42,869 bases of DNA, taken from IMG/VR virus record IMGVR_UViG_3300035698_007432, positions 1 to 42,869 of that record; one strand, given 5' to 3'. The notes under the pieces were generated by a model. It was not told the DNA's origin and made no database searches. It saw only the letters and a list, made by a program, of their open reading frames with translations. Of the stretch, positions 1 to 42,869 are shown piece by piece. This DNA comes from a virus. The position numbers and the translations under genes are program-made. Position 1 is the stretch's first letter. Each line of letters opens with the position of its first letter.

Positions 1-2466
1 ATACGCCCCGTCCGTCCGAACATAGGCGGGCTTGCCGTTGTACTGGCCGTTCCGCACATAGACGCCCGTGGCGTCCGGGGCGAGCGCTCCCGTCACCGTC
101 AGGACCAGCGGCCACGGGTCTGTTATGTCGGGGCACGGACTCTTGGCAAGGTAGATCACCGGGTACACTTTCAGCGCGTTCGCCGCTGAAAGACGGTTCT
201 GCATGTGAGCCGAGAGCCGATGCACATAGCCTGCCCGCACAGGGTCGCCGTACCAACAACGAACGGCTGTGGCGGTGGTATCGGTGGCGTTGTAGAGTTC
301 CTTCGTGTCGCCAACCTTACCCGGATATGCTTGACCGCTATCCCAATACGGATCGATGTCTTGCTCATCCAAGTCACCAATGAACTTGAAGGTCAGCCTA
401 TGCGTGTCAGTGTTTGTGTCCACCGGCTCAAACCAATACTCGACGTTGTGAACCGCTGGTACTCCCGCCGCGCCCAACACAGATACGAAGGGGATTTCCC
501 ACACGCGTACAAGCGTCCCTGTCGCCACCGGCCCACCACCGATATTGCGGTACTCGCTCAAACTGTACGCATACCGGCGCGGCGTCGCTGCCGTGGAGTC
601 GAGCACATCGCCGACGACGAGATCGAGTGGCTGGTCTTTCCATGCCGTAGGTGTGTACTCCGCCAACTGCTTCCAACGGCGCTTGAAGTCGTACTTGTAC
701 TGCGTCCCGGCGACCGCGGCACTGCCGGTAATCTCCGCCAAGAAGTTGTGGTGCCCGGCCACCACCACATCCTGATCCGAGCCAAGAATCAAGCGGTTGC
801 TTGCCCAAACGACACCCTCACCGTCTGCCGGATTGATGCCGTCCGAACCGCCCGCCATTCCGGTAACAGCAACAATACCAGCGCCCGTAAAAATGATCGG
901 GACGTTGCCCGCTGGCCCGGTGTTGTTGTTGGTCAAAGCAATCAAGAAGCCGACAGGAGCCGCCGCCGTAATCTCCAAAGCGCTCGCGTTAATCGCCGCT
1001 TGTAGTACACCGGGGGCCACATCCGCGGCGAACTCAATCGGCGGGATGATACCGTCCCCGATGGTCACCGTGTCACCCGCGTTCGGGGCCGTGAGCGTAA
1101 TCGTTCCCGCAGCATACGCCGTGTTTGCAGGAAGGTGTTGGTTACGCGTCCCCCGCCACTCCCACCGCGCCAAGTCCTGACCGGGCTTCCGCTCCCGCCC
1201 AAGCCCCCCGGACTGATCCAACACGATCTGCGCGTGCGTCCACTCGTCGCTGCCATACATTCGGGCACCGTATGTCCGAAGCAGGAAGCTCGTGGCCGAG
1301 GCCCCGAAGAAGTCGGTATCCTGCGCACCAAGGACATACAAATTACTGGTCTCAGCGTACCGGTCGTAAGCTTCGGGGGCCATCCCGATGTATACACGTT
1401 GCGCCCACGTGCGCACGTACCCGCCGCGCTTCACTTCGTAGGCGGGGCACTTCCAGTAATTATCCTGCCAACCAGACGAATCCCCACCGGGGTCAACGTC
1501 CGGGTGCGGGGGTGTGTGATTGAGGTTGCCATTCACCTTCGAGATGTAAATACGCGGGACACTATCGACTGAGTACGTACAGAAGTCGCCCATGCTGTAT
1601 ATGGTCGCCGGGTCGTATGTTCCCGCCTTCGCTCCCACATCGCTGCGGTCAGGGTACTGGCCGATAAACATGTACGTGTCCGCCAGTAAGTCCGAACTGC
1701 CTTGCGAATATATCCCGATGTGTTGCCGGGCAGGAGCGCCGGGGGAAACGCTGCCCCAAGTGTCAAGTATAATGTCCTTGCCGGTAATAAACGTCTTCGT
1801 TGTGTGCGCGTATAACAACGCCGCGTCGATCCCCACGAGGCCCCCCGGCGAGCGTAGCCAAAGCGACATGTCGGACTGACATGTTGTCAAAGATACGGTG
1901 CCTGACGAGAGCTTGGCCCACGCTTTCTCCGGTATCGACGACAACTCGAAGGCGTTCCCCATCTGATCGCTCTTGATCCACGAGAAGCGCGTCCGGGGAT
2001 AATCGACGGTCTGGTCAGGGTGCAAATCGGGGATGCTATAACTGACCGTGTGCCAACCACCGAAGATGACAGGGTACAAATGATCGCCTTCCTCGAACAT
2101 CACCCACACCGTATCACCCACGTCATACGGCGGCGGGTCACCGAGGTACTTCCCCACAGTCGAGACCAATTCCGCCCATGGGAGATGACCGTAAGGGTCG
2201 GTCGGGGGCAGAACGGGTGGGGCAAGCGCGGCAAGAGCCTCAGAAGCCTGTCCGTCTGTAGTCTCGGCTCCCATCCTGCGCTTTTGTTCCGCCACTAGGA
2301 TGTCCCACTGCACGCGGTCTTTGCTGTAAGCACGCCGCGCCGCATAGATGTCTCTGCGCGTTTGCGTCGGGCGGTTGACATGATGGACGTGGACTCGATA
2401 CCGGCCCATCCTGTCAGGGTCGTCGCACTCGACCACCACGCCACGGTATAGCCCCGTGTACTTCAC
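1..2466 (-). CDS. Baseplate central spike / hub protein, gp5- or VgrG-like OB-fold (3' end outside window)
   Basis: The frame is open for 822 codons from a GTG at 2466 to the left edge, so the C-terminus is missing. The GTG overlaps the hub stop codon (GTGA) and has GGAGG five bases upstream. Residues 1-20 (GLYRGVVVECDDPDRMGRY) followed by residues 113-138 (PYDVGDTVWVMFEEGDHLYPVIFGGW) match the OB-fold of gp5/VgrG-type spikes, which sit below the hub and plug the tail tube. No lysozyme domain is visible. Residues about 452-542 contain the beta domain that also occurs in the sheath and in the proteins at 22269 and 23086. The remainder is beta-rich with many Trp and Tyr. Position just after the hub gene supports the call. 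The spike role is well supported; the function of the long C-terminal part is unknown. Confidence 0.85.
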   Translation of the reverse strand, partial: MKYTGLYRGVVVECDDPDRMGRYRVHVHHVNRPTQTRRDIYAARRAYSKDRVQWDILVAEQKRRMGAETTDGQASEALAALAPPVLPPTDPYGHLPWAELVSTVGKYLGDPPPYDVGDTVWVMFEEGDHLYPVIFGGWHTVSYSIPDLHPDQTVDYPRTRFSWIKSDQMGNAFELSSIPEKAWAKLSSGTVSLTTCQSDMSLWLRSPGGLVGIDAALLYAHTTKTFITGKDIILDTWGSVSPGAPARQHIGIYSQGSSDLLADTYMFIGQYPDRSDVGAKAGTYDPATIYSMGDFCTYSVDSVPRIYISKVNGNLNHTPPHPDVDPGGDSSGWQDNYWKCPAYEVKRGGYVRTWAQRVYIGMAPEAYDRYAETSNLYVLGAQDTDFFGASATSFLLRTYGARMYGSDEWTHAQIVLDQSGGLGRERKPGQDLARWEWRGTRNQHLPANTAYAAGTITLTAPNAGDTVTIGDGIIPPIEFAADVAPGVLQAAINASALEITAAAPVGFLIALTNNNTGPAGNVPIIFTGAGIVAVTGMAGGSDGINPADGEGVVWASNRLILGSDQDVVVAGHHNFLAEITGSAAVAGTQYKYDFKRRWKQLAEYTPTAWKDQPLDLVVGDVLDSTAATPRRYAYSLSEYRNIGGGPVATGTLVRVWEIPFVSVLGAAGVPAVHNVEYWFEPVDTNTDTHRLTFKFIGDLDEQDIDPYWDSGQAYPGKVGDTKELYNATDTTATAVRCWYGDPVRAGYVHRLSAHMQNRLSAANALKVYPVIYLAKSPCPDITDPWPLVLTVTGALAPDATGVYVRNGQYNGKPAYVRTDGAY

Positions 2467-3977
2467 CAAAGCCTCCGAAACGCTGTCCAAGCTTGCTCAA
2501 AGGTGTCATGCAAGATCGTCCACAAATCGCGGATGCTGAACTCCGTCGCCGCAGCCTGCGTCAGAGATTCAGGTGGTTTAACCGGCAAGCCCTGCCGCAC
2601 GAGATTGAATGTAGTCGTCCAGCCGCTCGACCCAAGTCCGTGTACAACCTTTAACACTTGGTAACAGCCGGTCAGATAATGATCCTCCCCGTCGCCGGTT
2701 TTATAAAAGACGTTGATGTAATCTAACATGTCAACGCGGTGCGTCCCCTTCACTTCCAGCGCGGCCTCATACTTTTGCAGCCGCAACCAGTCATACGCCG
2801 CCCTCATGCGCTGCGCGGACTCCGTAGTGTCCCGCCCGCCGATTGGAAGGTACGCCATTTCTTCCGCGCCGCCAGTATCATCGCGCACGTCCGGTGTGTA
2901 CTTCTCTGTATCACACACCACGCCCACCGCCACGCCATCAATACCTTCGTCCGCGCGCGCCTTGTGTGCCACTGGCTCACCATCCTTTGAGTTAACCGAC
3001 TCGCCCACGGCATCGACGCCACCAGCAAACGCCGTGAAGTACGAAAAGTCGGTCGGGGTGAAGCTGATGACCTCGCCCATCACCCCACGCGCGAACATAT
3101 ACTCAGCCGCGACAACAATCTTGATCTTCTTCTGCGGCAACCTCTCCGCTCGGAGCGCCGGGTCAACCGCGCCGTCCTTCGGCGGCGCTCTATCTTCCCC
3201 CTGAACCTTACCGTAGTTCCTCGTGTGAAAATGCGCGACCCCCGCTTTGTCGATAAATGACATAAACCGCTCGCCGTCTTCATTCACGGCGCGCCCCACG
3301 AGCGTTTGCTGAATAAACGCGAAGGTGGTTTGTTTCTCCGGCACCGACACTGCCTCAAGTTTACCCTTGCTGACCTCAATCACCGGGTTAACCCACTTCA
3401 TCTGCGCGGCGATCTCAGTAAAGATTTCGCTGGCCGTCTTATCTTTCCACCGCTGATCCTTAAACGGGAACGCGCGCAACGCCCTCGATCCCCACTGACG
3501 CGCCGCCAAGTCAATCTTGAGCGCCACACCTTCCGCCGTAAACTCCGGCTCCACCGTCGTAGGCATCCCATAATATGTGGGGGCGTCGTTAAGGGGCAGT
3601 TCCCGGTTGTCCCAATTCCACCGGAACCTGAAGGTCTGCCCATTCGGGCCACCGGGGGTCACCACCAACGTTTCAAGAAGCGTACCGACCTGCCCCGGCA
3701 TGATATCCCCCTTGTCAAATAGATCAAGCGTCCCTGTCCACGCGCCCCTGCCCACCTGCTCGATGCTGAGGGATTGCAGGAAGGAGTACGTGGGGATAAG
3801 CGTCTGCTTACCATCTTTGTCAATCAGAGCCACTTCGATGAGCAAGGGAGCATACGAATCACGGTCAGCCAACAGCCGCTGCATCTTGGAAAGCGCCTCC
3901 GCCCTCGTGAACGCAGCGGGAGCGTCCGCACCATTATTCTGATCTATCCGGGGGACATCCCCGTTCTCATCAGGCAT
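2463..3977 (-). CDS. Baseplate hub protein (gpD / gp27-like)
   Basis: This 504-residue protein lies between a LysM-like gene and the spike gene, which is the canonical place for the hub that joins the tail tube to the spike. The ATG at 3977 overlaps the preceding stop by 8 bases and has GGGAG upstream. Features typical of gpD/gp27-like hubs are an N-terminal beta region with a shape-defining stretch (LSIEQVGRGAWTGTLDLFDK), a central DKTASEIFTEIAAQM segment, and a C-terminal region (HRVDMLDYINVFYKTGDG then YLTGCYQVLKVVHGLGSSGW) resembling the portion that defines the coordinate axis and reports a connecting ring. It starts with a short acidic tail (DENGDVPRIDQNNGAD). The family assignment rests on position and general pattern, not on an alignment. 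Confidence 0.8.
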   Translation of the reverse strand: MPDENGDVPRIDQNNGADAPAAFTRAEALSKMQRLLADRDSYAPLLIEVALIDKDGKQTLIPTYSFLQSLSIEQVGRGAWTGTLDLFDKGDIMPGQVGTLLETLVVTPGGPNGQTFRFRWNWDNRELPLNDAPTYYGMPTTVEPEFTAEGVALKIDLAARQWGSRALRAFPFKDQRWKDKTASEIFTEIAAQMKWVNPVIEVSKGKLEAVSVPEKQTTFAFIQQTLVGRAVNEDGERFMSFIDKAGVAHFHTRNYGKVQGEDRAPPKDGAVDPALRAERLPQKKIKIVVAAEYMFARGVMGEVISFTPTDFSYFTAFAGGVDAVGESVNSKDGEPVAHKARADEGIDGVAVGVVCDTEKYTPDVRDDTGGAEEMAYLPIGGRDTTESAQRMRAAYDWLRLQKYEAALEVKGTHRVDMLDYINVFYKTGDGEDHYLTGCYQVLKVVHGLGSSGWTTTFNLVRQGLPVKPPESLTQAAATEFSIRDLWTILHDTFEQAWTAFRRLW

Positions 3978-4314
3978 TTCCTGATCTCCCGGTGAACGTA
4001 GACACCAGTCCTGCCGGGGGGATCAAGAGCGTCTGTCCGGGGTACATGTCGTAATCAGGGTCAATGATTCCGTTCACAAGTGCGATGATCCACCACAGTT
4101 CTTCTTGGCCTTCCCCAAAGTAATCAACGGCAAGCCTGTCCAAGAAGCCGACCTCACCGAAGCGCACCGTATGCCGCCGCGCCTCCCCCTGCCGAAAGTC
4201 AGCTTCAAACTCAGGTGGCGGCTCCATCAAGCCGAACTGCTGCCCGTTACCTTCATTGTCGTCAAAGACGCGCGTGTCCTTAAACCGGCTCATCGGAGAT
4301 ATAGTAAGGGCCAT
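3970..4314 (-). CDS. LysM-like baseplate protein (gp53-like)
   Basis: This is a protein of 114 residues. I chose the ATG at 4314, which follows the upstream stop by 5 bases; the open frame extends further upstream but would overlap the previous gene by about 160 bases. The second half carries a LysM/gp53-type pattern: LDRLAVDYFGEGQEELWWII, then ALVNGIIDPDYDMYPGQTLL, then IPP. This is the usual LysM order of helix, short turn, Asn-Gly, Pro, PGQ and L-I-P. In myoviruses such a small protein lies between the tape-measure side proteins and the hub and serves as a baseplate wedge or tube attachment factor. Its stop overlaps the hub start by 8 bases, suggesting coupled translation. Confidence 0.8.
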   Translation of the reverse strand: MALTISPMSRFKDTRVFDDNEGNGQQFGLMEPPPEFEADFRQGEARRHTVRFGEVGFLDRLAVDYFGEGQEELWWIIALVNGIIDPDYDMYPGQTLLIPPAGLVSTFTGRSGNA

Positions 4315-4319
4315 TTTTG

Positions 4320-5213
4320 TTACCCCAAAGCATAAGCGAAATAATTGACCTTCGGGGGCGTAGCTGAGGGCTTCCGCACCACGCGGAATGTCACTGAAAC
4401 TTCGGCCCCGTGCGGCAACATCGACCCCGGCTCGAATGGGGCAAGCCAGTGCGGATTCGCTTCTGTTACGACACACCGCGCGTTCTTGATAAGATCGCCC
4501 ACGTTCAGGATCACAGGCGGTGGGGCGTGAGACAAGCGCTTCTCGATGTTAATCACCGGATTCTTCAATGCCTCAAGCCACCGACAGGGCCACACAACTT
4601 CACGCATCGGCCCCCCACCCGTCTCCGCACCAGTCTTCGGGTCTTTCTGCGGCCTTTGTGCGTGAAAGACAAACGTCAGCGGAATCTCACGGTTGGTCGT
4701 TCCGGTATACGTCAAATACGACTCCGCCCGCCCCGTGATTTCTGTGTCAGCGTAGTTGGCTTCCAGACTCTCAGTAATGCCTTCCTCATCAAGCGTCATA
4801 AACATCGCCACCCAACTCGCGGCGGCAATCGAATAACCACCCCTGTACGCACCAGCTTGAGCCGCCGCCCCACCGAGGTCAGCGTTTGTTGGTACATCAC
4901 CTTGCACGTCTCTAGCAGCCTGCGCCGCTGCGAGTTGACTGGTAAGGCCCGCCGCCGTCGCCATCGTCCCCGCGCTGCTGCTCACGGCGAACTGCTTCTT
5001 CCAAAGTGGCTCATACCGTTGAAGCCACTGCGGATCGAGGCGGATAGACACGTTCACATAATTCAAGTCTGGTCGAGGAAACAGCGCGTTGGCCGAGCCA
5101 CCCTGCGTCGTGGGTGAAGGCGTCCTGATCGCCGACCCCGATACCTGTGACTGCGCGTGCGCAGACGGGAACAACGTTGCAAGTTGTTGAGGAAGGCTTT
5201 GCGTAGCGGCCAT
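4320..5213 (-). CDS. Baseplate tail-tube junction protein (gp48/gp54-like, tentative)
   Basis: The protein has 297 residues and starts at an ATG that overlaps the tape-measure stop (TAATG). Residues about 1-60 and 75-130 are Ala/Gln/Ser-rich. The core from about 150 carries segments common in baseplate tube initiators: ITGRAESYLTYTGTTNREIP leading into a beta strand, then REVVWPCRWLEALKNPVIN, PPPVILNVGDLIKNARCVV and MLPHGAEVSVTFRVVRK. These read as a strand-rich fold with a ligand-proximal Pro-rich turn. Between tape measure and LysM-like genes, phages of this type normally encode the protein that nucleates tube polymerisation on the baseplate. That function is inferred from position and pattern. 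Confidence 0.65.
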   Translation of the reverse strand: MAATQSLPQQLATLFPSAHAQSQVSGSAIRTPSPTTQGGSANALFPRPDLNYVNVSIRLDPQWLQRYEPLWKKQFAVSSSAGTMATAAGLTSQLAAAQAARDVQGDVPTNADLGGAAAQAGAYRGGYSIAAASWVAMFMTLDEEGITESLEANYADTEITGRAESYLTYTGTTNREIPLTFVFHAQRPQKDPKTGAETGGGPMREVVWPCRWLEALKNPVINIEKRLSHAPPPVILNVGDLIKNARCVVTEANPHWLAPFEPGSMLPHGAEVSVTFRVVRKPSATPPKVNYFAYALG

Positions 5214-8200
5214 TAGATTTCACCCCTCGCGAGCGCATTCACGTCCGCACCCGGACGGCGCGCCTGCCCGCTCGGAGCGCCCGGAGCGCCGCGGCCACCC
5301 GCCAACAGACCCACGATTTGGCCGAGCAGTTGGTGCGTTGTTTTATCGTCCGCGACGACGTGGCCTTCAATGATTATACTCTGCATCGTTTCGATTTGCT
5401 TCGGTGTCATAAGCTGCGCCGACATCTCGTTCTGAATCGTCCCGATGGTTTTGGCAATCTCCTTAGCGTGCCTGCGCAACTTCTCCATCGGGGAGTCCAC
5501 GCCAAAGAGGTTCATAATGCTTTCACCAATCCGGGCAATGGCCCCCGGCGACATGTCGTCGATGACCTCTTGTAGTTTCCCAAACTCGGTCAGGAAGCCC
5601 ACCGACTGCTGCATAGTGGACATTACACCAACCAACCCTTCCGCAGGCAAGTTCGCCATCGAAGCCACGAGCGACGTGATCGTGTTAGCAATACTCTCGC
5701 CTTGGTTCGCGAGGGACTTCATCGGCGAGTCCGCGCCGAAAAAGCTTATAATTCGACCGGCCATACCGGCGAACACCGCCGCCGCGGCCAATGTTGTTAT
5801 AATCACTCCGACCGCGGCGAAGCCCACGAGGAACTTGGCTGACAAAGCAAGGGACTCAATGGCACGAGACACCATCGAGTTGTCCAACTCGAAACTCTTG
5901 GCGAGCGCCCCAATCACGCCGCTGACGATCCCCCCGCCCTCAGTCAGCGACTTGACGCCGAGTAGCTTCATCCCGCCCATAAAGATCGCGATGCCGGGGA
6001 GTGAAAGGGCGAACGACGTTGCCATTGCGAGCATTCCAACGCCGAGCATCGCCAGTGCGGGGCCAAGTGCCAACATCACCGGGATCATCGCGAGCATCTG
6101 CGTCCACTTCATCTGCCCAAACTCGTGAAAGATGCTGACCACCCCGTCCATCCCGACCTTGAACAACTCCACAAACGTCTGCAACACGGGGTTCATGATA
6201 CGTGCGGCGGCGGCAAACGAGAACATAAAGCCGACCAGTGCGAGCAGGCCCAACCCGCCCGGCCCAATCATTGCCGTACCAAACACGACCAGAGCAGGGG
6301 CGAGGGTGGTCAGGCCCGTAGACAGCCCTTGGAAGACGCCGCTGATGGCCGATCCAATGCCCTTCCCGATCCCACCAATGAACTGGCCGATCCCTTTGCC
6401 AACGCCCCCAACGGTCTTCCCAAGGCGACCAAAGCCCCCACCTGCCCCGCCTGCCGCGCCCGCCGCCGCGCCTGTTGCCTTCGTTACTGCACCCGCCTTC
6501 GACATTAAACCGGCCATGCGGGCAAGACCCTTACTTGCATTCCAAATCCACCCAGTAAACCGCCTTATCCCCGGCACCACATCAACTATAGCCGTTTTTG
6601 CAAGCGCTGCCATGTGATGCGTGGCCGCGATCATCTTCATGTCCACGACCTCGAAGATTTCCACCAGACTTGGGCCGAGCGCCGAGAAGATTGAAGTCTT
6701 TATACCAACCATCGCGTCTTCTGCCCCGCTCCTTACATTCTTCAACCGCTGGTGGTAGTAGTTAAGACCCTCACCCGCCTTGACCGTGAACTGCGTAACA
6801 TCCTTGGTCGCCTTGCTCAAATTGGCCTTCTGCAACGCGGTGAACTCCTGCCCGGTAAAGTCGCTGAGCTTGAAGAACTCTTTGTACTTCTCGGCCATCA
6901 CGCCCACGTTACCCACGCTTTTTACCGTGGTCTGCACCGCCTCAATCGCGTGTGCGAAGTCCCCCGTGGCGACCGCGCTCTGGATCATCCCACGCGTGAC
7001 GTGCAGCCGCGCCAACTCGTTGGCTTTATCCACATCATCGAGGGATTCGATCATCATCGTCGCCAGCTTGACACCGCCACTCCAATTTTCTTCCAGCGCC
7101 GCGGCAGTACCCGACATTCCTTCCAACATCTTTTTCTGCCCTTCAGGGCCAAGGGTCGTAAAGAAGTTGGTCTTCATTGCTGCTTCCTGCAATGCCGTCA
7201 AGTTCTCGTAGCTTGCCGCTGTATTCTCAGCTTGGCGCTGCGTGGTCGCGTGGAGATCAATGACCTGCGTCTTCGTCCACTTGTGCAGGTCAGCCAACTG
7301 ATAAAACATCGTTGCCACACTCGCTTGCGTGGCTTCCGATGCTTCCGCGATCAACCCAACTGACCCTTGCCACTGCCGAATGTACTTGACGTTCGTAACA
7401 TTCGCTTCCGCGAGCGCCTTCCCTGCGTTCGCAATAATTTCAGGAGCAACGCGCATCTCCTTCGCAGACTCAATAGCTGCCCCACGCAGCGTCTTCAACT
7501 CTTTTCGAGACACCCCCAAGATCATGTTCATCTCGTTCCCGGCCTCGGTAAAGCCGGACATCATTTCTTCACCTTCTTGTAGTCCGCCCTCCGCCTGCAT
7601 CCCGATCTTACTGAATCCTTCTGACACACCTTCAATGGCTTTAGTGATCGCCAAGAACCGCGCTGGCCCCATAATCTTCTTGAGAAGCTCCTTGATCGGC
7701 CCCTGCGCGTCGTCAGCTTCCTCCCCCATATCCTTAAACCCTTCTTTGGCGTTTTTGATCTGCGGGATGAGTTGCTTTGCCATACCCTGCGAGAGCTTCC
7801 CAACGTTCTTGCCGAGTTTCTCCTGCTCGACGTTCAACATTCCAATGACCTTGTTGTAGTCTTCAGTCGCGCCGACGACGCCCGCCCCCATCGCGTCTTC
7901 GAGCTTCCCCATGCTCCGCTTGAGAACCTCGATGACGGAGAGCGACATCTTGAGATCATCAGGGACGGCGGCGAACTTACCAGACGCGTCCTTGAGTGTT
8001 CCCACCACATCCTTTGGCAGAACCAACTCGCCGGGCGTAAGCCACGCCAGCACCGAATCAAGTTCTTTGTCCTCGGCGCGGGCTTCTCCAACCACACCGC
8101 CCTTGGCGAACCGGGGGAGTCCCTGTAATCGTCCGAGCATGTCGGGCGGCTGTGCCTGCGTCTTGTACAACGCGCGGAGCGACACCGATTGGTCAAAGAA

Positions 8201-8593
8201 CTTGGACTTCTTGATGGGGGCAGCGGGGCCAAGCCGGATAGTCACCTTGCGGAGCGCGCGGTTGAGGGCGTCAGACACCGCCTTGGCGAGGGCCTTCGTA
8301 GATGAGATGGAGAGTTGAAGATTAACCTTCTGCGTGATGGGCTTGAGCCGCCGCTCGATAGCCTTGCGCGCGTCCGCGTACCCCTTAGCCGCCGCCTGCG
8401 GAAGCGCCCGGAACTGCTCCACCAGATCGGACAGAGCGCCGAACCCTTTGTTGACGCCCTTGAACGCGATCTTGTTGTACTTATCGAGCGCCTGCGTGAA
8501 GTTCCGATAATCCTTCTCTGCCAGCTTGAGTTCAGGCGAAAGCTGGTTATTTAATTGAAGATAAAATCCGATTGCGTTGGCGGCGAAGTCCAT
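5213..8593 (-). CDS. Tail tape measure protein
   Basis: At 1126 residues this is the largest tail protein, and it lies directly after the assembly-chaperone genes. The N-terminal 400 residues are helical. Around residues 161-193 is the pattern RFAKGGVVGE...VLAWLTPGELVLPKDVV, which recurs in many tape measure proteins. Residues 700-760 are Gly/Ala/Lys-rich, followed by hydrophobic segments at about 763-798, 833-878 and 920-945 that could cross the host membrane during DNA entry. Two near repeats, FFGADSPM (951) and LFGVDSPM (1029), lie near the C-terminus. At about 0.15 nm per residue it would set a tail length near 170 nm (rule of thumb). The ATG at 8593 has only a weak ribosome site. Confidence 0.92.
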   Translation of the reverse strand: MDFAANAIGFYLQLNNQLSPELKLAEKDYRNFTQALDKYNKIAFKGVNKGFGALSDLVEQFRALPQAAAKGYADARKAIERRLKPITQKVNLQLSISSTKALAKAVSDALNRALRKVTIRLGPAAPIKKSKFFDQSVSLRALYKTQAQPPDMLGRLQGLPRFAKGGVVGEARAEDKELDSVLAWLTPGELVLPKDVVGTLKDASGKFAAVPDDLKMSLSVIEVLKRSMGKLEDAMGAGVVGATEDYNKVIGMLNVEQEKLGKNVGKLSQGMAKQLIPQIKNAKEGFKDMGEEADDAQGPIKELLKKIMGPARFLAITKAIEGVSEGFSKIGMQAEGGLQEGEEMMSGFTEAGNEMNMILGVSRKELKTLRGAAIESAKEMRVAPEIIANAGKALAEANVTNVKYIRQWQGSVGLIAEASEATQASVATMFYQLADLHKWTKTQVIDLHATTQRQAENTAASYENLTALQEAAMKTNFFTTLGPEGQKKMLEGMSGTAAALEENWSGGVKLATMMIESLDDVDKANELARLHVTRGMIQSAVATGDFAHAIEAVQTTVKSVGNVGVMAEKYKEFFKLSDFTGQEFTALQKANLSKATKDVTQFTVKAGEGLNYYHQRLKNVRSGAEDAMVGIKTSIFSALGPSLVEIFEVVDMKMIAATHHMAALAKTAIVDVVPGIRRFTGWIWNASKGLARMAGLMSKAGAVTKATGAAAGAAGGAGGGFGRLGKTVGGVGKGIGQFIGGIGKGIGSAISGVFQGLSTGLTTLAPALVVFGTAMIGPGGLGLLALVGFMFSFAAAARIMNPVLQTFVELFKVGMDGVVSIFHEFGQMKWTQMLAMIPVMLALGPALAMLGVGMLAMATSFALSLPGIAIFMGGMKLLGVKSLTEGGGIVSGVIGALAKSFELDNSMVSRAIESLALSAKFLVGFAAVGVIITTLAAAAVFAGMAGRIISFFGADSPMKSLANQGESIANTITSLVASMANLPAEGLVGVMSTMQQSVGFLTEFGKLQEVIDDMSPGAIARIGESIMNLFGVDSPMEKLRRHAKEIAKTIGTIQNEMSAQLMTPKQIETMQSIIIEGHVVADDKTTHQLLGQIVGLLAGGRGAPGAPSGQARRPGADVNALARGEI

Positions 8594-8605
8594 TCGTATT
8601 CTCGC

Positions 8606-8842
8606 TCATCGCCTTGCCTTCGCCCGTGCCCGCGCCGCGGATGTCTGCGCCTTCTGCTTACGTTGCTGCGCTTCGCGTTGGCGATGTTCTTCCTGTAACT
8701 GCTCAGTCAACTTCTTACAATGCCATACCAATTCATCGGGGTACATTTCATTCAGCGTCGCTAAATCATACCCCTTGCCGTAGTAGAGCAAGAAGAACTG
8801 ATTAGCCCGTAACGCGTCGCTGTCACAGACTGGTTGGACGAA
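8606..8842 (-). CDS. Frameshift extension of the tail assembly chaperone
   Basis: This frame continues 77 codons past a T6C run (8846-8840) in the last codons of the upstream chaperone and ends 12 bases before the tape measure start. It has no convincing start codon or ribosome site of its own: the first ATG is internal (EMYPDELVW). A tRNA-Phe on TTT could slip forward one base to TTC and enter this frame, giving a 352-residue fusion. Its content, a short helical segment (RANQFFLLYYGKGYDLATLN, then EMYPDELVWHCKKL) and a highly charged Gln/Arg/Lys tail, is typical of the second half of G/GT-type chaperone pairs. Many phages use this arrangement upstream of the tape measure gene. The +1 direction is read from the sequence; its use is inferred. 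Confidence 0.7.
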   Translation of the reverse strand, partial: FVQPVCDSDALRANQFFLLYYGKGYDLATLNEMYPDELVWHCKKLTEQLQEEHRQREAQQRKQKAQTSAARARAKARR

Positions 8843-9665
8843 AAAACTCAAGATCGAACTGCAATGCGGTCTGCGCCTCGTACCCACAAGAGCCGCAATG
8901 CGTTGCCACCGCCGTGTCCAAGCCGGGTTCCCGTTCGTCCGTTGTGATCCTGATGCGCGAACTGTCCGTGGCCGTCAACGACCGTACAAACATCTCGGTG
9001 ACATTGAGTGAGTCGGGGGCCACGCCTTCCTTCTCGACGATCTGTTGCGCGATGCGAATGCTATACGACGGATCAGCGTCGTCCAACGAACGCATTCTCT
9101 GCCGCTTGGAGCGCTTGAACACCTCAAGCTCGTCCTTACCACGCAGCAAGCGTAGCTTCACGGTGATCGGGCGGTGGTCTTCCGTTCCCTCGCCGACGTC
9201 TTCGAGGGTGACCTCGAATGGCTCGGATAGATCAACGTCCTCGACCGACTCATACTGCTCCGGGTACTTCTCGGCCAGACGTACCTTGAGATCGTCCGGC
9301 GTGATCTCATCGAAATCCTTGACCAAGTTGACCTTCGCCTTGGACTGCGCGCCACAGGCGGGGCAACGGAACCCGAAGGTGTAATTGGGGCCAAAGGTGA
9401 GGATGCGCTGGTAAATGAGGATAGCCATTCGGTCGGTCAGGAGCAACTCGTTGTGGTTAAGTTTCTCGCCTTCGACCACGTGCGCGGAACACTGCCGCAC
9501 AATGCGCGCCATCCGATCCAAGCCGCTGATGCCCTGCGACTGTAAGACCTGTTCTTCTTCGACGGTGAACTTGCGAATGAGGACGTTGCCGTCTGGGACT
9601 GCCCCCTCGTAGTAATACCCACGGGAGGGCAACTGTACCTGCTTCCAAACATGTTGCTTCGCCAT
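8823..9665 (-). CDS. Tail assembly chaperone / baseplate hub assembly protein (gp26-like) with zinc ribbon
   Basis: A 280-residue protein lies between the tube gene and the tape measure gene, the usual position for the tape-measure chaperone. The N-terminus (LPSRGYYYEGAVPDGNVLIR) and TVEEEQVL, then DRMAILIYQRILTFG, match the T4 gp26-type baseplate assembly family. Two CxxC pairs, C101/C104 (FRCPACG) and C257/C260 (CGSCGY), can form a zinc ribbon even though 150 residues separate them. GGAGA lies 6-10 bases before the ATG. The frame reaches a TTT TTT C run at F274-F275 and stops five codons later, where a +1 shift would add 77 residues. A copy of the recurring palindrome lies 41 bases upstream of the start. 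Confidence 0.82.
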   Translation of the reverse strand: MAKQHVWKQVQLPSRGYYYEGAVPDGNVLIRKFTVEEEQVLQSQGISGLDRMARIVRQCSAHVVEGEKLNHNELLLTDRMAILIYQRILTFGPNYTFGFRCPACGAQSKAKVNLVKDFDEITPDDLKVRLAEKYPEQYESVEDVDLSEPFEVTLEDVGEGTEDHRPITVKLRLLRGKDELEVFKRSKRQRMRSLDDADPSYSIRIAQQIVEKEGVAPDSLNVTEMFVRSLTATDSSRIRITTDEREPGLDTAVATHCGSCGYEAQTALQFDLEFFRPTSL

Positions 9666-9705
9666 CGTCTTTCTCCAACGTTAGAAGGAGTATGCTGCGC
9701 GCTTC

Positions 9706-9720
9706 TTGACACGGTGTCAA
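9706..9720. repeat. Recurring palindrome, copy 1 (TTGACACGGTGTCAA)
   Basis: This is a perfect 7+1+7 inverted repeat in the 87-base gap between the tube and chaperone genes, 41 bases before the chaperone start. It is one of six copies of the pattern in the window. It could be a protein-binding operator or a small RNA hairpin. TTGACA resembles a -35 box, but no matching -10 box lies at 16-19 bases. Confidence 0.8.
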
Positions 9721-9752
9721 TAGGCCAACGCCATCTCCTTAACCGACGACGG

Positions 9753-10274
9753 CTAAGCAGCCGCGGCGATGCCATTGCTGGCTTTCGCTTTGTCGATTGT
9801 GAAGGTGACGTTGATACGCAGGAAATCTTCGCCAGACATGTCGGCGTCGCCCGGATCGAAGGCGGACGGCCACACGCCACTGATGTTCCACTGCCGCTCC
9901 AACGTACCATCAGGGGCGTAACTGATGATAGAGCCGGACTTCTTGTAATTGAGAGCAAAGCCCGTTTTACCCGTTTCAGGATCGTGAACGCTCTTGAACC
10001 ACGCCTCGATGATACGAGCGATGTCCGCGGTCACAAGGTCTTTGTAAATGACCGCGATGTCTTCGTAGACAGGGTTCCCGGCGAACTTCCGCTTCTCATT
10101 GAGATGCCCGGCCTCAATGATACCAAGTGTTCGCTTGGGGAGCGGAAACGATTCGAGGGCGATCTGCAACTGACCGTCCGCTGCGCCCAAATCCACGAAC
10201 TCCATAATGCAGTTGTTGACCCGCGCCGGTTCGTGCTTGTCGAGGGCGTCTGCCGTCAAGTTGTTCAGCGGCAT
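9753..10274 (-). CDS. Tail tube protein (gp19-like)
   Basis: The start at 10274 (MPLNNLTAD) was chosen because AAGGAG lies 8 bases upstream, giving 173 residues; an upstream in-frame extension lacks a ribosome site. The pattern of an N-terminal strand followed by a long central region with GQLQIALESFPLPKRT, the loop KRKFAGNPVYEDIAVIYKDL, and a C-terminal SGEDFLRINVTFTIDK strand matches gp19-type tube subunits, which stack as hexameric rings inside the sheath. The gene follows the sheath gene directly, as expected. Tube protein should be abundant, consistent with the good ribosome site. Confidence 0.88.
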   Translation of the reverse strand: MPLNNLTADALDKHEPARVNNCIMEFVDLGAADGQLQIALESFPLPKRTLGIIEAGHLNEKRKFAGNPVYEDIAVIYKDLVTADIARIIEAWFKSVHDPETGKTGFALNYKKSGSIISYAPDGTLERQWNISGVWPSAFDPGDADMSGEDFLRINVTFTIDKAKASNGIAAAA

Positions 10275-10333
10275 GACTGTTCTCCTTCTGCCGCTCCGTT
10301 TCGCGGCGGTCAAAGGAATAGGGTACGGTACCG

Positions 10334-12343
10334 TTATGCCAGTGTTCCACCAGCCGTTTCGGTGAACACTGCCGAAGAGGCGGTGATCGCGAAATCAATC
10401 ACGATACTCTCCGCCATATCCATCGGCCACAGTACCAGTCGGCCCCGCATTGTACGCTGCTGGCGCTGGATTTCGGGGTTCGTCTCTGCGTCACACTGGA
10501 CGCTGAATCCGCGTCCGCTCGGTGTGTCGGAACGTAGCCCACGCCCCGCTTGGATCGTCGTCAAGACCTGTTTAGCCATCATCGTCCACTTGCGCCACGT
10601 CACCTCGTCGTTTGGATCCCAGACGAGGTAATTGCGAGCGCCGCCGAGGGCCTTGTAAATATACAGGAGCATCCTGCGGACGTGGATGCTTTGAAGCTTC
10701 GAGGGCGTCCGGTACAGCGTCCGGTTCCCGAAATGAACAATGCGATGCCCGGCGTCCATAAACTGCAAGAAGCAGTTGATACCGTTCTCGTACAGCGTCT
10801 CGATCTCGGCATCGGTCGGGCTGTATTCCGTCCGAAGACTGTCAGTAACCACCCCGCGCGTGTGGCCCGCAAACGGGAGCCACGGTGCGCCATCCCGGTC
10901 GTTGACGGCCATTGCTTGCAACACGTAGCCACTTGGCGGCAGCCAAATCTTCTGCTTGTTGTACGCATCGTATGTTTCCTGCCACCACTCCGAAACCATC
11001 GCATAGGACGAGTCCAAGATCGCGGCCGGAGAGTTCGGGAAGCCAGCAGGCCCCAAACCGTTGACCCACTGCGCCAAGAGCAGCGGTGAGATACCGATAG
11101 GCGGATCGATCACCGCAATGCAGTCCGCGCGGGACGTGGCGAGCGCAATAAGTTCGTCCACCACGGTCGCATGCGACCAGCCGGGGGCAGCAATAGCGTC
11201 GATAGAAATCTTGTACGCGTTTTTGAGGGCTTGCAGGCCCGTGGCCGTCAGGCCAACCATCGCGCCGACCACAGTCGCGGCGGTGTAGTCTGCTGTACCG
11301 AGGCCGTCCGAACCAACCACGCCGCCGCCCGCGCCAAGCGTATACGACGTGACCCCGACCGTAACCGAGTACGCGTCGTTTTCCACCACCGCGGTGATGT
11401 ACTCGCTCGTATTGACCTCACCCTCGATCCCATACAGCAGCACGTTAGTGATGTACCGAGGGTCTGTAGTCACGAGGGAAAGGTTCTTGAATTGCTCAAC
11501 GATGCTGGCCGCTGCCCCGAACACCGGTGAATAGTACACGTCAAGGTTGAAACCGGTGCCGGTAACCGGGGCGCTAGCAACCACAGCGATTGAGTTACCC
11601 CACGTGCCCGGTGAAACAGCGCTGACCGTGATGGCCGCAACTGCCGGGCCGTATGTCTCCGTGACACCGTTGACGAGGCCCACCAGCGTCCAACCGGTTA
11701 TCCCGCCCGCGCCCACGGGCGTGGCAACCATGACGTCGTTGTAGGCCGCGCCGGTGAGCGTGTGCTGCAACGTGATTCTTTCGTGCAACGCCACCAACAC
11801 AGACGCGCCGGAGTATAGCGTGGTGAACGTGATGTTGATGGCTGCGGCGAGGTTGTTCATCGACTCATTGATGTCCGCACCAATGCGGACGCCCACATCA
11901 CCGACGATAGCACCGTTGTCGTCGAACTCGAAGTCAAGGGGGGTAACGCCGCCGTCCTCGGAAATGGTAATGAAGTCGCCGTCCACCGGTTGGGCGTCAT
12001 CGGTGGCCTCGATGGAGCCGTCAGCCGCCACACCAGCGAGGGTGATCTCCTGACCGGGAAGCGCTCTGTCAGCGGTCGTCACGCCGCCGACAAGGCCCGC
12101 GCTCACGCCCGTGCGCAAGAAGATGAGATCGCCGCCCTCTTTGAGATAAACGAGCGCGGCTTGCAGGCCGTAGTCAGTGGTGAGAGGATAACCGAACTTC
12201 TGAATCAATTCGGCGTCCGAACGGACGCGCGTCGGCTCATTCAACGCGCCTTTGGTCGCCCCGCCTGCGATAGCAGGGCGAGTCACGGCGAGGTTCGATA
12301 CGAAATCCGAAAAGTCAAACGCACTCATCGACGTACCGGGCAT
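10334..12343 (-). CDS. Tail sheath protein with an inserted beta domain
   Basis: At 669 residues (ATG 12343, AAGGAG 7 bases upstream) this is the contractile sheath subunit. The N-terminus has the sheath signature VTRPAIAGGATKGALNEPTR followed by IQKFGYPLTTDYGLQAAL. The C-terminal domain includes GINCFLQFMDAGHRIVHFGN, RTLYR and HVRRMLLYIYKAL, with a terminal strand region that would link neighbouring subunits. Residues about 108-224 hold an extra domain (DGDFITISEDGG, DFEFDDNGAIVGDVGVRIG, LAAAIN) that is also found in the spike and in the proteins at 22269 and 23086; it probably decorates the outer face. The family call is firm; the role of the insert is unknown. Confidence 0.93.
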   Translation of the reverse strand: MPGTSMSAFDFSDFVSNLAVTRPAIAGGATKGALNEPTRVRSDAELIQKFGYPLTTDYGLQAALVYLKEGGDLIFLRTGVSAGLVGGVTTADRALPGQEITLAGVAADGSIEATDDAQPVDGDFITISEDGGVTPLDFEFDDNGAIVGDVGVRIGADINESMNNLAAAINITFTTLYSGASVLVALHERITLQHTLTGAAYNDVMVATPVGAGGITGWTLVGLVNGVTETYGPAVAAITVSAVSPGTWGNSIAVVASAPVTGTGFNLDVYYSPVFGAAASIVEQFKNLSLVTTDPRYITNVLLYGIEGEVNTSEYITAVVENDAYSVTVGVTSYTLGAGGGVVGSDGLGTADYTAATVVGAMVGLTATGLQALKNAYKISIDAIAAPGWSHATVVDELIALATSRADCIAVIDPPIGISPLLLAQWVNGLGPAGFPNSPAAILDSSYAMVSEWWQETYDAYNKQKIWLPPSGYVLQAMAVNDRDGAPWLPFAGHTRGVVTDSLRTEYSPTDAEIETLYENGINCFLQFMDAGHRIVHFGNRTLYRTPSKLQSIHVRRMLLYIYKALGGARNYLVWDPNDEVTWRKWTMMAKQVLTTIQAGRGLRSDTPSGRGFSVQCDAETNPEIQRQQRTMRGRLVLWPMDMAESIVIDFAITASSAVFTETAGGTLA

Positions 12344-12363
12344 TCTCAACTCCTTCTAGTGGG

Positions 12364-12549
12364 TCAATCCCACCGGATCGTCACGTGGCCGAGTTGGGCC
12401 AATCTTTTCGTGTAGTCCGTGATGTGGGTGGAGTCGATTCCAGCGCTCTCACCCTTTGGACTCAGTTTCAATGCAACCGGCCCGCCGCCTGCGTCCGTTG
12501 ACGCGGTGATAAGTTGGGCCAGATTATTCTTCACAGTCACGTTCGGCAT
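12364..12549 (-). CDS. Small conserved-position protein before the sheath gene, unknown function
   Basis: This 61-residue protein begins at an ATG overlapping the preceding stop codon (TGATG at 12549). An in-frame extension upstream lies inside the previous gene and was not used. The sequence (MPNVTVKNNLAQLITASTDA, then GGGPVALKLSPKGESAGIDS) is hydrophilic, with no membrane segment and no motif I recognise. Because it is translationally coupled and occupies the only space before the sheath gene, I take it as real. A neck or sheath-terminator accessory role is possible from position only. Confidence 0.65.
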   Translation of the reverse strand: MPNVTVKNNLAQLITASTDAGGGPVALKLSPKGESAGIDSTHITDYTKRLAQLGHVTIRWD

Positions 12550-14135
12550 CAACCGCTCCCAAAGACGCCAGCATAGTACCGAACCAACCAGACGCTTGTG
12601 AGCGTCGTAGTCGATGGGAAACGCAACATCATTGTACCGTCCAAAGACTGTTGCAACAAGCACGATCCTAAGTTTTCTGCGGAGTTATATGTCTCGGTTT
12701 GTGTATCCGTTGACCCCGCCGTCGCGTTGTCCACGGAAAAGGTTCCCACCCCAGACATAAGAATCGGGACGACCAAATAGTACGCCCCTGCTTCGAGGTC
12801 AGTCCACGACAACTGCTTCTCAAGAGCAACGGTGGCCGTATGAAAGCACCAGAGTCGTGTATAAGGCAACACGCGCCGGACTTGAACATTCGCAAGGTGA
12901 GCCACGCTCGCCGTACCAACACCCACAAGAGATACAATAATCGCGTCTTTGTTGGCCGGAACAAACTGTGACACCCGCGTCCACCGACGCGCAGCAGGCA
13001 GGGAGCGCTCCCGAAGCAACGTCGTCGTTTCAGGCTCGCCGTCCGCGTCGTAGTCGCGGTTGCTGATCTGTAACGTCACCGCCTCGCTCGCAAGGTACTC
13101 GAACCAAATCGCGTACAGGCCGTACCCATCATCATCCTTGGCAAGCAGGCGCTCACAAATCTCCACGCCGTCGTTCTCGGTCGTCACGCTGCACCGCAAC
13201 GCCGTGTGCGGGGGCGTCCGGCTAAGGTCGCTGTCCGAGGGAAGGAGCTTACTGTGCGCGGCGCTCGCCGTTCCCGTAGTCGGCCACAGCGCGGCGATGT
13301 CGTGGTACGACTGCAAGGGCTGGAACAGGTTGTCCGACAGCGAGCGGTTCGCGATAGACAGGGACGCTCCGCCGTCGCCCGTCATGCCGCACTGCTGATC
13401 GGTGAACTGCACTTCCTCGGCAGAGATCGTTTCGACGGGATACACTGGATCAGACGGCAAGCGGTAAAAGAGCGTCCGCAGAGAGAAGATAAACTGGAAG
13501 CGAATGTACCGCGGCTCGGTACTCCCTTCGAGGTTCGACATGTCGCTGCTGCCGGTCATCTTCAAGCTCTGCGACTTAACCCCGACCGGATCGTCGTGCG
13601 TCACCGCAATCAAACGCTCATTGTCCGCGCAACCAAGGACACCGATCTCCGACATCACCCACTCTCGGATGAAGTTAGCCGTGAACATCTTGTGGCACCA
13701 AAACGTCACGGTGTAGTCTGTCCGGTAATGGCCGGGGAATGGGTGGATCGTCCACTTACCGGTCGTCGCGTCAAACGTGCGCCTTCGGAACGACTTCGGG
13801 ACGCCACTGATCTCCGGGTCGAGTACCGGGTCGCCCCGCTGCACCGACGCAATAGGGAGCGGCAGGACGGACAGGCCGCTGGCTTTCACTTGGGCCTTAA
13901 ACGCGGCCACAGCAGCGTCAGACTCGCTGATCCACCCCATCTGCACAAGCCAGTCCGCCACCGCCGACGCCACGCGTGAGGGGGCAACAAACCGGCGCAG
14001 GATTGGCACGTTATCACGCGCAGGCGTGAGCAGTCCGCCAGCGGTTCCATAGTCCACGTGGAGTCCGCTGAGCCACTGCATAAACGCTATGTCGTGGACG
14101 CGAAGTGTGTCTTCTAAGCTGTGCGGCGCAGCCAT
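12549..14135 (-). CDS. Unknown neck or tail-terminator region protein
   Basis: The protein has 528 residues and starts one base after the preceding stop. The first part contains HVDYGTAGGLLTPARDNVPI and a stretch with YTVTFWCHKMFTANFIREWV before MSEIGVLGC. The C-terminal third (from about 340) is strand-rich with a carbohydrate-module-like rhythm: DDGYGLYAIWFEYLASEAVT, then SLPAARRWTRVSQFVPANKD, and ends with a small Ser/Thr-rich jelly-roll-like segment. It lies between the SNase-like neck protein and the sheath gene, where tail terminator or neck whisker proteins are often encoded. I do not recognise a family. The two-part layout (structural N-terminus, lectin-like C-terminus) is an inference from composition. 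Confidence 0.75.
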   Translation of the reverse strand: MAAPHSLEDTLRVHDIAFMQWLSGLHVDYGTAGGLLTPARDNVPILRRFVAPSRVASAVADWLVQMGWISESDAAVAAFKAQVKASGLSVLPLPIASVQRGDPVLDPEISGVPKSFRRRTFDATTGKWTIHPFPGHYRTDYTVTFWCHKMFTANFIREWVMSEIGVLGCADNERLIAVTHDDPVGVKSQSLKMTGSSDMSNLEGSTEPRYIRFQFIFSLRTLFYRLPSDPVYPVETISAEEVQFTDQQCGMTGDGGASLSIANRSLSDNLFQPLQSYHDIAALWPTTGTASAAHSKLLPSDSDLSRTPPHTALRCSVTTENDGVEICERLLAKDDDGYGLYAIWFEYLASEAVTLQISNRDYDADGEPETTTLLRERSLPAARRWTRVSQFVPANKDAIIVSLVGVGTASVAHLANVQVRRVLPYTRLWCFHTATVALEKQLSWTDLEAGAYYLVVPILMSGVGTFSVDNATAGSTDTQTETYNSAENLGSCLLQQSLDGTMMLRFPSTTTLTSVWLVRYYAGVFGSG

Positions 14136-14136
14136 A

Positions 14137-14559
14137 TCACTTTCCGTTCAGCGTCCGCTTGACCGTAGCTATGTCAAACCCCTGCCCGGCCAGCCACGGC
14201 ATATAAATACCGATCTCCAACATCGGCTTGTCCACCCCGGCAGGCGTCACAAATCCTTCGGGGTCGTGGTACACCCTTTCGTTGAGATACACGCGCGCGA
14301 TAATCTGCCCCTCAGCATCCGGCTTCTGCACGTGAAGCAAGATACGCTTCCCACCGAGCAGGACAACCAGACAATGGGTCGCCGCTTTGCTCATACTCTT
14401 GATGAGTTCACGGTCGATGCCCTCAATATACACGCGCTTCTGAACACTCACACCGAAGCCGAGGTCAACCTGCGCCTCGATGTTATTGAAGGACAAGACG
14501 CGGATTGTCTTCCCGTGGTAGAGCTTCGGGGGGAGCGGGTCGGTTCTCGGTACTGTCAT
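14137..14559 (-). CDS. Degenerate staphylococcal-nuclease-like (OB-fold) neck-region protein
   Basis: The chosen start is the ATG at 14559, giving 140 residues; an in-frame GTG at 14589 is possible. The order of elements resembles the SNase fold: KTIRVLSFNNIEAQVDLGFG, then VQKRVYIEGID, then CLVVLLGGKRILLHVQ, then IIARVYLNERVY. Active SNases carry a D-T-P-E segment and a later Y-G-R arginine. Here the first reads IDREL and the second AEGQI, so catalytic residues appear lost and a structural role is likely. The recurring palindrome lies 2 bases before the chosen start, and its arms would form a hairpin next to the AUG. Phage genes of this type occur near neck proteins, which fits. Confidence 0.7.
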   Translation of the reverse strand: MTVPRTDPLPPKLYHGKTIRVLSFNNIEAQVDLGFGVSVQKRVYIEGIDRELIKSMSKAATHCLVVLLGGKRILLHVQKPDAEGQIIARVYLNERVYHDPEGFVTPAGVDKPMLEIGIYMPWLAGQGFDIATVKRTLNGK

Positions 14560-14561
14560 CT

Positions 14562-14576
14562 TTGACACCGTGTCAC
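14562..14576. repeat. Recurring palindrome, copy 2 (TTGACACCGTGTCAC)
   Basis: Inverted repeat with arms TGACAC and GTGTCA around one base, lying between two possible starts of the SNase-like gene and 2 bases from the ATG used here. If transcribed it could form a 6-bp hairpin just before the AUG and affect initiation. Confidence 0.8.
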
Positions 14577-14591
14577 TCACTGATGGCACAT

Positions 14592-15191
14592 CTAAGAGTC
14601 GTGGCGTCTATGTTCACAATTCATCAACATGTAAAGGCGAATATTAGTGTTCTTCCAATAGCCAACGCGGTCATACTGCAAGACCGTGTACGGATCACCG
14701 TCCCATGAGAACCAGTCACCCGCCCGAATTGTTCTTCCGAACGTGTCGAGGAACGACAGGGGGGCGTATGCAATAAGATCACGAATGCGGTCGAATCCAT
14801 ACATCTCCGCTTCGAGCTTGATGTTGTCCCGCTGCACGCGGAAATGTATCTCGATGGGGTCTTCAAACTGCTCGATGTCTGCCGTGGCTGCTGCTGTATC
14901 ACCTGACAAATGCGGCTGCTGCCAATTAGCATCTGAGTCCGGTTCAACCGATTCACCGTACAAAGGGTCAATCTTGGTGTGCCCCGCCGCACCTGTCGGG
15001 ACGTTGAGGTCTTCGCCAGTCGTTTCCACGCCGGAGATAATTGAGGGCGTAGCTTTGATGCTATGATACTGGATCAACGTATGATGACGACGGAATCGTT
15101 CTTCAATCACCCGGATGGCGAGGGCCAAGTCCTTGCCCCACGGCTTGGGGAACTCAGTCTGGTTGAGTGGATTAGCGGGTAAGTACGCCAT
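14592..15191 (-). CDS. Putative neck / head-completion protein
   Basis: This 199-residue protein starts at an ATG sharing a base with the preceding stop (TAATG). It has an N-terminal segment with LNQTEFPKPWGKDLALAIRV and a helix EERFRRHHTLIQYHSI, a linker rich in Gly, Thr and Asp, a strand IEIHFRVQRDNIKLEAEMYG, and a C-terminal strand pair that includes SFLDTFGRTIRAGDWFSWDG followed by YTVLQYDRVGYW. The last motif (GDWFSWDGDPYTV) is common in small phage neck and head-tail joining proteins. The neighbours (tail-completion candidate upstream, SNase-like protein downstream) agree. The exact member of the neck set cannot be told. Confidence 0.6.
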   Translation of the reverse strand: MAYLPANPLNQTEFPKPWGKDLALAIRVIEERFRRHHTLIQYHSIKATPSIISGVETTGEDLNVPTGAAGHTKIDPLYGESVEPDSDANWQQPHLSGDTAAATADIEQFEDPIEIHFRVQRDNIKLEAEMYGFDRIRDLIAYAPLSFLDTFGRTIRAGDWFSWDGDPYTVLQYDRVGYWKNTNIRLYMLMNCEHRRHDS

Positions 15192-15751
15192 TATCCGGTC
15201 TTCAACAGTTTCACCAGTTCTTGACGCGTGGCTTTAGTAACGATTTTCTCGATCCTGCGCCGTACTTTGGGAGATGCCGCGCGGATGCGGTCAAGTTCGG
15301 GTTTCCAGTGAGGGCGCGGCGGGATGTGGGCCTTCTCCGACCCGTTTTCTTGCACATACGCGACCTCATACAAGGCAAACTGCACCGTTTCACCCTTAAG
15401 GTTGCGAGCGAGGGTGCGCCGGTTGAACCCAATATAGATCGTGATGCTTCCATCGTCGTCTCGCCGCGTCAATACCTTAATGTTATCAATGTAGTGATGC
15501 GTCGCGATCATCGTCCGAAGGTCAACGTTCGCCGACGCCTTCCGCGCCAAATACTGGTCTGTCAAAGGCGTCGTCTCAAAGGACTTGAAGTCCTGATCCA
15601 GAATCCGCTGCTTAAACGTCGCGCACCGCTCCTCAGCGAACGTCGTTATTACGTCAAACGCCGTCTGCTTGGCAATACGATTGAGCGTTTGACTGACCTT
15701 CCTGATAGCAGGGATGTGCGCCTTCTTGTATTTCGGGAGTCGCCGCGCCAT
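15191..15751 (-). CDS. Putative tail-completion / HK97 gp10-like protein
   Basis: A basic protein of 186 residues. The middle has TPLTDQYLARKASANVDLRT, HHYIDNIKV and a strand ITIYIGFNRRTLARNL, and the last third has LYEVAYVQENGSEKAHIPPR before PHWKPEL. The combination of an alpha-helical N-terminus, a small beta sheet and a conserved 'GS...IPPRP' turn before a C-terminal helix is common in tail-completion and HK97-gp10-like proteins at the head-tail interface. It is followed without a gap by the neck candidate. Family assignment is from pattern only. Confidence 0.6.
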   Translation of the reverse strand: MARRLPKYKKAHIPAIRKVSQTLNRIAKQTAFDVITTFAEERCATFKQRILDQDFKSFETTPLTDQYLARKASANVDLRTMIATHHYIDNIKVLTRRDDDGSITIYIGFNRRTLARNLKGETVQFALYEVAYVQENGSEKAHIPPRPHWKPELDRIRAASPKVRRRIEKIVTKATRQELVKLLKTG

Positions 15752-15768
15752 TGGTCACCGTCTGTTCC

Positions 15769-16149
15769 TCACTTCACGAAAATCTTTATCAAGACCGTTA
15801 CAACAATGCCCGCCGCCACTCCATACGCGACGACTTTGCCCTTTATCATCCACAGTTCGTTGGCGGTGGCGTTGACCTTATCCCGCAGCTTGCCAAGATC
15901 GGTACGCAACTCCAAACGTAGCTTCTCAAGCTCAACCACGTGTGTCTGCCGCATAGCGTCGAACGACGCGGCGTGTTCCACGCGCAAAGCGTTTAACGAC
16001 TCAGTGTGCGCGTGCTGCAACGCCTCCATCCGCTCACCATGTTCCCGCCGCAGTTCGCGCATCTCCTGCGTCAGTTCATCTTGTTTGCTGATGACACGGC
16101 GCGCCCACGACTTCCACGATCCAATTTCTGCACCGTTGTCTCCGCTCAC
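15769..16149 (-). CDS. Coiled-coil protein with a C-terminal membrane segment
   Basis: The protein of 126 residues starts at GTG 16149 with AGAGGA 5 bases upstream. Residues about 20-95 form a charged coiled coil (EMRELRREHGERMEALQHAH, then VVELEKLRLELRTDLGKLRD), and residues about 104-125 form one hydrophobic span (VVAYGVAAGIVVTVLIKIFV). This layout is like XhlA-type holin accessory proteins and other small phage membrane proteins. Its place among neck genes is unusual for a lysis gene. Alternatives are a head-vertex membrane-interacting protein or an injection factor. The topology is clear; the function is not. Confidence 0.7.
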   Translation of the reverse strand: MSGDNGAEIGSWKSWARRVISKQDELTQEMRELRREHGERMEALQHAHTESLNALRVEHAASFDAMRQTHVVELEKLRLELRTDLGKLRDKVNATANELWMIKGKVVAYGVAAGIVVTVLIKIFVK

Positions 16150-16175
16150 GCTGTTCCTCTATTCTGGTTGTTGCT

Positions 16176-16676
16176 CTAACCCGGTTGTTCCCCTATTCCA
16201 GTCGGTGCATGAGGATCGCGCGGCCAGCCCACGGACATCGGTATTGTAACAGCGAGAAACCACGTGTCCATGAGCGCGTTGACGCAGTGTGCCACATTCG
16301 GTTCGATAACGAGGTAGTTACCAGCACGCAGCGCGTGCCGTTCACCGATCCGGCTTACTTCCTCAAGCGCCGCGCTGAGGTCGTCCTCACACAAACGCGC
16401 CAGCGCTTCCAAATCAGGCGGCATTTGTTGTGGCAAGATAAAAACGTCGATACGCCCCATATAGATGATAAGCCACTCGCGCTGCCTGTGGCAGTGTGGC
16501 GGGAGAACGGTTGAGGCGGAATGGAACCAGTCCGCGCAGGAGATTTCCGCCTGCTGCTTAAGGCCCAACGACAAAGACGTACCACAGGGCAGTTTATGAA
16601 CCTTGAGACCACCACCATACGCGGCGGGCGGTGGGAACTCTGGTAACTGTTCTGTCAACTCTTTTAACTGACTCAT
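16176..16676 (-). CDS. Cupin-fold protein
   Basis: I chose ATG 16676 (AGGGA six bases upstream), giving 166 residues; earlier in-frame starts overlap the previous stop. Cupin motif 1, HxH-x3-E-x6-G, is exact: H61, H63, E67, G74 (PHCHRQREWLIIYMGRI). The second motif is seen as GNYLVIEPNVAHCVN, with H130 as the fourth metal ligand. Between them is a 40-residue helical insert. A metal site is therefore plausible, as in cupin dioxygenases, isomerases or sugar-modifying enzymes. The gene sits in the neck cluster with close neighbours on both sides. The substrate cannot be guessed; a virion metal-binding or sugar-related role is possible. Confidence 0.78.
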   Translation of the reverse strand: MSQLKELTEQLPEFPPPAAYGGGLKVHKLPCGTSLSLGLKQQAEISCADWFHSASTVLPPHCHRQREWLIIYMGRIDVFILPQQMPPDLEALARLCEDDLSAALEEVSRIGERHALRAGNYLVIEPNVAHCVNALMDTWFLAVTIPMSVGWPRDPHAPTGIGEQPG

Positions 16677-16702
16677 GTCGTTCCCTGCGCCCATGCGCTT
16701 TC

Positions 16703-17482
16703 TCAACCTATTACAGGTATCAGGGGCCTTCGCCTACCGTTCAATTCCGTCCGCAGACGCTCCAAGTCTTCACGGCCTTCGGTCACCAATGCCTCACCAT
16801 CTGTTTGCTCAGTACCGCCATCAGGCATCGGGACGCCCCCCTGTTTGCGCAGCGCCCGACCCAAAGTTGTTTTGGCCGCAGCAATGCAGTAATCCACGAT
16901 CCAGTCCGTGTTGGAGGCGGGTACCCACAGCAGCCCGGTGTCCGTGTCGTCATCTGCGGTGACGCTGATCGTGTACGTGTAGCTGCAAAGGTATTGTGTC
17001 GCCCCCAACTCACTGAGGATAACGGGTTCAAGGTTGGTAACGGAAATGTACAGATAGTAAAGCCCATCCGCCTCCCACTGCGCTGACCACTCTGGCTCGG
17101 CGGATACCAACCTGCGCGCCTGTTCGAGATACTGAAAACGAGCCATAATGTTCCCATACGTATCCGCGCTCATCGGGATTCCCGAAGGGCTGTCCCACGT
17201 CATTGGATCGAATAGCCCTTCATACTCCGCGCGGGGGCCAAGGAACTCAACCTCCGTGATCCCGCGTAGTCCGGCGTGCGTAATAGGATATTTCTTCTGC
17301 GCCCGCGCGATGGTAAGCGCGGCCTTACGCCGAACGGGAACGGTACGGTTGTACAAACGGATGGCCCCGCGGATAATACGGGTCACGTCTTGACGGTTAA
17401 TCTCAACGTCCACAAGGGTGTCGCCAAGTTCACCCCGGATTTCTTCCTCAATAAGCTCAACTGTCAATTCCGAGTTCGGCAT
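16703..17482 (-). CDS. Putative neck / head-tail adaptor protein
   Basis: The protein has 259 residues, with GGAG 8 bases before the ATG. Its N-terminal segment (LTVELIEEEIRGELGDTLVD, VEINRQDVTRIIRGAIRLYN) is a helical pattern typical of connector or neck proteins that bind under the portal. The central part has FDPMTWDSPSGIPMSADTYG and a strand-rich region with DGLYYLYISV, and the protein ends with a charged helix (REDLERLRTELNGRR). The cluster position after the capsid genes and before the tail-completion candidates fits an adaptor or neck protein. Which T4-like counterpart (gp13, gp14) applies cannot be decided here. Confidence 0.62.
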   Translation of the reverse strand: MPNSELTVELIEEEIRGELGDTLVDVEINRQDVTRIIRGAIRLYNRTVPVRRKAALTIARAQKKYPITHAGLRGITEVEFLGPRAEYEGLFDPMTWDSPSGIPMSADTYGNIMARFQYLEQARRLVSAEPEWSAQWEADGLYYLYISVTNLEPVILSELGATQYLCSYTYTISVTADDDTDTGLLWVPASNTDWIVDYCIAAAKTTLGRALRKQGGVPMPDGGTEQTDGEALVTEGREDLERLRTELNGRRRPLIPVIG

Positions 17483-17507
17483 AGCGCGCTCCGTCCCTTG
17501 CAGGCCG

Positions 17508-18467
17508 CTATGCCTGCGAGTTTATTTCTGCCAACGCAAGGCGGGCATCTTTGATTGTAATCTGCTCGTTCAAGCCCGTGCCTTCGATGGTATTGAGGTC
17601 GAGGTCGTGTTCCTGCGCGAACTTGAAGGCCCGCCCACTGGCATTGATCGCCGAGGGTTCCTGTGTGCTTTCGGCGATTAACTGCTCCTTCACTTCCTCG
17701 TAGTTTTGGGCATTGACCTTATGTTCCGTCTCCACGACCAACAACAAATCGAGGGCGGACTGGTACTTGATGTACTCTGCTGGAAGCACAGGCTTCGCGC
17801 CCACGAAGCGCGCTTGCATATAGTACCCCATCGGAACACGCTTCGCCGGATCGCCCTCTAATTCAGGGGAGATGTCCTCGATGAGTTTCAAGATGAACGG
17901 ATTGAAGTCCTCAAAGGCCGCTTCCTCGTCCTCTATGGCTTCCTTAGTGGCCGTGGGGGCGTCTGGGAGTGGTTCGGTGACCGTTGGCACCTGTGCGGCG
18001 GCTGCGGGTGCTGTGGGTGCTTCAGGGGCTTTGGTAACGGGTCGCTGCGGAAGCCCACTAATACCCACCTCGATACGCGTCCTGTCGATGGCGACGGCGT
18101 TGAACAACGCCACGTTGGTATGGTACAGATTGGTGAGGGTCTGTGCCTGCTCTGCCACACTCTGCGCACGTAGGTTAAGGATGCAGTCGTTCACGTCGGC
18201 CTGCATGATGGCCGCCGTAGGGAAGCCCGGCATAGTTCTCGCAGCGACGTGGCCCAAGGCCGCGTCGGAACCGGGAAAGGGATACAGCGGGCCATGCCCA
18301 CTGACAAACTGGCGATAGTGCTCACCAACCACTTCATAAATCGCGTCGGGCCGTGTCCCCTTATTCCGAAACGGGTGTACGTTGATCGGGTTCTTCTCCG
18401 GGCCGAACACGCGTACCGCACTCGACTGAAGATTTACAAAAACCGGCTGCGCCTTTTTCAACGTCAT
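17508..18467 (-). CDS. Virion-region protein with C-terminal peripheral-subunit-binding-like domain
   Basis: The ATG at 18467 (AAGGAG upstream) gives 319 residues; the open frame extends upstream into the terminator and was trimmed. Residues 1-140 are a compact domain, residues 145-185 a Pro/Ala/Thr-rich linker and 185-260 helical. Residues 273-315 read INASGRAFKFAQEHDLDLNT, then IEGTGLNEQITIKDARLAL. This matches the E3/PSBD pattern (S-x-x-A-x-x-x-A-x-E-x-x-x-D-L, G-T-G, I-T-x-x-D) known from lipoamide dehydrogenase complexes and seen in some phage proteins as a small DNA- or protein-binding module. The gene follows the capsid terminator and opens the neck cluster, so a head-associated role is likely. 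Confidence 0.7.
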   Translation of the reverse strand: MTLKKAQPVFVNLQSSAVRVFGPEKNPINVHPFRNKGTRPDAIYEVVGEHYRQFVSGHGPLYPFPGSDAALGHVAARTMPGFPTAAIMQADVNDCILNLRAQSVAEQAQTLTNLYHTNVALFNAVAIDRTRIEVGISGLPQRPVTKAPEAPTAPAAAAQVPTVTEPLPDAPTATKEAIEDEEAAFEDFNPFILKLIEDISPELEGDPAKRVPMGYYMQARFVGAKPVLPAEYIKYQSALDLLLVVETEHKVNAQNYEEVKEQLIAESTQEPSAINASGRAFKFAQEHDLDLNTIEGTGLNEQITIKDARLALAEINSQA

Positions 18468-18541
18468 TGTCCTTCTCCTTACCGTGTGCGGGTTACTCGC
18501 ACGTCCTCGATAAGGGCGCTGGTACGATACCAACGCCACTC

Positions 18542-18577
18542 TAAAAGTATGCCGGGGTGTGGTGGCCCCGGCATACT
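18542..18577 (-). terminator. Intrinsic terminator after the capsid gene
   Basis: On the minus strand a perfect 12-bp stem (AGTATGCCGGGG with CCCCGGCATACT, 18546-18577) with an 8-base loop is followed by TTTT (18548-18542 region). It lies 24 bases after the major capsid stop and 75 bases before the next start. It would end or attenuate the capsid transcript, so the neck genes are either read through at a lower level or use their own promoter, which I could not find. Confidence 0.82.
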
Positions 18578-18600
18578 GCTCATGGTTGTACGCCGCGCGG

Positions 18601-20121
18601 TTACGGTGAGAGGTTGATCCGCGCGTAGAAGTCGGGATTGACCATCTTGGTCGCGTACCGACTCGCCATGCCCTTCTGGGTAAGGAAGTCCGCCGTGGTC
18701 AGACTGTCGGTGGTGTAAAGCATCTGGTACGGCGACCACACGAAGCCCGCCTCGAAGAACTGCGTGCCTTTGAAGCCCATCAGCACGTTACCAGTGGCAC
18801 TCGCACCCGTCTCGTTGATGAGGTGCCAGTCTTTGTACACCCTATACTTGCCCTGAAGCGTTCCAATGAAGTGCAAGCCTTGGACGCTCGCCGGACGCGG
18901 GGCCGGGACAAACAACGTGCGGGGCAGGGACTCGACCACGTTGGCCGCGCCCTCGTCCACCACCAACCAGTTGCCGTACCCCTTTTGGGTACGCTGCCAG
19001 ATGTTGTTGCTGGCCTGATTGAGGTAGTACACGATGTCCTTGAAGTGATCCTGCTGATTGTACCCAGCCGAACCCGTGATGGGGAACGTGGACACAATCG
19101 GCGCGACCGCCCAGATCGACGCGATGATTTGCCGCGCGATCTCGAAGTTCATCTGCTCGGCACAGCCGGAGATGAGATTCGGTTCGAGCGACACGCCGAA
19201 CTCGGTCATGACATCGTGCAGCGCCTCGGTGGAGTAGTTGAGTTGCATCGCGCGCCGCTGCGTCTCGGTCGTGCTTGTGGTGATCTGCACGTCCATCTGC
19301 GGGATGCTGCTCGACCCCTCACTGTCCCACCGGTAATACGCCGTCACCGCTGCGTTGGTGAACGTATCGGCGTTGACTTGGATGCTGTACACGCCGGTCG
19401 CATAGTCGATGCTCGATGCCGCGAGCGCCAACACCGCACCTGTGTCATCGCGCGTCAACACGAAACCACCAGCGGAGTTGTCGGTCGCGGTGACCCCAAT
19501 GGGGGTGCTATGCGTCAGCGTCAGCCGGATGGAGCCGGGGATGACGCCGCCCCCGTCGTGGTAAGTCAGGGTGCCCGTCACGGTATCCGCTCCGGGGCCT
19601 GCGCCCTTGGCTTCGCCGTCAACGACGTTATCCGAGTAGTGGTACCCGGAATCCTGCTTGCCGGTCTGCGCGTCGAAGGCCCGCTGCCCTGCGGTGATGT
19701 CGCCCTTCGTCGAGCCGTAAATCCAGTTCCAGTAAATCACCGTGGCCGTCCGGCGATTCGTGGGCTGAACCGACACGAGGTCGTTGATGGGATTGGTCGG
19801 GAACGCCGCGCGGATGATCGGGAACAGATAGTCACTGAACCCGCCGACCAACGCTGACCGCGTGGCCTCGTTGATGTGCAGCAAGCCGTCCTCATCCAGC
19901 TTGCTTCCCGCGCGGCAGACGCGCGCCTGCCAGCGCTTGCAGTTTTCGAGCACGATGGCGGTTTGCCCTCGGAGAATCGGGTCTTCGATCCGAAGATCGG
20001 CGTCCTCACTCTCCGAGAAGTATTCCAACCATCCACCCTCGGCTTCCGGGGTCTCGGCGAGGCGAAGGCCAGCCGCGACGATACCCTCGTAGATGCCGCT
20101 TTGCCCTTGCTGTACAATCAT
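18601..20121 (-). CDS. Major capsid protein (T4 gp23-like, HK97 fold) with inserted beta domain
   Basis: ATG 20121 with AAAGGACG upstream gives 506 residues. The order of segments fits gp23-type major capsid proteins: RRTATVIYWNWIYGSTKGDI near 124-142, CAEQMNFEIARQIIASIW near 320, LVVDEGAANVV near 386, and the C-terminal TQKGMASRYATKMVNPDFYA before RINL. The first 40 residues include LAETPEAEGG, a possible capsid-protease cleavage region. Residues about 180-268 are an insert (TGTLTYHDGGGVIPGSIRLT, SIDYATGVYSIQVN, AAVTAYYRW) that reads as an Ig-like beta domain and probably faces outward. The gene follows the protease-scaffold gene, as in T4-like phages. Confidence 0.92.
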   Translation of the reverse strand: MIVQQGQSGIYEGIVAAGLRLAETPEAEGGWLEYFSESEDADLRIEDPILRGQTAIVLENCKRWQARVCRAGSKLDEDGLLHINEATRSALVGGFSDYLFPIIRAAFPTNPINDLVSVQPTNRRTATVIYWNWIYGSTKGDITAGQRAFDAQTGKQDSGYHYSDNVVDGEAKGAGPGADTVTGTLTYHDGGGVIPGSIRLTLTHSTPIGVTATDNSAGGFVLTRDDTGAVLALAASSIDYATGVYSIQVNADTFTNAAVTAYYRWDSEGSSSIPQMDVQITTSTTETQRRAMQLNYSTEALHDVMTEFGVSLEPNLISGCAEQMNFEIARQIIASIWAVAPIVSTFPITGSAGYNQQDHFKDIVYYLNQASNNIWQRTQKGYGNWLVVDEGAANVVESLPRTLFVPAPRPASVQGLHFIGTLQGKYRVYKDWHLINETGASATGNVLMGFKGTQFFEAGFVWSPYQMLYTTDSLTTADFLTQKGMASRYATKMVNPDFYARINLSP

Positions 20122-20146
20122 TATTACGTCCTTTCTGTTGGTTGTG

Positions 20147-21784
20147 TTACTCTGACTCCGCCACGACGGGAGCAACGGCTTCCTGCCGCGACTTCATCTC
20201 ATTCAAAGCACGCGCTGCTCGGCGCGCGCCCCGCGATGCAGACCTCGGACGCGGCTCCGGTGCTGCTGCTCCGTCATCGGACGCGACCCGCAGCCCTGCT
20301 GGAAGGGCCGGTCGGGATGATCCTGACGCAGCGGTGGGTGGTGCCACAGTCGGCAGCAGATGCTCGGCGAACAACGCCACGTGACCGGGGTCAGCGGCTT
20401 CCTGAAGCATGGAACCGAACTTACGTAGTTCGGGGTGCTCCGTCAGCACGGCTTCGACGGCGGTGTTGATCCCCGCCTCGTCGCGCTCGTCCTCGCTTTC
20501 CTCGGACAGACTGGCGATGTATGCCGCGGATACGTCCAGCTTGGCTTCCGTCAACCGAAGCATGGCCTTTATATCTGCCGCTTCACGAAGGGCAACGTCC
20601 AACTGACCCCGGAGAAGCTCAATCTGCCCTTCCCGGTCGGAAAGGGCCTCATGATACTCCGCCCGTGTGTTCTCAGCCTCATCCGTGAGCGTCTGGTACT
20701 GCTCCGCCAGTTCGCTGTTGGTTTTTTGAAGCCGGGACACGATCTGCTCAAATGCGCCCGCGCTGCGTTGACGTTCCTCGTCGGTCTCACCCTCGGTCGC
20801 GCCTTCGATGATGGTCTGGATTGCCACTTCCTGCGTAGCTGCGTGAACTTGACCTAGTTTACGGTGCAGCCAGTCTCGGAGTTCGTCCGCCTTTGCAATG
20901 GGGATCGACTTCTCCTTGACCGCGCCACTCACGCTCCCAAGCCGTGCCAGCAAGCTAGAGGTAAGCTCAATCCTGCCAACTTCATCCAGCGCCTCGATAG
21001 GCATTTCGACGAGTTCGGTGACGGCAACTTGGAGCGCCTTCGCCTCGTCAGTCAAGACGTCCTGCCCGTGTTCCTCAATCAATACTTCTTCGGTCGTGTT
21101 CTTGTCCTGTACCTTCGGCTTCGGGAACGCGCCCGGAGTCGAGGGCTTCATCACAGCGTCGAAGGTCACGAGGTTGTAGTCTTGCTCGTTAACCACGCCT
21201 TCTGCATTAACGCTTCCGGTGCCACGTGACGATACACCCCACCGGACGTTCTTTCGGATGTACTCCTGCACAATCTTACCGTTCGGGGTGTCCAATACTT
21301 CAGCGGTGCCCCACACCACGCCGTCCTTACGAAGCTGCAAGCTCGTCGTGATCAACGCACCCTTGCTGCCATCCGTCCTGCCGTCCTGCGGATGTTCAAG
21401 GTGTCCAATCATCCCCCGCTCTTTAATAGTCTGCTGCTGCGGGGACTTTGAGTCGGCGACGATACGCTCCCAAATCTTGCGGGGGTACCGCCGCTTGTTC
21501 GCGTTTGCCACGTCGGAGCGCTGGAAGGGGCCTTCGACGAACCAATGTCCGCCCTTGACCACCTTCGTACCGTCCGCCTTTTCCTCAAGGTCAAGGTCGC
21601 CGAAGCTCTCAACAATAACCGTATCTTCGACGAGTAGCGTCGTCTCGGCGAGTTCGTTCGGCGCTCCCTTGAAGAAGAACGCCTTCCCCCCTTGTTGAAC
21701 GAGTACGACTTCGGGGATCAGAGCGCCGTCAGCGCCCTCGTGAATCAGCGACCCCGATGAAAGGTAAAGTTCGGTAACGGACAT
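20147..21784 (-). CDS. Prohead protease fused to a scaffold-like coiled coil (T4 gp21-like)
   Basis: A protein of 545 residues with AAGGAG 9-12 bases before ATG 21784. Residues 80-215 match gp21-type capsid maturation proteases: VEGPFQRSDVANANKRRYPR, GMIGHLEHPQDG with candidate catalytic His128 or His131, VRWGVSSRGTG with candidate Ser185 or Ser186, and VTFDAVMKPSTPGAFP. Residues about 330-430 form a long coiled coil (FEQIVSRLQKTNSELAEQYQ, REGQIELLRGQLDVALREAA), and 470-545 is an Ala/Pro/Arg-rich tail. In T4 protease and scaffold (gp22) are separate genes. Here one chain carries both, so the scaffold would be removed by self-digestion. Role: capsid assembly, then cleavage of head proteins. 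Confidence 0.88.
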   Translation of the reverse strand: MSVTELYLSSGSLIHEGADGALIPEVVLVQQGGKAFFFKGAPNELAETTLLVEDTVIVESFGDLDLEEKADGTKVVKGGHWFVEGPFQRSDVANANKRRYPRKIWERIVADSKSPQQQTIKERGMIGHLEHPQDGRTDGSKGALITTSLQLRKDGVVWGTAEVLDTPNGKIVQEYIRKNVRWGVSSRGTGSVNAEGVVNEQDYNLVTFDAVMKPSTPGAFPKPKVQDKNTTEEVLIEEHGQDVLTDEAKALQVAVTELVEMPIEALDEVGRIELTSSLLARLGSVSGAVKEKSIPIAKADELRDWLHRKLGQVHAATQEVAIQTIIEGATEGETDEERQRSAGAFEQIVSRLQKTNSELAEQYQTLTDEAENTRAEYHEALSDREGQIELLRGQLDVALREAADIKAMLRLTEAKLDVSAAYIASLSEESEDERDEAGINTAVEAVLTEHPELRKFGSMLQEAADPGHVALFAEHLLPTVAPPTAASGSSRPALPAGLRVASDDGAAAPEPRPRSASRGARRAARALNEMKSRQEAVAPVVAESE

Positions 21785-22160
21785 TTCCTGACTCCTTCTC
21801 GGCGTCTTTGAACAAGACGCGCGTCTTCGGGGGTGGGTTCTTCAACACCAACACCCGGTTCTGCGGCGGAATCACTTGCGCCGCTCCAAACTCACGCGCG
21901 AGGTCAATGCCACGACACCCAAGATCAAACATCCCAATGTTTCGGAGCCACTTTATAATTCGCTGGGTGTCGCTGCCCAAGTTGTAGCTCGTGTGTTCCT
22001 CGTCGTCGAGCAGCAACTCAAAACGTTCATAATCCCGGTTCCATACAAAGACGAAAAACTCGCATGCGATCAGCGAAGTCGGCCACGGGACTTTCCCGTC
22101 GAGTTTTACACCGCCTCCGGGTTCGCTTCCTGCTTCAACGGTCGGTCGCAGTTCGGACAT
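21729..22160 (-). CDS. Small protein overlapping its neighbours, unknown function
   Basis: The ATG at 22160 gives 143 residues (MSELRPTVEAGSEPGGGVKL). This frame overlaps the zinc-ribbon gene by 55 bases and the protease gene by 56 bases. The central part, ACEFFVFVWNRDYERFELLL and IIKWLRNIGMFDLGCRGIDL, looks like a folded mixed alpha/beta protein, so I accept it. A start slightly further downstream would remove the first overlap, but no good codon with a ribosome site is visible. No known domain is recognised. It may be an assembly factor for the protease or capsid, judged only from position. Confidence 0.62.
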   Translation of the reverse strand: MSELRPTVEAGSEPGGGVKLDGKVPWPTSLIACEFFVFVWNRDYERFELLLDDEEHTSYNLGSDTQRIIKWLRNIGMFDLGCRGIDLAREFGAAQVIPPQNRVLVLKNPPPKTRVLFKDAEKESGNVRYRTLPFIGVADSRGR

Positions 22161-22267
22161 CTCTTTGGGTATAACCCCGGATATTTTGGGATCGGGAAGC
22201 CGCAAGTACAAACCATGTGATTCTTGTTCTTGAGCAGTGCGTTAACCAACCCGTGCGTCGCTGCCAT
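22106..22267 (-). CDS. 53-residue zinc-ribbon protein
   Basis: The ATG lies one base after the preceding stop (TAACATG). The short chain has MVCTCGFPIPKYPGLYPKRC followed by PNC: cysteines at 20, 22, 37 and 40 in a CxC...CPNC arrangement that fits a small zinc ribbon or knuckle. The last part is charged (DRPLKQEANPEAV). Such small zinc proteins in phages may be regulators or structural adaptors. It is too short for standard ORF finding, but the start, spacing and cysteine pattern support it. It overlaps the following gene in another frame. Confidence 0.65.
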   Translation of the reverse strand: MAATHGLVNALLKNKNHMVCTCGFPIPKYPGLYPKRCPNCDRPLKQEANPEAV

Positions 22268-22268
22268 G

Positions 22269-23039
22269 TTACAGCACTCCGGCTCTATTCCTCAATTCTA
22301 ACTCTCCGACGTAATGCGCGATGCTGACCGCGCCCCGCGCCGCCACGGTACTTGGCGCGAACCGGACGTACTCGGCGTAGCGTAGGATACCACCTGCCAT
22401 TCCAACCACGGTGATAACCGCACCAGTTTCCGCGTCAGTGATGATTTCATTACCACCCACGCCCGGCTGCGCGGTCAAGTCCGTCGAGTCGCCCGCGCCC
22501 GCCACAGCGTCGATACGCAACACCGAGGCATTGATGACGACGATGAGAGCCGCAATCTGCGCGGGAGCGCCCACGCCCACGAAGCCCGTGTTGTTCGGAT
22601 CGACAACGCCGTCGTCGTCAAACTCAAACGTAACGGTGTTGACACCATCACTGATCGTAATGGCATCTTCGTCTGTCAAAGCACCGCCGAAGTCCACACT
22701 GCCCGTCGCCAACGTCTCGGTAATGCCTTCGATGAGGAAGGGGATGCGGGCCAGCGCAGGGACAGCGAAGCCGGTCGCGCCACTGACATCCACCCCGTTG
22801 ACGCGCAACTGAAGCGAGTCGTAGTTATCGGGGTTGCCCACCGCTTCGTTGGTTCCCGATCCCTCGACGGTCAACGTGAACGCCGCGTCGCCCTTATTTT
22901 CAACCACGCAGAGCAGTGGATAAGCCGGGGGGCCTGCGTGTACCGCGTCGAACGACAGGTCGCGGGTGACCGCGACGGTGGTAACCACGGCTGCCCCACC
23001 CGCCTGTCCGATGGTAATCTGGTGTTCTTGAACGTTCAC
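22269..23039 (-). CDS. Putative decoration/surface protein with the shared beta domain
   Basis: A GTG start at 23039 with AAGGAG 8 bases upstream gives 256 residues. Residues 1-90 are a small beta domain (QITIGQAGGAAVVTTVAVTR, AYPLLCVVENKGDAAFTLTV). Residues about 110-215 are the domain seen in the sheath, the spike and the next gene upstream: EDAITISDGVNTVTFEFDDD, then AALIVVINASVLRIDA, then ITVVGMAGG. The rest returns to beta strands. No signal peptide or membrane span is present. By composition and by neighbours (large beta protein upstream, capsid genes downstream) this is likely a head or tail surface protein. The recurring palindrome lies just before its ribosome site. Confidence 0.75.
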   Translation of the reverse strand: MNVQEHQITIGQAGGAAVVTTVAVTRDLSFDAVHAGPPAYPLLCVVENKGDAAFTLTVEGSGTNEAVGNPDNYDSLQLRVNGVDVSGATGFAVPALARIPFLIEGITETLATGSVDFGGALTDEDAITISDGVNTVTFEFDDDGVVDPNNTGFVGVGAPAQIAALIVVINASVLRIDAVAGAGDSTDLTAQPGVGGNEIITDAETGAVITVVGMAGGILRYAEYVRFAPSTVAARGAVSIAHYVGELELRNRAGVL

Positions 23040-23055
23040 GGGCTGTTCTCCTTTT

Positions 23056-23070
23056 TTGACACCATGTCAA
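23056..23070. repeat. Recurring palindrome, copy 3 (TTGACACCATGTCAA)
   Basis: This inverted repeat with one arm mismatch lies in the 46-base gap before the GTG start of the 256-residue protein. It is directly upstream of the AAAAAAGGAG ribosome site, 17 bases from the start codon. Confidence 0.8.
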
Positions 23071-23085
23071 ACCTGCACAGGCCGG

Positions 23086-26000
23086 TTAGATTTCAACCGG
23101 CGAGAGCAGACTGCTGTGCCGCAACTGCATATTGCACGTGCCGCCGCCCGACGACAAAACCCGCAGCCGGGCGTCCACACCCTCACGCAACTTAATGTCG
23201 CGCGTGATCGTGGTCAGGGCTTGCAGCGCCACGGCGTCGATAGCTTCGCCGTGCGTAGCTGCGGCCACTGTAACCCAATTCCCGGTGGCCGTCCGTATCT
23301 GTACCGTGATGGACAAGGCCATTTCGTCGGCCTTGAACTCCATGTGCAAAGGCCCGCCTCGCATTACACGGAACTCCATCATCACGGCGTCTTCGGTCTT
23401 CGCCACACCACCTGAAAAAGTGGCCGTGGCCGTGACGTTGGTTGCCACCGTAACGACAGTCGCGTTGCTGCCCTTGGTTCCGGGGTTGTTGTGTGTGAGG
23501 TATACGACGCTATTACCACCGAACGTGGCAACCGCCGCGGTGAGCAAAAGGCCCGATGCGTTGATCGCCGCGGCCAACGACGCCGCGGTCAAAGCTGCCG
23601 AGACACCGATGGTCACCGACGCGCGCGGGAAGTCATAGGCCACGCCCACCGCCAACGCCCCGGTGCTGTCGAACTCAAATACCGCTTCCTGACCATAGTA
23701 GTCAGTGATGGTAATGATTTCTTCATCCGCGGGCAGGCCCGCGAAGGTGATCGTTCCCCACGCCGCCACGTCGTCGAGCGTCCCTTCCGCCCCGCCCGTA
23801 AAGTCCGTACGCGTGACGTTGGTTGCCACCTCAGCAATAGCGGCGGAGTTTCCACGAACGCCTGCTTCCCGATGCGTGAAGTCGATGGTGTCAACACCCG
23901 ACGCCTCTCCGAGGATGTTCTCCCACAGGGCCGAGGCCGCAAAGGTCGTGAGGAAGTTGTCCCGCGACAACTCGGCAGTAGCACCGAGGGTCACCGCGGT
24001 GTTGCCCGCCGTGATCGCCAAGTCCGTACCAAGTTGCATCCCGACTGCCACGATGTTCGCGCCGGTTTCAACGATAGCAACGTTACCTGCCGTGCCAACA
24101 GCGTCGTTGGTAAGGTTGACGACACCACCGCCCGCATCGACGGCTGTGATCGCGAGGCCCGCACCAACTGTATTGATCTCCGCCGTAAGCAACGCAGCCG
24201 AACGAGCCGCTGTACCCCCGACCAGAACAGGCGTTCCACCACCAGCAGCGACAGCCGCCGCGCCGTTGAGCATACCGGTTGCCACGATCCGAGCGCCAGC
24301 CGTGCTTTCGAGGATAGCGACGTTGTGAGCCACGCCCCCTTCATCGGCATCGAGGTCAGTGCTGTCAGGAGCGCCTATTGTCGCAGTAAACAGCAGGGCC
24401 GTACCGGCGACCGCCGTGCGAAAGTTCACTTCCGTAGCCGCGGCGTTCACACCGATTGCCACGGCCACGTCGCCAGTGATAGGGCCGTCCCCGGCATTCA
24501 AACCACCGGAGTAATCAACCTTCGAGTAATTCGCGCCGATTTCTTGAATGACGGTGTTCCCCGCCACGCCCACGCCGTCCTGCGTGAGGGTAATGACGCC
24601 GCCACCAGCATCGACGGCGGTGGAGTCCAACGTGGCTTCGGCGTTGATTGCCACGGTGAGGAAGGCGGTCGTCCTGAGATACGTCGAGCCGAGTAAGACG
24701 GCGGTGCTTGGGGCCGTAGCCGCCGCTGCCACGCCGTTCACCATGCCTGTTGCCGTGATGCGCGCGGCGGCAGTGCTTTCAAGGATCACAACATTGTGCG
24801 CCACGCCCCCTTCATCCGCGTCGATGTCCGCTGAGTCGGCTGCGCCGGGGGAAGCGGTGAACAGGAGAGCCGACGCGTTGACCACGACGATGAATGCCGC
24901 GATGGTGTCGGCTGCCGCCGCTCCAATAGCGAAGGCCACGTCACCGCCGATTGGGCCGTCGCCGGGATCAAATCCACCCGTCATTTCCGTGTCGGTGGTG
25001 TTGGTCGCCCCTGACGTGTCAATGGCAACGTTACCAGCCGCGAGGTACGCGTCGTTGGTGAGGTTGGTCACACCGGCACCGGCGTCCGCTGCCAGCATTG
25101 CCAAGCCGCCGCCCACGTTGTTGACCGCAGCGACGAAGAAGGTGGTCGTGCGAAGGTTCGTAGCTCCAAGCATCACGGGTTCGCCGCCGCCCGATGCCAC
25201 TGCCGCCGCGCCGAGCGTCATACCCGCCACAACCACGCGCGCGCCGCCTGTGCTTTCGACGATGGCGACGTTGTACGATATTCCGCCCTCATCCGCGAGC
25301 AGGGTCAAGTCGTCACCCGCGCCGGGAGCAGCCACCATAAGCAGGGCCGTACCGTTAATCGCCGTGACGAGGTTGTCGCGCGTCGTAGTAGGATCAAGCG
25401 CGGCAATGTCCACTTGCACGTCGCCGCCAATACCACCGCCCGACTCAAACTCGAAGACCAGACTCGTGCCTTGGCCGTCGTCGATGGTAATCGTATCGGC
25501 ATCAAGCGGAAGGACGGCAATGTCAATGGTTCCCGACGCGTGCTGCGGATCGTCAACCTCAAACTCCGTAGCCACGTTCACGCCGTCGTCGATTTCGATG
25601 AGATCGCCGTCTGCGGAGTTGCCGCCCGCGATGGTCACGGTGCCTGTGGCCTGCACCCCCCCGTCCCCCTCGAAGACGATGACGGTACCGTCGCCGTCTT
25701 CAACGGTAACAGTATCACCGTCGTTCAAGTTAGCGGTGAAGTCCACGTTGCCATCGGCGTGTACAGGGTCGTCGATCTCAAACTGGATCGTATCCACCCC
25801 GTCGTCGAGGTCAACCCGGTCGCCGTCCGCGGCGTTGCCAGCCGTGAGGGTAACAGAACCGTCCGCCACCACACCCGCGTCCATCTCAAAGATGACCGTC
25901 GTACCGTCCCCGTCCTCGACCGTAACGGTATCCGCGTCGTTCGGGTTGACGTTAAACGCGACGTTACCGTCCGCATGGACAGGATCATCGAACTCAAACT

Positions 26001-26271
26001 GCGTAGCAACGGCCACGCCGTCCTCAAGGTCGATGAGATCGCCGTCCACTGCCGCTGTAATCGTCACGGAGCCGGTCGCGGCCGCGGCGGCGGTAAACTC
26101 GAACGTCACGGCATTACCATAGGCGTCCGAGATGACGACGGTTTCGGTGTCAACGGGGACACCACCGGCGAACACCAGATCACCGGCTGCGGCGACAGGC
26201 GACACAACTTCCTGCGCGGCGGGAGCGGCGAACCGGTACGATTCCATGTTTGCGGTCTGCGGGCTTGGCAT
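23086..26271 (-). CDS. Large repetitive beta protein (putative virion surface or fibre-like decoration)
   Basis: A protein of 1061 residues with AAAGGAG upstream of ATG 26271. Residues about 35-290 are Asp/Gly-rich short repeats (DADTVTVEDGDGTTVIFEMD, DGDRVDLDDGVDTIQFEIDD, PVHADGNV) that could bind calcium. From about 290 to 930 follow several units of the longer beta domain, each with V-x-IG, AIN-x-x-LL, DEGG-x-x-NVAI and T-GM. Two units share nearly identical peptide (DEGGVAHNV, ILEST). Residues about 960-1061 are related to the whole of the 128-residue protein encoded just upstream. There is no signal peptide. The repeats suggest expansion by internal duplication. A surface adhesion or decoration role is likely. 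Confidence 0.82.
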   Translation of the reverse strand: MPSPQTANMESYRFAAPAAQEVVSPVAAAGDLVFAGGVPVDTETVVISDAYGNAVTFEFTAAAAATGSVTITAAVDGDLIDLEDGVAVATQFEFDDPVHADGNVAFNVNPNDADTVTVEDGDGTTVIFEMDAGVVADGSVTLTAGNAADGDRVDLDDGVDTIQFEIDDPVHADGNVDFTANLNDGDTVTVEDGDGTVIVFEGDGGVQATGTVTIAGGNSADGDLIEIDDGVNVATEFEVDDPQHASGTIDIAVLPLDADTITIDDGQGTSLVFEFESGGGIGGDVQVDIAALDPTTTRDNLVTAINGTALLMVAAPGAGDDLTLLADEGGISYNVAIVESTGGARVVVAGMTLGAAAVASGGGEPVMLGATNLRTTTFFVAAVNNVGGGLAMLAADAGAGVTNLTNDAYLAAGNVAIDTSGATNTTDTEMTGGFDPGDGPIGGDVAFAIGAAAADTIAAFIVVVNASALLFTASPGAADSADIDADEGGVAHNVVILESTAAARITATGMVNGVAAAATAPSTAVLLGSTYLRTTAFLTVAINAEATLDSTAVDAGGGVITLTQDGVGVAGNTVIQEIGANYSKVDYSGGLNAGDGPITGDVAVAIGVNAAATEVNFRTAVAGTALLFTATIGAPDSTDLDADEGGVAHNVAILESTAGARIVATGMLNGAAAVAAGGGTPVLVGGTAARSAALLTAEINTVGAGLAITAVDAGGGVVNLTNDAVGTAGNVAIVETGANIVAVGMQLGTDLAITAGNTAVTLGATAELSRDNFLTTFAASALWENILGEASGVDTIDFTHREAGVRGNSAAIAEVATNVTRTDFTGGAEGTLDDVAAWGTITFAGLPADEEIITITDYYGQEAVFEFDSTGALAVGVAYDFPRASVTIGVSAALTAASLAAAINASGLLLTAAVATFGGNSVVYLTHNNPGTKGSNATVVTVATNVTATATFSGGVAKTEDAVMMEFRVMRGGPLHMEFKADEMALSITVQIRTATGNWVTVAAATHGEAIDAVALQALTTITRDIKLREGVDARLRVLSSGGGTCNMQLRHSSLLSPVEI

Positions 26272-26354
26272 TTCAGAACTCCTTTAGAACGTATAACACA
26301 ACGTCCCGGCTCGTGTGACGGGTAACAGCCCCGTCCAATCAGGGAGCAGCGACG

Positions 26355-26741
26355 TTAGATGCGGTCAATGTCAAGAAGCTCACTGCCGCGCATCTTGATC
26401 CGACCCCGACCGGGGAGGGTCGTGCCGTAGACGCGGACACGGAACGCCGTATCGCTGCCCGGACGCAACGTGAAGTTCGCCGGACTCATCGTCTTGGCAG
26501 GGACGGCAATGTCTGCTCCGTCAAGGCCGTGTTCGGTCGCGGCGAGGTCGCCCCACGCCGCTGTATCGGCGCTGTATGCCTGCAACGACACGGTGAGCGC
26601 AGCCTCGTCGGCTTCGATCTCCATCTGGATTTGTCCGCCCTGCCCTTCCTTGACCTCGAAGTCGAGGACAGTCGCTTCCGCTGCCGCACCGGCCTTCGCG
26701 CCAAACTCATACACGGGAACAACTGCGGTCTGCTTATTCAT
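26355..26741 (-). CDS. Small beta protein related to the C-terminus of the 1061-residue protein
   Basis: A protein of 128 residues with AAGGAGAGG before the ATG. The stretch LDFEVKEGQGGQIQMEIEAD, EAALTVSLQAYSADTAAW, ATEHGLDGADI, ANFTLRPGSDTAFRVRVYGT aligns by eye with EFRVMRGGPLHMEFKADEMA, LSITVQIRTATGNW, ATHGEAIDAVA and IKLREGVDARLRVLSSGG of the next gene. The same fold, then, occurs once as a free protein and once as a C-terminal domain. Position and composition suggest a decoration protein of the capsid or tail. A duplication and fusion event is the simplest reading. Confidence 0.72.
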   Translation of the reverse strand: MNKQTAVVPVYEFGAKAGAAAEATVLDFEVKEGQGGQIQMEIEADEAALTVSLQAYSADTAAWGDLAATEHGLDGADIAVPAKTMSPANFTLRPGSDTAFRVRVYGTTLPGRGRIKMRGSELLDIDRI

Positions 26742-26762
26742 CTTTACCTCTCCTTTTCCATG

Positions 26763-27494
26763 TTAACGACCTCGCGAAAACATTCGGACGGCAATGTCAT
26801 CTATCGACCCTTCAGCTTCAAGAACCGCTGCACCACGCAGCCACATCCCGCCATAAGGTTGTAGTTCGGCAATCCAGTTGATAACAGTTTCAAGATCGAC
26901 TTCATCTTCCCTCGCTATCCACGCGTCGGCGTGAGTCTCCAACCAAGGAGTACCACAGGCCGTTGCCGCCCGCTTACCTTCGTCAAAGACCAGAACATCG
27001 ATCACCATCATATCATAATTAACTACGAAGATTCTAGCAACTTTTCGGAGTTTAGTCGAGTTTTTCCTCGCTTCGCGCGCGGCGTCCCTGCGGGGGCGCG
27101 CGAGAACCATCCCAATCCATGGGGCAAGATCGAACTCGTCGCCCACCGCCGCCTGCAAAAGATTCACTTGTTCAAGGTACAACACGCGGTCGAAGTCCAT
27201 GTCGTCTCGTACAAGCCGCATCTTCTCCTTTTCACTCGACCGCTCCGTCGGCATTACCCATACGTCACCTTCAGGAACTCCGATGCTCCACCGGCCCTCG
27301 TCCGGTACAAGCTCCCCGGATAAGAACAAGAGGCCGCTCCCAACCCCCCAACCGTCCAACCGCCACCAACCGCCGTAGGCGAACAGTGTGCGGCCTTCGA
27401 TCTCCACAATAAAGTCCAGCGCCCCCGCGACGTGGTGTGGCGCAGGCGGATGCAGCCACAACCCCTCCATACAAGCGTCCAACAGTTCAGCCAT
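26763..27494 (-). CDS. Unknown 243-residue protein
   Basis: This frame lies between the giant gene and the beta proteins. It begins at ATG 27494, 5 bases after the stop of the giant gene, without a strong ribosome site. The N-terminus is aromatic (GGWWRLDGWGVGSGLLFLSG), and the middle has helices with Arg/Lys clusters (RPRRDAAREARKNSTKLRKV). The C-terminal half contains FVVNYDMMVIDVLVFDEG and DLETVINWIAELQPYGGMWL. I do not recognise a family. A short AT-rich patch (about 27010-27065) within it stands out from its surroundings. Small overlap-free spacing on both sides supports a real gene in the same transcript. Confidence 0.7.
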   Translation of the reverse strand: MAELLDACMEGLWLHPPAPHHVAGALDFIVEIEGRTLFAYGGWWRLDGWGVGSGLLFLSGELVPDEGRWSIGVPEGDVWVMPTERSSEKEKMRLVRDDMDFDRVLYLEQVNLLQAAVGDEFDLAPWIGMVLARPRRDAAREARKNSTKLRKVARIFVVNYDMMVIDVLVFDEGKRAATACGTPWLETHADAWIAREDEVDLETVINWIAELQPYGGMWLRGAAVLEAEGSIDDIAVRMFSRGR

Positions 27495-27499
27495 CGTTT

Positions 27500-30400
27500 T
27501 TACACACTAATAAATACTTCATTTATCGACCGGCCCTGTGCAAACGTGACTTCACCCCAGCACTGACGTACCTTATCCCGCGCCGTCTTGGCGGTGGCGC
27601 TGCTGCTGAATAAAGCCACGCGAAGATACTGGCGCAAGTTCGCCTCGTGACGCACGCAGATTTGATAAGGCGATGTAATCGTGATACTGCCGGTCAGCGT
27701 ATTCAACCCATGCTTTTTCCACGCTTCCGGCGTCGTGTACCGTGTGCGCGTGACATCACCAAACCCGTCACCTGAGCCAATGATATACACGTCCGGGCGT
27801 AGCGCCAAGCTAATGTCAAAGTACAAAACGCCGGAGCCAGCCGACAGGCCCTTACGGAATACGGAGAAGAAGCCCACGGAGCCGCCGTATCCCATGTCGG
27901 AGGGCACAGACGCGCCAGATACCGGGACGCCGTTGTACCCTTTCATCACGTTTGCCATCACTGCGCCGTTGCCCTTAGTCACCACGTCAATGAACGTCGG
28001 CAATGTACCACTCGTGATTTTATGCGCAACATACACGTGCCCAGAATTGCTCTCAGTGGACTCCATGTACTTCGCCAGACTCTTGCGCGTCCAACCCAAT
28101 CGCTTCGGGCGGAAAAAGCCCGCCTCGACCGCGTTGCCTTCCTCATCCGTCTCCGTGTTGTACCCGTACTCACCGTAGCCGGGGAGCAGGTGGAGATTCT
28201 CCGACGTAATCTTTGTCGCTCCGCCAACGGCAGCAGAACTGATGTGCGCGGCGACGTACTCCTTAAGCGCGGCCTTCGCGCCTTCCTTGTCCCCCGTCGC
28301 ATACGACTTTAAGGCAGTAACATACTCGGTATCGGTCGCGCCTTCACCCTCACTCGACGGATTGACAGTGCCCCCCGCCTGCGACACTTGTGGCTTCGAT
28401 CCCTGAAGTAGGAACGCGTTCTTTGACAAGAACAGTATTTCCTTGTCGTCCTCATCGGCCACGTTCATCTTAATGCTCGTGGCGTCCTCAAACGCGCGGA
28501 GCAGAACGGCGATGGACGCGGGCGTCGGCTCCTGATAAATAAGTCCCCACGCTTGCCCGTAGTATGACCTGATGGCGGAGTCACCACTCCCAGACTTGGC
28601 GGGTTGGAAGAACACATGCGCGCCCGGAAGGGCGGGGACAGTAATGGCATACTGCGACAGTATGCCCACGCCGCTGTACATCGGAGTCGTGCCTGCCTCG
28701 GTGATGGTGAGCGTCCCTTTCTTGGAGTCAGCGTCGTACACGGGCGACAGGGCGGGCCAGACTTGGCCCCCCTGCTGCTTAACGATATTTGTAAAGGCAA
28801 CGGCCTTTTCTTCCTCGGCTTCTTCTGGTGGCTCCCACACGAAGGGATCGTACATGTCCAACTTCTGGCCCTTGAACTGCTCCGGGTCGGCAGCGATACT
28901 CAGGATGTTGTTGGCGATTTCGAGGTAGTAAGTCGCCATCGCGTGAACCACGTCGTTCGGAATCTTCGTCTTGCCGTACTTCCCGGACTTACCCGCCGTC
29001 GCCTTGGCGAGCGCTTCGAGCGACGGCTTCCCGCCGTACCCCGCCCCGTTCGTCATCTGTTGAAGCTTCGTCACCGTATCGGGGTTCGGTTTACAATCCG
29101 GCTTGTCATAACAGTGCGTTTGGACAGTCTTGATCCCCGCGAGCAACAGGCCCCAATAAGGTTCCGGCGTTCCAGCAGCAGACTCAGAGTCAATACCCGG
29201 CAACACACCGGGGCCGATGTGCCCCGTCTCGACAGTCGCCTTGGACATCATCTCCGACTCAGCGGCAAGCGCTGCGTTCCGGTTGACCTTGAAGTACACG
29301 ACGGTCGCCAGTTTCCCCGCGTTCGGGCCACTGGTTACCGTAGCCGCCTTTACAAGGACTTCCTGATTCTCAATGGCATCCGCGTCGATGTGAATACTCT
29401 TGCCCTGCCAACCCGCAGTGACGGCTTCCTTGATGACAGCCGCTTCGACCTGCCCGAAGCCCAAGTCCTTCGCCGAGATCGTGACGGCCCCGACCGCCAT
29501 AGTTTCGTGCAAGTCCGGCCACTTGAAGCCCTGCTTCAGCTTCTTCAACACCTTCGTCCAGTCAGTGAGGTACGAGTCCCGCGCCTTGAAGATTCTGCCG
29601 AGCATCGCCGTCTTCTGCGCCGTCTTTAACTTCGACACGACGAAGAAGCCCGCCAACACGTCCTTGATTTTCTTATTCGAGATGCTCTGGATAGCGTCGA
29701 TAGCCGACCGCATCGCGGCGAACCCGCTCTCCGGGATGTGCGCCTTGCCAGTGGCCCACCGGAGCAGGAGCTTTTTGGCGTAGCCCTCACCCACGTTCCC
29801 AGACGGGTGGAACGAAGGGTCAAGACTCATCGCCGCGTTCTCTTTGTAAAAGCGAAACGCCTGCCCCCGGTCAATGGCAATGAGCTTCCCGCCCTTCTTA
29901 AGGAAGTTCCCCGCATGGCCGTCGTGATCGCCGATAAACATATCAACGACGTGCTGCTTGAGCAAGAAAGTCTTGTTTGGATCGTTCAAGTCACCGGGGT
30001 TGCCCGGAATCGGATCGGGGTCGAGGTTCTCGATGAGCGGCTGGATGCTAACGCGCTGCCCCTCGTAGTCCATCGCGCCAACGGGCACCGTATCCGGGAT
30101 AACGAGCGCGCCGAGTTGGTACGCCGCCGCTTCTGCCTCCGCGCGGACAGGCTTCGTGTCCTTCCCCTTTTTCGCAAACCACTTCGTTCCCTGTGGGCCT
30201 TCCAATATCATCGCCGGGTTTGAACCACCGCCCGGAATACCGACCTTCGCGTACTTGAACTGCGCCGGATCGGGCGCAGCCACGGTGTCCTTGAACAACT
30301 TGGCCGAGGGATTCGTCGGCGGGATGATCTTTTTCGGGGCCTTCTTCAGTGGGGCTTTCTTCAGGGTGGATGTCAGGCCCGCGTCGAGTGACATGGTGTC

Positions 30401-33400
30401 AGTCGGGGTCGAGGAGAGTAGTTTCGATAAGCTCGTCCCCGACGTCTTGAGGCCGACGTTCGACGCGAGGTTCGATTTCAACGTCCCGTACATCGCGGGC
30501 GTCAGACCCGTCGGGACGAATGCCGCCGCCACATCGTACACCAGCCCCGGCGTGATGCCCCCGGCATTCGGAAGGTCAGCTTCTTGCACGAGCACACGAA
30601 ACTCATGGAGCGTCAAGCCCGCCGCTTTCAGATCGCCGCCGTTGTAATACACCTTCTCGATGAACTTTTGCTTATCCGGCGACGGATGAATGAGGAACGG
30701 TTCGCTATATTTCGCCATGGCCGTGGCTTGCTCATCCACCTTGTACGTTTTCAACGCCGCGGCTCCGGCAGCATACACCACCCCCTCACCGTTTGGGGAG
30801 ACGGCGAAGATGAGCGGGATGACTTCGGACTCGCCGGTTACTTCAACGTAGCCCAACATTGCCATCGGCGTCGTACCCGCCGCGCCACCCTTGAAGATTT
30901 CCCCGTACTTCGGGCCTTTCGGCGCGTCCTTGGCCGTATCGAACTTCTGCACCGTCCCAACGTCCAAACCCTTCGGCCCACAAATCGTCTTGGCCTTTTC
31001 AATGTGTGTCATCGTCACGGGGAACGGGGCCTGAATGAGCAACACCTTCCAGTGGTCATCATCTGATAAGCCAGCAGGGAGGGCGACTTCGGTTCCGGGG
31101 GGCACGAGTCCCACTTGGCTGTACGATACCGCGGTCTGCACTTCGGCGCTGTGCGGCCAACCATGTTCCTGTACCCACTCAACCGCGTCGGCCAACACCT
31201 TCTTGTCCCGGTTAGACAGAAGCTTCGACCACTTCTTGGCCTGCGCCACCGCCGCAGATTTGAAGGTCACCGCGTCGGTTTCCTTGCCCGCCAGCTTTGG
31301 ATCGCCACCCGTCACGTAGCCGACGAAGAAACGCGTCTTGGAGTTACCGCCCTTATAATCGCCGAGGTACGCCACGGGCTTGACAGACAGGCCGGTTTCC
31401 TCTCTGACTTCGCGCACCGCCGCCTTCTCGATGGACTCACCCTGTTCGACGGTACCCTTCGGGAAGGTCAACTTGTCCCCGGAGAACTCGTTCAGCGGGT
31501 AAAACAGCAAGAACGAAGCGACCGACATGCTCTCCATGCCCTCCGAACTCGTATAAACTGCCCCGGCTGAAATCGCCACGATGCCCGCGGACGCGTGGCC
31601 GTCCGTAGGGTTGTGCGCGAAGGGCGGCTGTTTGATCGGCGGCGGCTCGTCCCAATCCGGGGGTATGTCGGACGGGACGACCGCCGTATCACCAAGCTGA
31701 ACGTTAAGTGCGGCGTCGTCTATTCCCTTTCCGAACGTGATGCCCTCCCCTTCGAGGTCAATTTGGTTACCCTGTGTATACACAATCGAAAATACTGCCG
31801 CTAGGAACTTCGTGGGGTACTCCCAATGAGTATCCGTACCCGCCTCGGCAACAACGGCCTGCACCCCCGTTTTTTTCTGCACCCAACCGAGCAAGACATA
31901 TTTAACACCATCCTCGTGTAGCAACGGCGTTCCAACATAGAAGGGCGCGTCGGGGGGCGACGGGACATAAGTGAGGTCAGCGTCCTTCGCAATTTGCTTG
32001 GCCTGCTTCGACAAATCGTAATTAAGCTTCGGGAAGCCACCTTCCTCACCGGGAATCGGGAGCAGCGCGGCGAGGATGTCTTGGTCAACCTCATAAACCG
32101 GGCCGTAGTCGTTGTTCCCCGTCGAACATGACTTAAAACTGATGTTCCCCTTCTCGGTTGTCGTAATATACATGGGCGCACCGCTGGCATTCTTGGCAAA
32201 GCCGATGATCGTGCGTATTTTTGTGGCTTGATACATCAACACGTCGCCCAACGACCACTGGTATGCCGACCCCGCCTCACTCACCGATACAAGCGACCAA
32301 CCCTTCTTCTTCACATAATCAATCGCCTGTTGAATACCACACAGACTGTTCCCCGGCGCGCCACCCGGTTCGGGCTTCGGGGTCTTCGGCGCATACGACG
32401 GGGCAATACCCTTTTCCACAGCGGCGGAGTTCAAGATGAAGTTGAAGTACGTGTATGTCTCGCCACCCCACTCGACGGATGCCTCTTGACCAAACAGTGG
32501 GATCGCCACACCCGTCCCGGTATCCACGGCGCAGACGTAGTTCAACGAAGCGTCACTCTCCACGGTGTCCCATGCGGTGGCGTCAGGAACAACAGGATCG
32601 AGGCCCCAAGCCGTGGGGGTGCTAACGACTGTCCACCCCACCTTTGGCAACTCGGAAATTACCCATCCAGCGATGTTGTTAAAGTTCGACTGCGCCAAGC
32701 CCATCCACGCAAGAGTGGCCCCTGCATCAAACGATACGGTTTCATGCACCCCCACAAAACCCCCGTGGTCTAACGGCTTCATCTTTTGGGCGAGGTACGT
32801 CCCATCCTTGACGCCCAAGATAAGGTAATAATCCGCGCCTTTACTCACGATAGCACCGAGAGGGAACTTGTTCGTTGGCGTGGGCGGCACGTAGTCTTCT
32901 TCCTCATCCTCAACATCTTCCTGCTCGGACGCGGCATACTGTTGCAGCGCCCCCACGCCACCGTGGGAAACGGGTTCGATCTTCCCGGAGTTAATGAGGT
33001 TAACGAGCTTGGTGTCCTCAACGTTGGTATACGCCCCCGCGTCGTCTCGGTACACCAGCACGACCACCGACGTATCGGTGAACATGAAGGCCGACTGGAA
33101 AATGAACTTATTGCCTGCCGTGTCTTTAACAACCGTGTTCGTGTCAATCCCAACGCCGAACTTATCACCGAACGCCTCGGACGCGTCGGTCATAATGATA
33201 CCGACTTCCTCAAAATCGCTGTCCAAGTACGAGTTGTCCATAAAGTTCTCGGCAGACGAGAAACCAGCCTTCTCCGTAGGTGCCGTCGCCTTGAACCACG
33301 CGTTACCATCCAACAATTCCTTCGCCAAATCAGAATCAGGGATGACGATGTATTCGTTCGCCTGTGCATCAGATAGCAGAATCCAAAGGTCGCCGTCCTT

Positions 33401-35251
33401 ATCTTTCGCCACGCAGATCACACTGACTTCCATCCCGTTACCACCCATCACCATCATGCCGGGCTTAAGCTCCGCGCCCCCCGTGAAGGCAGCGGTCTGC
33501 GTGTTGGTTAACGCCCAACTGCTCAACACGATGGTCTCCATGTCAGCCACGTCGCGGATGATTTTCACGTACGCGGACGGGTACTCATCCACGTCGTTCG
33601 CGATAGACGACGTTTCCGCACTCGGCTCAGATGGTTTGGGAACCACGGCCTGCTCTGGCGTCTTCGGCTCGGTGTGGTACGTAGTTCCGGGCGCGCCCGT
33701 AACTCCCTGCACCACGATAGCCGCGCCAGATTTAAGGTTGAGCGCCAACGTCGTGTCCGCGAGGCTTTTGAGGTCACCCACCTTCCCTGCGGACGCCCCC
33801 TGCTTTATGATAGAAAATACAAACTCCTTATCTTTATTGGCCCCGGTAAAGGAAAAGGCGGCTTCCACGCGGTAATCAACCCCGCCGCTCGGCGAGCGCA
33901 CAATAGAGCCGATTCCCATCGGAGTTTTGAGCGCAACCGCTGCCTTACCCGCCTTCGTCTTAGAGATCGGGACGGCCTTGAGATCGTCCTCCGAGAACAG
34001 GCCACCGTACTTCTTGACAAGGTGCTGCTTCGCCACTTCCTTCGCCGCGGCATTCGTAGGCGTCTGCGACAAAGATGGCCCGCCCTGCGGCAGAGGCTTC
34101 CCCGCCGCAAACTGTTGAAACAGGGAGTACACATCGGCGTCTAATGGGATTTGCGCTGCGATGGTTTGCCAGTCGCCTTTCTTCCACGCCAGCATCAGCG
34201 TGTGAAACAGCGGCCCGGTGTACTTGACAGACTTAAGCCACAGCTTCGCCTGCGTCAGCGTCTTGAACGCCTTCGCCTTGCCAATCTTCTTGCCCTTCCA
34301 CGCCGCGAGCATCAGCATCCGCATACTGAGATCAACGTTCGGCCACTTCGAGAAGCCGGGGCTGAGGTATCGCGCGCCGTCCGCGTGAAAGTACAAGTTG
34401 ACAATATTGATCGTGTCGTGGTACATCGTGAAGGGTAGTACCTTGACGCTCTCAAGCGGCGGCTTCTTGCTAGACTTATTAAGACCCTTAAGTTGCTCCG
34501 GGGCTTCAACCGCGAGGATAATGTACGGGACGAGCGTCCCCCACATCATCTTCTGCACCTTCTTGGAAAACGCTTTACTCGCGCCACCCCCTGTAATCAT
34601 CGCCTGCGGGAGTGACTCATCAAGGCGGAGGTCTTCCAGATCGAGTGTTGCCGCCAGCTTGTATCCCACGTCTTCCAGTTGAAGCTTCTGGTACACGACG
34701 CGAAAAGGATCGGGCGAGTGCAAACGGCGGTACAACGCGTTCCCCACGGCTTCGGCTGCTTTACCAAACACAGAGGGAAGGTCAATAAGGTTACCCGTGG
34801 CGCGCGTGTACTCCTCAATAAAACGGGCGACAGAACGGGGCGTCAGGCCGTACTCGTACCGCCACGCTCCCACAGAGAAGCGACCAGACAGGGCTTCAGC
34901 GGAGAGCTTAAATAACGGGAGCAGCGGTTCTTCTTCAAGGACGCCTTCCTTAACGAGCCGCTTGAACTCCCCCGCCGCCCACTTCTGCCCGGCAGTCCCA
35001 CCGTACAAGAGCCACGAACAGACGAGGGCGGAGTCCGCCTCGGTTCTAAGGGTACGTAGTTCTTCTTGATACGCGTCGGCTTGGATTGAGAAGAAGCGGT
35101 GCAAACGGGCCACGAGCGCAGTATCAACAACACCTTTTATTAAGGCGCGGGCAGCAGTCAAACCGGACACGTCCGGGTGCGCGTTCTCTTTGTGCGCAGC
35201 AAGGCCGCGCAGCGCTGAACGTTTTGCGGCATCTGGTACGGCCAACGTCAT
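27500..35251 (-). CDS. Giant multi-domain virion-associated protein with Nudix and HipA/PI-kinase-like domains (polyvalent-type)
   Basis: The chain of 2583 residues starts at an ATG overlapping the kinase stop (TAATG). Residues 1-390 are mostly helical (ALVCSWLLYGGTAGQKWAAG), as in head- or injection-associated proteins. Residues 420-1200 hold repeated beta modules separated by Pro/Glu-rich linkers. At 1266-1288 the Nudix box is exact (G-x5-E-x7-REVREETGL), so hydrolysis of a nucleoside-diphosphate derivative is expected. Residues 1665-1800 resemble HipA/PI-kinase-type cores: nucleotide-loop segment VGIPGGGSNPAMILEG, catalytic GDHDGHAGNFL (D1775, D1777, N1782) and IAIDRG (D1794). Residues 2200-2583 carry SVPSDMGYGGSVGFFSVFRK and VLYFDISLALRPDVYI, reminiscent of large actinophage polyvalent proteins. 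Roles as an ejected effector are inferred. Confidence 0.8.
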   Translation of the reverse strand: MTLAVPDAAKRSALRGLAAHKENAHPDVSGLTAARALIKGVVDTALVARLHRFFSIQADAYQEELRTLRTEADSALVCSWLLYGGTAGQKWAAGEFKRLVKEGVLEEEPLLPLFKLSAEALSGRFSVGAWRYEYGLTPRSVARFIEEYTRATGNLIDLPSVFGKAAEAVGNALYRRLHSPDPFRVVYQKLQLEDVGYKLAATLDLEDLRLDESLPQAMITGGGASKAFSKKVQKMMWGTLVPYIILAVEAPEQLKGLNKSSKKPPLESVKVLPFTMYHDTINIVNLYFHADGARYLSPGFSKWPNVDLSMRMLMLAAWKGKKIGKAKAFKTLTQAKLWLKSVKYTGPLFHTLMLAWKKGDWQTIAAQIPLDADVYSLFQQFAAGKPLPQGGPSLSQTPTNAAAKEVAKQHLVKKYGGLFSEDDLKAVPISKTKAGKAAVALKTPMGIGSIVRSPSGGVDYRVEAAFSFTGANKDKEFVFSIIKQGASAGKVGDLKSLADTTLALNLKSGAAIVVQGVTGAPGTTYHTEPKTPEQAVVPKPSEPSAETSSIANDVDEYPSAYVKIIRDVADMETIVLSSWALTNTQTAAFTGGAELKPGMMVMGGNGMEVSVICVAKDKDGDLWILLSDAQANEYIVIPDSDLAKELLDGNAWFKATAPTEKAGFSSAENFMDNSYLDSDFEEVGIIMTDASEAFGDKFGVGIDTNTVVKDTAGNKFIFQSAFMFTDTSVVVLVYRDDAGAYTNVEDTKLVNLINSGKIEPVSHGGVGALQQYAASEQEDVEDEEEDYVPPTPTNKFPLGAIVSKGADYYLILGVKDGTYLAQKMKPLDHGGFVGVHETVSFDAGATLAWMGLAQSNFNNIAGWVISELPKVGWTVVSTPTAWGLDPVVPDATAWDTVESDASLNYVCAVDTGTGVAIPLFGQEASVEWGGETYTYFNFILNSAAVEKGIAPSYAPKTPKPEPGGAPGNSLCGIQQAIDYVKKKGWSLVSVSEAGSAYQWSLGDVLMYQATKIRTIIGFAKNASGAPMYITTTEKGNISFKSCSTGNNDYGPVYEVDQDILAALLPIPGEEGGFPKLNYDLSKQAKQIAKDADLTYVPSPPDAPFYVGTPLLHEDGVKYVLLGWVQKKTGVQAVVAEAGTDTHWEYPTKFLAAVFSIVYTQGNQIDLEGEGITFGKGIDDAALNVQLGDTAVVPSDIPPDWDEPPPIKQPPFAHNPTDGHASAGIVAISAGAVYTSSEGMESMSVASFLLFYPLNEFSGDKLTFPKGTVEQGESIEKAAVREVREETGLSVKPVAYLGDYKGGNSKTRFFVGYVTGGDPKLAGKETDAVTFKSAAVAQAKKWSKLLSNRDKKVLADAVEWVQEHGWPHSAEVQTAVSYSQVGLVPPGTEVALPAGLSDDDHWKVLLIQAPFPVTMTHIEKAKTICGPKGLDVGTVQKFDTAKDAPKGPKYGEIFKGGAAGTTPMAMLGYVEVTGESEVIPLIFAVSPNGEGVVYAAGAAALKTYKVDEQATAMAKYSEPFLIHPSPDKQKFIEKVYYNGGDLKAAGLTLHEFRVLVQEADLPNAGGITPGLVYDVAAAFVPTGLTPAMYGTLKSNLASNVGLKTSGTSLSKLLSSTPTDTMSLDAGLTSTLKKAPLKKAPKKIIPPTNPSAKLFKDTVAAPDPAQFKYAKVGIPGGGSNPAMILEGPQGTKWFAKKGKDTKPVRAEAEAAAYQLGALVIPDTVPVGAMDYEGQRVSIQPLIENLDPDPIPGNPGDLNDPNKTFLLKQHVVDMFIGDHDGHAGNFLKKGGKLIAIDRGQAFRFYKENAAMSLDPSFHPSGNVGEGYAKKLLLRWATGKAHIPESGFAAMRSAIDAIQSISNKKIKDVLAGFFVVSKLKTAQKTAMLGRIFKARDSYLTDWTKVLKKLKQGFKWPDLHETMAVGAVTISAKDLGFGQVEAAVIKEAVTAGWQGKSIHIDADAIENQEVLVKAATVTSGPNAGKLATVVYFKVNRNAALAAESEMMSKATVETGHIGPGVLPGIDSESAAGTPEPYWGLLLAGIKTVQTHCYDKPDCKPNPDTVTKLQQMTNGAGYGGKPSLEALAKATAGKSGKYGKTKIPNDVVHAMATYYLEIANNILSIAADPEQFKGQKLDMYDPFVWEPPEEAEEEKAVAFTNIVKQQGGQVWPALSPVYDADSKKGTLTITEAGTTPMYSGVGILSQYAITVPALPGAHVFFQPAKSGSGDSAIRSYYGQAWGLIYQEPTPASIAVLLRAFEDATSIKMNVADEDDKEILFLSKNAFLLQGSKPQVSQAGGTVNPSSEGEGATDTEYVTALKSYATGDKEGAKAALKEYVAAHISSAAVGGATKITSENLHLLPGYGEYGYNTETDEEGNAVEAGFFRPKRLGWTRKSLAKYMESTESNSGHVYVAHKITSGTLPTFIDVVTKGNGAVMANVMKGYNGVPVSGASVPSDMGYGGSVGFFSVFRKGLSAGSGVLYFDISLALRPDVYIIGSGDGFGDVTRTRYTTPEAWKKHGLNTLTGSITITSPYQICVRHEANLRQYLRVALFSSSATAKTARDKVRQCWGEVTFAQGRSINEVFISV
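30389..30401. repeat. Recurring palindrome, copy 4, inside the giant gene (TGACATGGTGTCA)
   Basis: Same inverted repeat with one arm mismatch, located in the Ser/Thr-rich linker at residues 1617-1621 (TDTMS) just before the kinase-like domain. It is the only one of the six copies not at a gene junction. It may be a coincidence of coding sequence, or a site inherited from a fused gene boundary. Confidence 0.5.
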
Positions 35252-36132
35252 TACTTCACCGTCGTAAATCCTTTAGCGCCTTTCGGCTTGAACATTCCCA
35301 ACGCGGTCTTCCCTGTTCCCGCGATCTGCTTACCGAGGCCAAGCGCTCCCCGCGTCTTTCCGTCGCGCACGCGAGCAAACGTTGGGCGCTGCTCCTCCGG
35401 CCAGTCAGACGCCTTGAACGACTGCGCTTGCCGAACAAGCTTCTCGTCCTTCTTCAGCCACTCCTGCCCGACCGTGTTCGCGACGGACAAACTCAACACC
35501 TTCCGGCCAAGCGTGCGTAGCTGCGGGACGACATTCTTTTGCCAAAACGCGGGCGTGAGATCGACATCGTTCTTGATTTCATAGAAGCGCTTCTTACCAA
35601 ACAGCTTCTTGTACCGCGCCTTATTCTTTTCGAGGCCGTACCACGCGTCGTCGATGAAACTCGACGGCACGTTCCTGCCCCCCACTTTCGCGCGCGCAAC
35701 GTTCCTGCGATGCGCGGTTGGATTACTGACGGTGATGCACACCATCGTGCAGTCGTACCCCAACTTCCTGAGCTTATGATATGGCCCGGCAACCCGATCA
35801 TACGCCCACCCCGTACAATCAATCACCAACCCTCGACGACGCACGGCGTAGTATCGAAGCTCGTTGTTGCGGATGTCTCGCGCCTTCGTAAACATCTGCG
35901 GCTGCGCACCGACTTCCTTCGGCGAAATCTTCGCCCACTTGAGCATCGCTTCAAGATGCACGTCAGCGTTGATTTCCTTGAGTGGGGCACCGGGGAACAT
36001 GTCCTTGGCAATCCGCGTCTTGCCTGCGCCCCCGGAGCCGACGACGAAGATGGCCTTGAGGACGCCCTTGTCCCGCAAGCTCTCATCGAGCCGCTCAACC
36101 GCGGGAGCTTCAGGAGTGTAGGCCGTTCGCAT
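35251..36132 (-). CDS. Zeta-toxin-like P-loop kinase
   Basis: I place the start at ATG 36132 (293 residues); the frame extends 17 codons upstream into the previous gene. Residues 32-39, GSGGAGKT, form the Walker A loop. INADVHLEAMLKWAKI (residues 52-67) contains a likely catalytic Asp, and LVIDCTGWAYDR is the Walker-B-like strand with substrate loop. ITVSNPTAHRRNVARAKVGG, RNVPSSFI has the Arg-rich lid typical of zeta-toxin and polynucleotide-kinase-like enzymes. The C-terminus is basic. No antitoxin gene is seen next to it. The palindrome spans the junction with the previous gene. It is translationally coupled to the giant protein, so the two probably act together, perhaps as injected effectors. 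Confidence 0.8.
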   Translation of the reverse strand: MRTAYTPEAPAVERLDESLRDKGVLKAIFVVGSGGAGKTRIAKDMFPGAPLKEINADVHLEAMLKWAKISPKEVGAQPQMFTKARDIRNNELRYYAVRRRGLVIDCTGWAYDRVAGPYHKLRKLGYDCTMVCITVSNPTAHRRNVARAKVGGRNVPSSFIDDAWYGLEKNKARYKKLFGKKRFYEIKNDVDLTPAFWQKNVVPQLRTLGRKVLSLSVANTVGQEWLKKDEKLVRQAQSFKASDWPEEQRPTFARVRDGKTRGALGLGKQIAGTGKTALGMFKPKGAKGFTTVK

Positions 36133-36146
36133 TGACACCGTGTCAG
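36132..36146. repeat. Recurring palindrome, copy 5 (TTGACACCGTGTCAG)
   Basis: The inverted repeat (arms TGACAC/GTGTCA) covers the stop codon of the upstream small gene and ends on the first base of the kinase start codon. In RNA the arms can pair and lie between GUGAGGG and AUG, which would bring ribosome site and start together. Confidence 0.85.
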
Positions 36147-36556
36147 CCCTCACCAAACAGAATCCGCCAACCCTCTCGCACAACCAGAGCCGGATACTTC
36201 ACGCGGCAGGCCAACTCCACGCACTCAACCCACAGCCCGCCCCACTTCTCCGTCGCCGCCCGACGAGCGTCCAACAGCCGGGTTTCGTCCACGTCCTCAT
36301 CTAACATCAAAGTGTCGTTGCCAATTTGTTCACAGGCCCAATCCAACTCGTACAGCAGCGCCCGACTCTTGAGGCGGCTGCCCAACAACGCGCCCACCAC
36401 GGCCTCAAACTTGAACGTCTCACCTGTCGGGGTGTACACGGCAAACCACTCGTCGCCAACGAAGGGCTTCACTGATATGTAGCCAAGCAGTGGCGCAGTC
36501 TGAACGCACTCGTCAAGTAACACAGGGCGGTGGGTGTGTGGATCAACGAGCGTCAT
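36143..36556 (-). CDS. Unknown 137-residue protein
   Basis: The ATG overlaps the preceding stop codon by four bases (ATGA), so translation is probably coupled. The chain has a beta-rich start (DPHTHRPVLLDECVQTAPLL, GYISVKPFVGDEWFAVYTPT, GETFKFEAVVGALLG) and a helical end (RLLDARRAATEKWGGLWVEC, VELACRVKYPALVVREGWRI). No transmembrane span or catalytic motif is evident. Sited just before the zeta-like kinase it could be a partner or antidote, but nothing in the sequence proves that. It is moderately acidic. Confidence 0.7.
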   Translation of the reverse strand: MTLVDPHTHRPVLLDECVQTAPLLGYISVKPFVGDEWFAVYTPTGETFKFEAVVGALLGSRLKSRALLYELDWACEQIGNDTLMLDEDVDETRLLDARRAATEKWGGLWVECVELACRVKYPALVVREGWRILFGEG

Positions 36557-36903
36557 CGTTTCATCATCTGTCCGAGCGCGGCGGCGGCAAGACTTGCGCC
36601 AGACCGGGAGGGAGCGGCGCGCCGAGACTCCGTGAGGGGTGGCGTCTTGTTAGCACCTGCGTCTGCCTCCGCGGAGGATGATACGTCGGCGACGGTTCCC
36701 ACACTTTCATCTTGGCGCGCCGAGACTTCACTGGTTTGGAGTACGTTAGCTCCCCGGTGCGCGCCCACGCGCGCGAGCGCGCGATACGTAACAGACTCGT
36801 CTTGCCGGAGACGTTGCTCTGAGGCGGTTGTGGTTGGAAGAACGGACGATCCCGACGCTGCCATTGGTTCACTCCAAGTAACCGGGCGGTCGGGTACGTT
36901 CAT
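36553..36903 (-). CDS. Small low-complexity protein, unknown function
   Basis: This 116-residue frame fills the space between the core-like protein and the next gene, and its stop overlaps the next start. The sequence is rich in Ser, Ala, Arg and Thr, and contains RQDESV twice (residues about 33 and 63) with TYRALARVGAHRGANVLQTS between them. The start at 36903 has only a weak GGCGG ribosome site. The other frame in this interval is Arg/Pro-rich and looks spurious. Composition resembles disordered head-internal proteins. Real but uncertain. Confidence 0.5.
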   Translation of the reverse strand: MNVPDRPVTWSEPMAASGSSVLPTTTASEQRLRQDESVTYRALARVGAHRGANVLQTSEVSARQDESVGTVADVSSSAEADAGANKTPPLTESRRAAPSRSGASLAAAALGQMMKR

Positions 36904-36937
36904 CGCCGCCCGCCGCGCCGTTGGCTCGTAGGCGGCA

Positions 36938-36968
36938 GGGGGGTCGAGCGGGATGTTCTCGACCCCCC
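36938..36968. other. GC-rich hairpin between genes
   Basis: A perfect 11-bp stem (GGGGGGTCGAG with CTCGACCCCCC) and a 9-base loop lie 16 bases downstream of the core-like gene stop. No T run follows on either strand, so it is not a standard terminator. It may protect the 3' end of the upstream message or hinder read-through. Confidence 0.65.
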
Positions 36969-36984
36969 GGTGCGACGGACGAGA

Positions 36985-38139
36985 TTACTCGTCTTTGGTT
37001 TCGTCGATGGTGACGGCTTCCTGCGCCTTATCGGCACATGCCCGCTGGTGCTGCAAGGCCGATGCAGCCAAGGACGACCCCTCACTGAGTTGCATACGAG
37101 GATCGCGCTCCTGCTCAACGCTGGCGGCGATGGTCTTGCCCTTCCCGCCCTTTTTGCCCTTGAACAGTCCCGCGGCTTTCTTCATGGCCGCTGCCTTCTT
37201 GCCGCCCCCCTTTGCCTTCGCCAACTTCTTGCTGACGCTGCCCTTCTTGCCCGTCTTCCCAGACAGGCGCTTTTCGGGCGGAACCCACGGCTTCGGCATC
37301 TTGGCACCGAGGTTCTTGTAGATAACCTTGATGACCTTCTTGCGGCCCGGATCAACCAAAGCCTTGATCTTACCAGCTTTCTTCGCGCCCTTTGCCCGCA
37401 TCTTCTGGTAAATCTTGTTTTTCGACGGGGAGCCGCTTGCGCCGCCGGGGCCGTATCCGGGCTTGTAATCACCGCCCCTATACCCCTTACCCTTCGCGAC
37501 GCGGACGATGGCACCCTTCTTGAGCATGGCGACCATCATCCGTTTACGCTGATTATGAACCTGCAACTTCCCGCCCTTTGCCCCTCCACTCGCGCCCTTG
37601 AACGGCCCCTTGCGGAAGTCGCCCTTCTTGAACGGGGCCTTACGCTCGTCCAACTCACTGTCGTCCACCAACGACAACACGTCGGAGAACTCAGCAAGCG
37701 CCGCCTTGTCTTCGAGGGTTTCAACCGGCATCTCGTGGACGACGTAGTATTCGAGCATCGAGTACAAGTCGTCCTCGTCGATGAGTTCCGCGACGATCTC
37801 GCCGGGAATAACCTCGCATTCGACGGCGATGATTTTCCGGTCGGCAATCTCCGCGTCGTCGTCCGCGCTCTCGGCTTCCTTAACCGCAGCGTCGTCAGCG
37901 GGGAACAGGAAGGCGTCCTCAGCATCCGAGCTTTCGGTGAAGTATTGGGTTTCCTCGATGACGAACCCCTTCAACTCCGGGTCGTCAAAGAACACGTCAT
38001 AGTTGACGTCTTCGAGGAATACGGCGATGGTTTCCGCTTCGAGCGTCAGCTTCCCGTCCTCACCGAGCAAGGAACTTTCGTCGAACTCCGCACCTTCAAC
38101 AATGTCGGGGTTCACTTCCGTCGTGGTTGTCACTGGCAT
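36985..38139 (-). CDS. Acidic/basic chimeric protein, putative internal head (core) protein
   Basis: ATG 38139 with GGAG 6-9 bases upstream gives 384 residues; a TTG further upstream was rejected. Residues 1-170 are strongly acidic (DESSLLGEDGK, EAESADDDAEIAD, IDEDDLYSMLEYYVV). Residues 171-350 are Lys/Gly-rich (KKGDFRKGPFKGASGGAKGG, KGKKGGKGK) with a helical segment (NKIYQKMRAKGAKKAGKIKA). The end is mixed (QALQHQRACADKAQEAV-like). Such charge segregation is typical of internal head or core proteins and DNA-binding scaffolds. It is the first gene after the predicted promoter. The basic half could bind DNA; the acidic half may mask it until processing. Family unknown. Confidence 0.72.
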   Translation of the reverse strand: MPVTTTTEVNPDIVEGAEFDESSLLGEDGKLTLEAETIAVFLEDVNYDVFFDDPELKGFVIEETQYFTESSDAEDAFLFPADDAAVKEAESADDDAEIADRKIIAVECEVIPGEIVAELIDEDDLYSMLEYYVVHEMPVETLEDKAALAEFSDVLSLVDDSELDERKAPFKKGDFRKGPFKGASGGAKGGKLQVHNQRKRMMVAMLKKGAIVRVAKGKGYRGGDYKPGYGPGGASGSPSKNKIYQKMRAKGAKKAGKIKALVDPGRKKVIKVIYKNLGAKMPKPWVPPEKRLSGKTGKKGSVSKKLAKAKGGGKKAAAMKKAAGLFKGKKGGKGKTIAASVEQERDPRMQLSEGSSLAASALQHQRACADKAQEAVTIDETKDE

Positions 38140-38184
38140 GTTCAAATCTCCTAACAAGGAACGAGTACGGGCTTCGTAGTCACC

Positions 38185-38214
38185 AGTATATCAAACCAAA
38201 CAGCCCTCTGTCCA
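38185..38214 (-). promoter_or_regulatory. Sigma-70-like promoter for the core-protein transcription unit
   Basis: On the minus strand TGGACA (38214-38209) and TATACT (38190-38185) are 18 bases apart, with TG one base before the -10 box (extended -10). Both boxes match 5 of 6 consensus bases. The start of transcription would be near 38178, about 40 bases before the ATG at 38139. Confidence 0.65.
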
Positions 38215-38219
38215 GTTTT

Positions 38220-38244
38220 GCCCGGAAAGATTCCGGGCTTTTTT
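38220..38244 (+). terminator. Hairpin with T run oriented toward the plus strand
   Basis: GCCCGGAA-AGA-TTCCGGGC (38220-38238) is followed by TTTTTT on the plus strand. On the minus strand the stem is flanked by A runs, so it would not end the minus transcripts. It lies between the small gene at 38246 and the promoter. It could stop antisense transcription entering the right-hand genes, or act as an insulating hairpin. Confidence 0.6.
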
Positions 38245-38245
38245 C

Positions 38246-38524
38246 TCAAGCAGGCAAGTCCTCAGTCGGGACATCCGGGGCGTTGGTCTGAATGAACGCC
38301 CGCGTGTTGTTGAAGAAGGTCAGCATCGCGGTGGCGTCCGCGCCCAACTCGGCGGCGATGGCCGCGCGGGTATGTTCATTGACTTGCTTGATGCACAGGT
38401 CGTGGAAGCGCTTCATCTTCCTGATCAAACCCTTCGCCGAGGAACGAAGAATCTCCGCCGCGTCTGCCGAAGACGGGCCAGCCACCACCACGGGGGTGTC
38501 CATAAAGTCGTTGCCAGTGTCCAT
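38246..38524 (-). CDS. Small helical protein, unknown function
   Basis: The protein of 92 residues has GGAG 9-12 bases upstream of the ATG. The first 20 residues are polar (TGNDFMDTPVVVAGPSSADA), followed by helices SAKGLIRKMKRFHDLCIKQV and EHTRAAIAAELGADATAMLT. It ends acidic (VPTEDLPA). No family is recognised. It is the last gene before the promoter/hairpin boundary, so it ends the upstream transcription unit. The unit consists of tail-fibre-type genes, so an assembly or adaptor role is possible. Confidence 0.65.
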   Translation of the reverse strand: MDTGNDFMDTPVVVAGPSSADAAEILRSSAKGLIRKMKRFHDLCIKQVNEHTRAAIAAELGADATAMLTFFNNTRAFIQTNAPDVPTEDLPA

Positions 38525-38541
38525 CCCTCAACTCCTTGTAG

Positions 38542-39162
38542 TTACTTTATCGTCGCCTGCCGCGACCCCAACGTATCGACTTCATAATGAAAATCGAACT
38601 CGACCAGATACGCGATCTTCCCGTCGAACGTGTCGCCTGCAACCGACGAGTTGCGCTTCAGCGCACAGATCAAGACCGAACTCACCAACATACCCGTACC
38701 GTCGATGCTTTGCAGTTCACTGTACGTATGTACATCCGCCACAGCGGGCGCGGGGCAATCAGCGACGGAGATAGTTTCACCGGGAAAAGCGGCTGCCTGA
38801 TTCGCCCATGAATGCGTCAATGACCAACGGACATCACCGGCTGTGTTGTCTTCGGGAACCCAATGAACGTGCGGTACGATGGCAGTGCCTTCCCTATACG
38901 TATGCGGCATTTGCGCCACGAAATATACAGTTTTTTCGTTACCTCCCACCGCCTCGTCAGTAAAGCCGTACACCAGCCCACCTTTGTAGGCAACCTCCGT
39001 GGGGTCTTTTGACCCACCAAGCTTGACGGCGTTGAGGGGAACGCGAAGATCATCGTACACCACCGTACCCAGCACAAGCGTCTTCTGCGCAGGCGTCACA
39101 ATATGTAAATCATCCGCCGTCGTCTCAACGACCTCACCCGCAATGTTCCAATTAAGAGCCAT
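38542..39162 (-). CDS. Beta-rich virion protein with HxHW motif (putative tail/receptor-binding accessory)
   Basis: A 206-residue protein with AAGGG before the ATG. After a beta start (LNWNIAGEVVETTADDLHIV) it carries VYFVAQMPHTYREGTAIVPH, then VHWVPEDNTAGDVRW and LTHSWANQAAAFPGETISV. The HVHW...W pattern is common in phage tail fibre or adhesin-associated proteins, where the His pair may coordinate a metal. The C-terminus ends in strands (KIAYLVEFDFHYEVD). It follows the fibre gene by 9 bases and precedes a small helical protein, so it is likely part of the fibre apparatus. Confidence 0.65.
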   Translation of the reverse strand: MALNWNIAGEVVETTADDLHIVTPAQKTLVLGTVVYDDLRVPLNAVKLGGSKDPTEVAYKGGLVYGFTDEAVGGNEKTVYFVAQMPHTYREGTAIVPHVHWVPEDNTAGDVRWSLTHSWANQAAAFPGETISVADCPAPAVADVHTYSELQSIDGTGMLVSSVLICALKRNSSVAGDTFDGKIAYLVEFDFHYEVDTLGSRQATIK

Positions 39163-39171
39163 AACTTACCC

Positions 39172-41145
39172 TTACGGAGCCGGGAAGGTGGTGGATACAA
39201 CGGCCACGCGCGCGACCCACTGCACCACGTCGCCCGTTGCATCCGCGTCCATCACTTCAATCTTGAGCGCGTCATTCGGATCATCCGCCGCGGCCTGAGC
39301 ATCAAAGCTCACGTCGTCCGCGTCATCAATCGTAGTCACCGACATCCCGCGCACCGTGGTCGTGCCACCGTCGTTTTCACACAGGCCAATCACATTGAAC
39401 GCGAAGCTCTTGGCCGCGCCCGCCGTCATCCCAACGATCTTGGCCTCAAAGTTCCAAGTCGTGTCCACGGGGATGTTCAACTGGTCGGCGGTTCCGTCGA
39501 GATACAACTCGTGCCAGTTAGCATCCCCGTGCGTAACCGCATCCCGCATAATAACCACGAAGCCCTGCGCGTCGCCATTAGAAACAAACTTCCCCGCGGC
39601 GTGCGCCTGCATCCCATACTGGTCAGCGAGGCCGTCATAACCGCCTGCGATTGCCGCGTAACTTGCGCTAGCAACATTGGTGTTTCCACCGCCAACCGTA
39701 GCGCCAAAAGCGCCGCTGGCAATGTTATTATACCCACCGCCAATAGTTGCATAAGCACCACTGCTTGTATTACCGGAGCCGCCGCCAACGGTCGCATGCG
39801 CGGCGGTCACGTCGTTGGACTGCCCACCGCCGATAAAGCCATGTGTCCCTGCCGTCTTAATCTCGTTGGCCTGCCCCCCGCCAATAACACTATAGGTACG
39901 GGACGCGGCGATGTCGTTGTTGAGGCCCCCGCCGATAAAGCCGTAAGTTGCCAACGCAACAATGTCATTGCCTTCCCCACCGCAGATGGTAGACACGTCC
40001 GCAGCAGCCCCGTTGGTGTCGCCGCCACCCACGAAGGAGTGAGTTGCTGAAGCTGTATTAGAATCGCCCCCACAAATCGTTGCGTAAGTCTGAACCGCCG
40101 TATGAGCATACCCGCCACAAATGGTCGAGTAATTACTGCCCGCGTTATGATCTAAACCCCCACCGACCGTCGCGTAACTCCCCGCGGCATCGTTGTCTTC
40201 ACCGCCGCTAACCGTCGAGCCGACCGCGCCCGCCGTGTTTTCCGTACCCCCGCCAATCACCGAGTAGTCCCCGCTGGCAACCTCACCGGCATTAAGGCGT
40301 GACATCTGAAGGTCAACCGCCCCATCCCCGCGCGCGTTCCCCCCCGAACTCGTTCTAAATGCGCCGGTTCCGTTCGGCTCGACAACGATGTCACCATCCA
40401 CGATAGACGTGGTGATCTTGAATGCCTGTACGTCAAGATCAGCGCCAAGCTGCGGGGTCACATCATCAATCATGTCGTGGAAATGTAACCCGGCGGCGTC
40501 ACTCCCGTCCGTCAGCGTTTCCGCCTCAGCCCCTAAGATGTTCGTGGCGGCGAAGAAGGTCTGCGCCTCAGTCAGCAGGGCGAAGGTTCCAATGTTAACC
40601 CACGCCGCCCCGTTATACGCCGTGAGCATGTTCGAGGTTTCATCGAGCGTCACCGCGCCCTCATCAGGGGTGAAGTCCTCCCACAGCAGGCCACTCCATT
40701 CGTAGATATGGTCGGCGACAACTGCCTGCCCTGTCACGCTGCCGACGCCGGTACCCGTGTTCAAATACCGGTCACCCGCACCCGGCCCGGCGGGTTCTGC
40801 CGCCGTGAAGTCGAGGATGTTAATGACAGACTCTTGCCAATCAAAACCAAGACCGGCTGCCCCGCCCCCCGTGCTGATCCACACCGCTGCCGTGGGCGTC
40901 GGGTCGATACAAACAAAGATTTCGCTCGTGATGGTATTAAGCCACTTCGACCAGATGTTAAAGGTGCCCCGGCCTGCCGTATTCGCCGAGTCATCGTTCG
41001 CCGTGGGGTTAATGATAGCGTTGCCAATGACTTCTCCCGCGCGGTCAGCCAACGCTTTGAGGGCAACCTCAATGTGCTGCGTGCCCGTGGCACCGGGCGC
41101 GGTGAAAACAGTCAGGCCCTTATATGTAGTCGTCGCCGGGGGCAT
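39172..41145 (-). CDS. Tail fibre with YadA-like head repeats
   Basis: A 657-residue protein. Residues 1-290 are a mixed beta N-terminal part (tail attachment candidate). Residues 293-506 consist of about 14 repeats with core xxSxIGGGxxNxA, each 14-18 residues (YSVIGGGTENTAG, YATVGGGLDHNAG, HGFIGGGQSNDVT), the left-handed beta-roll head-repeat pattern known from YadA-like trimeric adhesins. The last 150 residues (QGFVVIMRDAVTHGDANWHE, WNFEAKIVGMTAGAAKSFAF) form the typical C-terminal fold of phage fibres. Two cysteines recur as TICGG. AGGGA lies 7 bases before the ATG. It probably forms a trimeric host-binding fibre. Confidence 0.85.
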   Translation of the reverse strand: MPPATTTYKGLTVFTAPGATGTQHIEVALKALADRAGEVIGNAIINPTANDDSANTAGRGTFNIWSKWLNTITSEIFVCIDPTPTAAVWISTGGGAAGLGFDWQESVINILDFTAAEPAGPGAGDRYLNTGTGVGSVTGQAVVADHIYEWSGLLWEDFTPDEGAVTLDETSNMLTAYNGAAWVNIGTFALLTEAQTFFAATNILGAEAETLTDGSDAAGLHFHDMIDDVTPQLGADLDVQAFKITTSIVDGDIVVEPNGTGAFRTSSGGNARGDGAVDLQMSRLNAGEVASGDYSVIGGGTENTAGAVGSTVSGGEDNDAAGSYATVGGGLDHNAGSNYSTICGGYAHTAVQTYATICGGDSNTASATHSFVGGGDTNGAAADVSTICGGEGNDIVALATYGFIGGGLNNDIAASRTYSVIGGGQANEIKTAGTHGFIGGGQSNDVTAAHATVGGGSGNTSSGAYATIGGGYNNIASGAFGATVGGGNTNVASASYAAIAGGYDGLADQYGMQAHAAGKFVSNGDAQGFVVIMRDAVTHGDANWHELYLDGTADQLNIPVDTTWNFEAKIVGMTAGAAKSFAFNVIGLCENDGGTTTVRGMSVTTIDDADDVSFDAQAAADDPNDALKIEVMDADATGDVVQWVARVAVVSTTFPAP

Positions 41146-41159
41146 TCAGTGTCCCTCAC

Positions 41160-41495
41160 TTACTCTGTCACGTTCGGCAGGCATCGGATGGTGCCCGTCA
41201 CAATCACGTTGCCCGCCCCGCCCGCGTCAATGTATACATAGCGCAGATTGACGTTCTCGATGATGCGCGACAGTTCGGCAACGGGGATGATATGCCACAC
41301 GTCCGCTCCTGCCGTCTGCTCCACTTGGTCGCGGAACGAATATCGGGCGGGCACCGCGCCGTTACCCTGTATGCGAAGCTCACTGAACACCGCGCCGGGT
41401 TCATCCACCCACGTGCGCGCATCAAGCCGCTGCGTCTGTAACGCCCCGGCGATGGCACGTAGAGTTGCAAACTTGGTATGCGTTCGGTTTGCCAT
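41160..41495 (-). CDS. Small beta protein, unknown function
   Basis: A protein of 111 residues with AAGGAG 6-9 bases before the ATG at 41495. It reads as a beta sandwich: ATLRAIAGALQTQRLDARTW, FSELRIQGNGAVPARYSFRD, DVWHIIPVAELSRIIENVNL, RYVYIDAGGAGNVIVTGTIR. It shows no membrane span or catalytic motif. Its position directly before the fibre gene suggests a fibre-linked or adaptor protein. A copy of the palindrome overlaps the end of the gene before it, 21 bases from its start. Confidence 0.65.
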   Translation of the reverse strand: MANRTHTKFATLRAIAGALQTQRLDARTWVDEPGAVFSELRIQGNGAVPARYSFRDQVEQTAGADVWHIIPVAELSRIIENVNLRYVYIDAGGAGNVIVTGTIRCLPNVTE

Positions 41496-41507
41496 GCCAG
41501 AGTCTCC

Positions 41508-42869
41508 TTACTCATTTGACACGATGTCAATCGTCACGTCGTCTCCGGTGAAGAACTGCTCAATCTTTCTCCCAGCTTCGGTATCCACCAAAGCAACCAC
41601 TGCCCCCTCAACCACACGGACAGTCGCGGCGTCGTTGTCCACACCCGCCTTCTCTGCGACGGCAAGGAACTCACGCAGGCGCGCGTGAGGGAAGGTGAAG
41701 GTGATGGCGTCGTCGGTATCTTCTTCCATCTTAGCGATTGCCCTGTCCGTATACCCAACAGACTTCAGGAACGCGCGGGCTTCCTTCTTGTTCATCCCGC
41801 CCATCACCTTCGCCCCGGCATCAGACATCTTGAGTGTTTTTTTGGCAATCGACAACTGATGCCTTTGCGGGACAGAGAGGCTTTTCATAATCGCCTCGTC
41901 GGTGGACTCACCAAACTTCTTGTACGAGTTGATAAGCATCATCTTCTCGCCGGTAGTAAAGCTGGCGAGAGGCTTGTTGAAATTAGGGTTCAGGCCCAAC
42001 TTGTCGAGCAGTTCAGCGCGCCCGTTCTTGTCTAACTTCTTCCATATCTTGGCGAGCTTCTTCTCGCCGCGGACGTTTTCCTCATCGACGGACTCGCCCC
42101 AATCATCACTGGCAGAATACACGAGGGCGCGCTGACCGACCTTCTCCATCGCGGCTTCGGCTTCCTTGTCAGACAGGCCAGTGAACAGGACGACATCCGG
42201 CTGGTTACTCCAACCGTACTGCGTATCCGTCCAAACCTTCGTCGCTCCGGCCTTCTTCAGCGCGGCGGTAATCTTCTTGACGTTGTACCCCTCAGTCCAC
42301 TTGGCATACAGTATCCCCTTCTTCTGCCGCTTGGCCTCGTCAGTGGATTCGTCCATGCGCTTAACGGGGGTCACCTTCTGATCCTGCGGCAACTTCTCCT
42401 CCTTAAACGTACCGAGTGCGAAGGCGACGGCTCCCGACTTAACGAACACGCCCCTAATCTTGTCCCGCCACTTATACGTGAACAGGTCACCGTCCTTCAA
42501 CTTCCGATACGGAGTGTCCGCTCCGTTCCTTCGCATCAGGCGGTTACGCAGGAACTTCACGAGCTTCGGATCGTCCGCGCCCATCGTGGCTTCGTCGGTG
42601 GACTCGTTCTTGGCAAGCGCAGCGAGCGCCGCCTTCTTGCCCCCGTCCTTCTTGTAGTAAGTACCGATCATCTTGCCGAACCGCGGCGGGCCTTGGCCGA
42701 CGATGGGAGCGAACGCCTTCCACGGGTGGGTTTCACCCGGCACCGGCTTATACTTCGAGAGGAAGCCAAGGACTTTGCCGCTGACAGTCGAGACCATGTA
42801 CCAGTCTTCGGTCTTGGCCCCGCCGTGCTTGAGCTTCTTGAGGTCGTACTTTGCCTCGTCCACGGACTC
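41508..42869 (-). CDS. Modular protein of ESxDEA-tagged segments (5' end outside window)
   Basis: The frame is open to the right edge, so the N-terminus is missing. The visible part, about 453 residues, is built of six modules, each starting with ESVDEA, ESTDEA or a close variant: at residue -1, 87, 172, 257, 319 and a degenerate EEDTDDA near 380 (numbered from the GTG at 42863). Spacings are about 88, 85, 85, 62 and 62. Modules are basic and differ from one another (DWYMVSTVSGKVLGFLSKYK; DGDLFTYKWRDKIRGVF; NVKKITAALKKAGATKVWTD). The layout fits a polyprotein of small internal head proteins separated by a processing or targeting tag. That role is inferred. Confidence 0.7.
   Translation of the reverse strand, partial: ESVDEAKYDLKKLKHGGAKTEDWYMVSTVSGKVLGFLSKYKPVPGETHPWKAFAPIVGQGPPRFGKMIGTYYKKDGGKKAALAALAKNESTDEATMGADDPKLVKFLRNRLMRRNGADTPYRKLKDGDLFTYKWRDKIRGVFVKSGAVAFALGTFKEEKLPQDQKVTPVKRMDESTDEAKRQKKGILYAKWTEGYNVKKITAALKKAGATKVWTDTQYGWSNQPDVVLFTGLSDKEAEAAMEKVGQRALVYSASDDWGESVDEENVRGEKKLAKIWKKLDKNGRAELLDKLGLNPNFNKPLASFTTGEKMMLINSYKKFGESTDEAIMKSLSVPQRHQLSIAKKTLKMSDAGAKVMGGMNKKEARAFLKSVGYTDRAIAKMEEDTDDAITFTFPHARLREFLAVAEKAGVDNDAATVRVVEGAVVALVDTEAGRKIEQFFTGDDVTIDIVSNE
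41516..41530. repeat. Recurring palindrome, copy 6 (TTGACACGATGTCAA)
   Basis: This inverted repeat with one arm mismatch forms the last codons of the modular gene (IDIVSN) and precedes the AAGGAG ribosome site of the next gene. Confidence 0.75.

Follow-up and report, generated by a model that had tools for sequence, protein, structure and literature searches.

A tagged multi-module chain at the end of a viral contig

The window analysed here is an entire IMG/VR viral record (IMGVR_UViG_3300035698_007432; 42,869 bases). The reading frame at 41508-42869 encodes 453 aa in a single open frame with six ES(T/V)DEA-type tags, the sixth of which is degenerate. This frame runs off the record, so that its true N-terminus and possible extra modules are out of view. 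The chain is laid out as follows.

41508-42869, minus strand: tagged multi-module chain, 5′ end open at the end of the record
42852-42869, minus strand: tag 1, ESVDEA
42606-42851, minus strand: body 1, basic (pI 10.0), orphan
42588-42605, minus strand: tag 2, ESTDEA
42351-42587, minus strand: body 2, basic (pI 10.2), orphan
42333-42350, minus strand: tag 3, ESTDEA
42096-42332, minus strand: body 3, basic (pI 9.4), with a predicted ferredoxin-like alpha/beta fold that lacks significant structural matches
42078-42095, minus strand: tag 4, ESVDEE
41910-42077, minus strand: body 4, basic (pI 10.0), helical
41892-41909, minus strand: tag 5, ESTDEA
41724-41891, minus strand: body 5 (SVPxxHQ..IAxxTLKMSDAGAxVMGGMxKxEA), basic (pI 10.4), present at 52 viral loci as a single gene or within a chain
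41706-41723, minus strand: tag 6, EDTDDA, degenerate, Asp at P1
41511-41705, minus strand: body 6, C-terminal domain, acidic (pI 4.5), conserved at the C-terminus of the orthologues in contigs G041 and G045

The segments are 88, 85, 85, 62, 62 and 66 residues long in tag order, which confirms the first-pass annotation of this DNA in its description of six tagged segments of about 62-88 residues with unrelated bodies. ES[TV]DE occurs five times in the chain, compared with a mean of 0.00055 and a maximum of 1 in 20,000 composition shuffles, and no two bodies are similar at E<1e-3. Since the tags differ from one another by synonymous codons (GAC/GAT, GAG/GAA, ACC/ACT, GCA/GCC/GCG), the repeat is maintained at the protein level. 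Varied bodies behind a conserved tag within one phage, a feature of T4-type internal proteins, are thus present in the chain. Bodies 1-5 are strongly basic (pI 9.4-10.4) and body 6 is acidic, as are the majority of the 30 other window proteins tabulated. Five of the six tags have Glu at P1, with T or V at P3, and they consequently differ from the L/I-x-E pattern of S77 protease substrates.

A Pfam search with the chain retrieved no family, and a PHROG search only a weak match of unknown function. The separate bodies likewise gave only weak matches in Pfam, PHROG and PDB profile searches (best per-body PHROG E-value, 0.007); homology to the bodies of T4 IPI, IPII, IPIII or Alt was not detected in the Pfam and PHROG profile searches, as distinct from direct alignment with the T4 proteins. 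A faint resemblance of body 5 to the helix-hairpin-helix of DNA glycosylases (E-value of 0.06) was set aside. The AlphaFold model of the chain, built with 30 sequences that bear on body 5 only, is weak overall (mean pLDDT 64, pTM 0.36) and consists of small domains, of which body 5 is folded with confidence. Low-confidence stretches lie at or adjoining four of the five internal tags, and the tag preceding body 5 is modelled confidently. Foldseek searches with this model returned nothing at E<=0.001, the top matches being mostly small ferredoxin-like domains.

Body 5 occurs as single genes and in other chains

With the whole chain as a query, three viral loci were found, and every match fell in or around body 5. 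An alignment search with body 5 extended these to 52 environmental viral loci, duplicates among them, in which body 5 takes two forms, either single genes of 62-66 aa or long chains with a lineage-specific repeated tag. The single-gene relatives begin with MKFGKYLNE|ISVPQKHQ (L012), MDLINKIDKYLNE|LSVPQKHQ (L011) or MKIYEKYLQE|KRKLSVPEKHQ (L015, identical to L003), where the bar marks the putative cleavage position. Judged from sequence, these N-termini resemble the T4 capsid-targeting leader and stand directly before the body. The T4-like leader with its Glu-ended site is thus seen in the single-gene relatives; the equivalent in the window is internal, the N-terminus of the chain lying beyond the record. 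Of 41 proteins, 29 have [LIVT]-x-E within 15 residues upstream of body 5, where 8.7 would be expected; shared ancestry of the flanks may inflate this count.

In the chains, the repeated tag is ESVNEA in L056 (seven tags), NPALEMR in L052 (RSANPALEMR), MTSRRDRVA in L013 (together with L002), SRRA in L018 and VNEDIF[HQ]E in L036. Body 5 of L013, L016, L018 and L052 is preceded by tags without the Glu motif. All segments of L056 have a pI of 9.6-10.5.

Leaders of the single-gene type are numerous in record G019, where the loose motif [YFILM][ILV]xE is found in the first 20 residues of 24 of 112 ORFs (7.9 expected). Small genes account for about 17 of these 24, MRFGKYLTE and MGKIDEKIDMYLNE being examples of their leaders; many of them lie near the protease and capsid genes, and several directly between the two. 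The candidate site of the capsid protein in this record is KYLTE|TG. A different arrangement was observed in L016 (record G011), where at least seven small genes at about 74-86 kb share an amphipathic N-terminal tag (IARELVAVARELTA-like; regex expectation 0.1) on unrelated bodies, and where body 5 stands behind the same tag in one further gene, the start codon of which was called upstream. The capsid family of G011 also differs (phrog_2522), with no phrog_138 match in the record.

ESVNEA chains and orthologues of the window chain

A DNA pattern of two ESVNEA-like tags about 60 aa apart identified 17 further viral contigs, each with at least one ORF of 2-7 tags. The segments are often 55-70 aa long and mostly have a pI of 9-10.5. 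Wherever an S77 protease gene lies within the fetched DNA (L139, L144, L149, L147, L137 and L056), the chains are beside or close to it, with a gap of 8 bp in L139 and 8-40 bp in L056, and abutting genes in L144 and L149. Profile searches detected the protease in eight of the 17 records, several of the remainder being short fragments. All-against-all comparison of 98 segments revealed that the same bodies recur across chains in differing order; because the clusters are single-linkage, the largest of them may be mixed, and some contigs are near-duplicates of one another.

Relatives of the window's capsid protein led to two long contigs, G041 (143 kb) and G045 (150 kb), with orthologues of the chain. 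Both share the C-terminal domain with the window chain, and used as a probe, body 6 matched these orthologues only. The two also have an N-terminal domain in common with each other, weakly. The G041 orthologue has a single ESVDE tag and that of G045 degenerate tags, and their segments are mostly non-basic. These differences imply that the cargo content is variable and leave room for a scaffold-type role. The first-pass annotation had held that absence of the tags from relatives would refute its reading; such absence is seen in part, in these two orthologues. It had also proposed looking for similar arrays in other jumbo phages: related chains do occur in other phages, but the long-record relatives, at 143 and 150 kb, are not demonstrably jumbo.

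Against 50,697 phage records, tblastn searches with the window chain and body 5 gave no significant match, and those with the L050, L038 and L144 chains no match. The L056, L044 and L152 chains produced partial matches only, mostly to cyanophages and Flavobacterium phages. A scan of cellular genomes with body 5 retrieved a single 4 kb contig from an archaeal bin, which may be phage sequence.

The tag core recurs in the protease-scaffold protein

The candidate processing enzyme and the major capsid protein are encoded in the window as follows:

20147-21784, minus strand: S77 prohead protease fused to a scaffold-like C-terminal half, candidate processing enzyme (PF03420, E-value = 1.3e-24; phrog_207, E-value = 8e-42)
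21734-21748, minus strand: LIHE|G close to the N-terminus of the protease; five relatives have IxE|G or LxE|G
21032-21055, minus strand: LTDE|AKAL (VLTDE|AKAL) at the protease/scaffold junction, core as in the tags
20975-20989, minus strand: LDE|VG, candidate site; five relatives have LxE|(S/T/G) at the aligned position
20771-20788, minus strand: ETDEER in the scaffold half
20669-20689, minus strand: LTDE|AEN in the scaffold half
18601-20115, minus strand: major capsid protein (phrog_138, E-value = 1.9e-39)
19855-19878, minus strand: HINE|ATRS, candidate pro-peptide site of the capsid protein, by alignment

The Peptidase_S77 match bears out the gp21-like protease that the first-pass annotation had placed at 20147. 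The motif [TV]DE[AES], present five times in the chain, has three copies in the protease-scaffold ORF, where 0.12 would be expected, and one of the three is at the junction; of the other 29 window proteins, only two have it, with one copy each. The tag-related pieces noted earlier in nearby genes, namely RQDESV (36790-36807 and 36700-36717) and FTESSDAEDA (37912-37941), do exist but are weak evidence: RQDESV does not include the DE(A) part, and [TV]DE[AES] in the protease-scaffold ORF is the better match to the tags.

The junction is L/V/M-[STN]-E in five relatives of the protease-scaffold protein, which also show conservation of other Glu-ended sites. For the capsid protein, the candidate site from alignment reads I[ND]E|[AV]TR. 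All these Glu-ended sites of head proteins are candidates from alignment as distinct from mapped cleavage sites. The P3 residue of the candidate sites that the relatives conserve is mainly L, I, V or M, compared with T or V in the window tags; L/I-x-E does occur in head proteins of the window other than the chain. Among 12 records, the capsid site resembled the tag of its own record more closely than the tags of other records (p=0.011; for P3 identity, p=0.034), a result that is suggestive only, because the sites were chosen manually. In both of the ESVNEA phages for which a capsid gene is available, the capsid site is LVTE|A. Another acidic element, conserved close to the N-terminus of the capsid protein (19993-20013, minus strand), SESEDADL in the window and SETDEADL in L086, is also tag-like.

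Comparison with known internal head proteins

T4 internal proteins are ejected into the host with the DNA, and those injected include an inhibitor of host restriction. T4 IPI, IPII, IPIII and Alt consist of a short conserved leader, cut after Glu, on varied small proteins, and the single-gene relatives of body 5 have such leaders. In T4, however, every internal protein is encoded separately and has a single leader, at its N-terminus, whereas in the window many bodies share one frame with internal tags. The T4 protease gp21 cuts after L/I-x-E, and the capsid-targeting leader of IPIII comprises 10 residues with processing after position 10 (PMC9026906); T4 thus offers a precedent for L/I-x-E cleavage and 10-residue targeting sequences on diverse cargo (PMC9026906; PMC3012670). 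Asp at P1 blocks cutting but not targeting, and cleavage of the core proteins gp22 and gp67 yields several fragments of each (PMC9026906). The window resembles the gp21/Peptidase_S77 system in its S77 protease and in the Glu-ended candidate sites of the protease-scaffold and capsid proteins; it differs in the T or V at P3 of its tags, and gp22 and gp67 are core proteins reduced to peptides rather than strings of cargo.

In SPN3US and phiKZ, internal head proteins are likewise processed after Glu (A-x-E/S-x-E) with a lineage-specific P3, but the cuts remove N-terminal propeptides, some of them long, and the accessible parts of the published accounts describe no cargo arrays. P1 DarB is similarly directed into the head by an N-terminal signal, but is a single large protein with no repeated internal tags described. 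The best reading is that the window chain represents a variant of the T4 capsid-targeting and internal-protein kind; its chained form appears to be new, as we found no precedent for phage polyproteins of this cargo-chain type in the openly accessible literature searched.

Possible function of the chain

We consider it probable that the chain is a string of internal head proteins that are targeted to the prohead, where the prohead protease cuts behind the final Glu of the tag. In this scenario, a chain of small internal head proteins would be built into the prohead core, the S77 protease of the phage would cleave behind the final Glu of every ES(T/V)DE|A tag, and the small, mostly basic released proteins would remain with the DNA in the head and accompany it into the host on ejection. 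The two termini, namely the acidic C-terminal domain and an N-terminal domain seen in the orthologues only, would stay constant, with cargo bodies gained or lost in between. The first-pass annotation had offered two ideas, a polyprotein cut at its tags, possibly by the gp21-like protease, and a capsid-targeting tag fused to many cargoes. Both now have independent comparative support from T4-like leaders before the same body, chains beside the prohead protease and tag-core sites in the protease-scaffold protein; packaging, cutting and ejection themselves, as well as the functions of the bodies, we infer. Several observations speak against this reading: T or V at P3, Asp at P1 of tag 6, the few or degenerate tags and mostly non-basic segments of G041 and G045, the tags without the Glu motif before body 5 in some phages, the hand-chosen sites of the within-record comparison and the low pTM of the model.

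Some of these observations would fit a chain that is packaged but stays uncut, one long multi-domain internal protein in which the tags are repeated scaffold-docking signals. Targeting and cutting are separable in T4, where Asp at P1 retains targeting (PMC9026906), the sixth tag has Asp at this position, and the window tags deviate from the L/I-x-E consensus. Yet in the single-gene relatives a Glu-ended leader directly precedes the body, as in the cut internal proteins of T4, and the tag core is found at the protease/scaffold junction; we regard an uncut chain as unlikely. A core or scaffold-type protein like T4 gp22 or gp67, cut to mostly expelled peptides, with bodies functionless after maturation, would accord with the location of the chain in the head gene region, with the fragmentation of gp22 and gp67 and with the multi-segment, mostly acidic orthologues. 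This role is rather improbable, given that the bodies also exist as stand-alone genes and are reshuffled from phage to phage, that body 5 is folded confidently in the AlphaFold model and that the protease already carries a fused scaffold-like half.

The near-invariance of the tag residues despite synonymous codon change, the occurrence in each phage of a lineage-specific tag on unrelated bodies and the resemblance of the tags to capsid-protein sites make it very improbable that the tags have no recognition role and are mere acidic linkers of one fused protein or recombination edges, even though the model has low-confidence stretches at most tags and the orthologues have degenerate ones.

Beyond the window, we tentatively suggest, with somewhat less than even confidence, that many uncultured myovirus-like phages carry cargo cartridges, that is, polyproteins of small ejected proteins with a lineage-specific sorting-and-cutting tag, the bodies of which are exchanged as cassettes among phages, and that other head types use other tag codes (the amphipathic IARELVAVARELTA leader, SRR-type, NPALEMR) on the same bodies. 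If the cut-chain reading is correct, a single gene of a tailed phage can encode a string of ejected proteins that is cut within the head, the tag would be a simple sequence handle with which to find uncharacterised injected phage proteins, and the lineage-specific tags would constitute a natural set for loading proteins into phage heads.

Neighbouring genes and a second cargo candidate

A further gene of the window has a leader of comparable form:

35251-36135, minus strand: Zeta-toxin/AAA_33-type kinase, with a leader ending in RLDE|S (36070-36093), resembling tagged kinases of other phages

It aligns with the kinases of L011, which starts with MRFEDYLLE|G, and L095 (VSE|G), and the junction Glu is invariant in all three. 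In L095, a phage related to that of the window, the Zeta-toxin-type kinase (12147-13517, minus strand) is fused to a domain of the Thoeris inhibitor Tad6 (E-value of 2e-25). The Tad6 domain is compatible with an anti-defence cargo, short of demonstrating one.

Two other genes of the window are also conspicuous. One, in the head gene region (27500-35251, minus strand), encodes a protein of 2,583 aa that includes a NUDIX domain (PF00293, E-value = 4.4e-13), and similarly large ORFs are found at the equivalent position, by place rather than by alignment, in L087, L088 and L092. The other, at 39172-41145 (minus strand), encodes an acidic protein of 657 aa that has numerous GGG-type repeats, matches DUF2793 below threshold and is possibly a fibre.
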